NCBI RefSeq assembly: GCF_019599465.1
Contig: NZ_RKLR01000015.1
Location: 1-64,000, forward strand
Length of the DNA: 64,000 bases
Reading direction: 5' to 3'
Source: Haloarcula rubra
GTDB lineage: Archaea; Halobacteriota; Halobacteria; Halobacteriales; Haloarculaceae
Part shown: positions 1 through 64,000 of the stretch, piece after piece
How positions within the stretch are numbered: the stretch's first letter is position 1
Layout of the letters: each line of letters starts with the position of its first letter
Made by a program: the position numbers and the translations under genes
The notes under the pieces: generated by a model
Database searches by the model: none
The model's input: the letters and a program-made list of their open reading frames with translations, nothing else
Told to the model about the DNA's origin: nothing

Positions 1-2
1 AA

Positions 3-476
3 GGCCGCGAGCGCGACCAGGAGTCGCGCTCGCGTGGCCTGTCCACGCGTGGACGAGGATCGTACGACGGCGACAAACCGCCGGTGTTCACGCTGGTCGA
101 TCGTGGCTCGGACGATCGGTACGTCGTGCCAGCGAAATCCGCCGACGAATCGACCATTCGACTCCTGCTTGCTGACCACGACGAGGAGTCGCTGACCGTC
201 TATACGGACGGATTTCGGGCCTACGATCCGCTCGAAGAAGACGACGCATTCACCCGCAAATACGTCGTCCACGGTGACGGAGAATACGCTGACGGCGACA
301 TCCACGTCAACAGCTGCGAGAGCCACGCGTCGCTGACGCGACGGTGGCTCTCGCCCCACCGAGGAGTGTCAAAAGACAAGCTAACACCGTATCTTAGAGC
401 CTTTCAGCTCCGTTGCGAACTCTACAGAAAACCAGGTGACGAAGCGCTCAAACATGCTCTCGACGCCGCCCTCTGA
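3..476 (+). CDS. IS1595-family (ISH4-like) transposase, C-terminal part
   Basis: The reading frame is open from the window edge, so the N-terminus lies upstream. The visible part has the DDE-transposase core of the IS1595/ISH4 group: GRGSYDGDKPPVFTLVDRG, then VYTDGFRAYD with a catalytic Asp, and a C-terminal HVNSCESHASLTRRWLSPHRG block with the expected acidic residue. The C-terminal KDKLTPYLRAFQLRCELYR is typical of this family and the protein ends naturally at 476. The sequence joins tnpB-derived DNA within about 30 bp, so no full right-hand flank is visible. Family assignment is firm; whether the element is complete cannot be judged from this window. Confidence 0.8.
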   Translation, partial: GRERDQESRSRGLSTRGRGSYDGDKPPVFTLVDRGSDDRYVVPAKSADESTIRLLLADHDEESLTVYTDGFRAYDPLEEDDAFTRKYVVHGDGEYADGDIHVNSCESHASLTRRWLSPHRGVSKDKLTPYLRAFQLRCELYRKPGDEALKHALDAAL

Positions 477-492
477 AAATCAACAACGTGCT

Positions 493-1243
493 TCACAAGA
501 GCGTCCGTTGTTTCTCCCAGTTGTTCGACCCTTTCTCCTTGCGAGACAACGTGCGTTGCTCGCGGCGCAGATGCTCGTAGTCGTCTGCGAGGTCTGGCCA
601 GTCCACGGTCGTACCGTCCGAGGTGTGGATGTAGTTCTGGATGCCGAGGTCAACGCCAACGCTGTTGTTCGCGTCCAGCGAGCCCACGTCGGGTTTCTCC
701 GACAGGTCAGCATCGTCGGTTTCCAATCCGAAGGAGACGAACCACTCGCCAGTCGTCTCCTTTTTGATCGTGACTTCTTTAATCGTGGTGTGGTCGGGAA
801 TCGGACGCGGGTACCGGAGTTTCACCCAGCCGATTTTGCTGAAGCGGACGTATGCGTACTTGCAGTGCCCCCTCTTTTCATCGAGGTCGAAGCCAGACTG
901 GTTGTACGTCACACTCCGATAGTCGCTGGGTGCTTGCCGTTTGAGCCGACCAACGGTGGCCCCCCTTCCCTTTCATCTTGTGAAGGGTCGAGAGATTACG
1001 ATAGAAGCGAGCGACGGTGGCTTGCGCGGCCTTCGAGTGCAGTTCAGCAAACACCGGCCACTTGCGCTTCCACTCGGGGAGTTTGTTGTTCTGGTCGTAC
1101 TCGCTCGGCTTGTCGTCCTCTGGAGCTTGCTCGTAGTCTGAGCGGACGTGATTGTAGAGTTGACGATGAACGTCGATGTGATGTTCCAGCCGCTCCGCTA
1201 CCTCTCCTGTCGGGTATGCTTGGTAGCGGTGACTGAAATCCAT
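493..1243 (-). pseudogene. TnpB (IS200/IS605, IS1341-type) remnant, frameshifted and C-truncated
   Basis: Two overlapping minus-strand frames make up the front half of a TnpB RNA-guided nuclease/accessory transposition protein. Positions 1243-~930 encode MDFSHRYQAYPTGEVAERLE through the RFYRNLSTLHKMKGKGG helix region. Positions ~912-505 in another frame continue with FDLDEKRGHCKYAYVRFSKIG and reach the RuvC-I strand NNSVGVDLGIQNY with its catalytic Asp. A frameshift lies at about 910-960. Homology stops after NNWEKQR at about 505, so RuvC-II, the zinc finger and RuvC-III are gone (TnpB is usually about 400 aa). The 3' end, where an omega-RNA would lie, is also lost. The gene is non-functional. 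Confidence 0.85.
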
Positions 1244-1305
1244 CGCTGTCTACTGGTCTGGAGTGTGTCTGATTAATGGTTTGTTTTGCGGATTGTCGGC
1301 TTCAT

Positions 1306-1327
1306 CCCCGACCACGGTAGGTCGGGG
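1306..1327. repeat. Perfect 8-bp inverted repeat, probable IS200/IS605 left-end hairpin
   Basis: CCCCGACC (1306-1313) and GGTCGGGG (1320-1327) form a perfect stem with a 6-nt loop, 63 bp upstream of the tnpB start. IS200/IS605 elements carry subterminal hairpins recognised by TnpA, so the position fits a left end of the decayed element. No tnpA is present. The rest of 1244-1533 shows no gene. Confidence 0.5.
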
Positions 1328-1533
1328 TATTCGCCTCGCTTACCAATATAAATCCTGACCGGGTTGGTGCTTGACCCACCCTATCGGATCAGTAACAGGC
1401 AGGTCTGTGGACGTTCACCGACACGAATGGTCTTCTCCGAGGTAGGTTCCGCGTCCGTTTGACGAGACAATCCGGTTCAATTGAATTCTCCAACAGGGAG
1501 GGACAGAGGGGCTGACTGTGGTCCGATCCCCGG

Positions 1534-2307
1534 TTACTGGATTGTAAGCGCGAAGAGTGTGAGGTTGTGGACAGCAGGAATGAGACCGGCGCCGGCGGCG
1601 ATGACTAGCAGGCCCACTGACTCTCGGTCCAGGTGATCTCTGTTTGTGTCGAGAACGGCTAAGACGAGCAATGCCGCCGTTATTTTTACGAGGAGAAAGA
1701 GTACGACGCCGGACGGGCCGACGCCGTCTCCGAACTGAATGATCGTTGCAGAGATCGGGTTCCGTTCGATCGTCCCGAGGCGCTCGAGTCCGATTCCCGT
1801 GGTCGTTGCGTCAAGGACGTGCGCAAAGAGGACCCCACCACCGAGCCACCCGTGGGTGGACAGATATCGATCCTGAACCGCTCGTAGGACAAGTCCGGTG
1901 ATACCGATCGCTAGCACGATTGCAGCTGCGTTCCAGACGACAACTCGCCACTGGAGCGCCTCCGTTGCGAGAACACTTACTCCGCCGACGGTGATAGCTG
2001 TGAGGACACCGCTTACGGCTGTCCATCGAGCGATATCGTTCACATCGGCAGCATCGAGTATCAGCCACAGTCCTGCAACCAGCGTAGCAACTATGAGGTA
2101 CACAGTGGGGCTCCGAACGAAGCCAGCGGCCAGTCCCGACATGGGTACTGAACGTCCGATAGCGACCGCGACACCGATGACGCCGAACCACGGAAGCGTA
2201 GCCGCGATGTCGACCGCAGTCACGGCAACGTGGCGACGACGCAGGGTCCACGCTATCGCGACAATTGAAAAGCTGGCGAGGGCAAATGAGATGACGGAGT
2301 CGATCAT
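1534..2307 (-). CDS. DUF63-type multi-spanning membrane protein
   Basis: Polytopic membrane protein, about 257 aa with roughly seven hydrophobic segments. It matches the archaeal DUF63 pattern near residues 170-200 (HVLDATTTGIGLERLG, then IERNPIS) and ends in a long hydrophobic helix with LIPAVHNLTLFA. No biochemical role is established for this family. The start is uncertain: ATG at 2307 is used here; an in-frame TTG at 2325 would add six residues. The glutaredoxin-like gene lies upstream in the same orientation, about 60 bp away, and may be co-transcribed. Family call is fairly sure, function unknown. Confidence 0.75.
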   Translation of the reverse strand: MIDSVISFALASFSIVAIAWTLRRRHVAVTAVDIAATLPWFGVIGVAVAIGRSVPMSGLAAGFVRSPTVYLIVATLVAGLWLILDAADVNDIARWTAVSGVLTAITVGGVSVLATEALQWRVVVWNAAAIVLAIGITGLVLRAVQDRYLSTHGWLGGGVLFAHVLDATTTGIGLERLGTIERNPISATIIQFGDGVGPSGVVLFLLVKITAALLVLAVLDTNRDHLDRESVGLLVIAAGAGLIPAVHNLTLFALTIQ

Positions 2308-2370
2308 TTTGGCGATATTGGACAACGGTGTGCGGCGGGCAGCCGCTCTCGACAGTCCTCTAGAACTACG

Positions 2371-2610
2371 TCAGGCGTACGTGCTCTCAAGATGGGTGAC
2401 GATGGCGTCGCTCTCTGCCATCCCCTCGACTCCGTGTTCGGGGTCAACGAGTACCGGCACCCCGGACTGACCGCTCACGGATTTCACTTCAAACCGGAGA
2501 AACCGGAAGGGAAGAACATTATGAGTCTCGTATTCTAAATCCAGTTCATCAAGCTTGTTTTCAACCTTCGCACAGTACGGGCAGCCGGGGAGTCGATAGA
2601 GTTCCAGCAT
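2371..2610 (-). CDS. Glutaredoxin / GST N-terminal-like thiol protein
   Basis: A 79-aa single-domain thioredoxin-fold protein. It opens with MLELYRLPGCPYCAKVENKL, giving the CPYC dithiol active site at residues 10-13, and has the cis-Pro segment SGVPVLVDPEHGVEGMAESD. The likely role is thiol-disulfide exchange, possibly with gamma-glutamylcysteine, the low-molecular-weight thiol known from halobacteria. It sits downstream of the mercuric-reductase-type gene in the same orientation (about 140 bp gap), which suggests a shared thiol or metal-stress role; that link is an inference. Confidence 0.8.
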   Translation of the reverse strand: MLELYRLPGCPYCAKVENKLDELDLEYETHNVLPFRFLRFEVKSVSGQSGVPVLVDPEHGVEGMAESDAIVTHLESTYA

Positions 2611-2747
2611 TGGATCGTAGTAGAGAGTGAGCGTCGTCTCATTAAATACTCCTCGCGAATGCGAAACGAGTTCGCACGAGCGCTGTGGCTGTCAGAGTGA
2701 ACGTCCAATCGAGAACGGGAGTTCTCAATATCTGCTTCGGAGGTGAT

Positions 2748-4193
2748 TCACTCGATACAACAGCTCATTTTCGACGTGTCGCGACGGAACGCCTGACACG
2801 CCTGTTTGAACGCCTCGGAGAACGTCGGGAACGGGTGAACGGTATCGATGATATCGTCGACGGTGAGACCGAATTTCACCGCCAGCGTGGCTTCCATGAT
2901 CATGTCGGCGGCACGGGGTCCGACCATGTGGACGCCGACGATCTCGTCGGTCTCGTGGTGCTTGACGACCTGGACGAGGCCCTCTGTGTTCTTGACAGCC
3001 TTCGCCCGCGGTACGTCCGCCATCTGGATGGTCCGGCACGAACAGGTGCCGTGCTCATCCATGGACTCCAGTTCGGTCGTGCCGACAGCAGCGACCTCGG
3101 GACTGGTGAAGACGACTGCGGGAACCGCGTCGTAATCAATGCTGACGCTCTCGTCTTCGAAGGCGTTCTTGACGGCGTGATTGCCCTCCTTGGCGGCGAC
3201 CGTCTCCAGTTCGGGCTCGCCGATCACGTCGCCCGCCGCGTAGATGTCGGGATTGGTCGTCTGGAAATGCTCGTCGACACGAATCGTCCCGTCGTCGTTT
3301 GTTTCAACCCCTACCGTTTCCAGGCCGATGCCCTCGCTATTCGGCTGGACGCCGGTTGCGACGAACAGCGCGTCCCCGGTGACTGTCCGCTCGGTGCCGT
3401 CGACGACCGTTTCGACGGCGACGCCTGATTGGATCGCTTCGGCTCCACCGTCGGCTGCTGATGCGTGGACACGCTGGAAACCGTTGCCGGTGACCACCTT
3501 GATGCCTTCCGCCTCGAATGCGCGCTGCATCTCACGCCCGAGTTGGCCTTCCATGTCCGAGAGGAGGCGGTCGGAGCGCTGCAGAATCGTCACGTCGACA
3601 CCAACGCGGTGGAGAATCTGGCCCCACTCGAGAGCGATGTAACCCCCGCCGAGCATCACGATACTCTCAGGGAGGTCGCGCTCCTTGAGGATCGTTTCGC
3701 TCGTGTAGTAATCGACGTCGTCGAGGCCGTCGATGGGCGGCGCCCACGGTGAACTGCCGGTCGCGACGAGCGCCTTTTCCCCAGTGATGCGCTCCCCCTC
3801 GTCGGCGCCGTCGACGACTTCGATGGTCGTGTCGTCGACCAGTTGGCCGTAGCCCTCGTAGATGTCGGTCTCGAAGTGCTCGGCGACATCGACGTAGTTC
3901 TCCTGGCGGAATCCCTTGACGAGTTCGTCGGTGCCGTCGAGTGCGTCGGCCCAGTCGACGGTCGGTTCCTCGGGGTATCGAACGGCGTTAAAGGGATTCT
4001 CCGACGCTGCAGCGCCGCTCTCGGCGACGGCAAGGAGATGCTTACTCGGGATACAGCCGACGTTCACGCAGGTTCCGCCGATGGGCAGGCCGGTATTCAC
4101 CATCGCCGTCGAGAGATCCCGCCGGCACGCTTCAGTGATCGCGGCGAAGGCAGCGGCCCCTCCGCCAAGAATCACGAGATCATAGTCAGACAT
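2748..4193 (-). CDS. merA: Mercury(II) reductase-type pyridine nucleotide-disulfide oxidoreductase
   Basis: FAD/NAD(P)H flavoprotein of about 481 aa. The FAD motif GGGAAAFAAI is near the N-terminus, and the redox centre GGTCVNVGCIPSK follows at about residue 40. The NAD motif is GGGYIALEWG, a second FAD segment is YAAGDVIG, and the dimerisation domain holds FSEAFKQACQAF. The C-terminus ends in MSCCIE, the vicinal Cys pair MerA uses to hand Hg(II) to the active site; this separates it from dihydrolipoamide dehydrogenases. The N-terminal HMA domain of many MerAs is absent. I chose ATG 4193 over 4202 because it directly precedes the Rossmann strand. It is divergent from the HxlR gene at 4281. 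Confidence 0.85.
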   Translation of the reverse strand: MSDYDLVILGGGAAAFAAITEACRRDLSTAMVNTGLPIGGTCVNVGCIPSKHLLAVAESGAAASENPFNAVRYPEEPTVDWADALDGTDELVKGFRQENYVDVAEHFETDIYEGYGQLVDDTTIEVVDGADEGERITGEKALVATGSSPWAPPIDGLDDVDYYTSETILKERDLPESIVMLGGGYIALEWGQILHRVGVDVTILQRSDRLLSDMEGQLGREMQRAFEAEGIKVVTGNGFQRVHASAADGGAEAIQSGVAVETVVDGTERTVTGDALFVATGVQPNSEGIGLETVGVETNDDGTIRVDEHFQTTNPDIYAAGDVIGEPELETVAAKEGNHAVKNAFEDESVSIDYDAVPAVVFTSPEVAAVGTTELESMDEHGTCSCRTIQMADVPRAKAVKNTEGLVQVVKHHETDEIVGVHMVGPRAADMIMEATLAVKFGLTVDDIIDTVHPFPTFSEAFKQACQAFRRDTSKMSCCIE

Positions 4194-4280
4194 GCTGGTC
4201 ATTCATGGCTATACTTTATGACGGGAAGTTCTTATACTTCGGAGTCCAAAGCTATAGAGTAAGTTCGAGACTACAAAGCT

Positions 4281-4625
4281 ATGGCAGATACCACCGCAGA
4301 CGCGCCCGTGTGCGATATCGACGGAACGTGCTACTGTCCGCTCACGGGTGTCATCGACACGCTGAGCCGGAAATATGCGATGCAACTCGTCAGCATCATC
4401 GGGGCGCACGATTCACTCCGGTTCGCGGAGATCGAAGAACATCTTCCGACGGCGAGTACTTCGACCATCTCGAAACGCCTCGACGAGTTCGAGGAAGCCG
4501 GACTGATCTCTCGGACCCAGTACAACGAGATTCCACCCCGTGTCGAGTACTCGCTGACCGACGATGGAGATGAGGTGCGAACCCGTCTCGAACCGCTGTT
4601 GGAATGGGCTTCGGCGGCCGAGTGA
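4281..4625 (+). CDS. HxlR-family winged-helix regulator with Cys-rich N-terminus
   Basis: 114-aa HxlR-type winged helix: GVIDTLSRKYAMQLVSIIGA, recognition region TSTISKRLDEFEEAGLI and wing VEYSLTDDGDEV. The N-terminus carries three cysteines at residues 11, 17 and 19 (VCDIDGTCYCP), not a usual part of the winged helix. It starts 88 bp from the divergent merA start, so it probably controls merA and itself. A 9-bp direct repeat CAAAGCTAT (4247-4255 and 4274-4282) lies between the genes, one copy overlapping the start codon. Hg(II) or thiol sensing by the cysteines is an inference from context. Confidence 0.8.
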   Translation: MADTTADAPVCDIDGTCYCPLTGVIDTLSRKYAMQLVSIIGAHDSLRFAEIEEHLPTASTSTISKRLDEFEEAGLISRTQYNEIPPRVEYSLTDDGDEVRTRLEPLLEWASAAE

Positions 4626-4704
4626 CTCCGGCGAGTAGCCGGTTGTGTAATGTAAATGCACGTTCGATAGTCTATTAAGATGGTTCCGTGCCCTTCTGTT
4701 ATTC

Positions 4705-4986
4705 ATGCCTGAACAGCCGTCTCTGTCACCTCAGGAAACTTCTGCTGACCTTGCGGATCTCCCGCCGAGCGCCAAACTCGTCGCAAAAATGCTCGAATAC
4801 GAGGGCGATAGCACGCAGTCGGAGCTCGCTGAGTCAACGCTTCTCCCGCGCCGCACCGTTCGATATGCTCTCACGGAACTCGAAAAAAACGGGATCGTCT
4901 CCTCCCGTATCTCGTTCATGGATGCGAGACAGCGGATCTACTCACTCGAATTGGGTGACGGCCAACGTGTTGGCACCGGCGCTTAG
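4705..4986 (+). CDS. MarR/TrmB-like winged-helix regulator
   Basis: 93-aa protein made almost only of a winged helix. It opens with LPPSAKLVAKMLEYEGDSTQ, has the recognition helix RRTVRYALTELEKNGIV, and ends in a short basic wing around FMDARQRIYSLE. The type is common in haloarchaea and usually sits beside its target. It converges on the TauE/SafE gene with stop codons overlapping by 4 nt. The same pair, with the same LPPSAKL/CPPSAKL signature, recurs at 17185-18410, where the two are tandem. No ligand-binding domain is present. Confidence 0.75.
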   Translation: MPEQPSLSPQETSADLADLPPSAKLVAKMLEYEGDSTQSELAESTLLPRRTVRYALTELEKNGIVSSRISFMDARQRIYSLELGDGQRVGTGA

Positions 4987-5768
4987 GTCAGTCCTAATCC
5001 ACCGCCAACCAGACGAAATCCAACGACAGTGAGGAGACCGAAGACGACGAGTCTGCGAGACCGCTCGCTGGCAGTCATTCGGAGGCGCTTCCCGACAGCG
5101 ACCCCGATTGCGGCCGGGATGGCAGCGACGACGGACGCGAACAGGACGGTCTGGCTGGGATACAGCCCGAATAGACCCGCCACACCAACGCGGATCCCGT
5201 TGAGCCCCAGAAATACGAGGGCGACGACGCCGACGAATAACCCGTGGGAGAGGTCGAAGATCCGCAGATACGCGATGAGCTGTACCCCGACGTTCGTCCC
5301 TCCGAACAGCAGTCCTGAAATGCTGCCGACGCCGACCATCCCAACTCGCGTTTGAGCGAACGAACCGATTCCACCTGCCGACCACTCCGGGAGGGAGATT
5401 CGTCGCTGGGCGGTCGCGACGAACCCGAGCGTCAATACTCCGAGACCGAGACGCAGCGGGGTGGTCGGAAGACTACTCAGGACGGCCATCCCGACAACCG
5501 TGCCGACCAGTGCTGCACCGATGAGTGGGGCAAACCGTTGACTACAGGTTCGCAGCTCTTCCCGGGTGAGATCTCGTACTAGCGAGAGATTCACCGCGAG
5601 AATGGGGATGATCATGAAAACAACTGCCGTTGCCGGATCGATTACCGTTGCAAGCGCCATCGTCCCGACGAGGGCGAACCCGAAGCCAGCGAGTCCATTC
5701 GTCGTCCCGGCGACCAGAATAACGAGCGTCATCAGCGCCACTGTCGGCCCCCCGATGGCTGCAATCAT
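4983..5768 (-). CDS. TauE/SafE family permease
   Basis: 261-aa membrane protein with about eight hydrophobic segments and the internal pseudo-repeat of the TauE/SafE family. The signature glycine-rich segments are visible: TNGLAGFGFALVGT near residue 25 and GLLFGGTNVGVQLIAYL near residue 160. Family members are proposed exporters of sulfite, sulfoacetate or other organic anions; the substrate here is unknown. Its ATG overlaps the stop of the upstream M20 remnant (TGATG), so the two were once translationally coupled. A paralogue lies at 17185. Confidence 0.8.
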   Translation of the reverse strand: MIAAIGGPTVALMTLVILVAGTTNGLAGFGFALVGTMALATVIDPATAVVFMIIPILAVNLSLVRDLTREELRTCSQRFAPLIGAALVGTVVGMAVLSSLPTTPLRLGLGVLTLGFVATAQRRISLPEWSAGGIGSFAQTRVGMVGVGSISGLLFGGTNVGVQLIAYLRIFDLSHGLFVGVVALVFLGLNGIRVGVAGLFGLYPSQTVLFASVVAAIPAAIGVAVGKRLRMTASERSRRLVVFGLLTVVGFRLVGGGLGLT

Positions 5769-6178
5769 TTGTCAGCGCTCGTAAGCTGCTCGTAGAGGAC
5801 TGGGAGTGTCCCGTAGCTGATGGCGTTTCGAACCAGGGCCTCGGTCGTCGTGTACTCGTCAGTTCCGTGCGCTGTCTGGGTCCGGAAGCCGAACTCGACC
5901 GTTGGAATCCCCTCGTGTCGAAGCACTTTGGCATCACCGCCACCGGTTGCGCTCCGCCGGTAGACTTGGTCGTCGACGACGTGGTCGGCTGCCCGCGCGC
6001 TCGCTTCGACGATCGGACTCCCGAGCGGCTCGTACGAACCACGGGTCCACGAGATATCAGTGATCTCGATGCCGTCCATCCCGGCCAAACAGTTCCGGAT
6101 CCCGCTAAGCGCGTCTCTGGTGTCGACACCGGCCGTCAATCGAATATCGACTCTACTTCGTGAACGAGGCGGCGTCAC
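5765..6178 (-). pseudogene. M20 peptidase remnant (C-terminal third)
   Basis: Only the C-terminal catalytic-domain part of an ArgE/DapE-like M20 metallopeptidase remains: RVDIRLTAGVDTRDAL, the metal/substrate region RRSATGGGDAKVLRHEGIP, and TAHGTDEYTTTEALV. The N-terminal half with the zinc ligands and catalytic Asp/Glu is missing; the DNA upstream to 6250 does not encode it. The complete paralogue at 13131 aligns over this segment (RSATGGGDAKTLRDRGI). The ORF itself has an ATG, so a short protein could be made, but it cannot be an active peptidase. It ends on the TauE start codon. Confidence 0.8.
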
Positions 6179-6291
6179 GTCGCTGCAACTTCTCTCGGCT
6201 CGGTCTCCTAGCTCGCCGCAACGGACTGGTGGTTTGACGCGGCGCTCGTAATACCCCCTATCTCTTATTTGCGCGCTTGTTAATATCTATC

Positions 6292-6996
6292 ATGGGAATG
6301 ACGAGCGTCGATCCGACCGGCTCAGCAGTCAAACTCGAATTCGAGCTTCTGGATCGTGACTGTTTCTTCGTCGATGCATCCGCCGTCGCTGACTGTCGAG
6401 TCACCCTTGAACATATGGTGAACCGTTCCGATGATCGGCTACTGGAGTACTTTACCGTGGAAGGGACGGCACCTGATCGCGTTCTCTCCATGGTCGAGGA
6501 GACGGCAGTTATCGACGAGGCGCGGCTAATTAGCCGGGGGGTTGACGGCGGCCTGTTCGAGTTCGTTGTTTCGGGCCCCTGCGTGACGACTACCCTCGCT
6601 GATACGGGGGCCATCGCACGATCAGTGCTGGCTGACGAAGGGATCGGTGAGATTGTCGCAGACGTGCCCGCCCACGTCGACGTCAGGCGGGTCGCCGAAC
6701 AGTTCGGAGACCAGTATCCGGAGTCGACGCTCACTGCCTGCCGAAACTCCAACGAACCGGTTCCGGTCCGGACCGAGTCCGGGGTTCACGCGACGATGGC
6801 CGACCAGCTCACCGACAAGCAACAGGAAGTGCTCCGAACCGCCTACCTGAGCGGCTACTTCAGCTGGCCACGACGGTCCAGTGCCGAGGAGTGTGCCGAC
6901 GCGCTCGGCATCGCACAATCGACGTTTAGCCAGCACATCCGGACTGCCGAGGAGAAGGTCATCGGGCGGCTGTTCGAAAGTGGCGTCGAGCAGTGA
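6292..6996 (+). CDS. Bat-type HTH_10 transcriptional regulator
   Basis: 235-aa haloarchaeal regulator in two parts. Residues 1-~155 are a bacterio-opsin-activator-associated sensor domain (EFELLDRDCFFVDASAVADC start, SRGVDGGLFEFVV). Residues ~170-235 are the HTH_10 domain, LTDKQQEVLRTAYLSGYFSW followed by the recognition region IAQSTFSQHIRTAEEKVI. ATG 6292 or 6298 is likely; a longer TTG start at 6277 is less so. The target is unknown; it is divergent from the M20/TauE unit and upstream of the hydrolase at 7243. Confidence 0.8.
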   Translation: MGMTSVDPTGSAVKLEFELLDRDCFFVDASAVADCRVTLEHMVNRSDDRLLEYFTVEGTAPDRVLSMVEETAVIDEARLISRGVDGGLFEFVVSGPCVTTTLADTGAIARSVLADEGIGEIVADVPAHVDVRRVAEQFGDQYPESTLTACRNSNEPVPVRTESGVHATMADQLTDKQQEVLRTAYLSGYFSWPRRSSAEECADALGIAQSTFSQHIRTAEEKVIGRLFESGVEQ

Positions 6997-7242
6997 CTGT
7001 CAGCGACTGACCGTCCGACAGAGAAGTTATTGTTGCTTCGAAACCGGCTGCTGTCCGATTCCATTGAGAGGGCTCATCGTAGCCGAACGGATAGAGCAAG
7101 CCTGCCAACCGAGGTGTTCGATTCTATCGAGAGAGTGAATCTATCCACCACTACGATAATCCGTATAAAAACCGGTCCTATGAACATAGGGACTAGCGCT
7201 TTGCGCCTTTCTACCAAAGCATCTGCGAGGTCAAGAGTGACG

Positions 7243-8079
7243 ATGACGACAACCTACGACGAATGGACTGCGGCACAGGACAGCACGACGGTGACCGTGG
7301 ACGACCACGAGATCGAGATGACGTACCGCGACGAAGGCAGTGGTGACCCCGTCGTCTTCCTCCACGGTATCCCGACAAACTCGTACCTCTTTCGCGACCA
7401 GTTCGACGCGGTTGCTGCGGAACGGCGTGCAATCGCGCCGGACATGATCGGCTACGGCAACTCCGCGATGTACGACGGATTCGACCGGTCAATCCGCGCC
7501 CAGGAGCTTGCGATCCGGAGTCTCGTTGACGAGCACGACTTCGATACCATCGACTTCGTCGGGCACGATCTCGGTGGCGGTGTGGGTTTACGCTACGCGG
7601 CCCGGACGCCAGACGCGATCGACCGGCTGGTCCTGTCGAACTCTGTCGCCTACGACTCCTGGCCGATCCAGACGATCACCGACCTCGGCCTGCCCGAGAC
7701 GGCACGAGAAACGAGCGTTGAGGAACTCCAGGGGATGCTCGATGGGCTGTTCCGGGACACGCTCTTCGGCGACGACCACGACGAAGCATTCCTTGACGGA
7801 ATGAAGGCGCCGTGGGCCTCTGAGGAAGGCGTCACCTCCGTCGTGCGCAACGCGAGTGCGACAAACACCAGCCACACGACGGAGGTTGATCCGAGTGACG
7901 TAACCGCCGACACGCTCTTGCTGTGGGGAACCGAAGACGAGTTCCAGCCGATCGAATGGGCGGAACGACTCGAAGCCGACATCGACTCCTGTGAGCTGAT
8001 CGGTCTCGAAGCGAACCATTGGGTTCCGGAGGATCGGACGGCAGAGTTCACCGACCACCTGACCGAGTTTCTGCTGTGA
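7243..8079 (+). CDS. Alpha/beta-hydrolase (haloalkane dehalogenase/epoxide hydrolase-like)
   Basis: 278-aa alpha/beta hydrolase. The oxyanion motif is VVFLHGIPTNSYLFRDQ. The nucleophile elbow is FVGHDLGGGVGL, with Asp in the nucleophile position as in haloalkane dehalogenases and epoxide hydrolases. A cap region follows, then LLLWGTEDEFQPI with the acid and EANHWVPEDR with the catalytic His. This supports hydrolysis by an ester intermediate on Asp; the substrate cannot be named. The upstream open frame reaches 7030, but ATG 7243 fits the family N-terminus (TYDEWTAAQDSTTVTV). Confidence 0.85.
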   Translation: MTTTYDEWTAAQDSTTVTVDDHEIEMTYRDEGSGDPVVFLHGIPTNSYLFRDQFDAVAAERRAIAPDMIGYGNSAMYDGFDRSIRAQELAIRSLVDEHDFDTIDFVGHDLGGGVGLRYAARTPDAIDRLVLSNSVAYDSWPIQTITDLGLPETARETSVEELQGMLDGLFRDTLFGDDHDEAFLDGMKAPWASEEGVTSVVRNASATNTSHTTEVDPSDVTADTLLLWGTEDEFQPIEWAERLEADIDSCELIGLEANHWVPEDRTAEFTDHLTEFLL

Positions 8080-8193
8080 ACCGCTTCGGGATCAAACCCC
8101 GAGGCGCTCGGCCTGCTCCGCCTGTAGACGAATCTCCGTCTGACACACCACTCGCTTGCCGTCTTTTATATTCTCGGCCCGAATAGGACACGC

Positions 8194-8688
8194 ATCGAGA
8201 AGGTTCGCATCGACGAGGTAAACAACAGCGTCCAGCCGGCGGCAGTAATGCGCCACCTCACAGAGCCGCTCGGTGTCACCGACCTCGCGATCAACTACTA
8301 CGAGCACGAACCCGGCGATAGCTTTGTGTTCGCCTACCACAACCACGAGGTACAGGAGGAACCGTTCTACGTTCAGTCGTGGACGGCGACGTTCAAGACC
8401 GAGGCCGATCCGGTGGCGGTCGACGAAGGCGAGATTATCCGATTCGACCGTGAGGAGTTCCAGCGTGGCTGGAATCGGGGAGACGAAAGCGTCCGCGCGC
8501 TCGCGCTCGGCGCACCGCTGGAGTACTGGGAGCAACGCAAACTGCGACACTGTCCGGAGTGCAAGACCGACACGGAGGGGCGACTGGAACGAACCGATGA
8601 CGAGAGTACAGTCGTTGCCTACTGCAAGTGATGCAACGCGGAGACAGGACGGTGGTTCCAGGGATCGATGAAGGGCGAAGTTCCGTAG
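8194..8688 (+). pseudogene. Cupin-domain protein, inactivated (lost start, nonsense in zinc ribbon)
   Basis: The frame encodes a cupin: SVQPAAVMRHLTEPLGVTDL, FAYHNHEVQEEPFYVQS, IIRFDREEFQRGWNRGDE. It is followed by a zinc ribbon whose first pair is HCPECKTDTEG. A TGA at 8629-8631 stops it inside the second pair (AYCK-stop-CNAETGRW); the same frame then runs on to 8688 with the expected ending. At the front the likely start is an ATC at 8194 (IEKVRIDEV), with no in-frame ATG or GTG at the homologous spot, so only an internal ATG at 8248 remains. Two lesions in one short gene argue for decay, not sequencing error. Confidence 0.75.
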
Positions 8689-8715
8689 TATTGTTCGATC
8701 CCCATCCTTCGCTAC

Positions 8716-9756
8716 CTATGGGCGGATCACCGCTCGACCCTCGATCTCACCATGTTCGAGTTTTTCAGCGACTACGTTGACATCGTCGAGGTCGTAGTAG
8801 GACGTGTGTAGATCGACCTCGTCCTGCTCGACCAGAGCGACGAGTTCCTGAAGCTCCGAGAACTGTCCGACGATATTACCTACGTAGGAAAATTCACCGT
8901 TGACAAGTGCCTGAGCGGGTTCGTGGATGTGGCCGCCGTAGCCGATGATGTGGTGGTCGCCACCGGCGGCGGTGATGTCGGGGGCGTACTCGGTCGTCAC
9001 ATCCGCACCGACGAAGTCAAGCACCTGTGTTGCACCTGTGCCGTCGGTGACGCTGTCGATGAACTCGCGTACGTCGTCTTTCTCGGGATTGACAGTGTGG
9101 TCGACGCCGAGGTCCTCGGCCAGTTCGAGTGCCTCGTCTTTCAGGTCGACTGCGGTGATCTCTGCCGCACTCATCGCGTCGAGACACTGGACGCCGATAT
9201 GACCGAGGCCGCCGACACCGATGACGGTGGCGTGGTCACCGGGATTCAGCTCGGCGACTGCCTTCTTTGCGGCGTGATAGGCAGTGATCCCGGCGTCGGC
9301 GTGGGGTGCGATCTCTGCCGGATCGACGCCATCGGGCAGCGGGATCACCGACCGCTCGCTGGTCAGCAGGTACTCGGCGAACCCGCCGTCGATCGTCAAT
9401 CCGTTGAACGACTGGTTCTCGCAGTACATCGTCTCGCCGAGTCGACAGGGTCGACAGGTTCCACACGTCTGGACCGGATGGCAGATGACCTGGTCGCCCT
9501 CTGAGACGATGTCAACCTCGTCACCTGTTTTGAGGACTCGACCGGCGTTTTCGTGGCCAAGCGTCATCGGCAGGTCCTGGTCGACGTACTCGTCCCACAT
9601 TCCTTCGATGATGTGGTTGTCCGTCTGGCACCATCCGGCACCGATCACCTCGACGAGGACGCCGTCCGACCGCTCGATTGTCGGTCGGTCGATCTCCTCG
9701 ATCGTCAGTCCCTCGCTCATGTCGTCCGTGTACTCGTGGAGTCGTGCTGCGTGCAT
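8716..9756 (-). CDS. Zinc-dependent alcohol dehydrogenase (MDR family)
   Basis: 346-aa medium-chain dehydrogenase/reductase. Catalytic zinc ligands are in GAGWCQTDNHIIEG and LGHENAGRV. The structural zinc site has four cysteines in CGTCRPCRLGETMYC. The NAD(P) motif is VIGVGGLGHIG. The start is taken at ATG 9756 (MHAARLHEY), not the longer 9780 frame. It oxidises an alcohol or reduces an aldehyde; substrate unknown. It is divergent (95 bp) from the amidohydrolase/DUF59 pair. The three together resemble accessory genes of propane/acetone-type binuclear-iron monooxygenase clusters. Confidence 0.85.
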   Translation of the reverse strand: MHAARLHEYTDDMSEGLTIEEIDRPTIERSDGVLVEVIGAGWCQTDNHIIEGMWDEYVDQDLPMTLGHENAGRVLKTGDEVDIVSEGDQVICHPVQTCGTCRPCRLGETMYCENQSFNGLTIDGGFAEYLLTSERSVIPLPDGVDPAEIAPHADAGITAYHAAKKAVAELNPGDHATVIGVGGLGHIGVQCLDAMSAAEITAVDLKDEALELAEDLGVDHTVNPEKDDVREFIDSVTDGTGATQVLDFVGADVTTEYAPDITAAGGDHHIIGYGGHIHEPAQALVNGEFSYVGNIVGQFSELQELVALVEQDEVDLHTSYYDLDDVNVVAEKLEHGEIEGRAVIRP

Positions 9757-9851
9757 GTCACACTCTAACAATAGCACCACTCTGCCTAAGAAGTACGCCT
9801 ATAGTTATCGGTAAAATCACTATTGCCGTGTGTTACCACTATCCAAGAGCA

Positions 9852-10904
9852 ATGTACACGCACAACGGCGAAGACGTGTTCGTCATCGACGGACACATCC
9901 ACCTCTGGGACGCGACAGAGGAGAACATCGTCCACGAGGGCGGCGAACAGTTCATCCAGTGCTTCTACGACTACCACACGGCGTTCACGCCCGAGGAAGA
10001 GCAGTGGGACATGGACACGTACCGGCAGTACGGAGCCGAACGAATGATCCAGGACCTCTTCCGAGACGGCTACGTCGACATGGGTATCTTCCAGCCGACG
10101 TACCTGACTGACTTCTACGACGAGGGGTTCAATACGACCGATCAGAACGCCGAACTCGCCGAGGAATATCCCGAGCGGTTCGTCCTCAATGGAAGCTTCG
10201 ACCCGCGGGACGGCGACGAAGGAATCGCCCACCTCGAACGCCTCAAGGACGACTATGACATCCAGGGCGTGAAGCTCTACACGGCGGAGTGGCGCGGCGA
10301 CTCGAAGGGCTGGCGCCTCGACAGCGAGGAATCGTTCCGTTTCCTTGAGAAGTGCGCCGAACTCGGGATCGAGAACATCCACGCCCACAAGGGACCGACG
10401 ATCCGGCCGTTGAACCGCGATGCCTTCGACGTTGGCGACGTCGACGACGCGGCCACGTCGTTCCCGGATCTCAACTTTATCGTGGAACACGTCGGCTTCC
10501 CGCGTGTGGACGACTTCTGTCACATCGCCACCCAGGAGACTAACGTCTACGGCGGACTTGCCGTCGCGGCGCCATTCGCTCAGAACCGCCCGCGGAAGTT
10601 CGCCGAGATGATGGGTGAACTCCTGTTCTGGGTTGGCGAAGACAACCTCCTCTTCGGCAGCGACTACGGCATCTGGGAGCCCGACTGGCTCGTTCCGGCA
10701 GTGATGAACGCGGAGTTGACCCAGGAGGAACGAGCCGAGTACGGCGTCGAACTCTCCCCAGACGTCAAGCGAAAGATCATGGGAGAAAACGCGGCACAGC
10801 TCTACAACATCGACATCGAGGAAAAGAAAGAACAGTTCCGCGACGACGCGATCAGCCAGGAGTTTGAGCTCGGCGACAGCTACGAGGAGGCATCGGCGGA
10901 CTGA
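9852..10904 (+). CDS. Amidohydrolase family 2 (TIM-barrel metal hydrolase)
   Basis: 350-aa Amidohydro_2 protein. Metal-binding motifs appear in order: FVIDGHIHLWD (HxH) near residue 12, NIHAHKGPT, FIVEHVGFPR and LLFGSDYGIWEP with the final Asp. These fit a mononuclear zinc hydrolase/decarboxylase barrel. ATG 9852 is chosen; the frame is open back to 9678 but runs through the divergent ADH start region. It precedes the DUF59 gene by 3 bp, so they form an operon. In actinobacterial prm/mim clusters a protein of this type accompanies the monooxygenase; its exact job there is not settled. Confidence 0.85.
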   Translation: MYTHNGEDVFVIDGHIHLWDATEENIVHEGGEQFIQCFYDYHTAFTPEEEQWDMDTYRQYGAERMIQDLFRDGYVDMGIFQPTYLTDFYDEGFNTTDQNAELAEEYPERFVLNGSFDPRDGDEGIAHLERLKDDYDIQGVKLYTAEWRGDSKGWRLDSEESFRFLEKCAELGIENIHAHKGPTIRPLNRDAFDVGDVDDAATSFPDLNFIVEHVGFPRVDDFCHIATQETNVYGGLAVAAPFAQNRPRKFAEMMGELLFWVGEDNLLFGSDYGIWEPDWLVPAVMNAELTQEERAEYGVELSPDVKRKIMGENAAQLYNIDIEEKKEQFRDDAISQEFELGDSYEEASAD

Positions 10905-10907
10905 ACC

Positions 10908-11732
10908 ATGGCGACGACAGATCCACCGGACTCACCGGGCTCGACGAACCACTCGGAGATAGCCCACTCCTCGGTGACCACCGACAAGTCGGTCGATCTC
11001 GACGCCATCCGCGACCGTCTCGACCACGTCCACGACCCTGAACTGGATCGCTCTATCGTCGAACTCCAGTACGTCGAAGCGATCGAGATCGACGATGGGG
11101 CAGTGACCGTTGCGTTCGTGCTTCCGACGGCCTGGTGTTCGCCTGCCTTTGCGTGGATGATGGCGACGGGTATCCGAGACGAAGTTGAGGTGGTTTCCGG
11201 CGTCACGTCCGTTACTGTCCGTCTCTCGGACCACATGCACGGCGACGAGATCACGACCGGTGTCAATCAACGTCGCTCCTTCGACTCTGTGTTCGAGGAC
11301 GCCGAAGACGGCATCATGGCTGTCCAGCAAAAACTCGACGAGAAGGCCCGGTTCGCTCGCCAACACAGCGCGATCAAGGCCCTCCAACAGGGCGGACTTG
11401 ATCCCGATCAGATCGCGCCACTGACGCGGGCCGACATCGAACTTGATTTCAGTTCTGATTTGGCGGCTGTAACCGTCCAAGATGGCGCACTGACGGTCAC
11501 CGTGGCGCGCGACCCACTGGCCGAGTATCTCAACAAGGCCCGAGAGACGGGCCTCGTTGCTGACGAGAGCGATCGTCTGTTCGCTGACCGCGAAGGCGAG
11601 CCGCTAGCTTCCGACCCGGAGTCGTTCGAATCGATTGTCCGTGACGCGCGGCTCGCTGCCGCGAACATCGAGGGCCAGGGGGCGATCTGCGAATCGCTCC
11701 ATGAATCTCGGAACGGGGTCCACTTCGACTGA
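10908..11732 (+). CDS. DUF59/MIP18 (PaaD-like) iron-sulfur assembly-type protein
   Basis: 274-aa protein with an N-terminal MIP18/DUF59 domain: DRLDHVHDPELDRSIVEL at residues ~30-48 and the conserved Cys in LPTAWCSPAFAWMMATG. A C-terminal part of ~150 aa is specific to the monooxygenase-associated subgroup. MIP18 proteins act in maturation of Fe-S or other metal proteins. It lies 3 bp after the amidohydrolase gene. In propane/acetone monooxygenase operons an equivalent long DUF59 protein is found with a dedicated GroEL; neither oxygenase nor GroEL is in this window. Confidence 0.8.
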   Translation: MATTDPPDSPGSTNHSEIAHSSVTTDKSVDLDAIRDRLDHVHDPELDRSIVELQYVEAIEIDDGAVTVAFVLPTAWCSPAFAWMMATGIRDEVEVVSGVTSVTVRLSDHMHGDEITTGVNQRRSFDSVFEDAEDGIMAVQQKLDEKARFARQHSAIKALQQGGLDPDQIAPLTRADIELDFSSDLAAVTVQDGALTVTVARDPLAEYLNKARETGLVADESDRLFADREGEPLASDPESFESIVRDARLAAANIEGQGAICESLHESRNGVHFD

Positions 11733-11815
11733 TTGGTTCAAAAACTAGGCAAAATCAATTCGCTTCTTGAGAGACTCGGTCGGCGAGAGAACCACACAGT
11801 CGATCCACGTTGGCC

Positions 11816-12340
11816 TCAGGCAGACAGATCCTGTTCTCCGGCGGAATCACTGACCGATTCAAGCGTCGTTACCAGTTCCGCGACAGAGTGTTGCGCGTCG
11901 TTTTCTGCGCATGGCGTGACCAGAACTAGATCGTCGTCATCAAACACTGCAACAGCGATTCGTGGGAATTGATGCCCCGTTACCGTCGTCCTCGTCAGCG
12001 TAGAGTCGACGCATCGATCTCGAAATCCAACGAGGTCTACCCCGAACTCGCTCGCCCACGCCCCAAATCGCTCAAATCGATTGAGAAGGAACTGTCCAGT
12101 GTCTGTTGCTGCAGCGGCCGTCGATTCGCAGACGCAATCTCCAGTGACATAGAGATCGACCGTCTCGATATCGCCTTCAGCCTCCAGTGTCCGTAGTCTG
12201 CGGATGAGGTCCTCCTGTTGTGGTCTGGCTGTCCCGGGTGCCAGCGATCGAACGAACACCTCGATACGGAAAAAAGAGTGCCCGCCCCCGAGGTGATTGT
12301 AGAGCATTGTCATCTCGTCGCTCCACTGTTGTCTCTCCAT
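11816..12340 (-). CDS. Haloarchaeal HTH-domain protein (paralogue of 32001 gene)
   Basis: 174-aa protein with an N-terminal helical DNA-binding-like region (RPQQEDLIRRLRTLEAEGDI) and a C-terminal part with VTGHQFPRIAVAVFDDDDLV and LVTPCAENDAQHSVAEL. The same order is seen in the 170-aa protein at 32001 (SELLARLRELERDGVI, LLAVFPCTSDGN), so the two are one haloarchaeal regulator-like family. A role in transcription is inferred. It stands alone, convergent with the DUF59 gene. Confidence 0.55.
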   Translation of the reverse strand: MERQQWSDEMTMLYNHLGGGHSFFRIEVFVRSLAPGTARPQQEDLIRRLRTLEAEGDIETVDLYVTGDCVCESTAAAATDTGQFLLNRFERFGAWASEFGVDLVGFRDRCVDSTLTRTTVTGHQFPRIAVAVFDDDDLVLVTPCAENDAQHSVAELVTTLESVSDSAGEQDLSA

Positions 12341-12572
12341 CGGTGTCCCATATCAACACATGTTACGAGGACATCATAACTGGCGGGTAAAACCCAGGTA
12401 ACGGCGTTATGGCATAGTAAGTGCTAGACAACCAGACAGAAGTCTACCCTTCTCGGATGTTTTTATGAGATAACCTAATGAACGTAATTTTCGAAGAAGC
12501 TGTACCGCTTGAGAACTGCGTTCGCGCCCACCCAGAGCGCTGGACGGTAACGGACTTAGAAACCCAGAATGA

Positions 12573-12653
12573 GTTACGGTGACGTAACCAACTAATCCGA
12601 ACGTTACACCCGGTTTATTACTTACTGTGCAGTATGTAGTTACTGGAGGTAAC
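12573..12653. promoter_or_regulatory. Two GTTAC/GTAAC inverted repeats upstream of 12686 gene
   Basis: GTTACGGTGACGTAAC (12573-12588; GTTACG-N4-CGTAAC) and GTTACTGGAGGTAAC (12639-12653; GTTAC-N5-GTAAC) lie 33-113 bp before the membrane-protein start. They look like operator half-site pairs. Otherwise 12341-12685 holds only a 34-codon ORF (12478-12582) that I cannot support as a gene. Confidence 0.4.
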
Positions 12654-12685
12654 CTACAGACGCAATACGCGTCAGGAACTCACCC

Positions 12686-13117
12686 ATGGTAAGCATACTC
12701 AGCGGTTTGGTCGGCGGATTGGTCGCAACAATAGTTATGACGATGTTCATGATGGCACTCGGAGACGACTCACCCCCACCGACGGCAGCCCTCTGGGCGA
12801 AGTATGTCGGCGACGAAGGTCCCGAGTCGTACATGATGCAAGGCATGGCGTTGCACATGCTGTATGGCATTGGTGCCGGGGCAGTCTTTGCTGTCGTTGT
12901 GACAGCGCTCGGCTTCGGCGTCGGTCCCGGTGCGCTCACTACGAGCCTGCTGTGGGCAGTCGTGTACGGGCTTGTCCTGACCGTCGTCGGCGCGGTGTTC
13001 TGGATGCGAGTCGTCCTTGCGATGGAGCCCGAGCCGGCTATGGTTGGCATGTTCACGCTGTTCCATCTGGTGTACGGGATCGTTCTCGGCGCGATGGTAA
13101 CGTACGTCCCGTTGTGA
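12686..13117 (+). CDS. Small four-helix membrane protein
   Basis: 143-aa protein with about four hydrophobic helices: LSGLVGGLVATIVMTMFMMA, LYGIGAGAVFAVVVTALGFG, LLWAVVYGLVLTVVGAVFWM and LVYGIVLGAMVTYVPL. Short polar links hold the conserved-looking DDSPPPTAALWAKYVGD. Such proteins occur widely in haloarchaea without assigned function. It starts 33 bp after a GTTAC-N5-GTAAC repeat and is followed 13 bp later by the M20 peptidase gene, so the two probably form an operon. Confidence 0.7.
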   Translation: MVSILSGLVGGLVATIVMTMFMMALGDDSPPPTAALWAKYVGDEGPESYMMQGMALHMLYGIGAGAVFAVVVTALGFGVGPGALTTSLLWAVVYGLVLTVVGAVFWMRVVLAMEPEPAMVGMFTLFHLVYGIVLGAMVTYVPL

Positions 13118-13130
13118 GCTACCACAGACG

Positions 13131-14378
13131 ATGGAGGACTCTGAGACGGCAGCTGGTACCGACGACAACCGTGATCGGCTGGTGACGACGGCGCTGGACC
13201 TACTCTCAATTGACACGCAAAACCCACCCGGAGAAACCGCCGCCGCCGTCTCGTACGTGGAACAGAAACTCGAATCGGCTGGTCTTGTCACACGAAGACT
13301 TGCTGACGACGAGTCCGAGGGTATAGTTGCATGGATTGAGGGGCATCCGAAACCAGAACTCGTGTTCAGCGGCCACCTAGATACGGTGCCATACACCGAG
13401 AGTGAGTGGTCAGTAGACCCATTGGGCGAGCGTGATGGCGATATCGTCTACGGCAGAGGTGCCTCTGATATGAAAGGTGCCGTCGCCGGAATGTTGACAG
13501 CGGCGCGCAGTCTTGCGACGGTCGATAAAAATGGATCAATCCCAGTGGGGTTCGCCTTTGTTACTGACGAGGAGACGGGCGGTGGGGACGCAGTTTTGCA
13601 CGGGCTTGACGCGTTCGAGAGCCCCCCATCGGCATGCGTCATCGGCGAATTGTCGGGGACGCCGGACCGTCCAGCCGTCGCCGTGGCAGACAAAGGAAGC
13701 ATCTGGCTGACCCTGTCCTCGACAGGTGAGGGAGCTCACGGTTCCCGGCCGATGCTTGGAGAGAACGTCGTCGATAGGTTGTACGCGACGGTTGATGCTT
13801 TTCGCGAGGAACTTCACGCTGTGCGCTTCGACCTGCATCCCGATGTCCAGCGCATCCTCACTCAATCGGTCGCCTACTATTCACCGCTGATGGGCGAGGA
13901 CACCGCTTGGGACCTGTTCGAGCGCCCGACCGTGAGCCTTGGAACGTTTGAGGGGGGTGACAATATAAACAGTGTTCCCGTGACCGCTCGTGCGACGATC
14001 GACGTGCGGTTGACGGCGAGTGTCGCTACCAAACCGATTCTGGACCGCATCCGCACGTTCGTTGAGAAACAAACTGGCGTGACACTATCGTCCGTCAAGT
14101 GGAGAGACGGTACCTACGAGTCACCCGACGCGCCGCTCGTTGAGGCCGTCCAGCGCGCCGGACGCACGGTCACCGGACGCAAGCTATTGGCTCGGAGCGC
14201 CACCGGCGGCGGTGACGCCAAGACACTGCGAGACCGAGGCATCTCGACTGTCGAATTCGCGCTCGGGACGGAGACGGCACACGCCGTCGACGAGCGAACG
14301 ACGGTCGATGCGCTCGCACACACTGCTGAAATATACGCTGCCCTCCCGGCGGCGCTAGAGGCGGTAGATGGCGAGTGA
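13131..14378 (+). CDS. M20 family metallopeptidase (ArgE/DapE-like)
   Basis: 415-aa complete M20 peptidase/deacylase. Metal and catalytic motifs: FSGHLDTVPYTE (His ligand and catalytic Asp), YGRGASDMKGAVAG (bridging Asp), FVTDEETGGGDAV (catalytic Glu and ligand Glu). The dimerisation domain carries GEGAHGSRPMLGENVVDRL, and the C-terminal part has SATGGGDAKTLRDRGI and ETAHAVDERT. It would hydrolyse an N-acyl or peptide bond; substrate unknown. The truncated paralogue at 5765 is next to a TauE/SafE gene, and this locus also has one (17185), so the pair may be functionally linked. Confidence 0.85.
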   Translation: MEDSETAAGTDDNRDRLVTTALDLLSIDTQNPPGETAAAVSYVEQKLESAGLVTRRLADDESEGIVAWIEGHPKPELVFSGHLDTVPYTESEWSVDPLGERDGDIVYGRGASDMKGAVAGMLTAARSLATVDKNGSIPVGFAFVTDEETGGGDAVLHGLDAFESPPSACVIGELSGTPDRPAVAVADKGSIWLTLSSTGEGAHGSRPMLGENVVDRLYATVDAFREELHAVRFDLHPDVQRILTQSVAYYSPLMGEDTAWDLFERPTVSLGTFEGGDNINSVPVTARATIDVRLTASVATKPILDRIRTFVEKQTGVTLSSVKWRDGTYESPDAPLVEAVQRAGRTVTGRKLLARSATGGGDAKTLRDRGISTVEFALGTETAHAVDERTTVDALAHTAEIYAALPAALEAVDGE

Positions 14379-14455
14379 AAACCGAGTGAGTCCCACCTCG
14401 GGGCGTTACGCCACCGTTAGTAGCGATTGATATGGTTGGCTCACATGGATACAAT

Positions 14456-14974
14456 ATGCTAATCAATGGAGATAGAGCACTGGATCTTACGCTTCCGGGT
14501 GTTCCAGCCGACCGATCGGCTGACGTCGAACAATATCGGTTGTCCGACGCACTCGGATCCAAGCCGGTGTTGCTGAATTTCTACTTTTTCGATGGTGAAC
14601 TACCCCACCCTACTCACTCGCCACAGTAGTGCCTCACTCCTTGAGGGTGGGGTAGTTCACTCCGGAGTGTCGACAGACCAGTTGCGATATACACGACCTG
14701 TCGTGGTTTGATTTCGGCTGACAGTACGTTCAATCACCGTGGGTTCGCCCATTAAGAGGGACTGGACTAGCCGCTACTCTCCGACAGCGACGGGGCTATC
14801 GCTGAAACGTACGACGTGTTGTGCAACGAGTTTCAGGGACATCGACGTATCGCGATGCGTATCGTATTCTTTGTGGTTCAGACGCAGACGATCCGATACG
14901 TGTAGTGCGCTGATAATCCTGGCGAACAACCAAACTGGGAAGCCGCCAAACGTGCTGTCGAAACGGTCAAATAG
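14456..14974 (+). pseudogene. Peroxiredoxin (redoxin) gene, disrupted by a palindromic insertion and mutations
   Basis: Pieces of one peroxiredoxin are spread over three frames. 14456-14593 encodes MLINGDRALDLTLPGVPAD to LLNFYFFD. A 66-bp palindrome interrupts it at 14595-14660. 14662-14718 continues with PECRQTSCDIHDLSWFDFG, which carries the CxxxxC centre. After a frame change, 14720-14974 gives DSTFNHRGFAH, then TAA and TAG codons, PLLSDSDGAIAETYDVL, another TAG, and NWEAAKRAVETVK. The order and spacing match haloarchaeal thiol peroxidases. Insertion, frameshift and three stops show the gene is dead. Confidence 0.8.
14595..14660. repeat. 66-bp palindromic element with 17-bp perfect ends (MITE/IS-end-like)
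   Basis: GTGAACTACCCCACCCT (14595-14611) and its exact reverse complement (14644-14660) flank a 32-bp centre. The element interrupts the peroxiredoxin pseudogene between YFFD and PEC. The GTGAACTACCCCA motif resembles hairpin ends of haloarchaeal IS200/IS605 elements, so it is probably a non-autonomous derivative. Confidence 0.65.
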
Positions 14975-15058
14975 TCGATCTATGAGGATGATAGTATATA
15001 GTAAGTTAGTTACGTAGAGTAATTATATAGTCCTACAGGACGAACAGTTCAGCATAGC

Positions 15059-15433
15059 ATGCATGACTCGTCCGACGGACTTCAGGTGTGGTGCGCTGGG
15101 GAAGAGTGGTGTCCCGTCACCTCGACGGCGACGCTCATTTGCCGGAAGTGGCATCCGGTGATTATCCATCGACTCCTCAATGACGGACCGCTCGGGTTCA
15201 GCGCATTACAGGATCAAGTCGACGGTGTCTCAAGTAAGGTCCTCTCCGACAGTCTGGAGGATCTCCAAGAAAAGAAACTGATCGAGCGCTCGATAGTTAG
15301 CGAGCAACCGTTCCGTGTTGAGTACTCGCTGACCGAGCGGGGGAGCGAACTCGAACCAGTAGTAAGTGCGATGGAAAATTGGGGTAAGCGGCATCTCCAG
15401 CCGCCAGAAGACGAGCATAGCGGCCGGTTTTGA
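15059..15433 (+). CDS. HxlR-family regulator with CxxxxxC N-terminal motif
   Basis: 124-aa winged-helix regulator: ATLICRKWHPVIIHRLLNDG, VDGVSSKVLSDSLEDLQEK and wing FRVEYSLTERGSELEPVV. Cys12 and Cys18 sit in VWCAGEEWCPVT just before the fold. The same W-C-x-G-E-E-W-C-P motif is found in the HxlR protein at 56230, so the cysteines are conserved between paralogues and could form a redox switch (as HypR-type HxlR proteins do). The upstream region 14975-15058 is AT-rich with TATATAG-like sequence. The neighbouring dead peroxiredoxin suggests a former thiol-stress unit. Confidence 0.8.
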   Translation: MHDSSDGLQVWCAGEEWCPVTSTATLICRKWHPVIIHRLLNDGPLGFSALQDQVDGVSSKVLSDSLEDLQEKKLIERSIVSEQPFRVEYSLTERGSELEPVVSAMENWGKRHLQPPEDEHSGRF

Positions 15434-15437
15434 CTGC

Positions 15438-16475
15438 TCAAACAAAAGTGACGCCCGTGATTTCGAACGCTGCACCTCCGGCCTCACTGTCCGAGACATC
15501 GATATCCCAGCCGTGAGCCGCTACGATGTCCGCTACGATCGCTAGCCCGAATCCGGTGCCACTGTCGATTGTTGTGTATCCCCATTCGAATACCTGGTCC
15601 TGTTCTGTTGGTGGCACCCCAGGACCATCGTCACTCACGACGAACCCGTCGTCGGTCGCCCAGAGTGTGACTGTAACGTCAACCGGACCGTGGTCCACCG
15701 CATTTCGAAAGAGGTTGTCGAACAGTTCTCGGAGTTGATCGCCGTCTGCCACCAAATTGACGGCTGCATCCGTCCGTAAGGTAGCGTTCGCTGTCTGAAC
15801 TTGTTCCCACGCTTTTGTCCCGACGGTTTCGAGGTCAACGGGGCTGAGATTATTTTTATCAACGCTCTCGGCCCTCGCCAACGTCAGGACGTTATCCAAG
15901 ATGGCATCTATCTCTCTGATAGTAGTTTCTATTTTATTGAAGTGTTGCTTTTTACCGGTCTCGCGGGCGAGTTCGAGTTGGCCGTGTAATGTCGTCAGTG
16001 GGTTCCGTAGGTCATGAGAGACCGTTCGCGCGAACCGGTCTAACCTTTTTACCTGCCGTTCGAGTTCGCGTTGGCGGCGGACGCGTTCGGACACATCTCG
16101 GAGGATCGCGATCATTCGCGTCTGTTCTGACGACGCAGCCTCCGATTCCAGTGTGGCCCCGGACACCTCTGTCGGGATCTCTCGACCGTCTTTTGTTATG
16201 CAAGTCAAATTGTCGGTCCACCCAGACCCGGTCTGTTGCACGTCGGCGATGAACGACTCGCGCACGCGGTCCATATCGTCTGGGTGAATCACGCTCGGAT
16301 CCAGTGACAGAAGCGTCTCACGATCGTATCCAAGCAGCTCACAGGCAGCTGGATTCACGTCAACGAACGATTCGGTGCCGAAATCGACAACCATGATGGC
16401 GTCGTTACTGTACCGAAAGATCTTCGCGTACCGTTCGCTTAGGTCGGTGTCGTCGTTCGGGGTACTCTCGTCCAT
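15438..16475 (-). CDS. PAS-domain sensor histidine kinase
   Basis: 345-aa soluble kinase. Residues ~12-130 form a PAS domain (YSNDAIMVVDFGTESFVDVN, HPDDMDRVRESFIADV). The dimerisation/phospho-acceptor H-box is RFARTVSHDLRNPLTTLHGQ. The ATPase has the N-box LFDNLFRNAVDHG, G1 VSDDGPGVPPTE and G2 GTGFGLAIVADIVAAHGW. No membrane helix or receiver is present, so it senses a cytoplasmic signal. No cognate receiver gene is adjacent. It converges on the HxlR gene with only 4 bp between stop codons. Confidence 0.9.
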   Translation of the reverse strand: MDESTPNDDTDLSERYAKIFRYSNDAIMVVDFGTESFVDVNPAACELLGYDRETLLSLDPSVIHPDDMDRVRESFIADVQQTGSGWTDNLTCITKDGREIPTEVSGATLESEAASSEQTRMIAILRDVSERVRRQRELERQVKRLDRFARTVSHDLRNPLTTLHGQLELARETGKKQHFNKIETTIREIDAILDNVLTLARAESVDKNNLSPVDLETVGTKAWEQVQTANATLRTDAAVNLVADGDQLRELFDNLFRNAVDHGPVDVTVTLWATDDGFVVSDDGPGVPPTEQDQVFEWGYTTIDSGTGFGLAIVADIVAAHGWDIDVSDSEAGGAAFEITGVTFV

Positions 16476-16624
16476 GTCGGTCCTCGGATACAGATATTAA
16501 TCAGAGAGACAATTTGTACATATCTAACTCTTTTGTAACACGTACGTAACCTCCCTTTGCAAGCAGCAACCACGTTACGTTCGGGTGAGCTACGGTTATT
16601 GTAGACCCGCAGCTTTCTTTTGAC

Positions 16625-17182
16625 GTGACCCGACTCGAACTCCTCGATATCGACGACATACCCGAATCGTATCATCACCTGTTCACGGATGACTATCTGG
16701 GCGACCGCCACATATTCCGGGTGTGGGCGCACAACCCGGAACTACTCGAGGCGACGCTGGAGTACCTGAACACGCTGTACGACCAGCTGACTCCACGGAC
16801 GAAGGAACTGGTCATCCTCACGGTCGCACGGGCCCGAGGCGCCCGTTACGAGTGGCACCAACACGTAGACATCGCCCGCGACAAAGGCGTCACGACCGAC
16901 GAGATGCGGGCTATCGGTGGTGGAGACTTTTCTGTTTTCGACAACGCCGAGTTCGTCTTGGTCCAGTACGCCGAGGCTGTCGCGGCCGGCACGGTGACCA
17001 ACCAGATTCACGACGCGCTCGCGCACGCGTACTCGCCGGCGGAAATCGTGGCAGTCGGCCTGTTGGTCGACTTCTATGTGGGTCTGTGTAACTACGTCGC
17101 TTCAGTCGATCTCCCGTTCGAGGGCGGCGAGTTCGTCGGCTGGACGCCCGACGACGAGACCATTGAGACCCGATTTGCCTGA
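16625..17182 (+). CDS. Carboxymuconolactone decarboxylase/AhpD-like protein
   Basis: 185-aa all-alpha protein of the CMD family. The core is LTPRTKELVILTVARARGAR followed by YEWHQHVDIARDKGVT; the peroxidase CxxC of AhpD is not present, the position reading ARYEWHQH. C-terminal LLVDFYVGLCNYVASVDLPF matches this subgroup. The likely role is a lactone decarboxylase- or hydroperoxide-related function, not defined. Start is GTG 16625. It is 2 bp from the following TauE/SafE gene, forming the first gene of a CMD-TauE-MarR operon. Confidence 0.8.
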   Translation: MTRLELLDIDDIPESYHHLFTDDYLGDRHIFRVWAHNPELLEATLEYLNTLYDQLTPRTKELVILTVARARGARYEWHQHVDIARDKGVTTDEMRAIGGGDFSVFDNAEFVLVQYAEAVAAGTVTNQIHDALAHAYSPAEIVAVGLLVDFYVGLCNYVASVDLPFEGGEFVGWTPDDETIETRFA

Positions 17183-17184
17183 GA

Positions 17185-18141
17185 ATGGAGGTCCCAGTCG
17201 ACGGCAACCGCTTCGTGGTTCTGGGCACAGCTGGGGCTATCGTGATGGCAGTCGTATCCGGACAGTTGTCGGCCGTCGGCGCGTTCCCCATGGAGCAGTT
17301 CCTCGCTCACTGGTGGGTGTTCCCGGCGTCGATCGCGTTCGCGACTGTGGCGTTGTCGTCCGGCGTCTCTGGGGCGCTGTTCTTCAGCCCCTTCTTCATG
17401 CTCGTCGTGGGCCTCACGCCTTCCCAGGCAATTGGGGCGGGCCTGTTGACCGAAGTGTTCGGAATGGGCAACGGCTTGCGGTCGTACGTAAAACAGCGCA
17501 TCGTCGATTTCCAGACCGCTAAGTGGCTGCTTGCAGGGTCGGTCCCGGCCATCGTCGTTGGTGCGTTCGCCGCCCACTTCGTTGATCCGACTCTCCTGAA
17601 GCTCATCTTCGGTGCCGGACTGCTCTTACTGGGTGGCTTTCTCGTCTACTACGAGTCTCCCGAACGATGCGAACCGGGGGAGTGTGAGGGCGAGTTCCTG
17701 AAAAAAAAGAACACCGGGAGAGGCAGTACGGAGATAAAAGCCGCCGACGGCGAAAGCTTTCGGTACGACACGTGCTGGCGGCCACCGGGCGTGGCCCTCT
17801 CGACGGTCGGTGGGTTCGTCACTGGACTCATCAGTGCTGGCCTGCCGGAAATCGTCACGACACAACTTATCGTCCGCTGCCGTATCCCGCCCCGTGTTGC
17901 AGTCGCCACGAGTGTCTTCGTGCTCGGTATCACCGCTGTCGCCGGTGCCGTGGTCCACGCCCTGACTGCGACACCGGTCTGGTACGTCGTGGCGTGGTCG
18001 ATTCCGGGCGTCCTCATCGGCGGAACTATAGGCACCCGAGTCGGTAAGTATGTCCCAAGTGAATTGATGGAGACAGGATTGGGTGTCGTTTTCGCTATCG
18101 TCGGGGGCATCGTGTTGGCACTGGAACTAGTCGTGGGGTGA
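17185..18141 (+). CDS. TauE/SafE family permease (second copy)
   Basis: 318-aa membrane protein with about eight hydrophobic segments. Family motifs: LSSGVSGALFFSPFFMLVVG near residue 60 and TVGGFVTGLISAGLPEIVTT near residue 215. A hydrophilic loop in the middle (ESPERCEPGECEGEFLKKKN) separates the two halves and carries two Cys. It probably exports a small organic or sulfur-containing anion; substrate unknown. It lies between the AhpD-like gene (2 bp) and the MarR-like gene (4-bp overlap). It is clearly longer than and distinct from the copy at 4983. Confidence 0.8.
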   Translation: MEVPVDGNRFVVLGTAGAIVMAVVSGQLSAVGAFPMEQFLAHWWVFPASIAFATVALSSGVSGALFFSPFFMLVVGLTPSQAIGAGLLTEVFGMGNGLRSYVKQRIVDFQTAKWLLAGSVPAIVVGAFAAHFVDPTLLKLIFGAGLLLLGGFLVYYESPERCEPGECEGEFLKKKNTGRGSTEIKAADGESFRYDTCWRPPGVALSTVGGFVTGLISAGLPEIVTTQLIVRCRIPPRVAVATSVFVLGITAVAGAVVHALTATPVWYVVAWSIPGVLIGGTIGTRVGKYVPSELMETGLGVVFAIVGGIVLALELVVG

Positions 18142-18410
18142 CCGTGCGGCCGCGTAACCTTCCAGAGCACCGGCGCAGTCAGCTCTCCGAGTGTCCGCCC
18201 AGCGCGAAACTAATTTATATTACACTCGTCCACGAGGGACCGCTAACTCAGGGACAACTCGTCGACGAAACGACCCTCCCGAAACGAACTGTTCGCAGCG
18301 CGCTGGATAGACTGGAACGTCTGGGGTTTGTTGATTCGGAAGTACACTTCCCCGATGCCCGGAAAAAAGTGTTCCAACTCTTCGTTGACGAATCAGAACC
18401 AGACGCGTGA
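18138..18410 (+). CDS. MarR/TrmB-like winged-helix regulator (second copy)
   Basis: 90-aa winged-helix protein with CPPSAKLIYITLVHEGPLTQ, recognition helix KRTVRSALDRLERLGFV and wing FPDARKKVFQL. It is a paralogue of the regulator at 4705, which shares the PPSAKL start and the DAR(Q/K)(R/K) wing. GTG 18138 overlaps the TauE stop by 4 nt (GTGA), indicating translational coupling. It most likely autoregulates the CMD-TauE operon. Confidence 0.75.
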   Translation: MTVRPRNLPEHRRSQLSECPPSAKLIYITLVHEGPLTQGQLVDETTLPKRTVRSALDRLERLGFVDSEVHFPDARKKVFQLFVDESEPDA

Positions 18411-18501
18411 TTGCTGGCGACGGTGGCGCTCAATTCCAGTCTCGTTCACAGTATTTCGGGAGGTACACCCCTCATACGGCCCTCCGAGGAGCAGTCGATG
18501 A

Positions 18502-18678
18502 CTATCGCCACGTGTCGAGGTTGACCGACTTGGTAGCCTGAACCCACGCATCCTCTTCGTTTTCGTCGTAGATGATGGTATCTTCGTCCGACGTGACGTG
18601 AGTGTACCTCGTGTAATCGCCCACCACGGGGCCGGTAGTTGGGAACCTCTCGTGCCTATCGCCAGTCTTCGTGGACAT
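18502..18678 (-). CDS. Small conserved haloarchaeal protein (58 aa), paralogue of 29358 gene
   Basis: 58 aa: starts MSTKTGDRHERFPTTGPVVG, ends EEDAWVQATKSVNLDTWR. The 59-aa protein at 29358 has the same plan (MSTKTSDSTDRLPTAGPDTG start, SEDAWIQSQVAVKLETYR end, central IIYD/LIYD), so this is a real family. Function unknown; it may form a small beta-rich domain. Monocistronic, in the 400-bp space before the SDR gene. Confidence 0.7.
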   Translation of the reverse strand: MSTKTGDRHERFPTTGPVVGDYTRYTHVTSDEDTIIYDENEEDAWVQATKSVNLDTWR

Positions 18679-18849
18679 AGTGTGGTGCCTCCGTCACGTT
18701 TCGATGTACTATCTACTTACCTAAAGTATCTCGCTAACTGCTAGCTCACCTTGTTCCTGTGACGAAACCGACGACGACGGATATTCGGCGTTACCCCAAC
18801 GTGAGATGGAGTTATGAACACGAACTGTCTCTATCTATCCGAGTACACG

Positions 18850-19713
18850 ATGCCCGACCAAGAGATGGACTTATCCGCTCCGGAGTTGACTCCTGATGAC
18901 CTGCTTCGCATCGATGACCCGTACTTCGACACCGATTCCGTCGCACTGGTGACCGGTGCCGCGTCCGGTATCGGCCGTGCGACCGCCGTCGCACTGGCGA
19001 GCAATGGATTGACGGTCGTCGGTGCCGATATCGATGCCGAAGGACTGGACGGGACTGGCGACGTTGTCTCCGAGTTTGACGCCGGGGGTGCGTTCCACGG
19101 CGTCGAAACGGACCTGACGGACGACGAGGACGTAGAGGCGGTGGTCGAGGCAGCCGCCGAGGAGGGTGATCTTCGGTTTGTCGCGAACATCGCCGGTATG
19201 CAGCATATTGCCAGCATTGCAGAGTTCCCGATGGAGAAGTACGACCTCTTGCTCGACATCATGCTGCGATCGCCGTTCAAAACCGCACAGGCAGCAATTC
19301 CCCACATCGAAGCGACAGACGACGACGTCGGCGCAATCGCGAACATGTCTTCGGTCCACGGCCACTATGCGACGAAAGACAAACCGGCATACATCGCCGC
19401 GAAACACGGGCTGACCGGCCTGACGCGTGCTATCGCCGCCGAGGGTAACGGGACACTCCGCGGGTTCTCTGTGAGCGTCGGATACGTGCTGACGCCGCTG
19501 ATGATCAATCAGATAGAGGATACCGCCGCGGAGCGCGGGATCTCTAAGCAGGAGGTCATCGAGGATGTGATGCTGGGACAGGCCCGCACCAAAGAGATGA
19601 TGGCGCCAGCAGAGGTGGCCAATCTCTTCGTATTCGGCTTTTCCAGCCACGCAAAACACCTCAACGGTGGCGATCTACTGTTCGATGGTGGCTACGTCCA
19701 CACCTATGAGTGA
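18850..19713 (+). CDS. bdhA: 3-hydroxybutyrate dehydrogenase-like SDR
   Basis: 287-aa short-chain dehydrogenase. The NAD(P) motif is VTGAASGIGRATAVA, followed by VGADIDAEGL. The NNAG equivalent reads VANIAGMQHIASI, and catalytic Ser-Tyr-Lys are in NMSSVHGHYATKDKPAYIAA and the following K. The C-terminus has VSVGYVLTPLMINQ. This pattern is that of 3-hydroxybutyrate dehydrogenases. ATG 18850 is preferred to 18814. The patatin gene starts 8 nt before this stop. In Haloferax mediterranei a bdhA gene is likewise next to the patatin-like PHA depolymerase phaZh1, so a role in PHA mobilisation is likely. Confidence 0.8.
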   Translation: MPDQEMDLSAPELTPDDLLRIDDPYFDTDSVALVTGAASGIGRATAVALASNGLTVVGADIDAEGLDGTGDVVSEFDAGGAFHGVETDLTDDEDVEAVVEAAAEEGDLRFVANIAGMQHIASIAEFPMEKYDLLLDIMLRSPFKTAQAAIPHIEATDDDVGAIANMSSVHGHYATKDKPAYIAAKHGLTGLTRAIAAEGNGTLRGFSVSVGYVLTPLMINQIEDTAAERGISKQEVIEDVMLGQARTKEMMAPAEVANLFVFGFSSHAKHLNGGDLLFDGGYVHTYE

Positions 19714-20686
19714 AGAGCGTGACCCGACCCGTGTCGCCATCGCCTGCCAGGGTGGTGGCAGCCATACCGCATTCACAGCAGGTGTCCTCCGAGAGATTCT
19801 GGCCCACTGGGACGACGACCGATACGACCTCGTGGGCATCAGCGGCAGTTCCGGTGGGGCGTTCAACGCACTCGCGATGTGGTACGGCTTGCTGACTGGC
19901 GACGCCGACGACGCGGCGGATATCCTCGAGGGCATCTGGTCGGACATGGCCGTCGACGGGCCAAGCGATCAGTGGCTCAACACCTGGGTGACGGGTCTCT
20001 CCCGGATGGAGAGTGCCGGTTTCGCTATTCCCTCGGTGAGTCCCTCACAGCTTCCGATGCCGGAACTCGGGAAACAACGTATTCGCACAGTACTGGAGCG
20101 CTATATCGACTTCGAAACAATTCCCGAGCTCTGTCAACGCGATGCGCCTGACCTCGTCGTCGGGACAGTCAATATCAACGCTGGCGTGTTCGAGACGTTC
20201 ACGAACGAGGACGTGTCCGTCGACGCTGTCTTGGCATCAGCAGCAGTGCCGAACCTGTTCGAGGCCGTCAAAATACATGGCCACTACCACTGGGACGGGC
20301 TGTTCTCGCAGAACCCGCCGGTCAGCGACCTGATGGACCAGCCACCCGGCCGCAAGCCCGAGGAACTGTGGGTGATTCAAGTGAACCCCCAGACGTTCGA
20401 GGGCGAACCGACGACGAGTGAAGTCATCGCGGACCGTCGCAACGAGCTATCGGGGAACATCTCGCTCAATCAGGAGCTGGGGTTCATCCAGCGAGTCAAC
20501 GACTGGGTCGATGACGGTAAACTCCCCGCCGACGAATTCACGAAGACCGAGATTCACCGCATCGAGATGGGGAAACGGTTCCACTGTTCCACGAAGGTAG
20601 ACCGCGACCCGGCGTTCCTCGCCGAACTCCAAGAGTTGGGTCGTGAGCGCGCCCAGGAGTTCCTCGACCAACGGGACGCGATTTAG
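19706..20686 (+). CDS. phaZh1: Patatin-like PHA depolymerase (PhaZh1-like)
   Basis: 326-aa patatin fold hydrolase. The oxyanion loop is CQGGGSHTAFTAGVL, the nucleophile elbow is VGISGSSGGAFNAL with Ser49 in G-S-S-G-G, and the dyad Asp is in HYHWDGLFSQNPP. Patatins hydrolyse lipid esters; in Haloferax mediterranei the homologous PhaZh1 degrades native polyhydroxyalkanoate granules. The overlap with the upstream 3-hydroxybutyrate dehydrogenase (8 nt, ATGAGTGA) supports a polymer-to-acetoacetate pathway. A phospholipase role is the alternative. The next gene is convergent with a 4-nt overlap. Confidence 0.75.
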   Translation: MSEERDPTRVAIACQGGGSHTAFTAGVLREILAHWDDDRYDLVGISGSSGGAFNALAMWYGLLTGDADDAADILEGIWSDMAVDGPSDQWLNTWVTGLSRMESAGFAIPSVSPSQLPMPELGKQRIRTVLERYIDFETIPELCQRDAPDLVVGTVNINAGVFETFTNEDVSVDAVLASAAVPNLFEAVKIHGHYHWDGLFSQNPPVSDLMDQPPGRKPEELWVIQVNPQTFEGEPTTSEVIADRRNELSGNISLNQELGFIQRVNDWVDDGKLPADEFTKTEIHRIEMGKRFHCSTKVDRDPAFLAELQELGRERAQEFLDQRDAI

Positions 20687-21708
20687 TCCCCGCCGTAGGT
20701 GTGGAAATCCACGGCCTGTTCGAGCAGTTCGTCCGGGATGCCTGGCACTTCTTCGGAGCGCACCGGCCCCTGTTCGTCGAGCAGTTCGGGGTCTCGCGGG
20801 AAGTCACGGAGTTCGAAGTGGATGTCGATGCCGGCCTTCGCGCCCTGCCCCAGCGCAACCGGGAGTTGGTTGTGGCCCGGCGTCATATCCCCGACAGCGT
20901 AGACACCGTCGACGTCCGTCCGGCCGTGGTCGTCGACGGCAACAGTCCCGTCGTCGTTGATGTCACAGCCGAGTTCGCGGGCCAGTCCGTTGTTGTACTC
21001 GGCGCCGTACATTGCGAACCCGCCTTTGTACTCTCGTACCGTTCCGTCTTCGAACTCCAAGGCCTTCAGCCACCCGTCCTCCCCGTTTTGGATGCCAGTC
21101 ACGTCCTCGTGGATGACGTCGATGGGATGCCGGTCAAGCATCCCGTCCGTCTCGTCGCTCCACTCGGGATCGTGGCCGCGCGTAAGCAGGTCGACCTCGT
21201 CGGTGAAGTTCAGCATGATACCGGCGACGTGGGCGGCGCTCTCGGCGTGACCCATCACATACACCGACTCGTCGACGAACATGTGGGCATCACAGTGCAG
21301 ACAGTAGTGGAGGCCACGCCCGGTCCGGGGAAGTGGCGGCTCCGGCCGAACGTCGTTGAACCCCGTCGCGAGGACGGCCGCCTCGGCGTCGTACTCGGCA
21401 CTGTTGCCGGCCAGCCGGACTCCGTCGTCTTCGGTGGGTGCACACGACTGGACCATGTCCTGGTGGAGGTCACAGCCGTACTCTTCCAGCTGCTCGCGGC
21501 CAGCGCTCAGGAACTCCATGCCGCTCGTATCTTCGGTCACGCCCAGCAGGTTGTGGACCTCCTGCATCATCGCCGCGCGGCCTCCGCCACGATTAATCAC
21601 GGCGGTCCGGTGGCCGAGCCGTGTGGCGTACAATGCTGCAGTCATCCCTGCGGGCCCGCCACCGACGACGACGACGTCGTACTCGTAGCGTGACTGATCG
21701 TCACTCAT
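20683..21708 (-). CDS. Thioredoxin reductase-like FAD oxidoreductase
   Basis: 341-aa flavoprotein of the TrxR type. FAD motif VVVVGGGPAGMTAALYATR at residue 12; dithiol C136-L-H-C139 in HYCLHCDAHMF; NAD(P) region VYVMGHAESAAHVAG; second FAD motif VDGVYAVGDMTPGHNQ. The CLHC centre and the divergent NADP loop differ from canonical TrxR (CATC), so the partner may be another thiol protein. The redoxin at 21839 is divergent from it by 130 bp, which makes a reductase/peroxidase pair plausible. Confidence 0.8.
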   Translation of the reverse strand: MSDDQSRYEYDVVVVGGGPAGMTAALYATRLGHRTAVINRGGGRAAMMQEVHNLLGVTEDTSGMEFLSAGREQLEEYGCDLHQDMVQSCAPTEDDGVRLAGNSAEYDAEAAVLATGFNDVRPEPPLPRTGRGLHYCLHCDAHMFVDESVYVMGHAESAAHVAGIMLNFTDEVDLLTRGHDPEWSDETDGMLDRHPIDVIHEDVTGIQNGEDGWLKALEFEDGTVREYKGGFAMYGAEYNNGLARELGCDINDDGTVAVDDHGRTDVDGVYAVGDMTPGHNQLPVALGQGAKAGIDIHFELRDFPRDPELLDEQGPVRSEEVPGIPDELLEQAVDFHTYGGD

Positions 21709-21838
21709 GAGTGACCCATAAACACGATATGAATAAAAAGCTAGACGTAGAGGAACCAGGATAACGTCATCGTCGCCCTGTTACCTCTGCCTTACTCCGT
21801 CGTTCATACGCGTTCACCGTATAGTAACAATCGTACCC

Positions 21839-22369
21839 GTGACTCCCGAAATCTCGGATTTCGAACTCCCGAACGTCGGTGTCGGTCCGGACCCGCTATC
21901 ACTGAGCGACGTGGACACAGCAACGGATTTCGCCGTCTTGCTATTTCTACGGGACTATCACTGCCCAAAATGCAAGACACAGGTCGAGTCGATGGCCGAG
22001 GAGGCGCGCCGATTTAACGAACTCAACGCCGCAGTCGTACCGATTCTGCCGGAACCGGTTGAGAGGGCCCGGTCGTGGAAGGAGAACTTCGAGACCGAAT
22101 TCCCGTTTCCACTGCTCGCCGACGGTGACAAACGCGTCGCCGAAGCGTACGACCAGCCGACCCAGTACGGTCCCGTGGGCTCGCTCCACGACCTCATCGG
22201 TCGTCTCCCACAGAGTCTCGTCCTGGACCTTCGGGGCGAGGTTGCCGAAGTGGTGTTCACCCATCGTGGCGACGCTGTCGGCGACAGACCGTCCGTATCG
22301 GAACTGATCGACGAGGTTGAGTCGGTACAGGAATCGTTCGTGTTCGACTGCTCGCTGGTCGACTGCTGA
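21839..22369 (+). CDS. Redoxin / peroxiredoxin-like protein with CxxC
   Basis: 176-aa AhpC/TSA-type thioredoxin-fold protein. VLLFLRDYHCPKCKTQVESM has the active CPKC at about residues 43-46, where peroxiredoxins have T-x-x-C. Later come EFPFPLLADGDKRVAEAYD and LPQSLVLDLRG. It ends in FDCSLVDC with two further Cys. GTG start; the coding start is close to the upstream AT-rich promoter region, so a short leader is likely. It is divergent from the TrxR-like gene, its probable electron donor. Confidence 0.75.
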   Translation: MTPEISDFELPNVGVGPDPLSLSDVDTATDFAVLLFLRDYHCPKCKTQVESMAEEARRFNELNAAVVPILPEPVERARSWKENFETEFPFPLLADGDKRVAEAYDQPTQYGPVGSLHDLIGRLPQSLVLDLRGEVAEVVFTHRGDAVGDRPSVSELIDEVESVQESFVFDCSLVDC

Positions 22370-22377
22370 TGATGTCG

Positions 22378-22698
22378 TCAGTCCCGGTTCCTGGTCTCGG
22401 GCGTCTCCGTCTCTGTCGGCCGCCCACCGGTGCCGGGTGCGTACAGCGAAACGACGATGAGTGACATCCCCAGACCGACGAATCCTGTCTGAATCGTGCC
22501 GGAGAGCAGTGTCGAGAAGTGAAGCACGTCGTAGCAGATTCCTTCGAGGACTGACCCGACGCTGAGAAGCGTGAATCCGCCCGCAACGAGTAGCATCCGC
22601 TGACTACGTTCACGACGAGCAGCCCGATACCCCTGGAATGCGATTACCAGCCCGAGTACGACAATCAGGGCCTTCGCCGCGAGCAATCCAAAGAACAT
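22378..22698 (-). CDS. DUF7521-like small membrane protein
   Basis: 106-aa protein with three hydrophobic helices: MFFGLLAAKALIVVLGLVIA, MLLVAGGFTLLSVGSVLEGI and TGFVGLGMSLIVVSLYAPG, and a polar tail. ATG 22698 overlaps the stop of the upstream HTH gene (TGATG), so it is translationally coupled. HTH plus small membrane protein of this type is a recurring haloarchaeal pair, possibly signalling at the membrane; function unknown. Confidence 0.7.
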   Translation of the reverse strand: MFFGLLAAKALIVVLGLVIAFQGYRAARRERSQRMLLVAGGFTLLSVGSVLEGICYDVLHFSTLLSGTIQTGFVGLGMSLIVVSLYAPGTGGRPTETETPETRNRD

Positions 22699-23057
22699 CA
22701 GTCCCACCCCGACTGCATTGCGTCCCACATCGTCCGGAGACGGTCCGGCGCGTCGTCGCGCCGGTCGACGTCGATCGATAGATCACCGTCGTCGAGACTG
22801 ATCGAGAGACGGTCCAGATTCGACTCGAACCGTCTGTAATGATTCCCGTCGGACTCCAGCTCTGTCCGCTCGCGAAGCAGGCCGAATTCGAGTAGGTCCT
22901 CGATACGCCGATAGATGGTCGCTAGCGATGCGTCACAGTGTGGTTCCAGCGACTGAGCCGACATTGGCTCGCAGTCGGCGACAACCAAGATACGTTTCAC
23001 TACGTCGTCGCTGAGTAGGTCAAGTATACGATCGTTCGCCCCCTCGGTTCCAGCCAT
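22698..23057 (-). CDS. ArsR-like winged-helix regulator, paired with DUF7521 protein
   Basis: 119 aa. Winged helix: DRILDLLSDDVVKRILVVAD, recognition part CDASLATIYRRIEDLLEFGL, wing SDGNHYRRFESNLDRLSI. A short acidic C-terminal segment DDGDLSIDVDRRDDAPDRLR follows. It overlaps the membrane protein gene, which suggests the HTH protein is controlled by, or controls, that partner. No metal-binding Cys cluster typical of ArsR sensors is present. Confidence 0.75.
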   Translation of the reverse strand: MAGTEGANDRILDLLSDDVVKRILVVADCEPMSAQSLEPHCDASLATIYRRIEDLLEFGLLRERTELESDGNHYRRFESNLDRLSISLDDGDLSIDVDRRDDAPDRLRTMWDAMQSGWD

Positions 23058-23151
23058 ACAAGTATCCCCATCTCGGGGTTTCAGGAACTTACTTAATACC
23101 TGTATAAGAAGTCGAATGACCGTTCACGACGTGATTCGTGCGGCTGATACA

Positions 23152-23178
23152 GCGCGTTCGCAGCCAGTGCGAACGCGC
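23152..23178. repeat. Perfect 11-bp hairpin in intergenic region
   Basis: GCGCGTTCGCA (23152-23162) and TGCGAACGCGC (23168-23178) pair perfectly around a 5-nt loop. It lies between the HTH gene and the lipoprotein operon, about 170 bp from the latter's start. It could be a regulatory site or an IS-derived hairpin; no T-run follows, so it is unlikely to be a terminator. Confidence 0.45.
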
Positions 23179-23345
23179 GCCCCGATTTATCTCCGGTAGC
23201 GTTCTCTCCCAAGATATGAGTGCCGGCGCAACCAGCCCGGCCAGCTCATGAGATACTGATACGAACTCATGCAAACGCAGCACACCTCGCCTACAGCCGT
23301 GCTCGAACAGCGTTCTGAACACATCATCACGTCGTCAGAGGACAG

Positions 23346-24332
23346 ATGAACGACAAGCACCCAACGCGGAGACGCGTACTGTTGGGCGCGGGCACGCTCG
23401 CCGGATTGGCGGGTTGTACCGGGCTCGGCGCCAAAGAGTCGGCGACGTCGGAGACGGAGACGACTCAGCGGGAGGCCACGGATACCCCGTCACCAACTGA
23501 GACAGCATCCCCGACGTCGACGGAAGAGGACGCACCGGGATACATCGAAGATCACTGGCACGGACGGCTCTTTTTCGAAATCGACGGTGACATCGTCGAC
23601 TTCGTGAAGCCGAAGTACTATCTCGACAACATCGAGGACGAACGCCCGGAGACGGTGTACTTCCACTTTCACGAGTCAGCTCACGCGCCGAACGAGTGGA
23701 GCAACGAGAAGCAAGTAATTACATTCGGGCGCGCACTGAACCTCTTGCCCGGCATCGAGTACACACAGCGAGATGGTGAACACGTCGTCAGCTACGAAGG
23801 GGCGACCTATGACGGCACCAACGACGGGACGGACGTGTCGATACACCGCGGCACCGAACGAATAGACCCGACGACCTACGAAGTAGAAAACGGTGACAAT
23901 TTCTGGGTCAGTGTCCGGACAGCGGACGGTTCGACAGACGATTCCGAGCGGTCCGGACAGCTCGTCGTCGACGTGAACAACCGTCGACTGAACGAGGGCG
24001 GCGAGACGTTCCGTGGCGTCGACACTGATCGGTTCGAGTTCCGCGACGACGGCGAGCGATACCGGTGGTACAACACCGGGGACCCAGTGACGGTGGCCGA
24101 AGCGCTCGGAGCGCTACCGAACGTGGAGTACAGACAGGATAGCGCCGGCGAGCACGTCTTCGAGTACGGGGTTGGCGGCGACTACGGCGGCACCTATCAC
24201 GACGCCGCTGACGCGACGAAGATACTCGTCCGTCAGCGGGCAACTGCGGTCGATCCGACGACGTACGAACTACAGGACGGCGATGTCATCTGGGTGTACG
24301 TCCACACCGAGAAGGCACCCGACAACCACTGA
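23346..24332 (+). CDS. Tat lipoprotein with two repeated domains
   Basis: 328 aa. The N-terminus RRRVLLGAGTLAGLAGC is a twin-arginine signal with lipobox, then a Thr/Ser/Pro-rich linker to about residue 60. Two similar domains follow (residues ~68-190 and ~205-325), each ending with a matching segment: IDPTTYEVENGDNFWVSVRT and VDPTTYELQDGDVIWVYVHT. The DGD-x-I/F-W-V ending is like a beta-grasp fold, an inference. It would sit outside the membrane. It is followed 7 bp later by a NodU-type carbamoyltransferase, so the two form an operon. Confidence 0.75.
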   Translation: MNDKHPTRRRVLLGAGTLAGLAGCTGLGAKESATSETETTQREATDTPSPTETASPTSTEEDAPGYIEDHWHGRLFFEIDGDIVDFVKPKYYLDNIEDERPETVYFHFHESAHAPNEWSNEKQVITFGRALNLLPGIEYTQRDGEHVVSYEGATYDGTNDGTDVSIHRGTERIDPTTYEVENGDNFWVSVRTADGSTDDSERSGQLVVDVNNRRLNEGGETFRGVDTDRFEFRDDGERYRWYNTGDPVTVAEALGALPNVEYRQDSAGEHVFEYGVGGDYGGTYHDAADATKILVRQRATAVDPTTYELQDGDVIWVYVHTEKAPDNH

Positions 24333-24339
24333 TACGACT

Positions 24340-26097
24340 ATGAGCACCTACACTTTGGCCTTCAAACCGGCAATCGGGCTGTACGGTCAACACGACCCAA
24401 GCGCAGCGCTTTTCGAGGATGGAGACCTCGTTTTCGCCGTCGAGGAGGAACGACTCTCGCGGGAGAAACACGCTGTCGACACCTTCCCGGAGCGCGCCAT
24501 CCGGGCAGCGCTCGATTACGCCAGCATCGACTTGCCGGCGGTAGACCGCGTGGTACTCCCGTACGACCCGTCGCTGCGGTCGAACATTCTCTCTCACTAC
24601 GTCCGCGACGCGGTTCGGGTGGACGGCCCATTGCGGAAGCTGACCGCGATAGAAAACGTCGTCAAGACGCAGCTAGAGAGTCGTTTCGCTCCGACGCGGC
24701 GCATCGAGTCGCGACTGGCAGATATCGGAACACCGGTACCGCCGATAGAGACCCGCTCGCATCACGCGTCTCACGCCGCGAGCGCGTTCCACCCGTCGGG
24801 GTTCGACGAGGCGCTCGTACTCACCGTCGACGCCAAAGGCGAGTACGACGCGACGGTCGTCTGGCACGGTGACGAGGACGGGCTGGAACGGGTCCGGACG
24901 TACGAGCACCCCAACAGCCTGGGGCTCTTCTTTGCCACCATTACGGAGTATCTGGGTTACCGTATGTTCAACGGCGAGGGGAAAGTAATGGGACTCGCAC
25001 CGTATGGCGAGGACAACCCCGACATCGAAGCCACGCTCCGCTCGCTCGTCGACACCGGCGTCGACTACGACGTGACTGAGCTCACCCGGCGCTGGGGCAC
25101 CGGATACGGCGTCAGACGGCTCGAAGACGCCTTCGGTCGGGACCGGAAAGACACTCCAGAAGAGTTCACGCAGTGGGAGCGAGATCTCGCACACACCGCA
25201 CAGAAACTCCTCGAGGAGACGGTGCTGGACATCGTTGAGCGACACGCCGAGGTGGCCGGAACCGCGAACCTCACCCTCGCTGGCGGCGTCGCGCTGAACT
25301 GTAAGCTGAACAAGCGCCTCCGGGAGTCGCCGACCGTCGACGAGATGTTCGTCCAGCCGGTCGCACACGACGCCGGACTGGCGCTCGGTGCGGGATTGCT
25401 CGACCAGCGGCCATCAGAGGTGCCGACGATGGAGACGGTCTACCACGGACCGTCGTACGACGCGGACGACATCCGGACCGTCCTCGAGACGAACAAGATA
25501 GCCTACAGCGAACCGGACGACGTTGAGCGCCACGTCGCCGAACGTCTCGCTGACGGCGCGCTGGTCGGCTGGTTCAACGGGCGCCTCGAACTCGGGCCGC
25601 GCGCGCTCGGCAACCGGAGCATTCTGGCCGACCCACGGAGTATCGACTCCCGAGACAGAGTGAACCGGTACGTCAAACACCGGGAGGAGTGGCGGCCCTT
25701 CGCGCCCTCGATGCTCGAAGGGGCGGTCGAGGAATACCTCGTCGACGGCGAACGGGCCCCGTTCATGATCTCGGCGTTCGACGTCAGGCCCGAGAAGCGC
25801 GACGAGATTCCGGGCGCCCTCCACCCTGCTGACGACACGACGCGGCCCCAAACTGTCAACGCCCGCCAGAACCCTCGGTATCACCGCCTCATCTCCGAGT
25901 TCGAGGCGCTCACCGGTGTCCCGGTCGTGTTGAACACCTCGTTCAACGACCACGCCGAACCGATCGTCAACACGCCCACGGAGGCGTTGAAAGACTTCTT
26001 TGGGATGGGACTGGACGTGCTGGTCCTGCAAGACATGGTCGTCACGAAAACGGACGCGGCTATCAAGCGCGAACCGCGCTCTGTCCAGTCACTCTAG
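24340..26097 (+). CDS. NodU/CmcH-family O-carbamoyltransferase
   Basis: 585-aa enzyme of full family length. The Kae1-like N-domain has HDPSAALFEDGDLVFAVEEE, the metal/nucleotide-binding HHASHAASAF, the VLTVDAKGEYDATV strand and NGEGKVMGLAPYGE. AGGVALNCKLNKRL completes it. The C-domain carries LELGPRALGNRSILADP, REEWRPFAPSML and VVLNTSFNDHAEPIVNTP. These enzymes transfer carbamoyl from carbamoyl phosphate to a hydroxyl, often on sugars or antibiotics. ATG 24340 is chosen over the long upstream frame because it follows the lipoprotein stop by 7 bp. The acceptor is unknown; no glycosyltransferase is nearby. Confidence 0.85.
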   Translation: MSTYTLAFKPAIGLYGQHDPSAALFEDGDLVFAVEEERLSREKHAVDTFPERAIRAALDYASIDLPAVDRVVLPYDPSLRSNILSHYVRDAVRVDGPLRKLTAIENVVKTQLESRFAPTRRIESRLADIGTPVPPIETRSHHASHAASAFHPSGFDEALVLTVDAKGEYDATVVWHGDEDGLERVRTYEHPNSLGLFFATITEYLGYRMFNGEGKVMGLAPYGEDNPDIEATLRSLVDTGVDYDVTELTRRWGTGYGVRRLEDAFGRDRKDTPEEFTQWERDLAHTAQKLLEETVLDIVERHAEVAGTANLTLAGGVALNCKLNKRLRESPTVDEMFVQPVAHDAGLALGAGLLDQRPSEVPTMETVYHGPSYDADDIRTVLETNKIAYSEPDDVERHVAERLADGALVGWFNGRLELGPRALGNRSILADPRSIDSRDRVNRYVKHREEWRPFAPSMLEGAVEEYLVDGERAPFMISAFDVRPEKRDEIPGALHPADDTTRPQTVNARQNPRYHRLISEFEALTGVPVVLNTSFNDHAEPIVNTPTEALKDFFGMGLDVLVLQDMVVTKTDAAIKREPRSVQSL

Positions 26098-27461
26098 ACC
26101 GGTACGTCGTCGAACGCGTACTCGACGACCTTGTTCAGCGTCGGATGGGCGTGGATGGTGTCGGTGATGTCCGAGACGTGTCCCGACCCGGCCCGCATCG
26201 CCACGACAGCCTCGTGAATCATTGTCGTCGCCTCGTAACCAAGCGCGTGGACGCCCAGAATCTCGCCGTCGGGAGCGGCCAGTACTTTCACGAACCCGTC
26301 GTCGAGTTTCTTCGCACGGCCCATGGGCGTGTCCGGCAGGTCCGCTCGGCCGACGATGTACTCGCTGTCGGCGTCCTGCAGGTCTCGCTCCGTCTCGCCG
26401 ACGCCGGCCATCTGGGGTTCGGTGAAGATGGCGTGGGGCATCGCAGTGAAGTCGGCCACCCTGTCACCGTCGTGGACCACGTTCTCGATGGTGACCTGCG
26501 TCTCGTAGTCACCGGAGTGTTTGAACATCGCGTTGTCCGCGATGTCGCCCTGCGCCCAGACCCCATCGGCCGACGTCTCCAGCCTGCCGTTCGTGATGAT
26601 GAATCCGTTGTCGTCGGTCTCGATGCCCGAAGCCTCGACGTCAAGCGTATCGGTGTTGGGACGGCGACCCAGCGCCACCAGCAGGTCCTCACCGGACACA
26701 GCGACAGTCTCTCCATCCTCGGTCTCGGCGTGGACGGTCACGCTGTCCCCGTCGCTCTCGACGCCGGTCGCACGGTGGCCGGTGTAGACCTCGTGGCGCT
26801 CGCCGGCGATATCTGTGAACGTCTCCGCCACGTCCGGGTCCTCTCGAGGGACCAGCGTCTCCATCATTTCGACGATAGTCACGTCGGTACCCAGCGACTC
26901 GAAAAAGTACCCCAGCTCGACGGCGATGTACCCTCCACCCAGAATCACGAGTGAATCGGGCTGGTCCCGGCGGTAGAGCGCGTCCTGGCTGGTCATGTAC
27001 TCGACGTCCTCAAGTCCGTCGATAGGGGGGACCAGCGGCCTGCTTCCGGCGGCGACGACGACCCTGTCGGCGCTAACGCGCTCGCCGTCGACCGCCACGG
27101 TCCGTTCGTCGACGAAGGTCGCTTCGTGCTTGTACAACGTCAGATGCTCTTTCTGACGGTAGCTGTCTTCCATCCCCTCGGCCAGCGGAGAGAGCGTCTC
27201 GTCCATGTCGTCGACGATGGCCTCGTAGTCGACGTCGTCCAGTGAGGCTTCGACGAAGAACTTCTCGGCGTCTCTGACGTGATTCGCGGCCGTCGCCGCC
27301 TGTATGAGCATCTTCGACGGGTTACACCCACGGTTCAGACAGGTTCCCCCGAGCGGGCCGGGTTCGACTAGCGCCGTTTCCAGTCCCGCGTCGGCGGCCG
27401 CCGCCGCGACGTTGTTGCCAGTCCCACCGCCGATGACGAGAACATCGTAGTGGTCCGTCAT
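26094..27461 (-). CDS. Dihydrolipoamide dehydrogenase-like flavoprotein (class I disulfide reductase)
   Basis: 455-aa FAD-disulfide oxidoreductase. FAD motif VLVIGGGTGNNVAAAAAD; redox CLNRGC (Cys41/Cys46) in GGTCLNRGCNPSKML; NAD motif VILGGGYIAVELGYFFE; second FAD segment GVWAQGDIAD; C-terminal catalytic His-Glu region IHAHPTLNKVVEYA. No C-terminal Cys pair, so it is not MerA. Candidates are dihydrolipoamide, mycothione or bis-gamma-glutamylcystine reductase; the last has been shown for a related Halobacterium protein. The HxlR gene overlaps its start by 4 nt; the carbamoyltransferase converges with a 4-nt overlap. Confidence 0.8.
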   Translation of the reverse strand: MTDHYDVLVIGGGTGNNVAAAAADAGLETALVEPGPLGGTCLNRGCNPSKMLIQAATAANHVRDAEKFFVEASLDDVDYEAIVDDMDETLSPLAEGMEDSYRQKEHLTLYKHEATFVDERTVAVDGERVSADRVVVAAGSRPLVPPIDGLEDVEYMTSQDALYRRDQPDSLVILGGGYIAVELGYFFESLGTDVTIVEMMETLVPREDPDVAETFTDIAGERHEVYTGHRATGVESDGDSVTVHAETEDGETVAVSGEDLLVALGRRPNTDTLDVEASGIETDDNGFIITNGRLETSADGVWAQGDIADNAMFKHSGDYETQVTIENVVHDGDRVADFTAMPHAIFTEPQMAGVGETERDLQDADSEYIVGRADLPDTPMGRAKKLDDGFVKVLAAPDGEILGVHALGYEATTMIHEAVVAMRAGSGHVSDITDTIHAHPTLNKVVEYAFDDVPV

Positions 27462-27841
27462 CGGTCACCCTCCACGAGCCCGTGTTCGGTGTCCCAGTGT
27501 ACGATGGCGTCGACGACTGGCTCAAGACCGCTCCCACGCTCGGTCAACGAATACTCGACGCGAACCGGTTGGTCGCTGACGATGTCCCGGCTGACCAGCC
27601 CCTGGTCTTCGAGTGACGAGAGACTCTCGGAGAGCATCTTCGAGGAGACACCGTCGAGGTGGTTTTTCAGGCTGCTGAACCCCATCGGACCGTCCGCCAG
27701 CAGGTAGTAGACGATTCGGAGATGCCACTTGCGGCCGAGGACCTCGTGGGCGGCCCCGAACGCCGAGTCCGGGTCGGAAAAGTGCCTTCTGTCGGTCGTC
27801 TCGATTCGGTTCCACGTGGCGGTCGGCGATTCGGAACTCAT
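27458..27841 (-). CDS. HxlR-family regulator
   Basis: 127-aa winged-helix protein. Helix region AAHEVLGRKWHLRIVYYLLA, LDGVSSKMLSESLSSLEDQG, wing VRVEYSLTERGSGLEPVVDA. No N-terminal Cys pair, unlike the copies at 15059 and 56230. It is upstream of and overlaps the disulfide-reductase gene by 4 nt (ATGA-type), so the two are co-transcribed and this is the likely autoregulator of the pair. Confidence 0.8.
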   Translation of the reverse strand: MSSESPTATWNRIETTDRRHFSDPDSAFGAAHEVLGRKWHLRIVYYLLADGPMGFSSLKNHLDGVSSKMLSESLSSLEDQGLVSRDIVSDQPVRVEYSLTERGSGLEPVVDAIVHWDTEHGLVEGDR

Positions 27842-27942
27842 AGTCTATCCGAACAGTAAACCGGAACGGTTCTTAGTCCACTCCGGATACACACCACGAC
27901 CTCAGATCTCCGATAGATTTTTATACCCGGGTCGACGCCGAA

Positions 27943-28557
27943 TTACTCGTCAGTCTTATTGTCCGAGAACCGCTCCCAGAACACCGTGTCGAGTCCCTCA
28001 TCGTAGTCCTCGTTCTGATAATCTGCTTTCGTGAGGTTGGCCTCCTCAATGAGGCTGGCGGCTTCGCCGGCCCACGTATAGAACCCCACGAGCGTCTCTT
28101 CGCGCATCTCCTCAAGGTCGATAGAGTGGTAGACGTTGACGTATCCCCCCGTTTCACGGTTCAATTGCGTCTTTTCGAGAAGGCCGAACTCAACGAGTTC
28201 GTTGAGATACATTCTGACAGTCCCCTCTTCGTAATCGAGTCGATCGGCCAATTCGCCCGGTGACAGGGGCCCGTCGCCGATGACGCACAGACAGATGTCC
28301 AGTCCCGGTTTGGGGAGCCCGAAGGCGTCGAGTAACACCTGTCGCACGTCTGGCGGCCGGATGTCGAGACGAGACTCCGTGACTCGCTCCATCGTCTCAC
28401 CGTGGCAGGTCATTCCGCCGTCGCAATCTTGCATCGTGAGAACGACGTTGTTGCAGTCCACACAGCGGTAGATTGCGTACTCGCGGTCGCGCAGGTCTAC
28501 TTCGCGTCGGCTGTTGTCGTCGCCAGATCCCCAATCCGGGGTCTCGTTTTCACTCAT
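27943..28557 (-). CDS. Zinc-ribbon plus winged-helix (TrmB-like) regulator
   Basis: 204 aa from ATG 28557. An N-terminal metal ribbon is YRCVDCNNVVLTMQDCDGG followed by TCHGE, with Cys pairs spaced as in a zinc knuckle. Then comes a winged helix: LLDAFGLPKPGLDICLCVIG, LSPGELADRLDYEEGTVRMY, LNELVEFGLLEKTQLN. The C-terminus has aromatic-rich helices (VGFYTWAGEAASLIEEANLT). The ribbon likely senses or stabilises. It is the first gene of a run of regulators and has its own promoter space on both sides. Confidence 0.7.
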   Translation of the reverse strand: MSENETPDWGSGDDNSRREVDLRDREYAIYRCVDCNNVVLTMQDCDGGMTCHGETMERVTESRLDIRPPDVRQVLLDAFGLPKPGLDICLCVIGDGPLSPGELADRLDYEEGTVRMYLNELVEFGLLEKTQLNRETGGYVNVYHSIDLEEMREETLVGFYTWAGEAASLIEEANLTKADYQNEDYDEGLDTVFWERFSDNKTDE

Positions 28558-28627
28558 AATTCGATGTTCCCCCTCCGGGGCAGTATCGTATCGTTCCACC
28601 ACTACCGTAATGAAAGTTATAGTCGGC

Positions 28628-28885
28628 TCACTCGTCGACGACGTCGACGACTACGTTCTCCAGTTCGATATCCAGTTCGAGGAACTGTCGCCCCGTTACC
28701 GTCGGTCGGACGCCGCTCTCGGTCCATTCTACGAACTCGGACCGGCAGAGCGTATTCAGAACGGGTGTCACGCGGTCGGGCGTCGTTTCGGCCGCCTCCG
28801 CGATGGTGTGGGTAGACACAGGCCGGTCGGTACTCTTGTAGATGTCGGACACCACTTCGAGGATACCATCCGGAGACATAGTCAT
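28628..28885 (-). CDS. Small winged-helix protein
   Basis: About 85 aa. DGILEVVSDIYKSTDRPVST, HTIAEAAETTPDRVTPVLNT and ESGVRPTVTGRQFLELDI form a MarR/PhiH1-like winged helix. The start is uncertain (ATG 28885 or 28879); the longer frame to 28930 is unlikely. It precedes the 27943 gene in the same orientation by about 70 bp and may form an operon with it. Target unknown. Confidence 0.6.
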   Translation of the reverse strand: MTMSPDGILEVVSDIYKSTDRPVSTHTIAEAAETTPDRVTPVLNTLCRSEFVEWTESGVRPTVTGRQFLELDIELENVVVDVVDE

Positions 28886-28930
28886 TTTGAGCACCAGTCG
28901 GTACGTGGAGATAGACCCAAGCCCGTTCAA

Positions 28931-29357
28931 ATAGATTGCTTACGCGACCGATACGGCCTTACGCCGAGTACACCAGACGGCATCCGAGGGGTCCGACCGA
29001 CCAGAGCAGTTCCCGACCGCACATTGGAACCGACTAGGGATCCGCTCCAGTGTCCACCGCCCTCACTCAACCGACGACTTCGGGAAACTGATCGTTGATG
29101 GGTGTGTCCACTTTCGAAGAGGGGTGTCCTAACCCGCAGGTAGTAGCATTTCCGGGTTGTAATTTCGTTTCTATCGATATCAGCGTATATCTATTCGCTA
29201 TCCACCGACTGTACGTTTATATCTCCGTATTACAGTGTCCGAAGTTCCATGTGTGTAGGCATATGGTGGTGACGTAACGGTATTACCGCTACGTTCGGGA
29301 CCAATTAAATGTACCCAGAACGTAGCTACGACTACACCCGAAAATCGGTTGAGAACG
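28931..29357. other. Intergenic stretch, no gene supported
   Basis: 427 bp between a minus-strand and a plus-strand gene. No frame resembles a coding sequence. A GTAACGGTATTACCG segment at about 29276-29290 contains a CGGTA-T-TACCG palindrome and may belong to the promoter of the 59-aa gene. Confidence 0.5.
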
Positions 29358-29537
29358 ATGTCAACGAAAACCAGCGACTCCACCGACCGACTCCCGACGG
29401 CAGGTCCAGATACGGGAACGTTCGACCGTTACAAGGCCGTGATTACGGACGACGGCGAGTTCCTCATCTACGACGTCGAATCAGAGGACGCGTGGATTCA
29501 ATCACAGGTGGCGGTAAAACTGGAGACGTATCGATAG
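29358..29537 (+). CDS. Small conserved haloarchaeal protein (59 aa), paralogue of 18502 gene
   Basis: 59 aa beginning MSTKTSDSTDRLPTAGPDTG and ending SEDAWIQSQVAVKLETYR. It shares its plan with the 58-aa protein at 18502, including the D-AWI/VQ stretch and the L-(D/E)-T-(W/Y)-R end. Start ATG 29358 is fixed by that match. Function unknown. It stands alone upstream of a secreted protein gene. Confidence 0.7.
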   Translation: MSTKTSDSTDRLPTAGPDTGTFDRYKAVITDDGEFLIYDVESEDAWIQSQVAVKLETYR

Positions 29538-29786
29538 TGGACGAGATGAACGTGTGCGCTGACTGGCCCTTGAACGACGTGGGCGCCGCTACCAGATCGG
29601 TCACCACCCAGCCAGTCAGTTACCGCGTGAAAACAGTCTTTCCGTCGAAAATCCGCCTACGACACAGTTACTGAATAGTTATATTAACCGAGAGAAAACT
29701 GTGAACAGCGGCAACAGTGACACACCGAGTGGTCGTGACCCCGCGAGAACTGGGCTGAGACCACACCAGTCACGAACTCGAAACCC

Positions 29787-30749
29787 ATGCGCAAAATTTC
29801 ACGACGGACGGTCATCGGACGATTCGGGGCGGCTATCGTAGGCATCGCGAGTGTCGGCACCGGCGCGGGGCGTTCGACCGACGACGTACACGACGCCCTC
29901 GAAGAACTCTACGAGTCGTTCGTGGACCTCGAAGCAGAGGTAGAGAGCACGGTGAACGTACTCGACGAAATGGACGTCGACCGGGATTTTAATCCCACCG
30001 AGCTACCGGACTTCGATGACGAACTCGGAAGCCCCGGTTTCGACGGGTTTTCTGAAGACCCGGATTTTGACGGCGAGGGGCCGTCTCCGGACTTCGACGG
30101 CGGAGACGACACGCCGGGTCTCGACGACGTTGACGACGACCTCGTCATTAACGGCGTCCCAGTCGGGCAGATGGAGTCGCTGGACCAGGTCAACGAGTCG
30201 GTGCTCTCTCAGTTTGACGGCAGAGTCATTGTCAACGGTGTGCCCCTCGGACGGGCGAGCGAAGCCCACACTGGGACGGCGAACGATTCGGCCACGACTG
30301 CAGGTGCAGACGTCAGCGGTGGGACGACCAACAGCACCGCAAATGGGGCTTCCAATAGCAGCGAACAGGTTGTCGCCGACGGTGTTGGAGGCGACATCTC
30401 GGGGAACCCCACTGGCAGTCGCCAGAGCGATAGCGACGAGCAAACGGTGGCCATCGAACGGATTCGAGCCCGGACGGCCCTCGCCGACGTTCGCGAGGAG
30501 GTCGCCGAGGTCGCGACTGTCCTTGACGAAATCAGGACCAGCCAGTACACTATCGTACGACAAGAGAGTCAGCGGGCCCACGCACTGCTCGACGATGTTC
30601 AGAAGGCCGTCGACACGACCGAGCGACGACTCGGGGCTAACCGAAGCGGTCTCGTCGAACCGATGAAACGAGTGGCGAACCAGCTAAACGAACGCATCGA
30701 TCATCTCGAAGAGCTACTGGGCGACTTCGACGACGGGTTCGGGCCTTGA
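29787..30749 (+). CDS. Tat-exported acidic protein with INGVP repeats and coiled coil
   Basis: 320 aa. Signal SRRTVIGRFGAAIVGIASVG is Tat-type without a lipobox Cys. Next comes an Asp/Phe/Gly/Pro-rich tract with PDFDG-type repeats (residues ~70-115) and two short repeats LVINGVPVG and VIVNGVPLG about 34 residues apart. A Ser/Thr/Asn linker follows, and a C-terminal helical coiled coil (TALADVREEVAEVATVLDEI, then the final 60 residues). No membrane anchor. It may be a surface adhesin or scaffold; nothing recognisable in function. Confidence 0.65.
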   Translation: MRKISRRTVIGRFGAAIVGIASVGTGAGRSTDDVHDALEELYESFVDLEAEVESTVNVLDEMDVDRDFNPTELPDFDDELGSPGFDGFSEDPDFDGEGPSPDFDGGDDTPGLDDVDDDLVINGVPVGQMESLDQVNESVLSQFDGRVIVNGVPLGRASEAHTGTANDSATTAGADVSGGTTNSTANGASNSSEQVVADGVGGDISGNPTGSRQSDSDEQTVAIERIRARTALADVREEVAEVATVLDEIRTSQYTIVRQESQRAHALLDDVQKAVDTTERRLGANRSGLVEPMKRVANQLNERIDHLEELLGDFDDGFGP

Positions 30750-30905
30750 GCACTCGAGTCCGAGCCAAGTCCCTACCCCTGCCGGTTAACCGTCTCTTGT
30801 TCGACTAATGACCGGGGTTCGGTGTCGAAAAATCACGACCATGAGACGAGAGCCGTCAGCGAGGACGTCTCGGTTCGAGAGTAGTATTGCCGGACGACCG
30901 AATCC

Positions 30906-31325
30906 TCAGGACTGTTCGCCTCGTTCTGCCGGGTCCGTTCGGAATTCGGGGTCAGTCTCGTTGAATTCGGTCCGGAAGTCGGAGTCGATATCTTCGTCGA
31001 ACTCGACGTCGAAATCCGGGTCTACCTGCTCACCGCTCGCGACAGTCTCGTTGGAGTCGCTGTCCATCGTCGGTTGGTACTCCCACTCGTCGCCGTTGCA
31101 CGGACTAGATGCCCCGGTCATACAGATACCGAACTCGTCGGACTCCCGCTCGACGGCCGACGATTCGTTTCGAAACTGCGGCGGATCTCCCGGGTCAGTC
31201 GGTGCCTCGCCGGGAAACGCAAGCGACCGTGCACTCACCGTGCCCATCACGGAAGCGCCTATTATCAGTATCGCGATAGTGACTGCCGCTGATTGAACGA
31301 TTATCCGAGTTTGTTTGTCTCGCAT
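30906..31325 (-). CDS. Secreted or membrane-anchored acidic small protein
   Basis: 139 aa from ATG 31325. The N-terminal hydrophobic segment IIVQSAAVTIAILIIGASVM acts as a signal or anchor. The mature part is strongly acidic, has two Cys in GICMTGASSPCNGDEWEY, and ends in repeats VDPDFDVEFDEDIDSDFRTE and FNETDPEFRTD. It faces the outside. The repeats resemble, but do not match, the Asp/Glu-repeat family at 48.9-61.7 kb. It converges on the 29787 gene, another acidic exported protein. Confidence 0.6.
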   Translation of the reverse strand: MRDKQTRIIVQSAAVTIAILIIGASVMGTVSARSLAFPGEAPTDPGDPPQFRNESSAVERESDEFGICMTGASSPCNGDEWEYQPTMDSDSNETVASGEQVDPDFDVEFDEDIDSDFRTEFNETDPEFRTDPAERGEQS

Positions 31326-31355
31326 CATGCTGGAAACCGTGCGCACGTACCACAA

Positions 31356-32000
31356 AGGAGGTTCAGTATCAAATACCTAATACAACTGCCAGGTAACGTG
31401 GTATCTCGATAGTCAGCCACGGTAGCAAGTTCAAAGCGTTAGGATGATATCACGGGCGACCGAGACTCAGATGTCGTCACTCATCGTCTTCCGCGTCGAA
31501 AAAAAAAGCCGCGATGGCACACACGTTTTAGCCGGAGCGTGGTTGGGGGAATAGGGATGACAGTGTCGTTATGAGCACACCCGTCGGCGAGGGTAGGGGG
31601 ATCCGACATTTGGGACGTTCGTGCGTACCATCTGTCTGTTGGACGATGAGATATTTTATTGTTTTGTACCGAAGAGTAATCGGGTTACCGATAGATCAGA
31701 ACGCCACAACGAGGGATGGTTGGTTCGGTGGGGAGATCCCATTGAGACCCGGGGCTACGATCTTTGGGCTCGGTACGCCTATGTGCTAAGGTGTGCTCTT
31801 TTTATCAGTCCCCCTCAACAATTCATGTTGATTACGTATGGATAGTGGACAAATCACGCACATGCGGGCTAACGCTGTGCGGCACGAATTGAACGGTGAA
31901 CTTGACGAGACCGGTCAACGAACGCGACCCGATGTCTCCCATAGCCTGACGGTCGGGGGCCTACTTCAAAAAGGAGAGGCTGGAATTAAAACCCGAAGCG
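31356..32000. other. Long intergenic stretch, no gene supported
   Basis: 645 bp. Short frames exist (31621-31845 and a 59-codon one at about 31839-32018), but neither has recognisable features. The AT-rich part from 31640 to 31850 may be horizontally acquired or a decayed gene. Nothing definite seen. Confidence 0.4.
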
Positions 32001-32513
32001 ATGGTCAACTTCGGTGACTACGACACGCTGTCCGTGACGGTCTGGCTGCGCCGAGCAGCGTCTACTACCAGCGATCGGTCAGAACTTCTGGCCCGCCTCA
32101 GGGAGCTGGAACGTGATGGGGTCATCCAGGACCTTTCGGTGAACAACTGGAGCAAACAGATCGAATGTGATCCGGAGTACCGAGTGCACGGGTCCAACGA
32201 GGAGATACGGCACAGACTCGCGGAGTTTCAGGACTGGGCCGATGAAGAGGGTCACGAGCTAGAACCCGCGTTTCGGTGGTGTGAGACGACATCGCTAGCC
32301 ACGGACGAAACGAAGGAAGTGGTCACCCTCCCCGTGACGTGTATCGAAGTACGTGGTGACGGCGAGTTGCTGGCGGTGTTTCCCTGTACGAGCGACGGAA
32401 ATACGAACAGCGTCGCTGACTGTGTCACCGGGCTAGAGAAACTCGCGGCCCATGCAGACGACTCCGTCGCGGAGCAAGCGGAGTCGACAGGCCGTCCCCC
32501 CTCAGGCAGGTGA
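32001..32513 (+). CDS. Haloarchaeal HTH-domain protein (paralogue of 11816 gene)
   Basis: 170 aa. SELLARLRELERDGVIQDLS followed by a cysteine-containing beta segment (NWSKQIECDPEYRVHG), helical RHRLAEFQDWADEEGHELEP, and a C-terminal LPVTCIEVRGDGELLAVFPC. The protein at 11816 has the same order of segments. A DNA-binding role is inferred from the N-terminal helices only. It is convergent with the symporter remnant, 1 bp apart. Confidence 0.55.
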   Translation: MVNFGDYDTLSVTVWLRRAASTTSDRSELLARLRELERDGVIQDLSVNNWSKQIECDPEYRVHGSNEEIRHRLAEFQDWADEEGHELEPAFRWCETTSLATDETKEVVTLPVTCIEVRGDGELLAVFPCTSDGNTNSVADCVTGLEKLAAHADDSVAEQAESTGRPPSGR

Positions 32514-32514
32514 T

Positions 32515-32985
32515 TTACCGGCGGTCAGTTGCATCCTCCCCGACGTCGAAAAACGACGAGAGTGACCGCAGCGAAGGGGGAGAAGTCACGAACGAGACAG
32601 CGACGAAGGCGAGGAGACTTGCCAGGACTCCGGGAACCACCGGGTCACCGACTAGCGCGTCCGCTCTTGCCGGGACGAAACTGTAGATGTTGGTGGCAGC
32701 GTGCCAGACGACGACAGTCGAGAAGCCGACTGTCATACCCACGATGCCACCCTGCGTCGTCGCTCGTTTCCAGTGCAGTCCGAGGAGAAACGGGACGGCG
32801 AACGTGCCGCCCATCAGTGAGGCCTGTAGGATGGCGATGAACTGGACGAGTCAACCGACGAGTTCGCGGTTCAAGGCGGGTACGGCCGGGGCTGTGCCCG
32901 TGAGAAGGACGGCCAGTCGGTTCACGATGAGCTTCTGGCGTTCCGTCGCGGACTGATGGACTAGCTCCCCGTGACACTCGCCGCG
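32515..32985 (-). pseudogene. Sodium:solute symporter (SSS family), C-terminal remnant with nonsense codon
   Basis: The frame encodes SATERQKLIVNRLAVLLTG, PAVPALNRELVG, then a TGA, then LVQFIAILQASLMGGTFAVP and FLLGLHWKRATTQGGIVGMT, with a natural C-terminus. This is the last third of an SSS-type transporter (about 10 helices missing). The TGA lies at about 32852, within a helix that continues in frame. N-terminal truncation and the internal stop make it non-functional. Confidence 0.75.
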
Positions 32986-35790
32986 ATAGGCGCCCCGGCC
33001 AACGGTTCAGACGCGTCACCAGCCCGGTTGGTCGCCAGCGTCGGTTCCTGTGTCGTGATAGGATAATAGGGTTGGCTGTCGTAGTCGACAGTCGTTGCGG
33101 AGAAGCACTCCAGACCGGCTAGTCGAACAGCGTGGACAGCAGTTTCCACTCGGCCAGACGGAGATGCTGGTGAAGCGTCGACGAGGAGATGTCCAGCCGG
33201 TCTGCAACTTCCTCGGCCGTACTCTCGCGTGGCCAGTCGAAGTAGCCAGCCTCGTACGCGTTCTCGAGAACGGCCTGCTGGCGGTCAGTTAGTTTACCTT
33301 CGATAGTCTCCCGGAACTCGCCGACACTCTTTCCACCGCGCTTGCGCTCCCGCTTTGCTACGAGTTCCGAGTCGGGGTACAGCTGCTGGAACCGGTCGAC
33401 GACGTCACGGATGTCCGCGCTCTGTGGGACTTCGAGGACTACTTCGCCCTCGCCGTGCCTGCCGATAGCAGTCTGGATACTGGCGCCCGTCGTCGCGAGT
33501 TCCTGTGCGAGCGCTCGCGTCTGAATCAACTCCAGCAAACACTCCGCATCGTTCTCGCTGACGAGTTCGGCACGTTCGACGCTGTCGAGTTCTTCCGCCA
33601 CTGCGGCCGGGTCCTCCGAACCGGTGTCCTGTATCCGGAGGTAACAGCGGACACTCCCGCCGTCCGCGGGTTCGGCTATCTCGAGTCGACAGTTGCAGTC
33701 GAGACGGTCGGAGACGGCGACGACGAGGCTACGGGGGTCCCGGACCTCGAACCTGAGTTCGGTAATACGATTCGACAGCAACACCTGTCGGTTCTGGACG
33801 GCGTTGATGGCGAACCCCGCTGTTTCACCGAGCAGTTCGAACTCCTCTTTCGGGCTCCGTTTGAACGTCTCGGAGCGAGTGGTTTTGAGTATCAGAACAC
33901 CGTAGATGCGCGTGCCGTACGAGAGTGGGATGGCAGCGACTGTCTCGAACTCCTCCAACTCACTGAGAACAATGTCCGAGGCCGCGTCCATCTCTTCGTC
34001 AGATACGCGGTACTGTCGGACTGTCTCGACGTCACCGGTCTGGACTGCGTTGAGGACCGTGTCCGCACCGGCTTTGAACAGGTCGATGCCCGCTGTCGCC
34101 TGCAGTGTCTCGGCGTCGGTCCCTGCGCTGGCTCGTGGAATGATTTCCTCCGTCTCCCTGTCGACTTCACCGACCCAGGCGTACTCGTAGAGGTCCGACT
34201 CGACGAGGCGCTCACAGATAGCGGTCTCTATCTCGTCGCGAGTCGCTGCGTCGACTAGCGACTGGATAATCTCTCTCACGACGGTGTTTATCCGATTGAC
34301 CCACGTCAGTTCGTCTCGCCCGTCGCGGAGTTCCTGCTCGCGCTCCAACCGTTCAAGGGCGATTCCCAGTGCAGTCCCCAACAGTCGGACAAACTCTACG
34401 ACGTCATCGTCGGGCGTCTCTCCGATGTCCATAAGTACGGACAGGGACCCGTAGTCCCGCAGTGGCACATGGAGACTCGCGTACGCTGCCGCTTCAGCGG
34501 CCGGTTCGTGTGCGTCGGCCGATTTGATAACTGGTTCACCACGACGGTACGCCGTGCCCGCGTAGGTTGCGTCGAGGTCGTAGGCGGGCCGTGACTCCAG
34601 TAGTGACTTGGCACTGTCGGTCATCGCATCGAGTTCGAGCGTGTTTGCCTCCCGGTCGAACAGCCGTATAGCAGCCACGTCGAACGGGAGACAGTCCGTG
34701 ACGATATCTGTCCCGAGTCGAGATATCTCGTCCCAGCTTTCGGCTTGCATCAACTTCTGGTTCAGTTCGTTCAGTGCCTTGAGCCGTCGCTCTTGGGCCT
34801 TTCGGTCACTGATGTCAGAACAGACGTTCACGTACCCTCCCTCGTCGAGTCGCGTCAGTGCGACGCCGAGGTCCACGGCACTGCCGTCGCGGCGGATACC
34901 CGTCAGCTCCCCCCGCCAAGCTCCCGCGTCGGTAACTGACGGAATGACCTCGGTCTGCATCCGTTCGACGCTGTCGCCGTCGAGGAGCTCCTGCCACCCC
35001 TGTTGGACGAGTGTCTCACGGTCCTCGTAATCGAAGATGTCGGCGTAGGCGGGGTTCACATAGACGAATTCGGCGTCCTTGTCGAGTATCGCGATACCGT
35101 CGTTAGCGGCCTCGACTGCGGCCGACCGACGGCGCTCGGTCCGCTCACTCTCTAATCGGTCGAGCGCTGTCTCCGCGTTACCAGCGACGATTCGAAGCAG
35201 GCTCCGAATGGAAGAGGTGAGTTGCCCGCTCTCGGTAGCGCCGATACCCAAGAGACCGTGTTCACCGAGCGGCAACAGGAACCGGCTCTCGAGCGAGAAC
35301 TCTGGGTGCGCCGGGTTCTCGATGGCCCCATAGTCCGAGATGAACTGCTGCTCACCGGTATGGAAAGCCTGTATTTCGACGGTCTCCGGTCCGATATCGA
35401 ACTGCGCCGCGTCGTGCCCATCCTTGACCATCGCCTCAATTTCGTCGCTGACCTCGACAGGCTTCAGACGGTCCGTCTCTGGGTCCGGTACCCAGACTGC
35501 TGCCGCCGGACAGTCGAGGACACGCTGGACGATGTTGAGAACGACTGTAGCTACTTCTGAAACCGATTCGGCAGTGATGAGTTCACTCGTGGTCTTCGTC
35601 AGCGCTTCGAGTCGGGCCTCGTACTCTGTCTGTTCCGAGATGTCCCTGACGCTGGCCAGAATGTACGAACTCCCCGTGGTGGTGACTCTCGTCGCGGACA
35701 CCTCGGCCGGAATCCGAGTGCCTTCACAGGTGTGGCAGCTCAGGTCGTCGGTCCATCCTTCTCCGACTTGCATGACACGGTCGATGAACG

Positions 35791-35798
35791 AGTTCAAC
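35791..35798. repeat. 8-bp target-site duplication, left copy (AGTTCAAC)
   Basis: AGTTCAAC at 35791-35798 is repeated exactly at 36739-36746, immediately outside the two IS ends. Together they restore the sensor reading frame when one is deleted. Confidence 0.9.
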
Positions 35799-36738
35799 GG
35801 CTGTGTTGAATCACTAGACGGCGTCGGAATAGGTCGCTAAATCGAAGGAGTTGAAGCGGGAGACTTCAGTTGTTCATGACCCAAATCTCCCGCTTCACTA
35901 GCGAAATCGTCCCGATTTCTCAAAGAGTTACTGGCGATGGAGACGAATCCGCCGCCCCAGAAGGTGGCGGCGGATTCGCCGACTACGCCCTCGTTTCCCT
36001 GCACTGTCTGCGGATTTACCTCGATACGTCCTACCGGATGACCATCGACCTGCTCAAGGAGATGCCACAAATAACCGGGGAGATCGGCCTTGACGCAGCC
36101 GATCTCCCCTCACCGTCCACGTTGTGTAAAGCGTTCGATCGGATCAGTATGAGTATCTGCCGAGTGTTGCTGCGCCAGTCGGCGCAGCTACACGATCCTT
36201 CGAAACACGCCGCTATTGACGCTACATTCTACGAACGCTCAGCAGCGAGCCGACACTACTGTCAGCGAATAAGCTACCGCGTGCAGAAGCTGAAAGTCAC
36301 GAAACTCGTCGACACAGAGACGCAAGCAGTCCTTGACGTACACTGTTCGACGACTCGGGAAGGAAGCGACGCAGACCTCGCTGAGCAGATCGCCCGCCGG
36401 AACGCGGGCGATCTGCGGTCTCTGGCGGCTGACAAAGGCTACGACAAGCAAGCGCTCCGCGAAGCACTGCGTGAACTCGGCATCAGACCACTCATCAAGC
36501 ACCGTATCTTCGCTCCGTACGACCACGCTCACAACGCCAGAATCGACAAACAACGCTACAATCAGCGCTCAATGACTGAGACCGTCAATTCGGCTGTGAA
36601 GCGCTCGCTCGGCTTCGCCGTGCGATCGCGTTCCTGGTTCCGTGAGTTCCGAGAAATCGCTCTGATGTGTGTCGTCTACAACATCAAGCGGGCTGTGAAA
36701 CAGTGAATTCCACCGCCTTATGGCGATTCAACACAGCC
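35799..36738 (+). mobile_element. ISH1-type insertion sequence (IS5 family), 940 bp, complete
   Basis: Terminal inverted repeats GGCTGTGTTGAATC (35799-35812) and GATTCAACACAGCC (36725-36738) are exact complements. Flanking AGTTCAAC copies (35791-35798, 36739-36746) are an 8-bp target duplication. The internal transposase is intact. Size, TIR and 8-bp duplication fit the ISH1 group. The element lies antisense to the sensor gene it splits. Confidence 0.9.
35876..36706 (+). CDS. IS5-family (ISH1 group) DDE transposase
   Basis: 276 aa. N-terminal helical region GGGGFADYALVSLHCLRIYL; catalytic acidic residues in KHAAIDATFYERS, DLRSLAADKGYDKQALREAL and the C-terminal RSMTETVNSAVKRSLG with Glu. HKRIFAPYDHAHNARI-type and WFREFREIALMCVVYNIKRA segments are typical. 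ATG 35876 is used. No frameshift, so the element may be active. A degenerate copy is at 63200. Confidence 0.9.
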   Translation: MTQISRFTSEIVPISQRVTGDGDESAAPEGGGGFADYALVSLHCLRIYLDTSYRMTIDLLKEMPQITGEIGLDAADLPSPSTLCKAFDRISMSICRVLLRQSAQLHDPSKHAAIDATFYERSAASRHYCQRISYRVQKLKVTKLVDTETQAVLDVHCSTTREGSDADLAEQIARRNAGDLRSLAADKGYDKQALREALRELGIRPLIKHRIFAPYDHAHNARIDKQRYNQRSMTETVNSAVKRSLGFAVRSRSWFREFREIALMCVVYNIKRAVKQ

Positions 36739-36746
36739 AGTTCAAC
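36739..36746. repeat. 8-bp target-site duplication, right copy (AGTTCAAC)
   Basis: Exact repeat of 35791-35798 next to the right inverted repeat. It marks a recent insertion into the second PAS domain of the sensor gene. Confidence 0.9.
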
Positions 36747-37303
36747 CGATCCATATCGTCGGGATGGACGTCCTCGAGAGTGAGCGACAGGAGTTCCGCT
36801 CGGTCGTAGCCGAGCAGTGAACACGCGCGCACGTTACAGTCGACGAACGTACCGTCTTCCGGGTCGAACACGAGGATAGCGTCGTTGACTGTCTCGAACG
36901 CCTCCCCACCAATCGCCTCACGAAACGCGTCTCCAGAGGGCCGTTCCCAGCCACCACGTTCGATAGAGAGAGCGAAGAATTGCCGTTCGTTTTGCGCACT
37001 TTCCGAGAGAGACACCGACAGCGGTCCATCTGGCCCACGCACCGTAACTGTCCCGCGATGTGACTCCCCATGGGTGAGAGGTCGGTCCCGCAGTTCGTCC
37101 AGTGATAGACCATCGGTGTCGTTTGAGAGCACACTATCGACAGATTGTCCTTCGATAGCGGCAATATCGACGTTGAGTAATTCACCAGCAGATTCGTTCG
37201 CGTACACAACCTGACCAGTTTCGTCTGCCACGAGGATACTCGTAGTCATATCGTCGACTACCCGACCCAAGAACTCACATCGGGTCTGACTGTCTAATGA
37301 CAT

Positions 37304-38297
37304 ACACTCCTCGCCGCGTGGCTGTTCGGATGTTCGTCTGGAGCTATTCGTGAATCGGACACGACGGGTCGCACAGAGAACAATGATGCTATCGTTACAT
37401 ATAGTTCGCCCCCTCATGTTTCTCTTATGCACAGGCGTCGGGTATCGACTTCTACCGTCATGCCTCCGATTGCAGGGCAGAGACAGAATGGCGGTCCGTT
37501 CGTCTATGTATTATTTCACTTATTTTGATGTTTCGTGAGGATACTATCCGTATTTGCCGCTTATTTCGCTCGCCCGATACCGACTGAACTGCGTTACCGT
37601 ACGGCTATTGGTTTGATTATTCGATTCTTTTGTGTGGTAAGGAGTTCGGTACGATACGGTCGGTCGCTCTGAAACGGGCCGAACATAGCTCCTATCCTTC
37701 TCAATCGTCTTCATCACGAGCTGCACTCGTCGTGCGGCGGCCCTTCGCCCGTTACTTGCCCACTCCGAAGCTAGTAACACGAGTACGCATGTTAGAAAAT
37801 ATGGGTCTCAGAGTTCGGTCCGGTGTCTGTGGTAGGCCGGGTGAATTGGTACGTGGTGAGGGATCTGCAATCGCACATTCTAGATTACCGGACGCTGACC
37901 CGGCCGACTATTGTTGGTTGGACAGTCGACTCTCGACAGACACCCATTCGTTGTCGTCGGGATCTGACGCGCTGGAATCGTTCTGCTGCGAGGAGCTACC
38001 CGGATACGTCAGATCGAGAAGAAGGAGCCAAACCGCGTCGGTCGCCGCATAGGTCGCCAAGCAAGCCACCCACTGTTACCCTCCTGAGCAGCGTTCGTGA
38101 GTGTTCCAGAGAGTTGAGACAGAACGTGGGCGGCGATTATAGAGACGGTACTTCATCGAATAGTTGATTACGATGGGACGGACGTTTCGGCTTTTGGTGT
38201 CCACGTCAGCTGCTCCCAAACTATGTTGGGTGGGCGAGTACCAGAGTGGTCGGTACAAGGGATATGATACCACAGTCTAAAGGTTAGTGTGGATACC
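37304..38297. other. About 1 kb without a supportable gene
   Basis: Several short overlapping frames exist on both strands (for example 37630-38052 and 37823-38167) but none resembles a protein family or has haloarchaeal acidic bias. Part of it may be a decayed gene. The last 50 bp are the promoter of the HxlR gene. Confidence 0.4.
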
Positions 38298-38678
38298 ATG
38301 TGTCCCGACCGCAAAGCGACTGCCGCTGCCGCCGAGCACAGTGATATACAGAACAGGCCGAGACAGCCAGAATCAGTACGCACGCGCAACGAGTTGTTGT
38401 CACTTTCAGACGTTCTCGGACGGAAGTGGAGTCTCGTCATCGTACACGAACTTCTTCGAGACGGTCCACTCGGGTTCAGCGACTTGCTTACCGAAATCAA
38501 CGACATCTCCAGTAAAGTTCTCTCGGAGAGTCTCGACAACTTAGAGGAGGCCGGATTCGTCGAGCGTACTATCGTCAGTGAGCGACCGTTCCGCGTGGAG
38601 TACTCCCTGACCAACCGTGGCATCGCACTCGATTCGGTTATCGACAAAGTTCGGGAGGGGGCAATCAATGTCACCTGA
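38298..38678 (+). CDS. HxlR-family regulator
   Basis: About 126 aa from ATG 38298 (an in-frame GTG is at 38289). LSLSDVLGRKWSLVIVHELL, INDISSKVLSESLDNLEEAG, wing FRVEYSLTNRGIALDSVIDK. Cys2 is the only Cys. The N-terminal ~30 residues are polar and probably disordered. Its target is not obvious; the next gene (38787) is a small membrane protein in the same orientation. Fourth of five HxlR genes in the window. Confidence 0.75.
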   Translation: MCPDRKATAAAAEHSDIQNRPRQPESVRTRNELLSLSDVLGRKWSLVIVHELLRDGPLGFSDLLTEINDISSKVLSESLDNLEEAGFVERTIVSERPFRVEYSLTNRGIALDSVIDKVREGAINVT

Positions 38679-38786
38679 TCGCCAGTTCCTGCCCAGCACC
38701 GATCACGGACAGCGGCCCCACACGCAACACCCCATCTGTTCCGAGCGATGACTGTCGTTCCGAAGCAGGTTCGCCCCACGTCCGGT

Positions 38787-38975
38787 ATGATCAAGCGAGT
38801 CGAACACTACGTCCGAGCGGTAGTGACTCGAGTAGGGTTCTGGCTCGCTATCACACTCCCCTTTTTATACATTCCGTTGCTGGCGACAGGCCTCGAAACT
38901 CTCCCGATGATCGAGGCGTTCATTTTTCTCTTGCTACTGCACGCTGGCACAGTGTACGTCGGTCAGTGGTACTAA
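38787..38975 (+). CDS. Small two-helix membrane protein
   Basis: 62 aa. A short basic N-terminus (MIKRVEHYVRAVVTRVG) is followed by FWLAITLPFLYIPLLATGL and MIEAFIFLLLLHAGTVYVGQ, two likely membrane helices. It overlaps the convergent DUF7344-type gene by 4 nt. Function unknown. Likely a real gene, as this small basic-then-hydrophobic plan recurs beside such regulators. Confidence 0.6.
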   Translation: MIKRVEHYVRAVVTRVGFWLAITLPFLYIPLLATGLETLPMIEAFIFLLLLHAGTVYVGQWY

Positions 38976-39535
38976 TTATACGCTTCGTTCATCGACCGAC
39001 CTGGGTTCCAGCCCTTCTTTTTTCGCTCGACGACGAAGTGGACGGACGCCAGCAATAGAAACGACACAGCTACGACCAACAGTACGTTTTCGAGCGGCCA
39101 GAGACCGGGGAACGGTGTGACACTGGCAGAGAGCAGGCCGATGTCGAACACTGCGACCAACAAATAATACAAATACCAGTCGGGTCCTGTCCGACGTCCG
39201 GCGAGATACGGTTCTATCTGCGTGATGGTGTCGCCGGACGCGACGGTCTGTTCGTCCGTGTCGTAGTCGACGAGTCCCGCGCTAGAGAGCTTCGGCACGT
39301 GTGACTGATAGAGTGAAACGTACATTCGGCGTCGTTCGTCGACAGTCAATTCCTCTCGCGGTTTGTCGTTCTCCCATGCAGCGACAGACTTTGCGAGGTC
39401 GATTAATCCCACCGGTTCCTCTGTACGCCGTAGGTATTCCAGAATGAATCTGCGGCGTTTGTTGCTGAGTATGTGGAAGATTTCGTCTCGCGAGAGTCGG
39501 TTTTCGTCGTTGGACTTGTGAGCGGGTGCTGACAT
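38972..39535 (-). CDS. DUF7344-type winged-helix protein with two C-terminal helices
   Basis: 187 aa. Cytosolic part: LSRDEIFHILSNKRRRFILE, LRRTEEPVGLIDLAKSVAAW, RRMYVSLYQSHVPKLSSAGL, the haloarchaeal DUF7344 winged-helix signature. Then two membrane segments, YYLLVAVFDIGLLSASVTPF and LLVVAVSFLLLASVHFVVE, and a basic end. It is therefore a membrane-bound regulator-like protein. Single gene, convergent with the small membrane protein. Confidence 0.75.
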   Translation of the reverse strand: MSAPAHKSNDENRLSRDEIFHILSNKRRRFILEYLRRTEEPVGLIDLAKSVAAWENDKPREELTVDERRRMYVSLYQSHVPKLSSAGLVDYDTDEQTVASGDTITQIEPYLAGRRTGPDWYLYYLLVAVFDIGLLSASVTPFPGLWPLENVLLVVAVSFLLLASVHFVVERKKKGWNPGRSMNEAYN

Positions 39536-39753
39536 TTGTATCGGTCGGATGGACGTGTTCGACGACGGGGAGTGATACGCACGAGCGACCGGGAGACGTC
39601 AGTTCGGTCTTCGATACCGGGTATGACGTTGTTTTGATTAAAATAATATAATATTTTACGTACGTGACGGTGAGTCGCTCACGACACGGTCAGAGCGTAA
39701 CGTCGCAGTAGGCTTGATTCGCCAGAAGGCACAGTAGAAGTTGTCTCGCGATA

Positions 39754-40122
39754 CTACTGTCCAGACGACCACTGCAAAGGGGTGTCCGTTCTGCGGACGA
39801 GCGTCACTACCCGGGCCGTCTCGATAGCTGCTGCCGTGCGGACTGGTCCTGCGGGCTGGGGGCCAACAATCACATCGTCTGCTGTTCGCTCGGTCTCGTA
39901 CAACCCCTGCTCGTCGGCGTGCCACGTGAGGAATAGCGTCGAGTCAGCCATATCACAGCGGAGGCAGGCATCGAGGGGACGGTTCTGCAGACTGTACAAC
40001 CAATCGGTCAGCGGGAGGCCGGACCGGGAGCAATGCGACTGGACCCGCGAAAGCGGGGCCGGCAGAGGATCTAGCGTGTCAGTTCGTCTGGGCCTGTCGT
40101 GTGCAGGGTGGTCTGTGGTCAT
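39754..40122 (-). CDS. Hypothetical protein
   Basis: 122 aa from ATG 40122. It contains DWLYSLQNRPLDACLRCDMA with a CLRC pair and a beta-like DSTLFLTWHADEQGLYETER, VIVGPQPAGPV. Amino-acid composition is plausible for a haloarchaeal cytosolic protein, but I do not recognise a family. Reading frame alone is not strong evidence in this GC-rich DNA. 40123-40413 shows no gene. Confidence 0.4.
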   Translation of the reverse strand: MTTDHPAHDRPRRTDTLDPLPAPLSRVQSHCSRSGLPLTDWLYSLQNRPLDACLRCDMADSTLFLTWHADEQGLYETERTADDVIVGPQPAGPVRTAAAIETARVVTLVRRTDTPLQWSSGQ

Positions 40123-40413
40123 AGTCGGGTCGCACGTGTGAGGCGAACAGACTCCGGGGCGGTCAGGATGTGTCGCACCTTCTTCAGAGATTGCTCGGAG
40201 GCTGGTCACGTGGTAGCATCACTGGACCGGATCGAACGGATTTGCGCTTACGAGTACGCATCTACGTACAGGAGTCTATATCTTAAACGTTGGACTACCA
40301 ACTCTAATTCACTATCTTCGCGGTAAGTCGATTTCAGACCGATATCGACAGCAGGCAGCGGGGGGACCAAACAGCTAAACGTCCGAACACCGTTATTCTA
40401 GAGGAGGAACAGC

Positions 40414-41211
40414 ATGGTCGAAGACACAGGGAGGGACACCGACGAGGCCGTAGACATCGTCTCGCGGCGCGCGTCAGTCATCGACTGTCTGATGGACGGC
40501 CCCAAGTACAACCGGGATATCCGGGACGCTCTAGATGTCTCGCGGTCGACGGCGTACAAGGCTACGTCGGAACTGGAGAGGTTACAACTAGTCCGCCGAG
40601 GTGATGACGGTCACGAATTGACCGTGTTCGGACGACTTCTCTACGACGAATATCGACGCTTCCGCGACAGAGCCGACGACGTTTGCCGTACCGGTGGACT
40701 ACTGGCCGTTCTCCCGCCGGACGTCGAGATACCGTTCGATGTCGTAAAAGACGCCGAAATATCACTCTCGAAGCGGCACGCACCGAACGAACCAGTCCGA
40801 GAAATCGAGCGTCTCGTCGAGGCAGCGTCCTCGGTGAACGGGACTGCACCGGTCGTGTTGCCACGCTACGTCGAACTGTTCTCTCGACAGGTCCTGTCCG
40901 GTGAACTGGAGGCCGAGCTTGTGTGGGAACGACCGGTCTTCGAATATCTCATTACAGATTACGAAGAAGATTTCACCGCGGCCTTAGAGATAGACGATCT
41001 CCGTGGCTGGGTGACCGACGCCGAACTCCCGTACGGATTACTAGTTGTCGAAGAGCCAACACAGGAAATCGCAATCATCGTTTACGACGACACTGGAGAC
41101 ATAGAGGGAGTGCTGATCAATGACTCAGACCGAGCGTACGCGTGGGGGCGTGACCGGTGGGAAGAGTACCTCAGCTCCGCGACCCGCCCGGTATCGGATA
41201 CGGAGAGATAG
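40414..41211 (+). CDS. FilR1-like winged-helix regulator (DUF1724-type domain)
   Basis: 265 aa. Winged helix at residues ~15-75 (IVSRRASVIDCLMDGPKYNR, LDVSRSTAYKATSELERLQL), then a helical linker and a C-terminal ligand/sensor domain with FSRQVLSGELEAELVWERPV, EIDDLRGWVTDAELPYGLLV and IAIIVYDDTGDIEGVLINDS. This arrangement matches the archaeal FilR1/methanogenesis-regulator-like family. A strong GGAGGA purine tract lies 8-10 bp before the ATG. Target unknown. Confidence 0.75.
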   Translation: MVEDTGRDTDEAVDIVSRRASVIDCLMDGPKYNRDIRDALDVSRSTAYKATSELERLQLVRRGDDGHELTVFGRLLYDEYRRFRDRADDVCRTGGLLAVLPPDVEIPFDVVKDAEISLSKRHAPNEPVREIERLVEAASSVNGTAPVVLPRYVELFSRQVLSGELEAELVWERPVFEYLITDYEEDFTAALEIDDLRGWVTDAELPYGLLVVEEPTQEIAIIVYDDTGDIEGVLINDSDRAYAWGRDRWEEYLSSATRPVSDTER

Positions 41212-41417
41212 ACGGCTGGCTCTCGAAAGCCGTGGCATGGCTGGCTGTCGACGTGGACAGAGCGGTCGTCAGCGCGCTCACTGACACGACGGGGGTGTTT
41301 CGCGATTCGAATCATGGTTCGGCAGCTCGAACCTGCTTACGTCGGTACCCACGTGCGACTCGGCAGAGTGATTGACCCACGGTCCGTATCAACAAGTGGG
41401 CCCGCAGCCTGGAACAC

Positions 41418-41597
41418 ATGGTATCCAACGGCAACGACACGCTACAGAGCGAGACAACCAACGAATGTGCGGTCTGTGGTGCGGAGATAGAGACCGATAC
41501 GTGGCATATCGTCACGGCGGAGACGTCGACGGACAGTCTGATCACGATACGCACGTTCTGTAGCGAGGGCTGTCGAGACCGATGGGAGGAGATATAA
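41418..41597 (+). CDS. Small zinc-ribbon protein (59 aa)
   Basis: 59 aa. ECAVCGAEIETDTWHIVTAE and IRTFCSEGCRDRWEEI give a CxxC...CxxxC zinc ribbon. This plan occurs repeatedly in haloarchaeal small zinc-finger proteins. Stop TAA at 41595-41597. No operon partners; it converges on the isoprenoid-synthase-like gene 48 bp away. Role unknown. Confidence 0.7.
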   Translation: MVSNGNDTLQSETTNECAVCGAEIETDTWHIVTAETSTDSLITIRTFCSEGCRDRWEEI

Positions 41598-41645
41598 AAA
41601 GATCCGACGATGATCGTCACAGTTCACCACAGGGAGGCTGTTACT

Positions 41646-42587
41646 CTATTTACGGTCTTCGGACACGGAGGTCGACTCGAGACACGCTGATTCCTCTGAA
41701 AGAGCGTTCTTCCCCGCTTCGAGCGCTGATTCGACGTCGTCAGGTTCGTGCTCCAGCTCGCGGAGGGTATATCGGTAGGGTGTGTCCGCGTACTCGAACT
41801 GAGCGAACAACTCCGCGAGCACGTCCCGGACAATCGAGACGTCGTCGTGAGTCCACAGTAACCAGACGACTGGTGTCTGGACCCCGTTGTGGACGTCCTG
41901 TCGAACGTCTCTTATGTCGTCGAACACGAGAGAGTGTGCTCTGTACGTCACGAGGTCACGCACCGTCCGGTCGACGGTGTCCTCGTCGATATCGTAGAGA
42001 ACACCCGGGACCTGACCAAAGGCGGTGATGTCACGGGCACGGTAGGCGTACGCGAACTGCATCAGTGCTACTGCGTCGTCGATCGAGTCCGTCTGGACCA
42101 GTTCCCTGTGTACCGCACGCTCGACTGACGGGATACGAGCGGTCTCGACGAGGTACTCGGTTATCGTCTCGGTTATCGCCTCGGCGTTCACGTTGGGGAC
42201 GTTCACGAACGACAAAAGGCTCGCAAACGCGACGTTGACCGCCACCTGCAGTCGGTCCTGAGTACTCGCGTTCGCCGTGTCGATGAACTCGTCGAGCATC
42301 GTCACCAACACATCGAGGCCCACGAGTAGCTTTAGATGCTGCGTCTCTACCACCTCGACGCGGTCGTCGTACGCGACGAGTGCAGGCACCGTCCGCGTCG
42401 GCTTCTTTCCGTACACCCAGAGCTCCAGTGGCAGTCGCAGGTTCTCGGCCACCGCTGGGACGGAGATACCGTCGGGAGCGGTCGAACCCAGACCGTCGTC
42501 CCGGGCACGGATGTCCTGCAGCAGTGACTCGTAAACAGACGTGACGTCGTCGGCAAATGCCGATGGCTGTGGTGATTTCTGAGTCAT
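41646..42587 (-). CDS. Divergent isoprenoid synthase-fold protein
   Basis: 313 aa from ATG 42587, all alpha-helical in appearance. One motif, LLVGLDVLVTMLDEFIDTAN near residue 90, resembles the first Asp-rich region of class I isoprenoid synthases in weakened form. The second, VFDDIRDVRQDVHNGVQTPV near residue 223, resembles the second Asp-rich region (DDxxDxxxD...G..TP) of polyprenyl synthetases. The canonical DDxxD of the first site is not complete. It could be a non-canonical prenyl or terpene enzyme, or a regulatory relative. No partner gene is adjacent. Confidence 0.5.
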   Translation of the reverse strand: MTQKSPQPSAFADDVTSVYESLLQDIRARDDGLGSTAPDGISVPAVAENLRLPLELWVYGKKPTRTVPALVAYDDRVEVVETQHLKLLVGLDVLVTMLDEFIDTANASTQDRLQVAVNVAFASLLSFVNVPNVNAEAITETITEYLVETARIPSVERAVHRELVQTDSIDDAVALMQFAYAYRARDITAFGQVPGVLYDIDEDTVDRTVRDLVTYRAHSLVFDDIRDVRQDVHNGVQTPVVWLLWTHDDVSIVRDVLAELFAQFEYADTPYRYTLRELEHEPDDVESALEAGKNALSEESACLESTSVSEDRK

Positions 42588-42826
42588 GCCGGTGTGGGCT
42601 CGGTACCGTTGTCGATTCGTCCCAATAGAAACTACATAGGCTAGAGTCTTAAATACTCGATTACTCCTCAGTGAGACAGTTACGAGAACGTACCAACGCA
42701 TACCGGAGCCAGTGGCGACCGACGAGCGGGCGCCGTTTCGTCGCCGAAATCGGCCGGTGGTCGGGTAAGCCAGAGATTATGCGTGTACGCCCGAAACCCA
42801 ACACGGTGGGCGCAGGGCCCGTCAAT

Positions 42827-45730
42827 ATGTCAGTACATCCGGCACTCCGTAGTTGTGTTCTCGTCACGTGGCTCCTCGTCGGGGCCTTCGCAAGTCCTGC
42901 CGTCGTCGGGATAGCCACGGCAGAGGCCGGCAACGTGAACACGACGGCAGTGCCGGACCGAGAACCGAGTATGGTTTCGGCTGTCGAGGTACTGGAGACG
43001 TCGGGTGATGCCAACGACAGTGTCGTCGCCGACGACGCGCGCTTCGAGACGGTAGTTCGGTCAGACGGCGACCGAGAGGTCCGTGTCGTCGTCTCCAGAG
43101 ACGACCGGTATCAGGCGTCTTCAGACCTGATGGCCACTGGGCCGTCGCCGGAGTTCGACCTCGGTTCGGTTCCGAACGCAGCCGGTGTCTGGACAGTGTA
43201 CGCGGCGGAGAACGCCACCCACGCAGCCGAACCAGCCGAGGGCGCGCGTCTCGAAAGATGGGGTGAGGCCGAGGCTCGATTGCTCGTCGCGAACACGAGC
43301 GCCGTCAGTGCCAAGAGGGCCGACAGTTACTGGCAGTCCAGTCGGCGGGTTTGGCGCGGGAGCGACCGCTTCCTGAAGAGCGACCGAGTCGCCGCCGATG
43401 CCGACGCGGTCTGGACGCTATACGAACTCTCCGACGGCGGACCGATTCGCCTCGGGGCGGTCACGCTCGACGAGAACGCCGAGGTCGTCGTCGATACGAG
43501 TAGACTCGATGGTCGGTACGTCGTCGTGTCGGAGGAAGGACGCGTCCTCAGATTCGACCGCGAGGGCCGGGTCGTCGAGCGGACGCCGGTGAGCGACGAA
43601 GCGGCGCTCCGACGGGCGGCCGTGACCGTCAGCACGCAAGACCTGACAGTCGCTACCGAGAACGCGTCAGTCGCGACGAGACCCACTACGCTCAAGTTCG
43701 ATTCGAATCGGGCGCAGTACACCGTGACGGTGAGAGCCGATGGGCTATCGACGGCCGAACTCGGCCGAATGGTCGACGGTTCGAGGCCCGTTGAACGAGG
43801 GGACGACGTCGCGATCCGCGTGACGCCCGAGAGAGGCCGGGTTCGGCTGAACCTCTCGGGGGTGGAACGAGGTCGGTACGTCCTCAACATCGTGGTCACC
43901 GACAGCACTGCCGACGCGTCCGTGCCAGTAGTCCGGTTCGGTGAGCAGGACGTGGCGGCTGCCTTCACGACGAGGGTTCACACGACTGGCGAAGGCGGTG
44001 TCGTGCGGGTCCCGATTCGGTTGCGCAACGCCGACCGTGCCACCGTCTCCATCGGGTCTCCGGCAGTCAACTACCACACCACGGCCGAGGTAGTGGACAC
44101 CGACGGTGACGGCGTCGTATTGCTGACGATGAACGCGTGGCTCGCCGGACGCTCGGTGGCGGCAAACGAACGGGCGTATGCTGCGACGGACGGGCGCGTA
44201 CGGGACGTGACACTACACACCGACCCGGTTGCGAGTCCACCACTCGACGTCGCGAACTATCCGCTCGCCCTGTCCGTCCGAGGCCGCGAGAAACACGCAG
44301 GACTCGTGGCGGTCCAGAACCGTTCGGTCAAGCGGCCACGAACACTGACCGCACCTGCGGCCGACTACGCGGAGCTAGATAGTGTCGAGGCCGTCAGGGC
44401 AGCCAACGACCGGGGACCACTCACGAGCGATACGACCGTCGCGGACGGCGATGTCGCCGTCCTCGAACTCCGAGCGCCCGGACTCGTCGGTTGGCTCGCG
44501 GCTAACCCTCCGGACGACGCGGACGTGACGGACGCGTTCGTCGACGGTGTAGCGTCCTCGGATTCGTTCTCGGTCCAGGTTCGCGAGCGGGACCCTGCTC
44601 CCAACGAACCGCCAGCACGTCTCGACCTGCGCTCGACGGCCGCTGCGGACGGATTCAGGGTCGTTACGGACACACGGAACGGGACGGTGTTCCTCGTCGT
44701 CGACACCGCGCGAGCCGTGCTCAGGAAGCCGAACGGTGCGACGCGGACGCTCGGCCCTGCCGACGACCTGCAGACGAACCTGACTGTCGGCCGGACGAAC
44801 GGTGCCCTCGACGGCCAGCGAACCGCCGTCGCCGACTGGCAGATCGTCGAGCGTCGCGTGACGGTCGATGGACCGCGCCACGTCCGCCCCGCATCCTGTC
44901 AACGAATCATGGGCCAGAGTACCCTCGCACCGGGTACGTCACTCCACCTCCGAGTGCACGGGACCGACGGCCGGACAGTGGCGCTTCCGGAGACGAGCGT
45001 CGAGTCTACCGGACGGTTCGATGGGACAGCTAACTTCTCCGACGTGGAACCGAACACGACCCTCGCCGTCTCGCCCCACAACGAACGCGGCCCCACTGCG
45101 ACAGTCCGGGTCGTCGACCGGTCGCCTGCGGCGGTCCGACTCCGCAACCAGTCGGCCGGAGTGAGTGGTATCCACATCGACGCCGTCCGCCTCCCGGCGG
45201 GCGGATTCGTCGTGGTCTACGATGCGAGCGGATTCGACGTGGTGGGGGTAAGCGAGCGACTCGACGCCGGGGTACGGCGAGACGTCCGGATACCGCTGGA
45301 CCGCCGGCCGAACGAGTCGTTCACCGCCGTCGCCGTCCCGCACGCTGACACCGACGGGGACGGTCGATTCGACGGGCCAGCCGTCGATATTTCCTTCCAT
45401 CGTTCGTGTGACGTGGTCACCGCGAGTGCGTCCATCGGTCGAGCGAACGCCTCGGCGGTGCGGAGGCCCGACTCGACGACTCCCGAGACCGGTCACCGAC
45501 CGATTCAGTCGCTGACAGTCGAGGCGCCGGCGTCGGCGTCGGACCCGGCCCGGCGGACTCCAAACGTCCGGGAAGCCCAAAATAACCGAAGTGCCGACGC
45601 AAACCGACCAGTTCCGACCGGTGAAACGCCATCGGCCCTCCATCGCAGTCGCGCTGATCGATTGTTCGTCCTCGGTGTGGTCCTCGTCGTCGTCGCCGGT
45701 TCGGCTCTCCTCGGCCGACGGGCGAGATAG
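42827..45730 (+). CDS. Large anchored surface protein (BGTF/DUF7282-like)
   Basis: 968 aa from ATG 42827. Signal: LRSCVLVTWLLVGAFASPAV. The ectodomain has BGTF-type strand repeats (GVWTVYAAENAT, RLDGRYVVVSEEGR, RGRYVLNIVVTDST), a DUF7282-like stretch (VVYDASGFDVVGVSERLDAG with ADTDGDGRFDGP) and a final membrane anchor LFVLGVVLVVVAGSALLG followed by RRAR. Two or three Cys only. It is a cell-wall or S-layer-associated protein; function unknown. It lies at the left edge of the secreted-protein island. Confidence 0.75.
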   Translation: MSVHPALRSCVLVTWLLVGAFASPAVVGIATAEAGNVNTTAVPDREPSMVSAVEVLETSGDANDSVVADDARFETVVRSDGDREVRVVVSRDDRYQASSDLMATGPSPEFDLGSVPNAAGVWTVYAAENATHAAEPAEGARLERWGEAEARLLVANTSAVSAKRADSYWQSSRRVWRGSDRFLKSDRVAADADAVWTLYELSDGGPIRLGAVTLDENAEVVVDTSRLDGRYVVVSEEGRVLRFDREGRVVERTPVSDEAALRRAAVTVSTQDLTVATENASVATRPTTLKFDSNRAQYTVTVRADGLSTAELGRMVDGSRPVERGDDVAIRVTPERGRVRLNLSGVERGRYVLNIVVTDSTADASVPVVRFGEQDVAAAFTTRVHTTGEGGVVRVPIRLRNADRATVSIGSPAVNYHTTAEVVDTDGDGVVLLTMNAWLAGRSVAANERAYAATDGRVRDVTLHTDPVASPPLDVANYPLALSVRGREKHAGLVAVQNRSVKRPRTLTAPAADYAELDSVEAVRAANDRGPLTSDTTVADGDVAVLELRAPGLVGWLAANPPDDADVTDAFVDGVASSDSFSVQVRERDPAPNEPPARLDLRSTAAADGFRVVTDTRNGTVFLVVDTARAVLRKPNGATRTLGPADDLQTNLTVGRTNGALDGQRTAVADWQIVERRVTVDGPRHVRPASCQRIMGQSTLAPGTSLHLRVHGTDGRTVALPETSVESTGRFDGTANFSDVEPNTTLAVSPHNERGPTATVRVVDRSPAAVRLRNQSAGVSGIHIDAVRLPAGGFVVVYDASGFDVVGVSERLDAGVRRDVRIPLDRRPNESFTAVAVPHADTDGDGRFDGPAVDISFHRSCDVVTASASIGRANASAVRRPDSTTPETGHRPIQSLTVEAPASASDPARRTPNVREAQNNRSADANRPVPTGETPSALHRSRADRLFVLGVVLVVVAGSALLGRRAR

Positions 45731-45807
45731 CGAGCAACCGCTGCAGGTCGACTGGTTGTGCCCCCGAGCGTCACTTTCTGTCGACGTGGGCCGCTATCGG
45801 TTGCCGG

Positions 45808-46104
45808 TTACTGCCCGCCACGTTGGAGCGCGTCCAGCAGTTGTTGCTCGGTCCACCGGCGGTGCGCGACGATAGCCCGCACCCCGTGGTCTGTCAGGGT
45901 GTACTGGTTCGACCGGTCCGTCTGCCGCTCCTTGTGGACGAATCCACGGTCGACCAGTTCGTCGAGGTTCGCGTACAAGCGACCGCGTGTAACGGACTCG
46001 CTGTAGTATTCGTCGAGTTCTGCCTGTACTGCAAGTCCGTGCGGCGACTCCAGTCCGACGAGCGCGTAGAGGATATCGCGTTGGAACCCGGTCAGACCGT
46101 CCAT
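45808..46104 (-). CDS. PadR-family transcriptional regulator
   Basis: 98 aa. GFQRDILYALVGLESPHGLA, VQAELDEYYSESVTRGRLYA, NLDELVDRGFVHKERQTDRS and YTLTDHGVRAIVAHRRW are the PadR winged-helix and wing. It lacks the long C-terminal dimer helix of larger PadRs. It lies between the surface protein and the divergent subtilase (318 bp), so either or both could be targets. Confidence 0.85.
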   Translation of the reverse strand: MDGLTGFQRDILYALVGLESPHGLAVQAELDEYYSESVTRGRLYANLDELVDRGFVHKERQTDRSNQYTLTDHGVRAIVAHRRWTEQQLLDALQRGGQ

Positions 46105-46421
46105 GTCTCGTTTGTGCTCGCTCCGCGCGTATATTCCCTCGCTCGTGTGCCGCTCACGGCCTTACCGTCCCGAAAGGTAGTAACCGAGACGGACCCGCGT
46201 CCCCACTCGAACGGAGCAGGGCGTCTACCCGACGTATGCCATCCATACGGGACCAGCCCGGGAGGGTGTCCGAGTGAACGATACGTGTTTCAGTGACCGA
46301 AACTGTCCGAACCGTCGAATCGTGTTCGCCGAGAGTACACGTTCGTTCAACGATTCTTGAACAATTCTTTTATACAGTTACTACATTACCTGACTGTAAC
46401 CACCCAACTATGTGGTAGCCT

Positions 46422-48554
46422 ATGACGGATACAAACAAGTGCAGAAAAATAGGTCCGGTCACCCGTCGAGCGTTCACGAAGACAGTCGGTCTCGGACTGT
46501 TCGGGAGTGGAGTCGCATCGGCCGGGAACCGTTCGACGTCGACGGAACGGTGGGTCGTCGGGACTGACTCTCAGTTTGGGACAGACAGCGTGGTACAGCA
46601 GTCCGCAGCAGTAGAAAAAACCGTCGACCTCGGCGCTCTCGGGGACGCTGTCGTCGGTTATTTTGAATCCACGACTGCCTCGGCACTCGAGGGGACTGCT
46701 GGTGTGAGATACGTCGAAGAGGACGTCGACGTCGAGTTTCCCCGTTCGGGTGTCGGCACGGTCGAACAGCAGGACGGTTTCGACCCACTGGGCCAACGGA
46801 TGCCGTGGGGGTGCGAACGAATCGGGGCGTCGGGGGTCCACGGTGACGGACTGACTGGGAAGGGCATAGACGTCGCTGTCATCGATAGTGGTATCGACAG
46901 TGACCACCCCGACCTCGTATCTAACCTCGGGGACGGGTACGCAGTCACGCCCTGCGGGGACGACGAGTGCCGGTACGAGTGGGACGACGACCACTCGCAC
47001 GGGACCCACTGTGCGGGTATCGTCGGGGCACGGGACAACGCTCGCGGCGTTCTCGGCGTCGCACCCAGCGTGACACTGCACGCCGTGAAGGTGATGACTG
47101 CCCTCGGGAGCGGGTCGGGTAGTGACGTCGCGGAAGGCATCGTGTGGGCGACCGACCAGGGGTGTGACGTCGCCAACATCAGCCTCGGGTCGGAGTCACC
47201 CTCGGACATCGTTCACGACGCGGTCAAATACGCGGAACGGAACGGGATGCTCGTCGTGGCTCCGGCCGGGAACGAGGGTCCGTGTTCCGACTGCCTGCAT
47301 TACCCCGGTGCATATCCCGAGACGCTGTGTGTCGGGGCCACAGAACCCGACGACGACCTCGCAGACTACTCCTCGGTCGGCGACGCCGTCGAGATCGTGG
47401 CACCGGGCACGGACATCCTCTCGACTATCGTCGGCGGGGATTACCACGAGTTCTCCGGGACGTCGATGGCGACGCCCCACGTCGTCGGCGCCGCGGCGCT
47501 TCTCGTCGAAGCAGGGTACACGCCTGCAGAAGCGCGCGCACGACTACTGGAGACCGCCGAAGATATCGCCCTCGACGTGGACGAATCGGGTGCCGGCCTC
47601 GTGGACTGTGCCGCGGCGGCGAAGGGTAGTCTGGAACCAACAGCCGCCGTCGAGACGGGGTACGTCAAGAGTGTCGGGGACACGTCGGCGACAGTCACTG
47701 GTCGACTCACGCGATTACTCGGAACCGACAGCGTAACCGTCGGCATCGAGTACTGGCCCAGTGACGCGTCTGCGGACGCTGCGTCCCGCGAGACGGCCGG
47801 CTCGAGGTCCGAGACAGGCCGGTTCGAGGCGACGCTCTCGGACCTCGACCGGGAGTTGGAGTACCGCTACCGGGCCGTCTGTACCGGTGCCGTCAGTGCG
47901 ATCGGGTCGACGCACCGATTCACGACCGGGGAAGACCCGCCTAGTGTGACGGTCGCCACGGAGTCCGTCAGTGACGTCGGTGCTACGACTGCGAGCGTCA
48001 CGGGGAACCTGACGTCGCTGGCCGGCCGGGACGCCGTTGACGTCGGCTTCGAGTACTGGATCGACGGTGACCGCGACGCGACCCGAGAGCTAACCGACAC
48101 CGTCGAACGACAGGAGACCGGGCGGTTCAGCCGGACTATCGGCAATATCGACCCAGAGACTACGTACACCGTGCGTGCGCTGGCCGCACCTGCCCGCGGG
48201 GATGCGGTGTTCGGAGACGAGACGACGTTCACGACGGCCGACGGACTCGCCGTCATCGCTAACGCCGCCGACGACGTCGGACCCTTCGGCGCGACGTTGC
48301 GGGGCGAGGTCACCTCGCTGGGTCCGTTCGACGCGGTCGAGACCGGGTTCCGCTACTGGGAGCGTGGAGCGGGCGAGTCGTCCGTTAAAAACGTCGAGGC
48401 GGGGTCCGTAACTGCCACCGGCACCTTCGAAACGAACGTCATCGACCTGCAGAGCGGCACCGAATATCTGTACGTCGCCTACGCACGGTCCGACGGCGGC
48501 GAGACGGCCACCTCGGAACCGGTAGCGTTCTCGACCAGCGGGCAGGACTGGTAG
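46422..48554 (+). CDS. Tat-exported subtilisin-like serine protease (halolysin type) with three Fn3-like repeats
   Basis: 710 aa. Tat signal TRRAFTKTVGLGLFGSGVAS; propeptide to about residue 125; S8 catalytic domain with D155 (VAVIDSGIDSDHPD), H193 (HSHGTHCAGIVG), N284 (PAGNEGP) and S348 (FSGTSMATPHVVG). C-terminal residues ~405-705 hold three similar Fn3-like modules (SVGDTSATVTGRL, DVGATTASVTGNL, DVGPFGATLRGEV, each followed by a GxxYW strand). It differs from classical halolysins in the repeats. It is likely secreted and could process the surface proteins next to it. A GTTAC-N15-GTAAC repeat lies in its promoter (about 46377-46400). Confidence 0.9.
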   Translation: MTDTNKCRKIGPVTRRAFTKTVGLGLFGSGVASAGNRSTSTERWVVGTDSQFGTDSVVQQSAAVEKTVDLGALGDAVVGYFESTTASALEGTAGVRYVEEDVDVEFPRSGVGTVEQQDGFDPLGQRMPWGCERIGASGVHGDGLTGKGIDVAVIDSGIDSDHPDLVSNLGDGYAVTPCGDDECRYEWDDDHSHGTHCAGIVGARDNARGVLGVAPSVTLHAVKVMTALGSGSGSDVAEGIVWATDQGCDVANISLGSESPSDIVHDAVKYAERNGMLVVAPAGNEGPCSDCLHYPGAYPETLCVGATEPDDDLADYSSVGDAVEIVAPGTDILSTIVGGDYHEFSGTSMATPHVVGAAALLVEAGYTPAEARARLLETAEDIALDVDESGAGLVDCAAAAKGSLEPTAAVETGYVKSVGDTSATVTGRLTRLLGTDSVTVGIEYWPSDASADAASRETAGSRSETGRFEATLSDLDRELEYRYRAVCTGAVSAIGSTHRFTTGEDPPSVTVATESVSDVGATTASVTGNLTSLAGRDAVDVGFEYWIDGDRDATRELTDTVERQETGRFSRTIGNIDPETTYTVRALAAPARGDAVFGDETTFTTADGLAVIANAADDVGPFGATLRGEVTSLGPFDAVETGFRYWERGAGESSVKNVEAGSVTATGTFETNVIDLQSGTEYLYVAYARSDGGETATSEPVAFSTSGQDW

Positions 48555-48906
48555 ACGCCGTTCATCACAGGGGCGACAATCTTGAGGTGATGTCCGGCTG
48601 GTTTGCGACGTACCGAGAATGTGATAAGTTAACGAACGAGAGAGACGACGAGGGTTCTACACTCGCTTTCACGGCGGTCACCACGTTACCTCGTATTAAT
48701 CGGGTAATGAATCAGTCAGTTTCTCTCTAGCCAGTTCCCCGCTGTCGTTACCGAAAGCAGCGCTCGACACGGTTATACGCTAACTGGGTGTTTATACTGT
48801 GACTAATCAGTTGTCTTACCCTTATGGTGGTCTGGCCGGTACTCTCTGATGCTGTCACAGTCGGGGCCAACGACCTCCCTGTCCCGCCTGCTGTGACGAC
48901 CAACCT
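48555..48906. other. Promoter and intergenic region of acidic-repeat gene A
   Basis: 352 bp with no gene seen. It holds TTACCTCG/CGGGTAA dyads at about 48684-48708 and the TGACTAATCAGTT element (48800-48812). Confidence 0.4.
48800..48812 (+). promoter_or_regulatory. Shared 13-bp promoter element of acidic-repeat genes (gene A)
   Basis: TGACTAATCAGTT, 94 bp before the start of the 48907 gene, followed by GTCTTAC in the usual TATA position. Copies with the consensus TGAC[TC][AG][AG]TCAGTT precede genes at 50298, 52614 and 55132. Confidence 0.7.
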
Positions 48907-50124
48907 ATGAATAGCACGCTAAAGTTCGCGTTGACGATGTTCCTGGCCGTGACCGTCGCGTTCGGCATGACGATGCCGGCCGCGGCGAGTCACGGACACA
49001 CCGGGGACGCAACAGTGGCACAGAACAACAACGACGAGGTAGACATTGAAGGCGAGGATCTCGACGTCGAACACGACGGGGACGACGCTGACGTCGAGGC
49101 CGCGGACACCGAGTTCGAGACGGCAGACGACCGCGACGACGTGGACGTCGAGGCTGACGACACGGAGATAGAGCAGTCCGACGACGCCGCCGAGGTCGAA
49201 GCCGGTGACACCGACTTCGAGAGCGAGGAAGATGGTGACGAAGTCGACCTTGACGCCGACGACACCGAGGTCGAACAGGACGACGACGCCGCCGAAGTCG
49301 AGGCCGGCGACACCGACTTCGAGGCTGACGCCGGCGGTGACCTCGTCGATTTCGAGACGGAAGACTCCGACATCGAGCAGGACGGTGACACGGTCGACAT
49401 CGAAGACGACTCCGACGGTCACGGCCTCGACTTCGAGCAGTCCGGTGACGACGTCGACGTCGAACACGACGAGGCCGAAATCGAGCAGGTCGGCGGCGAC
49501 TCGGACATCGAACTCAACGGGAACGTTGATTACGAGAACGACAACGGCGACCTCGACATCGAGACCGAGGACGCCGGCGACGTGGACATCGACCTCGACG
49601 ACGGAGACTATGAGGTCGAGACTGACGAGGGTGAAATCGAAGAGAGCAACGGCGACTTAGACGTTGAGGCAGACGAGAACAACCTCGACTTCGAGAAGGA
49701 CAACGGTCGGACCGACTTCGAGGCCGACGACAACCACGACATCGAAGTCGACGGTGACGACGTCGAAGCGACGACCAACGGCGCCGACTTCGAGAACGAT
49801 GCTACCGGCATTGAGGCCGAATCGAACGACGCGGACGTCGAACTCGACGAAGACGAACTCGAAGCGGAGACGGCTGACGTCGACTTCGAGAACGACTTCG
49901 CCGGCACCGACGTGACCACGGCCGACGCCGACATCGAGCAGGACGAAGACGAACTCGAAGCGACGACGGCCGACGCGGACTTCGAGAACGACGACAACGA
50001 AGCCGAACTCACGACTGACGACGCGGACATCGAGCAGGACGACGACGAACTCGAAGTGGAAGACGACGACCACGACATCGAGAGCAACGGCGACACCGTC
50101 GAAGTCGAGAGCAACGGTCGCTAA
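48907..50124 (+). CDS. Secreted Asp/Glu-rich repeat protein A (long type)
   Basis: 405 aa. Sec-type signal LKFALTMFLAVTVAFGMTMP ending AAASHG; the rest is almost only D, E, A, G, T, V, I, F, N, Q. It is built of alternating 7- and 9-residue units such as IEQDEDELE, ATTADAD, FENDDNEAE, LTTDDAD, giving ~16-residue repeats with hydrophobic residues at even spacing. This suggests a beta-solenoid or polyanionic fibre. No Cys, no membrane anchor, no sorting motif. Closely related to C (51152) over its length, for example DGHGLDFEQSGDDVDVEHDE. Function unknown; cation binding or matrix roles are guesses. Confidence 0.8.
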   Translation: MNSTLKFALTMFLAVTVAFGMTMPAAASHGHTGDATVAQNNNDEVDIEGEDLDVEHDGDDADVEAADTEFETADDRDDVDVEADDTEIEQSDDAAEVEAGDTDFESEEDGDEVDLDADDTEVEQDDDAAEVEAGDTDFEADAGGDLVDFETEDSDIEQDGDTVDIEDDSDGHGLDFEQSGDDVDVEHDEAEIEQVGGDSDIELNGNVDYENDNGDLDIETEDAGDVDIDLDDGDYEVETDEGEIEESNGDLDVEADENNLDFEKDNGRTDFEADDNHDIEVDGDDVEATTNGADFENDATGIEAESNDADVELDEDELEAETADVDFENDFAGTDVTTADADIEQDEDELEATTADADFENDDNEAELTTDDADIEQDDDELEVEDDDHDIESNGDTVEVESNGR

Positions 50125-50136
50125 CTACCGGTACCG

Positions 50137-50155
50137 ATCGGCTTTTTATTTTTTC
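50137..50155 (+). terminator. Possible terminator of gene A
   Basis: CCGATCGG (50135-50142 region) is followed by a T-rich run CTTTTTATTTTTTC to about 50155, shortly after the stop codon at 50124. Confidence 0.4.
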
Positions 50156-50243
50156 GAACGGGTAGCGGCAACACTCGGCGTCGCTATTCGGCGAGCGGTA
50201 ACGTAGTCGGCACGGTGTAAGGTACTTACTTATTTCCGCTACA

Positions 50244-50256
50244 TGACCAATCAGTT
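50244..50256 (+). promoter_or_regulatory. Shared 13-bp promoter element (gene B)
   Basis: TGACCAATCAGTT, 41 bp before the ATG at 50298, followed by AGATTATAG as TATA box. The predicted transcript would start within about 10 nt of the ATG, so the message is nearly leaderless. Confidence 0.7.
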
Positions 50257-50297
50257 AGATTATAGTTATTACGGGGCAGCGCCTTTGTACAACTGCA

Positions 50298-50798
50298 ATG
50301 AGACAGTACCTGCGCAAAGCCAGTTCGACGATTACGGTCGCTCTGCTCGTATTTACGGCGGTGAGCGGTCTCGCAGTCGGCACAGCGAGTGCAGACCATT
50401 TCGACGGCAACGACATCGAGGTTGAGAGCGACGACAAGGACTTCGAGGTGGACGACGCCGACGACTTCGAGTACGAGGAAGACGACGAGCTAGAAATACA
50501 GGGTGAGGACATCGAGGTCGATAGCGACGACACTGACTTCGAACTCGACGGCGACGCCGATGTCGAGTACGAGATGGACGAGGAGTTCGAAGCCGAGAGC
50601 GACGACGGTCTCGAATTCGAACGTGACGACCTCGACGTCGAAATCGACGGCGACGCGGACGTCGACTACGACGACAACGGACTCGAGGCGGAGGGTGACG
50701 ATATCGACATCGAATACGGAGACCTCGACGTCGAGGTCGACGGTGACGACGTGGAAGTCGAAATCGACGACGACGGCAGAATCGAGATCGATGCCTGA
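50298..50798 (+). CDS. Secreted Asp/Glu-rich repeat protein B (short type)
   Basis: 166 aa. Signal TITVALLVFTAVSGLAVGTA with cleavage near SADHF; then a highly acidic body. The first ~35 mature residues are conserved in D and G: ADHFDGNDIEVESDDKDFEV and DDADDFEYEEDDELE. Repeats follow with IEVDSDDTDFELDGDADVEY-type units. No Lys/Arg-rich or Cys segments; no anchor. It is the short partner of A, and D and G are its paralogues. Ligand unknown. Confidence 0.8.
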   Translation: MRQYLRKASSTITVALLVFTAVSGLAVGTASADHFDGNDIEVESDDKDFEVDDADDFEYEEDDELEIQGEDIEVDSDDTDFELDGDADVEYEMDEEFEAESDDGLEFERDDLDVEIDGDADVDYDDNGLEAEGDDIDIEYGDLDVEVDGDDVEVEIDDDGRIEIDA

Positions 50799-51151
50799 AG
50801 TCCACGACCTGTTCGTGTACGAGCCACTGCCCGCTAAATAGTCACGGTTCGCGACTCGCCGCTTGGCGGGTACGTCCGCCAGCGTCGACGTCAGGCGAAC
50901 CACCCGGGTTCGACCGGGCCTTCATTTTTGTCGGCGACCAGCGCCGCCCCGCATTCCGAGTGTAACAGTATGTTCGTTAGCACAATCTGAGTGACCCGAG
51001 GGTGAGTTTCTCTCCGTACGGTTACGTACTATGGCGCATAAAATCCCATAACTAGGGCGGAATAATAACGTTATAACGGGCGGCTCCGTAGTCGGAAACG
51101 GTTGCAGTTCGCGGCTCGTTTCTGGCTGAGGGCTGTGACGACCACTGACAT

Positions 51152-52315
51152 ATGTACCGAACGATACAGACCGCACTTGTCGCGGTCCTCACGCTGACGA
51201 TGCTGGTCGGCGCGGCCGTGCCGGCCGCCGCAGACGTCGACGTAGAGAGCGACGAGTTGGAGGTCGAACACGACGGCGACGACGTCGAGGTTGAAGCCGA
51301 CGACTTCGATCTAGAGAGTGAGGACGGCCGTGACACGGTCGACGTAGAGGTAGACGACACAGAGATAGAACAGAACGGTGACGGCGCCGAGATAGAAGCC
51401 GACGAGACCGACCTCGAGGTCGAGGGCGACGGTGACGCGGTCGACCTCGAGGTGGACGAGACGGAAATAGAACAGGCTGACGACGATGCAGACGTCGAGG
51501 TCGGCGACACTGACTTCGAGAGCGCCGACGGTGGAGACCGAGTCGACGTCGAAGCTGGTGAGACCGAGATCGAACAGGACGGTGACCAAATCGACATCGA
51601 GGACGACGCTGACGGCCACGGTCTCGATTTCGAACAGGACGGTGACGATGTGGACGTCGAACACGACGAGATCGAGATCGAAGAGAGAGACGGGGACGTC
51701 GAAATCGAGGATGATACCCTCGATTACGAGGTCGACAGCGACGGGAGCGTCGATATCGAGGCAAGTGGTAGCGGCTCCATCGACATCGACCTCGACGGTG
51801 ATAACTTCGAATTCGAGAGTGACGATCACGACATCGAACAGGACAGCGACTCTCTCGACGTTGAGGCCGAGGAGAACGACCTCGACTTCGAGAAGGACGA
51901 CGACGAGACCGAATTCGAGGCTGACGACGGCCACGACATCGAGGTCGACGATGATGACCTCGACGTCGAGAGCCGCGACATCGACTTCGAGAACGACCTG
52001 TTCGGCGTCGAGGTCGAGTCCCGAGATGCCGACATCGAACAGGACGACGACGAGCTAGAGGTCGAGAGCGACGACACCGACTTCGAGAACGACTTCGCCG
52101 GACTCGACGTACTGACCGGCGACGCGGACGTCGAACTGGACGACGACGAACTCGAAGCGACGACGGCCGACGTCAACTTCGAGAACGACGAGCGTGAACT
52201 CGAAGTCGAGTCCACGTCAATCGACGTCGAACAGGACGATGATGAACTAGAAGTGGAAGACGACGACCACGACATCGAGAGCAGCGGCGACACCGTCGAT
52301 GTCGAGAGCGACTGA
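51152..52315 (+). CDS. Secreted Asp/Glu-rich repeat protein C (long type)
   Basis: 387 aa. Signal ALVAVLTLTMLVGAAVPAAA; mature part from DVDVESDELEVEHDGDD. It aligns with A along its length: DGHGLDFEQDGDDVDVEHDE, LDVEAEENDLDFEKDDDETE, and near-identical ends LEVEDDDHDIESSGDTVDVE. Its promoter has only a weak half-site (TAACTAGGGCGG, 51049-51060), 90 bp from the ATG, the spacing class of A and E. It is a duplicate of A, followed by the short-type gene D. Same fold expected. Confidence 0.8.
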   Translation: MYRTIQTALVAVLTLTMLVGAAVPAAADVDVESDELEVEHDGDDVEVEADDFDLESEDGRDTVDVEVDDTEIEQNGDGAEIEADETDLEVEGDGDAVDLEVDETEIEQADDDADVEVGDTDFESADGGDRVDVEAGETEIEQDGDQIDIEDDADGHGLDFEQDGDDVDVEHDEIEIEERDGDVEIEDDTLDYEVDSDGSVDIEASGSGSIDIDLDGDNFEFESDDHDIEQDSDSLDVEAEENDLDFEKDDDETEFEADDGHDIEVDDDDLDVESRDIDFENDLFGVEVESRDADIEQDDDELEVESDDTDFENDFAGLDVLTGDADVELDDDELEATTADVNFENDERELEVESTSIDVEQDDDELEVEDDDHDIESSGDTVDVESD

Positions 52316-52356
52316 GCCGTACTCACTCGCGACCCCGGAGAGTAACCTTCCGCGAT

Positions 52357-52366
52357 CATTTTTTGA
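52357..52366 (+). terminator. Possible T-run terminator of gene C
   Basis: ATCATTTTTTGA follows a GC-rich CCGCG segment about 45 bp after the stop codon at 52315. Weak. Confidence 0.3.
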
Positions 52367-52559
52367 CTCTCGAACTGTGGACGTAAAATACGCCTGAGCG
52401 GGAGTGACCGACGGCGCTCCGCACACTCTCCAGACACCGCACTGTCGACGTAGACGCTGTATGCAATCAAACAGTCGGATCGCTCGCTTGCACGGGCGGA
52501 CCTGAGCGGTCGGTTAGCACCCCAGTGCGGTGTTAGGTGCTAACATTATATTCAACGAG

Positions 52560-52572
52560 TGACTAGTCAGTT
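52560..52572 (+). promoter_or_regulatory. Shared 13-bp promoter element (gene D)
   Basis: TGACTAGTCAGTT, 41 bp before the ATG at 52614, exactly the spacing seen for gene B, and followed by ATCTTA. Here TGACTAGTCA is itself a perfect palindrome. The equal spacing also supports ATG 52614 as the true start. Confidence 0.75.
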
Positions 52573-52613
52573 ATCTTAGATTCATGTGGCTGTCGTGCCT
52601 TTGTCCAGATACG

Positions 52614-53114
52614 ATGCGAGAGAAATTGTTCAAGACTGCATCGATCTTCGCGGTCGGCCTGCTGGTCATCGCAGCCATCGGCGGACTGGCCGTCGGCACA
52701 GCTAGCGCAGACCACTTCGACGACACCAACGTCGACATCGACGCTCCAGACAAGGACTTCGAGGTGGACGACGCCGACGACTTCGAGTACGAGGAAGACG
52801 ACGAATTGGAGGCAGACGGTGAAGACATCGAGGTGGATAGCGACGATACCGACTTCGAACTCGACGACGACGCGGACGTCGAGTACGAGGAAGACGAGAG
52901 CTTCGACGCCGAGAGCGACGACGTCGACTTCGAACGTGACGATGTCGAGGTAGACATCGACGACGACGCGGACGTCGAGTATGAGGACGACGAACTGGAG
53001 GCCGAAGGGGACGACATCGACCTCGAAACTGACGACGGCGACATTGAGGTCGACGGTGAGGACGCCGAAATCGAGTACGACGACGACGGTGACGTCGAAA
53101 TCGATATCGGCTGA
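52614..53114 (+). CDS. Secreted Asp/Glu-rich repeat protein D (short type)
   Basis: 166 aa from ATG 52614 (an upstream ATG at 52584 would lie in front of a natural signal peptide and breaks the promoter spacing rule). Signal FAVGLLVIAAIGGLAVGTAS; mature ADHFDDTNVDIDAPDKDFEV and DDADDFEYEEDDELEADGED as in B. Ends DGEDAEIEYDDDGDVEIDIG. It is a paralogue of B and G and follows long-type gene C. Confidence 0.85.
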   Translation: MREKLFKTASIFAVGLLVIAAIGGLAVGTASADHFDDTNVDIDAPDKDFEVDDADDFEYEEDDELEADGEDIEVDSDDTDFELDDDADVEYEEDESFDAESDDVDFERDDVEVDIDDDADVEYEDDELEAEGDDIDLETDDGDIEVDGEDAEIEYDDDGDVEIDIG

Positions 53115-53115
53115 C

Positions 53116-53152
53116 GACCGATAGGCAGTTCATCGGTCACGGGTCGTTTTTT
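53116..53152 (+). terminator. Terminator after gene D
   Basis: GACCGAT (53116-53122) pairs with ATCGGTC (53132-53138), then GGGTCG and six T (53147-53152). Two bases after the stop codon at 53114. Confidence 0.6.
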
Positions 53153-53241
53153 AGCGGTGCACCCATCAGCGCGAGGTTTCGGCATTAAGAGTATTTTCGA
53201 TAACCGAACAGTCACTGCTCGGTATTCGAGTAGCCGGAACG

Positions 53242-53420
53242 GAAATCGACGAAGACGGCTTCGAGACGGAGGAGTCTGGAGGTCGAGGACGATGGGACAG
53301 TCGAGACGACACCCTTGAGATCGAAGGGGGTGCTGCCGTGGTGGTGAAGACCAGTAGCGTCGAAACCGACGAGGGCGAGGCAGAAACTGGTGGGAATCGA
53401 CGTCGAAATCACCCGACAAG
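53242..53420 (+). pseudogene. Decayed Asp/Glu-repeat gene fragment
   Basis: In frame +, the sequence reads EIDEDGFETEESGG, WDSRDDTLEIEGGAAVVV, KTSSVETDEGEAETGG, with the D/E-alternating pattern of the family but no start codon or signal. It lies between D and the Tat gene at 53536 and looks like the eroded end of a long-type copy. Confidence 0.5.
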
Positions 53421-53535
53421 GTAACCGCCCGTGCTTAGAAGTCTTCCCGGCGTGAGTCTGCATTGTTCACTAGCCTGTAATGGTGTGCTCTTCGTGCGGA
53501 ACTGTCAATAGAATTGAAACTGTAGTTATAGCTGT

Positions 53536-54123
53536 ATGAGGGCCCTGCACCAGCGACAGGGAAGCGACGAGTCGACGGATGATCCGACACGTCGACGGCT
53601 TCTCAGGGGTGTGCTCGGCGTCGCGGCTTCGACGACTGCGATATCTGTCCTGAGCGGCGTGGCGACAGCACACTTCGCAATCGAGTTGCAGGTGGATATA
53701 CAACCCGAGAATGCAGCGAACTTCGTCGACCTTGAGGCACACGATACAGTGACAGTCGCCGTGCACACCTCGACGTTCCTGAATAGCAATTGAAACCACA
53801 CGACGTTCGATCCCATAGTGAGACCCGTCCGCTATCGTTTCGGGTCAAGCTTCGCAGTTCAAAACGGTGAGGGTGCACGTCCAGTCGACACCGGAGCGGT
53901 CACGCAAGTCGACGGTGAAGAGGCGCTCGTACTGGACTTTCCGGTGAACGAAACGGATCTCGACGGCGGCGAAGAGACCGCATGGCTCTACTGGGAGCGC
54001 GACGAGTCAGGCACACACGGGTACGCTGGCGTCGATTCCGTGAGGGCCTATGGTACCCCACGTAGTTCCCGCGACCTGCTCGAACTGCTCAGACAGCTGT
54101 TACGCGACCACGTTGACGTGTAA
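53536..54123 (+). pseudogene. Tat-exported protein interrupted by one TGA
   Basis: 53536-53790 encodes a Tat signal (TRRRLLRGVLGVAASTTAIS) and the start of a secreted domain ending HTSTFLNSN. An in-frame TGA (53791-53793) is followed directly by NHTTFDPIVRPVRYRFGSSF, VDGEEALVLDFPVNETDLDG, EETAWLYWERDESGTHGYAG, ending at 54123 in the same frame with a Leu-rich tail. Total length would be 195 aa. The exact fit suggests a recent nonsense mutation, a readthrough, or a sequencing error. I do not recognise the family. Confidence 0.65.
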
Positions 54124-54360
54124 CTGCGCGCCGAGACGACGCCTGCCATGTCGGTTAAGTGACGACAGTCGCAGTCTCTATCCCCTAGCACGTCACGACA
54201 ATCGTTTCGGAACACAGTCGAGCCGTAGTCCTCGTCGCTTTCCGTGGTCATTCGCATCGGCTTACCGCTGTACAACTTCCTGTGTAACGGTAACTCGTAT
54301 CACTAAGTCGCTATCGGCACTATGTACAGGTAATCCCGAGCGAGGGAGTCCAATAGTACA

Positions 54361-54519
54361 ATGACCAAACAAATCATGTGCGACGCACCGAACTGTGACT
54401 TCGAAGTGCGGTCGGACACAGAGGAAGAACTCGTATCGGTTGTCCAGCAACACGCAGAGCAGCACCACGACGCAACCCTGTCCCGAGAAGACGCCATGGG
54501 GATGGTACGGGAAATTTGA
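54361..54519 (+). CDS. DUF1059 family small protein
   Basis: 52 aa: MTKQIMCDAPNCDFEVRSDT, EEELVSVVQQHAEQHHDATL and SREDAMGMVREI. Short Cys-bearing N-terminal strand-turn, then HAxxHH; this matches DUF1059 proteins found in many archaea and bacteria, possibly small metal-binding. It is monocistronic. ATG 54361 fits the family start. Confidence 0.75.
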   Translation: MTKQIMCDAPNCDFEVRSDTEEELVSVVQQHAEQHHDATLSREDAMGMVREI

Positions 54520-54677
54520 GGGATGCCGCACGACGCAGTACCCGTGCGGAAATCGGGTTTCCGTACCGCGACAGGGTAACCGTTCGTACTTTTTGTTTCC
54601 GCTCAGTCGTATAGTCCACCACACGGTCGCGGCTCCATCTTGAGTGTTGATTCGGTCCGGTGCCGGTACGGATACAG

Positions 54678-54944
54678 ATGGTTCGAACGACACAGTTCAC
54701 CCTGAGCGTAACGCTCACAGGGCTCGTCAGTATAACTGCACCAGCGGTATCGAACGAGGCTGAGACAGCGAACACGACCGGGAGACAGAACGGTACGACC
54801 TAGAGCGGCGTCGAAGTCGACGGTGCAGGCAGCGATGTCGAAAAGGACGACGACATTGACAGGGACAGGACGGACCTGGGCACTGATGGCGCGACCGCCG
54901 AACAGGACGACCGCACCCTTGACGTTGAGTACACGGCTGGATAG
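54678..54944 (+). pseudogene. Decayed secreted acidic protein of the repeat family
   Basis: ATG 54678 starts a signal-like segment (TTQFTLSVTLTGLVSITAPA), then TAG at 54801, then SGVEVDGAGSDVEKDDDIDR, ATAEQDDRTLDVEYTAG, ending at 54944. The acidic body and final LDVEY resemble the Asp/Glu-repeat family, but few repeats are left. With an early stop it cannot give a full protein. Confidence 0.6.
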
Positions 54945-55031
54945 AGCCACTCGGCTTGCGCTATCGTGGGGCGGTGCCCGCGACGTAACACGACCTCGGT
55001 GGCGTTACAGCGTTACCATACATACAGCGTA

Positions 55032-55044
55032 TGACTGATCAGTT
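55032..55044 (+). promoter_or_regulatory. Shared 13-bp promoter element (gene E)
   Basis: TGACTGATCAGTT, 87 bp before the ATG at 55132, followed by ATATTGG. ACTGATCAGT is a perfect 10-bp palindrome. The spacing class is the same as for gene A. Confidence 0.75.
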
Positions 55045-55131
55045 ATATTGGATTTATCCGGGCGTAGCCCCTACTTTCAGATACCACTCGACCGGACACG
55101 GCGCGGTCGTGTCCACGCTGGTGAATGAAGA

Positions 55132-55962
55132 ATGAGAGGTGCACAACTACTCACACTAACCGTACTCGTCGTAGCGGTGGCAGGGATGGCGACCCCGGCC
55201 GCCGCGGCGACGGACGGGACGACGATAGATCCGCTCGCCGACGACGGCATCGATATCGAGTTCGGCGACGGAGAAGTCGAACAGGACGACGACCAGACCG
55301 ACGTCGAGACCGACGACGTCGACTACGAACGGACCAGCGACCGGACCGAAGTAGAGACGGTCGACACCGATATCGAACAGGATGGCGACGTCACCGACGT
55401 CGAAACTGACGAGTTCGAGTACCAGCAATACAACGGGACGCTGGACTTCGACACCGCTGACGGCTCTATCGAGGTAGACATCGACGAAGGCGGCATCGAC
55501 ATCGAAGCCGGCGACAAGGAGATAGAACAAGTCGGTGACGAGTTCGAAGTCGAAGACGATGACATCGAGTTCGACAGCGACGGACAGGACGCCGACGTCG
55601 AGACCGACGAATACGACATCGAGCAGTCCGGTGACGACACCGACGTCGAATCCGATACCGTCGACTACGAACTGAGCGACGACCGGTTCGAGTTCGAGAC
55701 GGTCGAAGGAGACGACGTCAGCATCGAACTGACCGACGACGGCGATGTCGACGTCGAGGTCAACGGGCAGGACCTCGAACAGAACGGGGACAGTCTCGAG
55801 GTAACGACCGCCGACGTCGACTTCGAGGCTGACGGCGAGACAACTGACGTCGAGACGGCCGACACCGATATCGAACAGGACGACGAGACGCTCGACGCCG
55901 AAACTGACGATGTCGATGTAGAGAATGACGGCGACAGCGTCAACGTCGAACGCGCCGACTGA
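55132..55962 (+). CDS. Secreted Asp/Glu-rich repeat protein E (long type)
   Basis: 276 aa. Signal LLTLTVLVVAVAGMATPAAA; body of units such as TDVETDDVDYERTSDRTEVE, DTDIEQDGDVTDVETDEFEY and DIEAGDKEIEQVGDEFEVED. The last part, VTTADVDFEADGETTDVETA and DTDIEQDDETLDAETDDVDV, resembles the repeats of A and C. Shorter by 110-130 residues than A and C. No Cys or anchor. It completes the three long-type genes. Confidence 0.8.
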   Translation: MRGAQLLTLTVLVVAVAGMATPAAAATDGTTIDPLADDGIDIEFGDGEVEQDDDQTDVETDDVDYERTSDRTEVETVDTDIEQDGDVTDVETDEFEYQQYNGTLDFDTADGSIEVDIDEGGIDIEAGDKEIEQVGDEFEVEDDDIEFDSDGQDADVETDEYDIEQSGDDTDVESDTVDYELSDDRFEFETVEGDDVSIELTDDGDVDVEVNGQDLEQNGDSLEVTTADVDFEADGETTDVETADTDIEQDDETLDAETDDVDVENDGDSVNVERAD

Positions 55963-56229
55963 GGCCCCGTCACCGGTTCGGGACGCTGGTAGACTTATCG
56001 TGCGGAAACCCCGCCGTTTTTGCGTTCCCAACCACTGCTTGATGCACGATATTTTTGCGTCACTATCTGTCGGTGGACGTTCCACACCCAGTGGGCGTAG
56101 CCTATCAACATGGTCTGAGGTAGTTACTCATGTTGTGCCAGTAGAAGCAGCTTAGTCAGCGCTGTTTGTGTGTTTTTCTCGTCTTATCGGAGTGACACTA
56201 TGGGTGTCCAGTAAATAATAGCAACAGTA

Positions 56230-56595
56230 ATGGATTCGATAGACAAGGTCTGGTGTGATGGCGAGGAATGGTGCCCGATAACCGTGACAGCGAGTCTCCT
56301 GAGCAAGAAGTGGCACCCAGTCATCGTTTCTCGGCTCCTCGTACAAGACGAGCTCGGGTTCGCGGAGCTACAGGAACGCATCACCGACGTCTCTTCGAAG
56401 GTGCTCTCAGACGCCTTGCAGGATCTCGAGGACAAGGGCCTCGTCGAGCGGGAAATCGTCAGCGAAAAACCCTTCCGGGTCAGCTACTCACTGACAGAGC
56501 AGGGAAGATCTCTCGAACCGATCATCGACAAGATGGACGACTGGGGCACCAACTACCTAGAGACGAGTGGTGAACCACCGTCAGATATTGCCTGA
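56230..56595 (+). CDS. HxlR-family regulator with CxxxxxC N-terminal motif
   Basis: 121 aa. VWCDGEEWCPITVTASLLSK has Cys9 and Cys15; then KKWHPVIVSRLLVQDELGFA, ITDVSSKVLSDALQDLEDKG, wing FRVSYSLTEQGRSLEPIIDK. It is the closest relative of the 15059 protein in this window, sharing the W-C-x-G-E-E-W-C-P motif. It sits in the middle of the secreted-protein island, alone between E and F, and could be a redox-sensing regulator of either. Confidence 0.8.
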   Translation: MDSIDKVWCDGEEWCPITVTASLLSKKWHPVIVSRLLVQDELGFAELQERITDVSSKVLSDALQDLEDKGLVEREIVSEKPFRVSYSLTEQGRSLEPIIDKMDDWGTNYLETSGEPPSDIA

Positions 56596-56716
56596 GTCCT
56601 GTCCGGTGTGTTGGAATTTCGTCGAGGGCCGTTAACACGCGTATATCGATCGGGATCAGGAGTAATCTGTTGGTACTTATGCACTCGGTGGCCAAATCTT
56701 GAGACACATCGTATCA

Positions 56717-57361
56717 ATGGGTTCCTTATCGCGGCGGGAGTACTTAGCATCCGGTAGCGTCGGAACCGTGACACTTCTGTCCAGTTTCGGTTCACGAGCA
56801 CTCCAACGTGGGAAGGGTACTGAAACGAATACGGACGCTTCGCCGACCGACACCGGTACACCAGAAGACGGAACGGCCGACGGACGTGCGGGACAGACAG
56901 GGACTCAGAACGACGACGGACGGAATAGCTGCGAGCGGGCTTCGTTCGAACGCGACGAGGACGGCGCTATCAGTTTCGAGCGAGGGCCAGTCGAGTTCGA
57001 CTCCGACGAGGATTTTATGGCCCTTTCGAGGAGCGCTGTGCCGTTCGTTGACCTGGAGATTAGAGGGACCGATATCGACCTGTCTATCGAAACGGACGAC
57101 GAGACGCTAGAGTTAGACGTGACCGAAGACGAGACGGACCTCGAGGGGAGAGGCAACCCAGCGTCGCTCGAACGGGACGACAATGAGGTCGAGTACCGGT
57201 CGGCCGACATCGACGTCGAGTGGACCTCGGAGCGACTCGACATCGACAGGCCGGTCGACGTCGATGTCAGGAACGAGGAGTTCGAGTATCGGGACCAGCG
57301 ACTCTCTTTCGATTGGGACGCGGACCGACGTGAGTTCGAGTACACGTGTCGAGATGCGTGA
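56717..57361 (+). CDS. Tat-exported acidic protein F, relative of the repeat family
   Basis: 214 aa from ATG 56717. Tat signal SRREYLASGSVGTVTLLSSF, then a Thr/Gly/Asp linker and an acidic domain: DLEIRGTDIDLSIETDDETL, DNEVEYRSADIDVEWTSERL, DVRNEEFEYRDQRLSFDWDA. The alternating strands resemble the family above but with more Arg and one Cys near the end, and export by Tat, not Sec. Probably a diverged member. It precedes the thiolase gene by 42 bp. Confidence 0.65.
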   Translation: MGSLSRREYLASGSVGTVTLLSSFGSRALQRGKGTETNTDASPTDTGTPEDGTADGRAGQTGTQNDDGRNSCERASFERDEDGAISFERGPVEFDSDEDFMALSRSAVPFVDLEIRGTDIDLSIETDDETLELDVTEDETDLEGRGNPASLERDDNEVEYRSADIDVEWTSERLDIDRPVDVDVRNEEFEYRDQRLSFDWDADRREFEYTCRDA

Positions 57362-57403
57362 TGGGGACCGAGTATTAAGTTCGCCCGCACCGACATGTGT
57401 GCC

Positions 57404-58573
57404 ATGCAAACGGTTCGAATCGCGGGCGTCGGACTGACACACTTCGGTGTCCACCCGGAACGGACTGGTCGAGATCTGTTCGCGGAGGCAGCATTAGAGG
57501 CTATAACGGACGCCTCGGTTCCGCGAGACGACGTAGAGTGGGTCCATTACGGGAACTTCATGGCCGAACTCGCCGAACACCAGGGCCATCAGGGGCCACT
57601 GATGGCCGAGAGCGTGGGCCTCGCAGACCGCCCGGCAACTCGCCACGAGAACGCCTGTACGTCCAGCGGCGCCGCGTTCCGAGAGGCCGTCGAGACGATT
57701 CGAGCAGGGAGCGCGGACGTCGTGCTGGTCGGTGGCGCCGAGCGGATGAACAATCTCGGAACGGCGGGTGCGACGGAGGCACTCGCTATCGCGGCGGACG
57801 AACTCTTCGAGGTCCGGGCCGGCGTCACGTTCCCCGGTGCCTACGCGCTCATGGCGCGAGCGTACTTCGCAGAACACGGCGGGGACCGAGCAGATCTCGC
57901 TCACGTCGCGGTGAAGAACCACGCGAACGCCACGGTCAACGAGTACGCCCAGTTCCAGCGCGAGATATCCGTCGAAGAAGCGCTCGACGCCCCGATGATC
58001 GCTGACCCCATCGGCATGTACGACGCCTGTCCGATAACCGATGGGGCCAGCGCCGTCGTCCTGACCAGCGAGTCGTACGCACGCGAGCACGACGTCGATG
58101 CTCCCGTCGTTGTCGCTGGGTCAGGGCAGGGCGGTGACGCGCTGGCACTTCAGGACAGAGCGTCTCTCGCGAGCACGCCCGCGACCGAGCGGGCCGCCGA
58201 GACGGCGTACGACGACGCCAACATCACAGTGGACGACGTCGACCTCACCGAAGTGCACGACTGTTTCACCATCGCAGAGGTGCTGGCGATCGAGGCACTG
58301 GGCTTCTACGACGAAGGTGAGGGTATCGGCGCTGCACGGGAGGAGGAGACGACGCGAGACGGACCTCGGCCAGTCAACCTCTCTGGAGGGCTGAAAGCGA
58401 AGGGCCACCCCGTCGGTGCCACCGGTACCGGCCAACTCGTGGAGGCGACGCGGCTACTCCGCGGGGACCATCCGAACAGCGACGCCGTCCCGGACGCCAC
58501 GACGGCACTCACGCACAACGCGGGAGGGACCGTCGCCAGTGCCGTCGTTCACATCTTGGAGGTGGAGCGATGA
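57404..58573 (+). CDS. Thiolase-family acetyl-CoA acetyltransferase (SCP2-type)
   Basis: 389 aa from ATG 57404. RIAGVGLTHFGVHPERTGRD opening; nucleophile Cys in ENACTSSGAAFREAVETIRA; VGGAERMNN; then TEVHDCFTIAEVLAIEALGF and GGLKAKGHPVGATGTGQLVE with the catalytic His. The final GGTVASAVVHILE lacks the C-terminal CxG Cys, as expected for SCP2-type thiolases. The Zn-ribbon OB protein overlaps its stop (ATGA), a standard pairing; the two act together as an acyl-CoA condensing or cleaving complex. Confidence 0.85.
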   Translation: MQTVRIAGVGLTHFGVHPERTGRDLFAEAALEAITDASVPRDDVEWVHYGNFMAELAEHQGHQGPLMAESVGLADRPATRHENACTSSGAAFREAVETIRAGSADVVLVGGAERMNNLGTAGATEALAIAADELFEVRAGVTFPGAYALMARAYFAEHGGDRADLAHVAVKNHANATVNEYAQFQREISVEEALDAPMIADPIGMYDACPITDGASAVVLTSESYAREHDVDAPVVVAGSGQGGDALALQDRASLASTPATERAAETAYDDANITVDDVDLTEVHDCFTIAEVLAIEALGFYDEGEGIGAAREEETTRDGPRPVNLSGGLKAKGHPVGATGTGQLVEATRLLRGDHPNSDAVPDATTALTHNAGGTVASAVVHILEVER

Positions 58574-58959
58574 CGAGCGGCGCGCCGGTCCGTGACAGTG
58601 GCTTCGACGACTTCCTGGACGCACTCGCGGACGGAGACGGGTACTACCTGGAGTGCTCGAACGGACACGGGTCGTTCCCTCCACGCAGAGCCTGTCGAGT
58701 ATGTGGCGAGACCGACTTAGAGCAGCGCACGCTTCCCTCGAGTGGCACGGTCGAGACCTTCACGATCGTCAGAGTGCCCACACCCCAGTTCGAGGGTGAG
58801 ACGCCTTACGTGACGGCTATCACCGCGTTCGGCTCAGTCCGGCTGACGGGAATCGTTCGCGATGTCGACCCCGACAGTGTCGAACGCGGACTGACTGTCG
58901 AACCGTCTGTCGAAAGGTGGGACGACGACACTCGACGTCTGACGTTCGAACCTCGGTGA
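58570..58959 (+). CDS. DUF35 Zn-ribbon/OB-fold acyl-CoA-associated protein
   Basis: 129 aa. Zn ribbon YLECSNGHGSFPPRRACRVC with GETDLEQ; OB fold GTVETFTIVRVPTPQFEGET and LTGIVRDVDPDSVERG. In archaeal mevalonate enzymes DUF35 subunits bind CoA and link thiolase to HMG-CoA synthase. Its ATG overlaps the thiolase stop. The ribbon has only three Cys plus a His (CSNGH...C..C), typical enough for this group. Confidence 0.85.
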   Translation: MTSGAPVRDSGFDDFLDALADGDGYYLECSNGHGSFPPRRACRVCGETDLEQRTLPSSGTVETFTIVRVPTPQFEGETPYVTAITAFGSVRLTGIVRDVDPDSVERGLTVEPSVERWDDDTRRLTFEPR

Positions 58960-59088
58960 CTACCGTTCGAAGTCGGACCCTCGCTGGGGGACCCACCCAC
59001 AGTCGATACAGTTCAACAGCCCTTGGCAGTTCGCGAGCGTGGCATCACATTCAGGGCAGTCCCAGTACTCTGTCGCATCAGAGGCCAT
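58960..59088 (-). CDS. Small Cys-rich zinc-ribbon protein (42 aa)
   Basis: MASDATEYWDCPECDATLAN, CQGLLNCIDCGWVPQRGSDF, ER. CPEC and CIDC form a likely zinc ribbon with an extra Cys. The stop codon abuts the DUF35 stop. Rubredoxin-like small proteins of this kind are common in haloarchaea. Role unknown. Confidence 0.65.
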   Translation of the reverse strand: MASDATEYWDCPECDATLANCQGLLNCIDCGWVPQRGSDFER

Positions 59089-59147
59089 ACGTCATTTTCC
59101 TGCTGATCACAAATAATCGTTTTCAGTGGGTGGAGGCGATATCGTAG

Positions 59148-60827
59148 TCAGGCCGGACTGTCGTTCACCCCGGGTCGGCCGCGACCTTCGTAGAACTCGC
59201 CACCCCACTGGCCGATCCAGATATCCTGATTGGCGAGGTACAGCGCGCCTGCCGTATCGAACATCCGATCTGTCACAGACCACTCGTCGGCCCCCGTATC
59301 GTACTCGACCGAGGCGTTGTACACGGCGGCCTGCCCGAACTCGCCGCCCGCGTCCGCCGGGAGCGGCAGGGGATACTCGGCGTTCTCGCTCCGGGACGGG
59401 GGCCGCTCCGCACGCTGTAGGCGCCCCCGGTTGAACGTCTGGTTGAAGTACCGGGCGTATATCTCCTTGACGTCCATCCCGAGGACAGCGTCGGCCGCGT
59501 TGATGCCGCCCGTGATATCGCCGGCATCCTGCGCCGTGATAGCGTACGTCGAGTCGTCAGTTCCGGAGGCGAACGTGCCTGCGTCGTCGTCCCAGAGGTC
59601 TTCGACGAGGTAGCCGAGCACCGTCTCGGCCGTCCCCGTGAAGTCAACGCCGTCCATCTCGGACGCCCAGAGGAGACCCTGGCCCACGACACTCTGTGTC
59701 GCGGCCTGGTTCGCCGCGCCGTTCTGGACTACTCCGTCACTCATCAGGTTGTCTTCGACAGCACCTGCGAGACCTTCCGCGTAGGAGGCGGCCTGTGAAG
59801 CGAGGTCCTGTGATCCGGCGTGGGTACCGTACCAGCCGATGGCACCGAGCATCTGGCCGAGGTCCCTGGTAGACCCCATGTCGACGATATTCTGCGGCGA
59901 GAACAGCGACATCGTCGTCTTCGCCAGACCGTCCGTGAGGCCCTGGATCTTTTTCGGCGGAATCAGCGGCTCCGGGTTCTCGTAGCCGAACCAGCCGCCA
60001 TTCGCGAGACTGGTCATGTCCGACATGAACCACAGGAACGCCGAGTGGTGGTTCGGACGGGCCGTCGCGTCGACGACTTCGCCGGCACTCGGGTTGAACC
60101 CGGAGACGAGTTCCATACTCTCGCCCTTCGTGAGTGCCCCGTTGCCCTCGGGACCGCCCACTATCAACGTCGCATTGATACCGATTTGGGCGAGCGTCGA
60201 CAACACCATCGAACGGAACTCCGCCGCCAGACTGTCCGGGAGGAGGTCGAAGTGGTTCTCGAAGTTCTTCGCCCAGGTGACGCCCTTCAGGTGTGTCCAT
60301 CCCGCCGAGGACGGACTGACCACGCCCGACGTCTGCGATTTGTCCCACGCCAACGTCGACGCGTCCGGACGGCCGTCCTCGCCCGCGAGGACGGGTTTTT
60401 GAGTGAACGCTGGATCACCACTCGTGAAGGCGGCCATGTTCAGATTCGCGTTCTGTACAGGCGGGCGTTCCTGTCCTGCAGCCTCGAGCATCGCAGGGAA
60501 CCGCTTGTCGAACGCCTGTTGTTGCTGTTCGTTGTGCGGGAACAGCACACCGTTACCGCTCATCGAGATGTTGGTACTCATGTTGTATAGCGAGTACCAG
60601 TACGAATCCCACGTCGCGTCCGTCCAAGTGTACGCCGCCGTCTCACCTCCCTCCGTGTCCTCCCCCTCGGTGTCCTGTTCGGGCCCTGTACCATCGCCCG
60701 CCGCTTCTGTATCCGTGGGAGAGGGCGTTCCGCCCTCCTCGTCGTCTGTCCCCGTACAGCCAGCGAGTGAGACTAGTGCAGCAGCACTTCCGTACTTTAC
60801 GACGTCGCGTCTGGTATACCGAGTCAT
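59148..60827 (-). CDS. Large Tat lipoprotein of unknown function
   Basis: 559 aa. Tat signal with lipobox TRRDVVKYGSAAALVSLAGC, an acidic Thr-rich linker to about residue 65, then a large mostly helical domain: TWDSYWYSLYNMSTNISMSG, NHHSAFLWFMSDMTSLANGG, YGTHAGSQDLASQAASYAEG, ARYFNQTFNRGRLQRAERPP, ending NQDIWIGQWGGEFYEGRGRP. The Trp/Tyr-rich helices with repeated hairpins suggest an alpha/alpha barrel, perhaps a glycan-active enzyme; this is a guess. It is divergent from gene G (370 bp). Confidence 0.65.
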   Translation of the reverse strand: MTRYTRRDVVKYGSAAALVSLAGCTGTDDEEGGTPSPTDTEAAGDGTGPEQDTEGEDTEGGETAAYTWTDATWDSYWYSLYNMSTNISMSGNGVLFPHNEQQQQAFDKRFPAMLEAAGQERPPVQNANLNMAAFTSGDPAFTQKPVLAGEDGRPDASTLAWDKSQTSGVVSPSSAGWTHLKGVTWAKNFENHFDLLPDSLAAEFRSMVLSTLAQIGINATLIVGGPEGNGALTKGESMELVSGFNPSAGEVVDATARPNHHSAFLWFMSDMTSLANGGWFGYENPEPLIPPKKIQGLTDGLAKTTMSLFSPQNIVDMGSTRDLGQMLGAIGWYGTHAGSQDLASQAASYAEGLAGAVEDNLMSDGVVQNGAANQAATQSVVGQGLLWASEMDGVDFTGTAETVLGYLVEDLWDDDAGTFASGTDDSTYAITAQDAGDITGGINAADAVLGMDVKEIYARYFNQTFNRGRLQRAERPPSRSENAEYPLPLPADAGGEFGQAAVYNASVEYDTGADEWSVTDRMFDTAGALYLANQDIWIGQWGGEFYEGRGRPGVNDSPA

Positions 60828-61197
60828 AGAGAGAGGTATTTCGATCAGTCCGATGAAACCTCGCTGTTTGTGTGAGACTCTCTCGCAACTGAGATAGTTA
60901 TTTATAGGAGGTCTGGGATCTTGTGAGAACTAACGGACGTATCGTCGGCGTCTGAACGGGGGCTCTCTCGGCTCACCCGACGTATCGGTCAGTCAGACCC
61001 CGGTGGTGGCGTCTGCGTCGCTGGAACACGGTTCGAGACGTAGCTCCTGTGCATGGAGACAACCGATGTTTCGAACCGTGATGCATGGGTGCGTGCGTAA
61101 CGTGAATACCGTGCCTACTGTAGCTGAGTGTAGGTAACAGAATATAACTAGATGAGGTAACGTAACTATTCTGTTACCCGCTTACCGACCACTAACC
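60828..61197. other. Divergent promoter region between lipoprotein and acidic gene G
   Basis: 370 bp, no gene seen. It contains the 12-bp inverted repeat at 61133-61178 and repeats of GTAAC (61155-61160, 61161-61165). Confidence 0.5.
61133..61178. promoter_or_regulatory. Perfect 12-bp inverted repeat upstream of gene G
   Basis: GGTAACAGAATA (61133-61144) and TATTCTGTTACC (61167-61178) are exact complements around 22 bp that include GAGGTAACGTAAC. A weak half-site TAACTAG (61145-61151) lies inside, with the 13-bp window ending 40 bp from the ATG, the spacing class of B and D. Confidence 0.55.
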
Positions 61198-61698
61198 ATG
61201 AGATCGAAACTGTTCAGTACACTGTTGACGGTCGGCGTAAGTCTCTTGCTCGTCGTCGGGATGAGTGGACTCACCGCCGGTGTCGCGAGTGCGGACCACT
61301 TCGACGACAACGATATCGACGTAGAGAGCGACGACAAGGATTTCGAGGTCGACGACGCCGACGACTTCGAGTACGACGAGGACGATGAACTGGAGGTTGA
61401 TGGCGACGACGTTGACGTGGATAGCGACGATACGGACTTCGAGGTCGATGACGATGCCCACGTCGAGTACGAGGAAGACGAGAGCTTCGAAGCTTTCGGT
61501 GACGACGGTCTCGACTTCGAACACGACGATACCGAGTTCGACATCGACGACGACGCGCACGTCGACTACGATGACGACGACGAGTTCGAGGCTGAGGGCG
61601 ACGACATCGAATTCGAACACGACGACCACGACGTTGAGGTCGACGGTGACGACGTAGAGGTCGAGTACGACGACGGAGAGATAGAGGTCGACGGGTAA
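61198..61698 (+). CDS. Secreted Asp/Glu-rich repeat protein G (short type)
   Basis: 166 aa. Signal LLTVGVSLLLVVGMSGLTAG, then ADHFDDNDIDVESDDKDFEV and DDADDFEYDEDDELEVDGDD as in B and D. Body of acidic repeats with His additions (DAHVEYEEDESFEAFGDDGL, HDDHDVEVDGDDVEVEYDDG). Its promoter differs: a perfect 12-bp inverted repeat in place of TGAC-N3-TCAGTT. It lies 5 kb from the nearest other member and has no long-type partner on its left. Confidence 0.8.
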   Translation: MRSKLFSTLLTVGVSLLLVVGMSGLTAGVASADHFDDNDIDVESDDKDFEVDDADDFEYDEDDELEVDGDDVDVDSDDTDFEVDDDAHVEYEEDESFEAFGDDGLDFEHDDTEFDIDDDAHVDYDDDDEFEAEGDDIEFEHDDHDVEVDGDDVEVEYDDGEIEVDG

Positions 61699-61986
61699 CT
61701 CGACTGCCCACTCCAGCCAATTGAGACGACAGACGAACTGGTTAGGCTTCTCGATGCGGTTGGAGACACGGTTTCGCAGGGCACCGATGATTCGGCTAAC
61801 GGCATCTGACCGTCGTCTCGGCGTCGCTGTTGCTCAAACAGGCTTCAGACCACGACCGGGTACAGACGCTTGACGTCGGGGACAAACAGACCCAGAGATG
61901 GCTGTAAGGTGACGGCACTGAACTCACCTCGTTACCAGTGTTTTACCGGGAGTTGATATGCAGCCACCTCATTGGTGTCAGTGAGT

Positions 61987-62636
61987 ATGGCAATCGATCC
62001 AGCGTGCGGTGTCGAAGTGGATCCGACCAACCCCGGCGCGACTGCGACGTATCAAGGACGAACCTACGTTTTCTGTTCGGAAGGGTGCAAAGAACACTTC
62101 GAGTCGGATCCGGAACAGTACGTCGAAGTCGACGATCAAAAAGTCCAACTCAGCCAAATCGACGACGTACAGACCCAACGCATCCAGACAGCAGACGAGA
62201 CAGAACAGTTCGAGCTGTCTGTCAGTGAACCGGGTAAATTGACTCCAGGGGACGAAGTGACGTACACTCGGAAAATCACAGAGGATCACGTTCAGCAGTT
62301 CGCAAAGATAACTGGCGATTCGAACGCCTTGCACCTGAGCGAGGCGTTCGCCGAACGAACCCGGTTCGGGGAGCGAATCGCTCATGGGGCACTCGTATCC
62401 GGCCTCATCAGTGCTGCTTTAGCCGCGCTTCCCGGAATGACTATCTTTCTCTCACAGGACCTTGAGTTCAAACGCCCAGTCAAGATCGGTGAGACTGTCG
62501 AGGCCTCTTGCAAAGTCGTCGAAGTCATCGAAGAAGATGATTCTGTCTGACCGTGCGGGTACGCAAAGCATCCGGTGACGTCGCTATCTACGGCACGGCT
62601 AGTGTCCTGATAGACGAACTGCCAGAATTCGAGTAA
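61987..62636 (+). pseudogene. YHS-MaoC fusion dehydratase, frameshifted near the end
   Basis: N-terminal YHS metal-binding motif: IDPACGVEVDPTNPGATATY, YVFCSEGCKEHFESDPEQYV. Then a MaoC hotdog: VTYTRKITEDHVQQFAKITG with active-site Asp/His region GDSNALHLSEAFAERTRFGE and RIAHGALVSGLISAALAALP. At 62545 the frame stops at TGA 62548; in another frame the expected end continues LTVRVRKASGDVAIYGTASV, LIDELPEFE to 62636. A one-base loss (or two-base gain) explains it, so it is a recent frameshift or a read error. R-specific enoyl-CoA hydratase activity would fit PHA synthesis (PhaJ-like). Confidence 0.75.
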
Positions 62637-62975
62637 GATACGTTAACCACCTTCTTTTGACCAGCACCCGAGTCGTCGCGAACAACGGTCCCCCCACTCC
62701 CGTCGACATATTGTGGCGGATACGGCACACTTTGTACATACATCTTTTAAAAAGATAAATACATTTGTTTCTCTATATTTGACATCAAAAACTTCATTTA
62801 TAGCCATCGTTTATAGCTGTACATTCCTAGATATCCACGAATGAAGATATCTCTCCCCAATGTGTGTACAATGAGGATAGATGCGAGAAAAGTACAGAGT
62901 GATCCGGATGGAATCGGACCGAAAGTCCCACGGTAAGTTTGTGACCCAACGGTAGCCGGTAGTTGCGACCTCGTT
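62637..62975. other. AT-rich intergenic stretch
   Basis: About 340 bp, distinctly AT-rich from 62740 to 62820 (TTTTAAAAAGATAAATAC). No gene seen. It separates the YHS-MaoC gene from the IS-truncated fragment. Confidence 0.4.
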
Positions 62976-63122
62976 TCAGTAGTTCCCCGTCGAGATGATT
63001 GGTGGTGCGTCGTGAGGACCGTACGGCGCATCGTCGAGGTACTCACCAGCCGGTTCGAAGTAGTCTACCAGCGACGCGGCAGCTTCCTTTCGGAGCACTG
63101 TCGCCGGGTTCTCGCTCTGAAG
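62976..63122 (-). pseudogene. C-terminal gene fragment cut by the ISH1-type remnant
   Basis: The minus strand from the IS boundary reads NPATVLRKEAAASLVDYFEP, AGEYLDDAPYGPHDAPPIIS, TGNY and a stop at 62976-62978. It is 48 codons long, ends naturally and begins exactly at the IS end, so an unidentified gene was truncated here. Confidence 0.5.
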
Positions 63123-63786
63123 GGCTCTATTGAATCACTAGACGGCGTCGGGATAGTTCGCTAAATCGAAGGAATTGAAGCGGGAGACTCCAGTTGATTA
63201 TGACTCAAATCTCCCGCTTCATTAGCGAAGTAGCCCCGGTTACTCAAGTTGTTACCGGTGATGGAGACGAATCCGCCGCCCCGGAAGGTGGCGGCGGATT
63301 TGCCGATTACGCACTCGTTTCCCTCCACTGTCTGCGGGTTTACCTTGATACGACCTACCGAATGACGATTGACCTGCTGAAGGAGATGCCACAAATAACC
63401 AGGGATATCGGCCTCAGCGCGGCCGATCTCTCCTCTCCATCCACGTTGTGTAAGGCCTTCGACCGAATCAATATAGTGTGTGCCGAGTGCTACTGCGCCA
63501 GTCGGCGCAGTTGCACGCTCCGTCCGAACACGCCGCCATCGACGCCACATTCTACGAACGCTCAGCAGCGAGCCGCCACTACTGCCAGCGGATAAGCTAC
63601 CGCGTACAGAAACTAAAAGTCGCGAAACTCGTCGATACAGAGACTCAAGCGATCCTGGACGTACACTGCACAACGACTCGGGAAGGAAGCGACGCAGACC
63701 TCGCTGAGCAGATCGCCCACCGGAACGCGGGCGCTCTCTCGCCGCCGATAAGGGCTATGACAAGCAGTAACTCCGAGAAGCACTAG
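63123..63786 (+). mobile_element. ISH1-type element, degenerate second copy
   Basis: Left end GGCTCTATTGAATC (63123-63136) matches the intact IS end with two changes. Transposase from ATG 63200 is like the copy at 35876 (GGGGFADYALVSLHCLRVYL, DLLKEMPQITRDIG) but is frameshifted near 63475 and again near 63735, and ends at a stop at 63786. The right end and last ~80 residues are missing. Same orientation as the intact copy, 26 kb away. Confidence 0.85.
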
Positions 63787-63865
63787 ATTAGGTTGGGGGA
63801 AGAAGTCGGTTCATTGGCTGATTATTCGGTTACGGATCCCGCGACGGAATCTGCCGTCTCGATCG

Positions 63866-64000
63866 TCAGAACGTGATGACTTCGTAGCCGTCGTCGACGA
63901 GCGAACGGATACTGGGGTGGCCGTCGTGGTCGTCGAGTCGAACCACGCCGGAGTCATTCACTGCATCATCGACACCGAACGCCCCGGAGCAGTAATCACA
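63866..64000 (-). CDS. DsrE-like protein, C-terminal part (runs off the window)
   Basis: 44 residues ending in a stop: CDYCSGAFGVDDAVNDSGVV, RLDDHDGHPSIRSLVDDGYE, VITF. The CxxC and the final GHPSIRSLVDDGYEVITF resemble haloarchaeal DsrE/DsrF-type sulfur-relay proteins, where the Cys carries sulfur. The N-terminus lies beyond 64000. Family call moderate, based only on the tail. Confidence 0.5.
   Translation of the reverse strand, partial: CDYCSGAFGVDDAVNDSGVVRLDDHDGHPSIRSLVDDGYEVITF

Follow-up and report, generated by a model that had tools for sequence, protein, structure and literature searches.

What do the tandemly arranged genes for secreted, strikingly acidic repeat proteins in this 64,000-nucleotide stretch of DNA (hereafter the window) encode, and what might their products do outside the cell? 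A sequence-only reading had drawn attention to at least six such genes, described as encoding a signal peptide followed by a Cys-free body of short Asp/Glu-rich units, and had suggested a two-strand-per-turn β-solenoid with possible polyanionic, cation-binding or matrix roles. All six (A, B, C, D, E and G) are present exactly where that reading placed them, and one further gene, F, which was absent from its list, brings the array to seven:

Gene A, 48907..50124, plus strand: long Sec-type acidic β-repeat protein, 405 aa, net charge about −168
Gene B, 50298..50798, plus strand: short Sec-type acidic β-repeat protein, 166 aa
Gene C, 51152..52315, plus strand: long Sec-type acidic β-repeat protein, 387 aa
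Gene D, 52614..53114, plus strand: short Sec-type acidic β-repeat protein, 166 aa
Gene E, 55132..55962, plus strand: long Sec-type acidic β-repeat protein, 276 aa
Gene F, 56717..57361, plus strand: protein with a Tat-type signal (SRREYL), 214 aa
Gene G, 61198..61698, plus strand: short Sec-type acidic β-repeat protein, 166 aa

Overlapping reverse-strand ORFs also occur at the repeat genes. That the plus strand is the coding one follows from the signal peptides, the conserved relatives in other genomes, the upstream promoter modules and the dN/dS between paralogues of 0.17–0.37; the paralogues are under purifying selection. Gene B is probably leaderless, judging from a TATA-like box about 30 nt upstream, and gene D is probably leaderless from 52614.

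A Sec-type signal peptide stands at the N-terminus of each of the six proteins first noted, and no C-terminal hydrophobic segment was found in A–G, in agreement with the claim that membrane anchors are lacking. From these signal peptides, all seven products would be expected to be extracellular. Cysteine is absent from six of the seven proteins; the bodies of the six first noted contain none, and their mature parts are 43–58% Asp plus Glu and 1–2% Lys plus Arg. The product of gene F has 35% acidic residues and belongs to a subfamily with a C-terminal W...FE.xR motif.

Residue alternation and predicted fold

High acidity is in part a general trait of halophiles. The arrangement of the acidic residues, which had been described as alternating with hydrophobic ones, sets the family apart from the other window ORFs in neighbor counts: 75–95% of acidic residues in the family adjoin a hydrophobic residue, compared with 18% (maximum 29%) in 32 other ORFs, and hydrophobic neighbors amount to 0–2% in the family compared with 28% in the same ORFs. 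Every member of the array shows this pattern, as do 49 relatives on average. The alternation of acidic and hydrophobic residues is not a product of chance. The spacing of the hydrophobic residues has maxima at 7, 9 and 16 residues, and the 16-residue period (7 + 9) reaches z values of 6.0 in A and 8.6, the highest, in C. In place of the 7–9-residue units of the sequence-only reading, the repeat is more aptly given as about 8 residues to a strand and 16 to each pair of strands.

The AlphaFold2 model of C contains about 42 short strands, one every 8 residues, arranged as an antiparallel meander with two-residue DD/DG turns. The model was built from 5 sequences and has a mean pLDDT of 67 and a pTM of 0.35, with pLDDT values of 75–84 over most of the C-terminal half. 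In the model, one face is ∼2% acidic (2 of about 119 residues; V32 I16 L15 A11 F10 T9 S7 Q7) and the opposite face is about 85% acidic (E61 and D44 of about 123). The nearest solved folds are the CPAP TCP domain (Z 12.5), MORN (10.8) and OspA (10.3), all of which are freestanding antiparallel meanders; the amphipathic strands of ApoB are also among the nearest freestanding β-meanders. These VIA matches, at Z 10–12.5, have rmsd values of 4–8 Å and are to be read with the pTM of 0.35 in mind. The model of the short member G is poor (pLDDT 58), and our statements on the fold are made without it. We therefore predict, from the model of C, long β-sheets with one hydrophobic or neutral face and one Asp/Glu face, which in C would comprise about 42 strands and span roughly 20 nm if fully extended.

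The model bears directly on the solenoid that had been suggested from the sequence. In closed β-solenoids, each 16-residue unit would form one two-strand coil with the hydrophobic residues inside and the acids outside, and the proteins would be soluble rods with a role as spacers, in ligand binding or as building blocks of a matrix. The 16-residue period and single hydrophobic face suit such a coil equally well, and the hydrophobic face would be buried without needing a partner. However, the sole usable model places the strands of C in an antiparallel meander, its best structural matches are meanders rather than solenoids, and the two-residue DD/DG turns are typical of hairpins. AlphaFold2 thus favors, with moderate confidence, a freestanding antiparallel meander. 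Because the model itself is only moderately confident, the closed coil retains some probability; we consider it rather unlikely, and give the rod-like roles that go with it the same standing.

Relatives and named families

The relatives fall into three subfamilies: long Sec-type (A, C and E), short Sec-type (B, D and G) and Tat-type (F-like). A and C are 62–63% identical. A count of homologues across Halobacteria, which had been proposed as a check, reveals a patchy family present in about 4% of the genomes sampled; in all, some 60 relatives of the Sec and F types were found. Tandem arrays of 3–10 paralogues are frequent, and multi-paralogue arrays occur in several genera. Among 393 phylum genomes, the only F-type hit belonged to the genome of the window itself, and none came from outside Halobacteria. 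No relatives were found in the plasmid collection, nor in viral contigs scanned without the F-type alignment. In profile–profile comparison the three subfamilies score 89–97% with each other, although reversed-sequence controls still score high (A1–A6 subfamily alignments 96%, A1–A5 88%). By the reversed and shuffled controls, some of the score between subfamilies stems from the alternation pattern that they have in common; the subfamilies probably descend from one ancestor, although this falls short of proof.

The absence of a named family with this pattern held up as well: no window member has a Pfam or NCBIfam match above cut-off, and these profile scans place the family in no known one. 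A PDB sequence search gave no significant match to the family. Family-wide profile scans returned only weak matches that are inconsistent between members; LptA, UrcA, YabP, DUF1934 and Glyco_hydro_65C, all below cut-offs, were rejected on these grounds. No Pfam match to curlin repeats (curli-type functional amyloid) was found up to E 1 in the window proteins, and none of A–G matches a surface glycoprotein in NCBIfam (haloarchaeal S-layer, PGF-CTERM) or has a C-terminal hydrophobic segment that could serve as the transmembrane helix which goes with the PGF motif of those proteins. The neighboring gene at 42779 has a weak NCBIfam surface-glycoprotein match.

The family resembles RTX β-rolls in being secreted and acidic, with D/G-rich turns and two short strands per about 16–18 residues. 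Such turns would suit a Ca2+-dependent role in cell differentiation or aggregation, like the one put forward for unnamed secreted proteins with Asp-rich repeats in hypha- and spore-forming haloarchaea. In contrast to RTX proteins, the family consensus lacks the GGxGxDxUx nonapeptide. No HemolysinCabind or other calcium-binding domain is among the Pfam matches of the window proteins up to E 1, and no HemolysinCabind match appears in members of the A1/A5 alignments up to E 0.1. The likeness to the haloarchaeal proteins is drawn from their description (PMC10067837), and we regard a Ca2+-dependent role as improbable.

A somewhat poorer prospect is that the proteins are envelope-stress sensors or decoys akin to Toastrack (DUF4097/LiaG), which would signal membrane damage to the nearby HxlR, FilR1 and PAS/GAF regulators. 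Toastrack proteins are likewise exported β-repeats, regulators do cluster next to the repeat genes, DUF4097 turns up weakly in 3 of 18 F-type proteins (1.7e-5 at best; one match of about 75 residues), and LiaG is among the weak profile matches. However, comparison with haloarchaeal DUF4097 by hhalign gives probabilities of only 15.9% (F-type) and 1.6% (Sec-type), near the reversed-sequence control, while the subfamilies match one another far better. Homology to DUF4097 was rejected on this basis. In addition, the Toastrack repeat (NG-based) and context differ, and neither a membrane anchor nor PspC/LiaF neighbors were seen.

Promoter module and neighboring genes

A 26-bp promoter module, TGACYRRTCAGTTRNMTTANMTTTAT, lies upstream of four of the genes, each time with 1 mismatch:

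48800..48825, plus strand: module before A
50244..50269, plus strand: module before B
52560..52585, plus strand: module before D
55032..55057, plus strand: module before E, holding the perfect palindrome ACTGATCAGT

The module is not found upstream of C, F and G, and its 19-bp core, allowing ≤1 mismatch, occurs nowhere in the 4.67-Mb genome but at these four sites. It also precedes relatives in genomes G262 (0 mismatches) and G389 (1 mismatch). G114 and G389 have further exact copies of the 14-bp core, which lie mostly within ORFs and were taken as chance. Upstream of the genes in F-type arrays, different words are enriched, but because these arrays arose by recent tandem copying we read nothing into them. 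Four neighboring genes accompany the array:

40414..41211, plus strand: FilR1/HVO_A0261-type winged-helix regulator
41646..42581, minus strand: unnamed partner protein of about 310–311 aa
46422..48554, plus strand: exported subtilase, with repeats resembling Fn3, lying just upstream of A
56230..56595, plus strand: HxlR-family regulator, directly upstream of F

The FilR1-type regulator is conserved near repeat genes in G262, G389 and G114, and may be the protein that reads the promoter module. In 8 of 8 genomes examined, the surroundings of repeat genes are enriched in HxlR genes. The partner protein travels with the repeat genes: of 391 genomes of the class, 4 others carry a close orthologue, in every case ≤7 kb from repeat genes; a search for its fold and family found neither. 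Relatives of the subtilase adjoin repeat genes at L046 and L114, and a protease-activated precursor system is known in haloarchaea (PMC12893001), but it is very improbable that the subtilase frees fragments active against competitors, since that system uses α-helical N-termini, the repeat proteins are β-rich and polyanionic, and most other arrays have no subtilase nearby.

Proposed role and known systems

We propose that the seven proteins are co-regulated, exported amphipathic β-sheets that pair through their hydrophobic faces or coat hydrophobic surfaces and form a hydrated polyanionic layer. This is our leading candidate, though we stop short of calling it probable. The two-faced sheet draws on the segregation of residues in the model of C and on nearest folds that are freestanding meanders; the co-regulation draws on the module shared by A, B, D and E and on the conserved neighboring regulators, and has against it that the module is missing from C, F and G. 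A greasy-faced sheet would be unlikely to exist as a free monomer in molar salt, and might fold shut on itself, lie with its greasy face against that of a paralogue or cover a hydrophobic surface such as lipid, an S-layer patch, a polymer or the air–water interface. The acidic face could then hold hydrated K+, Na+, Mg2+ and Ca2+, so that the cell surface would bear a polyanionic coat or matrix that retains water; paralogues that differ slightly and are produced at the same time could build a layer of mixed partners, and the FilR1-type regulator, or HxlR regulators for the F-type genes, might turn the coat on upon some signal. No relative has an experimental or annotated function, and we infer the cation-binding and matrix role.

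More tentatively, and with some doubt, the family may represent an undescribed class of archaeal extracellular material: multi-paralogue, two-faced polyanionic β-sheets with their own promoter module, a regulator and a partner, forming a cation-holding coat or matrix. Little is known about the extracellular materials of haloarchaea other than S-layers, pili and glycans. The present family, defined and outside Pfam and NCBIfam, combines an unusually clean two-faced β design with a recognizable promoter and only a few partner genes, which makes its role testable by deletion. Gene F, the promoter module common to four genes, the regulators and the partner protein go beyond the sequence-only reading. 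If the predicted sheets exist, they would be a rare natural case of long exposed β-sheet whose solubility is maintained by very high salt, and would be of interest as a template for designing salt-stable materials.

The TCP (G-box) domain of CPAP/SAS-4 is, like the model of C, a freestanding single-layer antiparallel β-meander with short turns. It belongs to a eukaryotic centriole protein, has Pro/Gly turns and two hydrated faces, and shares no sequence homology with the family; the repeat proteins, in contrast, are exported and have one hydrophobic and one acidic face, in a fold that is predicted. CPAP TCP is a monomer that shows no self-association (PMC3776556). As the nearest fold to the model of C, it counts against the pairing of sheets, though both of its faces are hydrated. 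The single-layer β-sheet of Borrelia OspA and the engineered PSAMs have the geometry of an exposed repeated-hairpin sheet in common with the model (Z about 10), but OspA, a lipoprotein, carries globular caps, does not consist of polyanionic repeats and has no sequence in common with the family. BslA, chaplins and hydrophobins are secreted amphipathic coat proteins: small, exported β proteins that come in multiple paralogues and have a hydrophobic face. The parallel with them, drawn from the two-faced residue pattern, would be functional, with no sequence relation; in our family the second face is acidic almost throughout. Finally, morphogenetic haloarchaea of a clade related to Halomarina have secreted, duplicated Asp-rich repeat proteins, which by their description (PMC10067837) are like the present family. 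The material proposed here may be the same as these aspartate-rich secreted proteins of differentiating haloarchaea.

Sequence pattern of the repeat proteins

The export signals, sequence pattern, conservation, promoter and neighbourhood of the repeat genes are established here at the level of sequence. A sequence-only reading had named A, B, C, D, E and G as a family of at least six Asp/Glu-repeat proteins. These six open reading frames and their coordinates hold, but its list omitted a seventh member, F.

Repeat genes of the window
48907-50124, +, A, long Sec type
50298-50798, +, B, short Sec type
51152-52315, +, C, long Sec type
52614-53114, +, D, short Sec type
55132-55962, +, E, long Sec type
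56717-57361, +, F, seventh repeat gene, Tat-type signal (SRREYL)
61198-61698, +, G, short Sec type

In the six Sec-type proteins, Asp and Glu make up 75-95% of the residues adjacent to a hydrophobic one, as compared with a mean of 18% across 32 other window ORFs, none of which exceeds 29%; this bears out the hydrophobic/acidic alternation described from sequence alone. Two hydrophobic residues are adjacent in 0-2.4% of cases, versus 28% in the other ORFs, and hydrophobic spacing in the repeat proteins peaks at 7, 9 and 16 residues. The mature bodies carry a net negative charge per 100 residues of ∼41-54 in the six and 20 in F. The six are indeed free of Cys, as had been claimed; the only Cys is a single one in F. 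Paralogue pairs A-C, B-D, B-G and D-G show dN of 0.18-0.25 against dS of 0.79-1.11, which argues that the proteins are maintained and are not low-complexity noise.

Subfamilies and distribution

The proteins fall into three subfamilies: long Sec (A, C, E), with a conserved C-terminus such as DDGFDVESDGEDVEVE; short Sec (B, D, G), whose relatives adjoin long ones at two other repeat-gene loci, L113 and L115; and Tat (F), ending in W...FEARR. Profile comparison joins them at 89-97%, though reversed-profile controls for the three pairs reach 96%, 88% and 49%, so that part of the score is due to the alternation itself. Searches of Pfam, NCBIfam and PDB gave no significant sequence relative for the window proteins, in keeping with the earlier statement that no named family fits, and family-wide scans for known families returned only weak, inconsistent hits.

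Relatives of C, and likewise of G, occur in 7 of 146 genomes of the same taxonomic family, the window's own included. Of 391 genomes sampled from the class, 11 have a match to the Sec-type profile (A1) and 10 to the Tat-type profile (A2); among 393 phylum-level genomes, no F-type relative was found beyond the window's own. Halomarina halobia (NZ_CP119992) also carries a relative. The genes form tandem arrays, with seven in the window, nine consecutive ones in L111, six consecutive ones in L112, four in L115 and three each in L113 and L114. At L111 (7763-16433) and L112 (2786-11820), the F-type Tat paralogues were counted as eight to nine in tandem, an expansion in two related genomes that is unusual for an exported archaeal protein. 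Two Halomarina-group proteins (L048, 10203-10886; L050, 8784-9494) contain an internally duplicated block (FDYENDD...) and diverge from the main subfamilies.

Promoter module and neighbourhood

A shared element, first spotted by eye upstream of the repeat genes, matches the pattern TGACYRRTCAGTTRNMTTR exactly before A, B, D and E, and is absent before C, F and G. Its expectation of 0.05 in the window (≤2 mismatches) overstates the surprise, the pattern having been derived from those four sites; at ≤1 mismatch, no further copy occurs in the 4,667,063-base genome. The extended 26-mer TGACYRRTCAGTTRNMTTANMTTTAT, with one mismatch at each of the four sites, also precedes repeat-gene relatives in two genomes of another taxonomic family, with no mismatch in G262 and one in G389 (0 of 200 shuffles matched). 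Over all loci, the core (≤2 mismatches) lies within 250 bp upstream of 12 of 67 repeat genes versus 3 of 321 other ORFs (Fisher p = 9e-8), although four of the 12 sites supplied the pattern itself and the relatives do not count as independent cases. In E the core reads ACTGATCAGT; it is nearly palindromic, and the module closes with a TATA-like TTTAT. The module's position places the expected transcription start of B and D near their ATG, as in leaderless genes, which supports the D start at 52614.

Regulators and partner genes of the window
4281, 15059, 27458, 38298, 56230, HxlR-family regulators, 5 of the genome's 15 within 64 kb
15438, 33119, 36728, PAS/GAF sensors, interspersed among the HxlR genes
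40414, FilR1/HVO_A0261-type regulator, close relatives adjoining repeats in G262, G389 and G114
41646-42581, -, partner protein of ∼311 aa, matches in 9 of 391 genomes
46422-48554, subtilase, 41% identical relative near repeats in G114, another in G273

In eight genomes, 12 HxlR genes lie no more than 5 kb from repeat genes (at least one in each genome), versus 0.36 expected; the enrichment tests rest on related loci that were themselves located via the repeats. The recognition region is near-identical among the FilR1/HVO_A0261-type regulators of the window, G262, G389 and G114. All five top partner matches (>180 bits; G000, G262, G389, G114, G273) have Sec-type repeats within 7 kb, and weaker matches (32-33%) include genomes lacking repeats. 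A partner stretch, LVTMLDEFID ... LVFDDIRDVRQDVHNGVQTPVVWLL, is reminiscent of the Asp-rich motifs in isoprenyl diphosphate synthases; no database match confirmed that resemblance.

Other genes were noted nearby. A helical exported protein whose linker is Asp-rich (29787-30749) may share the repeat-gene system, since relatives adjoin repeats in L113 (33% identity) and, with weaker similarity, in L115. A 983-aa surface protein (42779-45730) combines DUF7827, BGTF-like and DUF7282 domains; it resembles the ArtA-dependent S-layer glycoprotein in part and groups with a repeat-gene neighbour in L057. Between F and G lies a 559-aa exported protein (59148-60827, -) with a twin-Arg-like motif and a lipobox (SLAGCTG), for which no family match was found. 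Transposase-like ORFs at 1-920, on the left edge, probably belong to an insertion sequence close to where the 65-kb contig ends.

Predicted structure and comparison with known systems

The repeat proteins are predicted to form sheets, on the structural evidence of shallow alignments. The AlphaFold2 model of C, built from five sequences, has a mean pLDDT of 67 (75-84 for most of the last 150 residues) and a pTM of 0.35. It contains 42 strands, mostly of six residues followed by a two-residue D/G turn, and strand starts are exactly eight residues apart in 28 of 41 cases. By strand parity, one face consists of V/I/L/A/F/T/S/Q, with two acidic residues of ∼119, and the other is acidic at 105 of ∼123 positions. 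Foldseek and VIA-align 2 place freestanding antiparallel meanders nearest (Z of 12.5 for CPAP TCP, 10.8 for MORN and 10.3 for OspA), and ApoB amphipathic strands also matched. CPAP TCP is described as a monomeric, freestanding meander whose two sides are both exposed to water and hydrated (PMC3776556), whereas the predicted C sheet has one hydrophobic face, which makes a free monomeric sheet physically unlikely. The sheets may pair, close into a solenoid or sandwich, or bind a hydrophobic surface, but the model lacks the confidence to discriminate between these outcomes. Closure into a solenoid would correspond to the β-solenoid proposed earlier; the fold matches themselves are meanders.

The most economical reading is that the repeat genes constitute a regulon for exported two-faced β-sheet proteins, which would together form a hydrated polyanionic coat or matrix; we infer their assembly, cation binding and biological role. 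It has been remarked that haloarchaea forming hyphae and spores, whose clade was grouped with Halomarina oriensis, gained or duplicated secreted aspartate-rich repeat proteins (PMC10067837). Those proteins may belong to the family studied here, and we take that remark as an independent hint that such proteins may matter.
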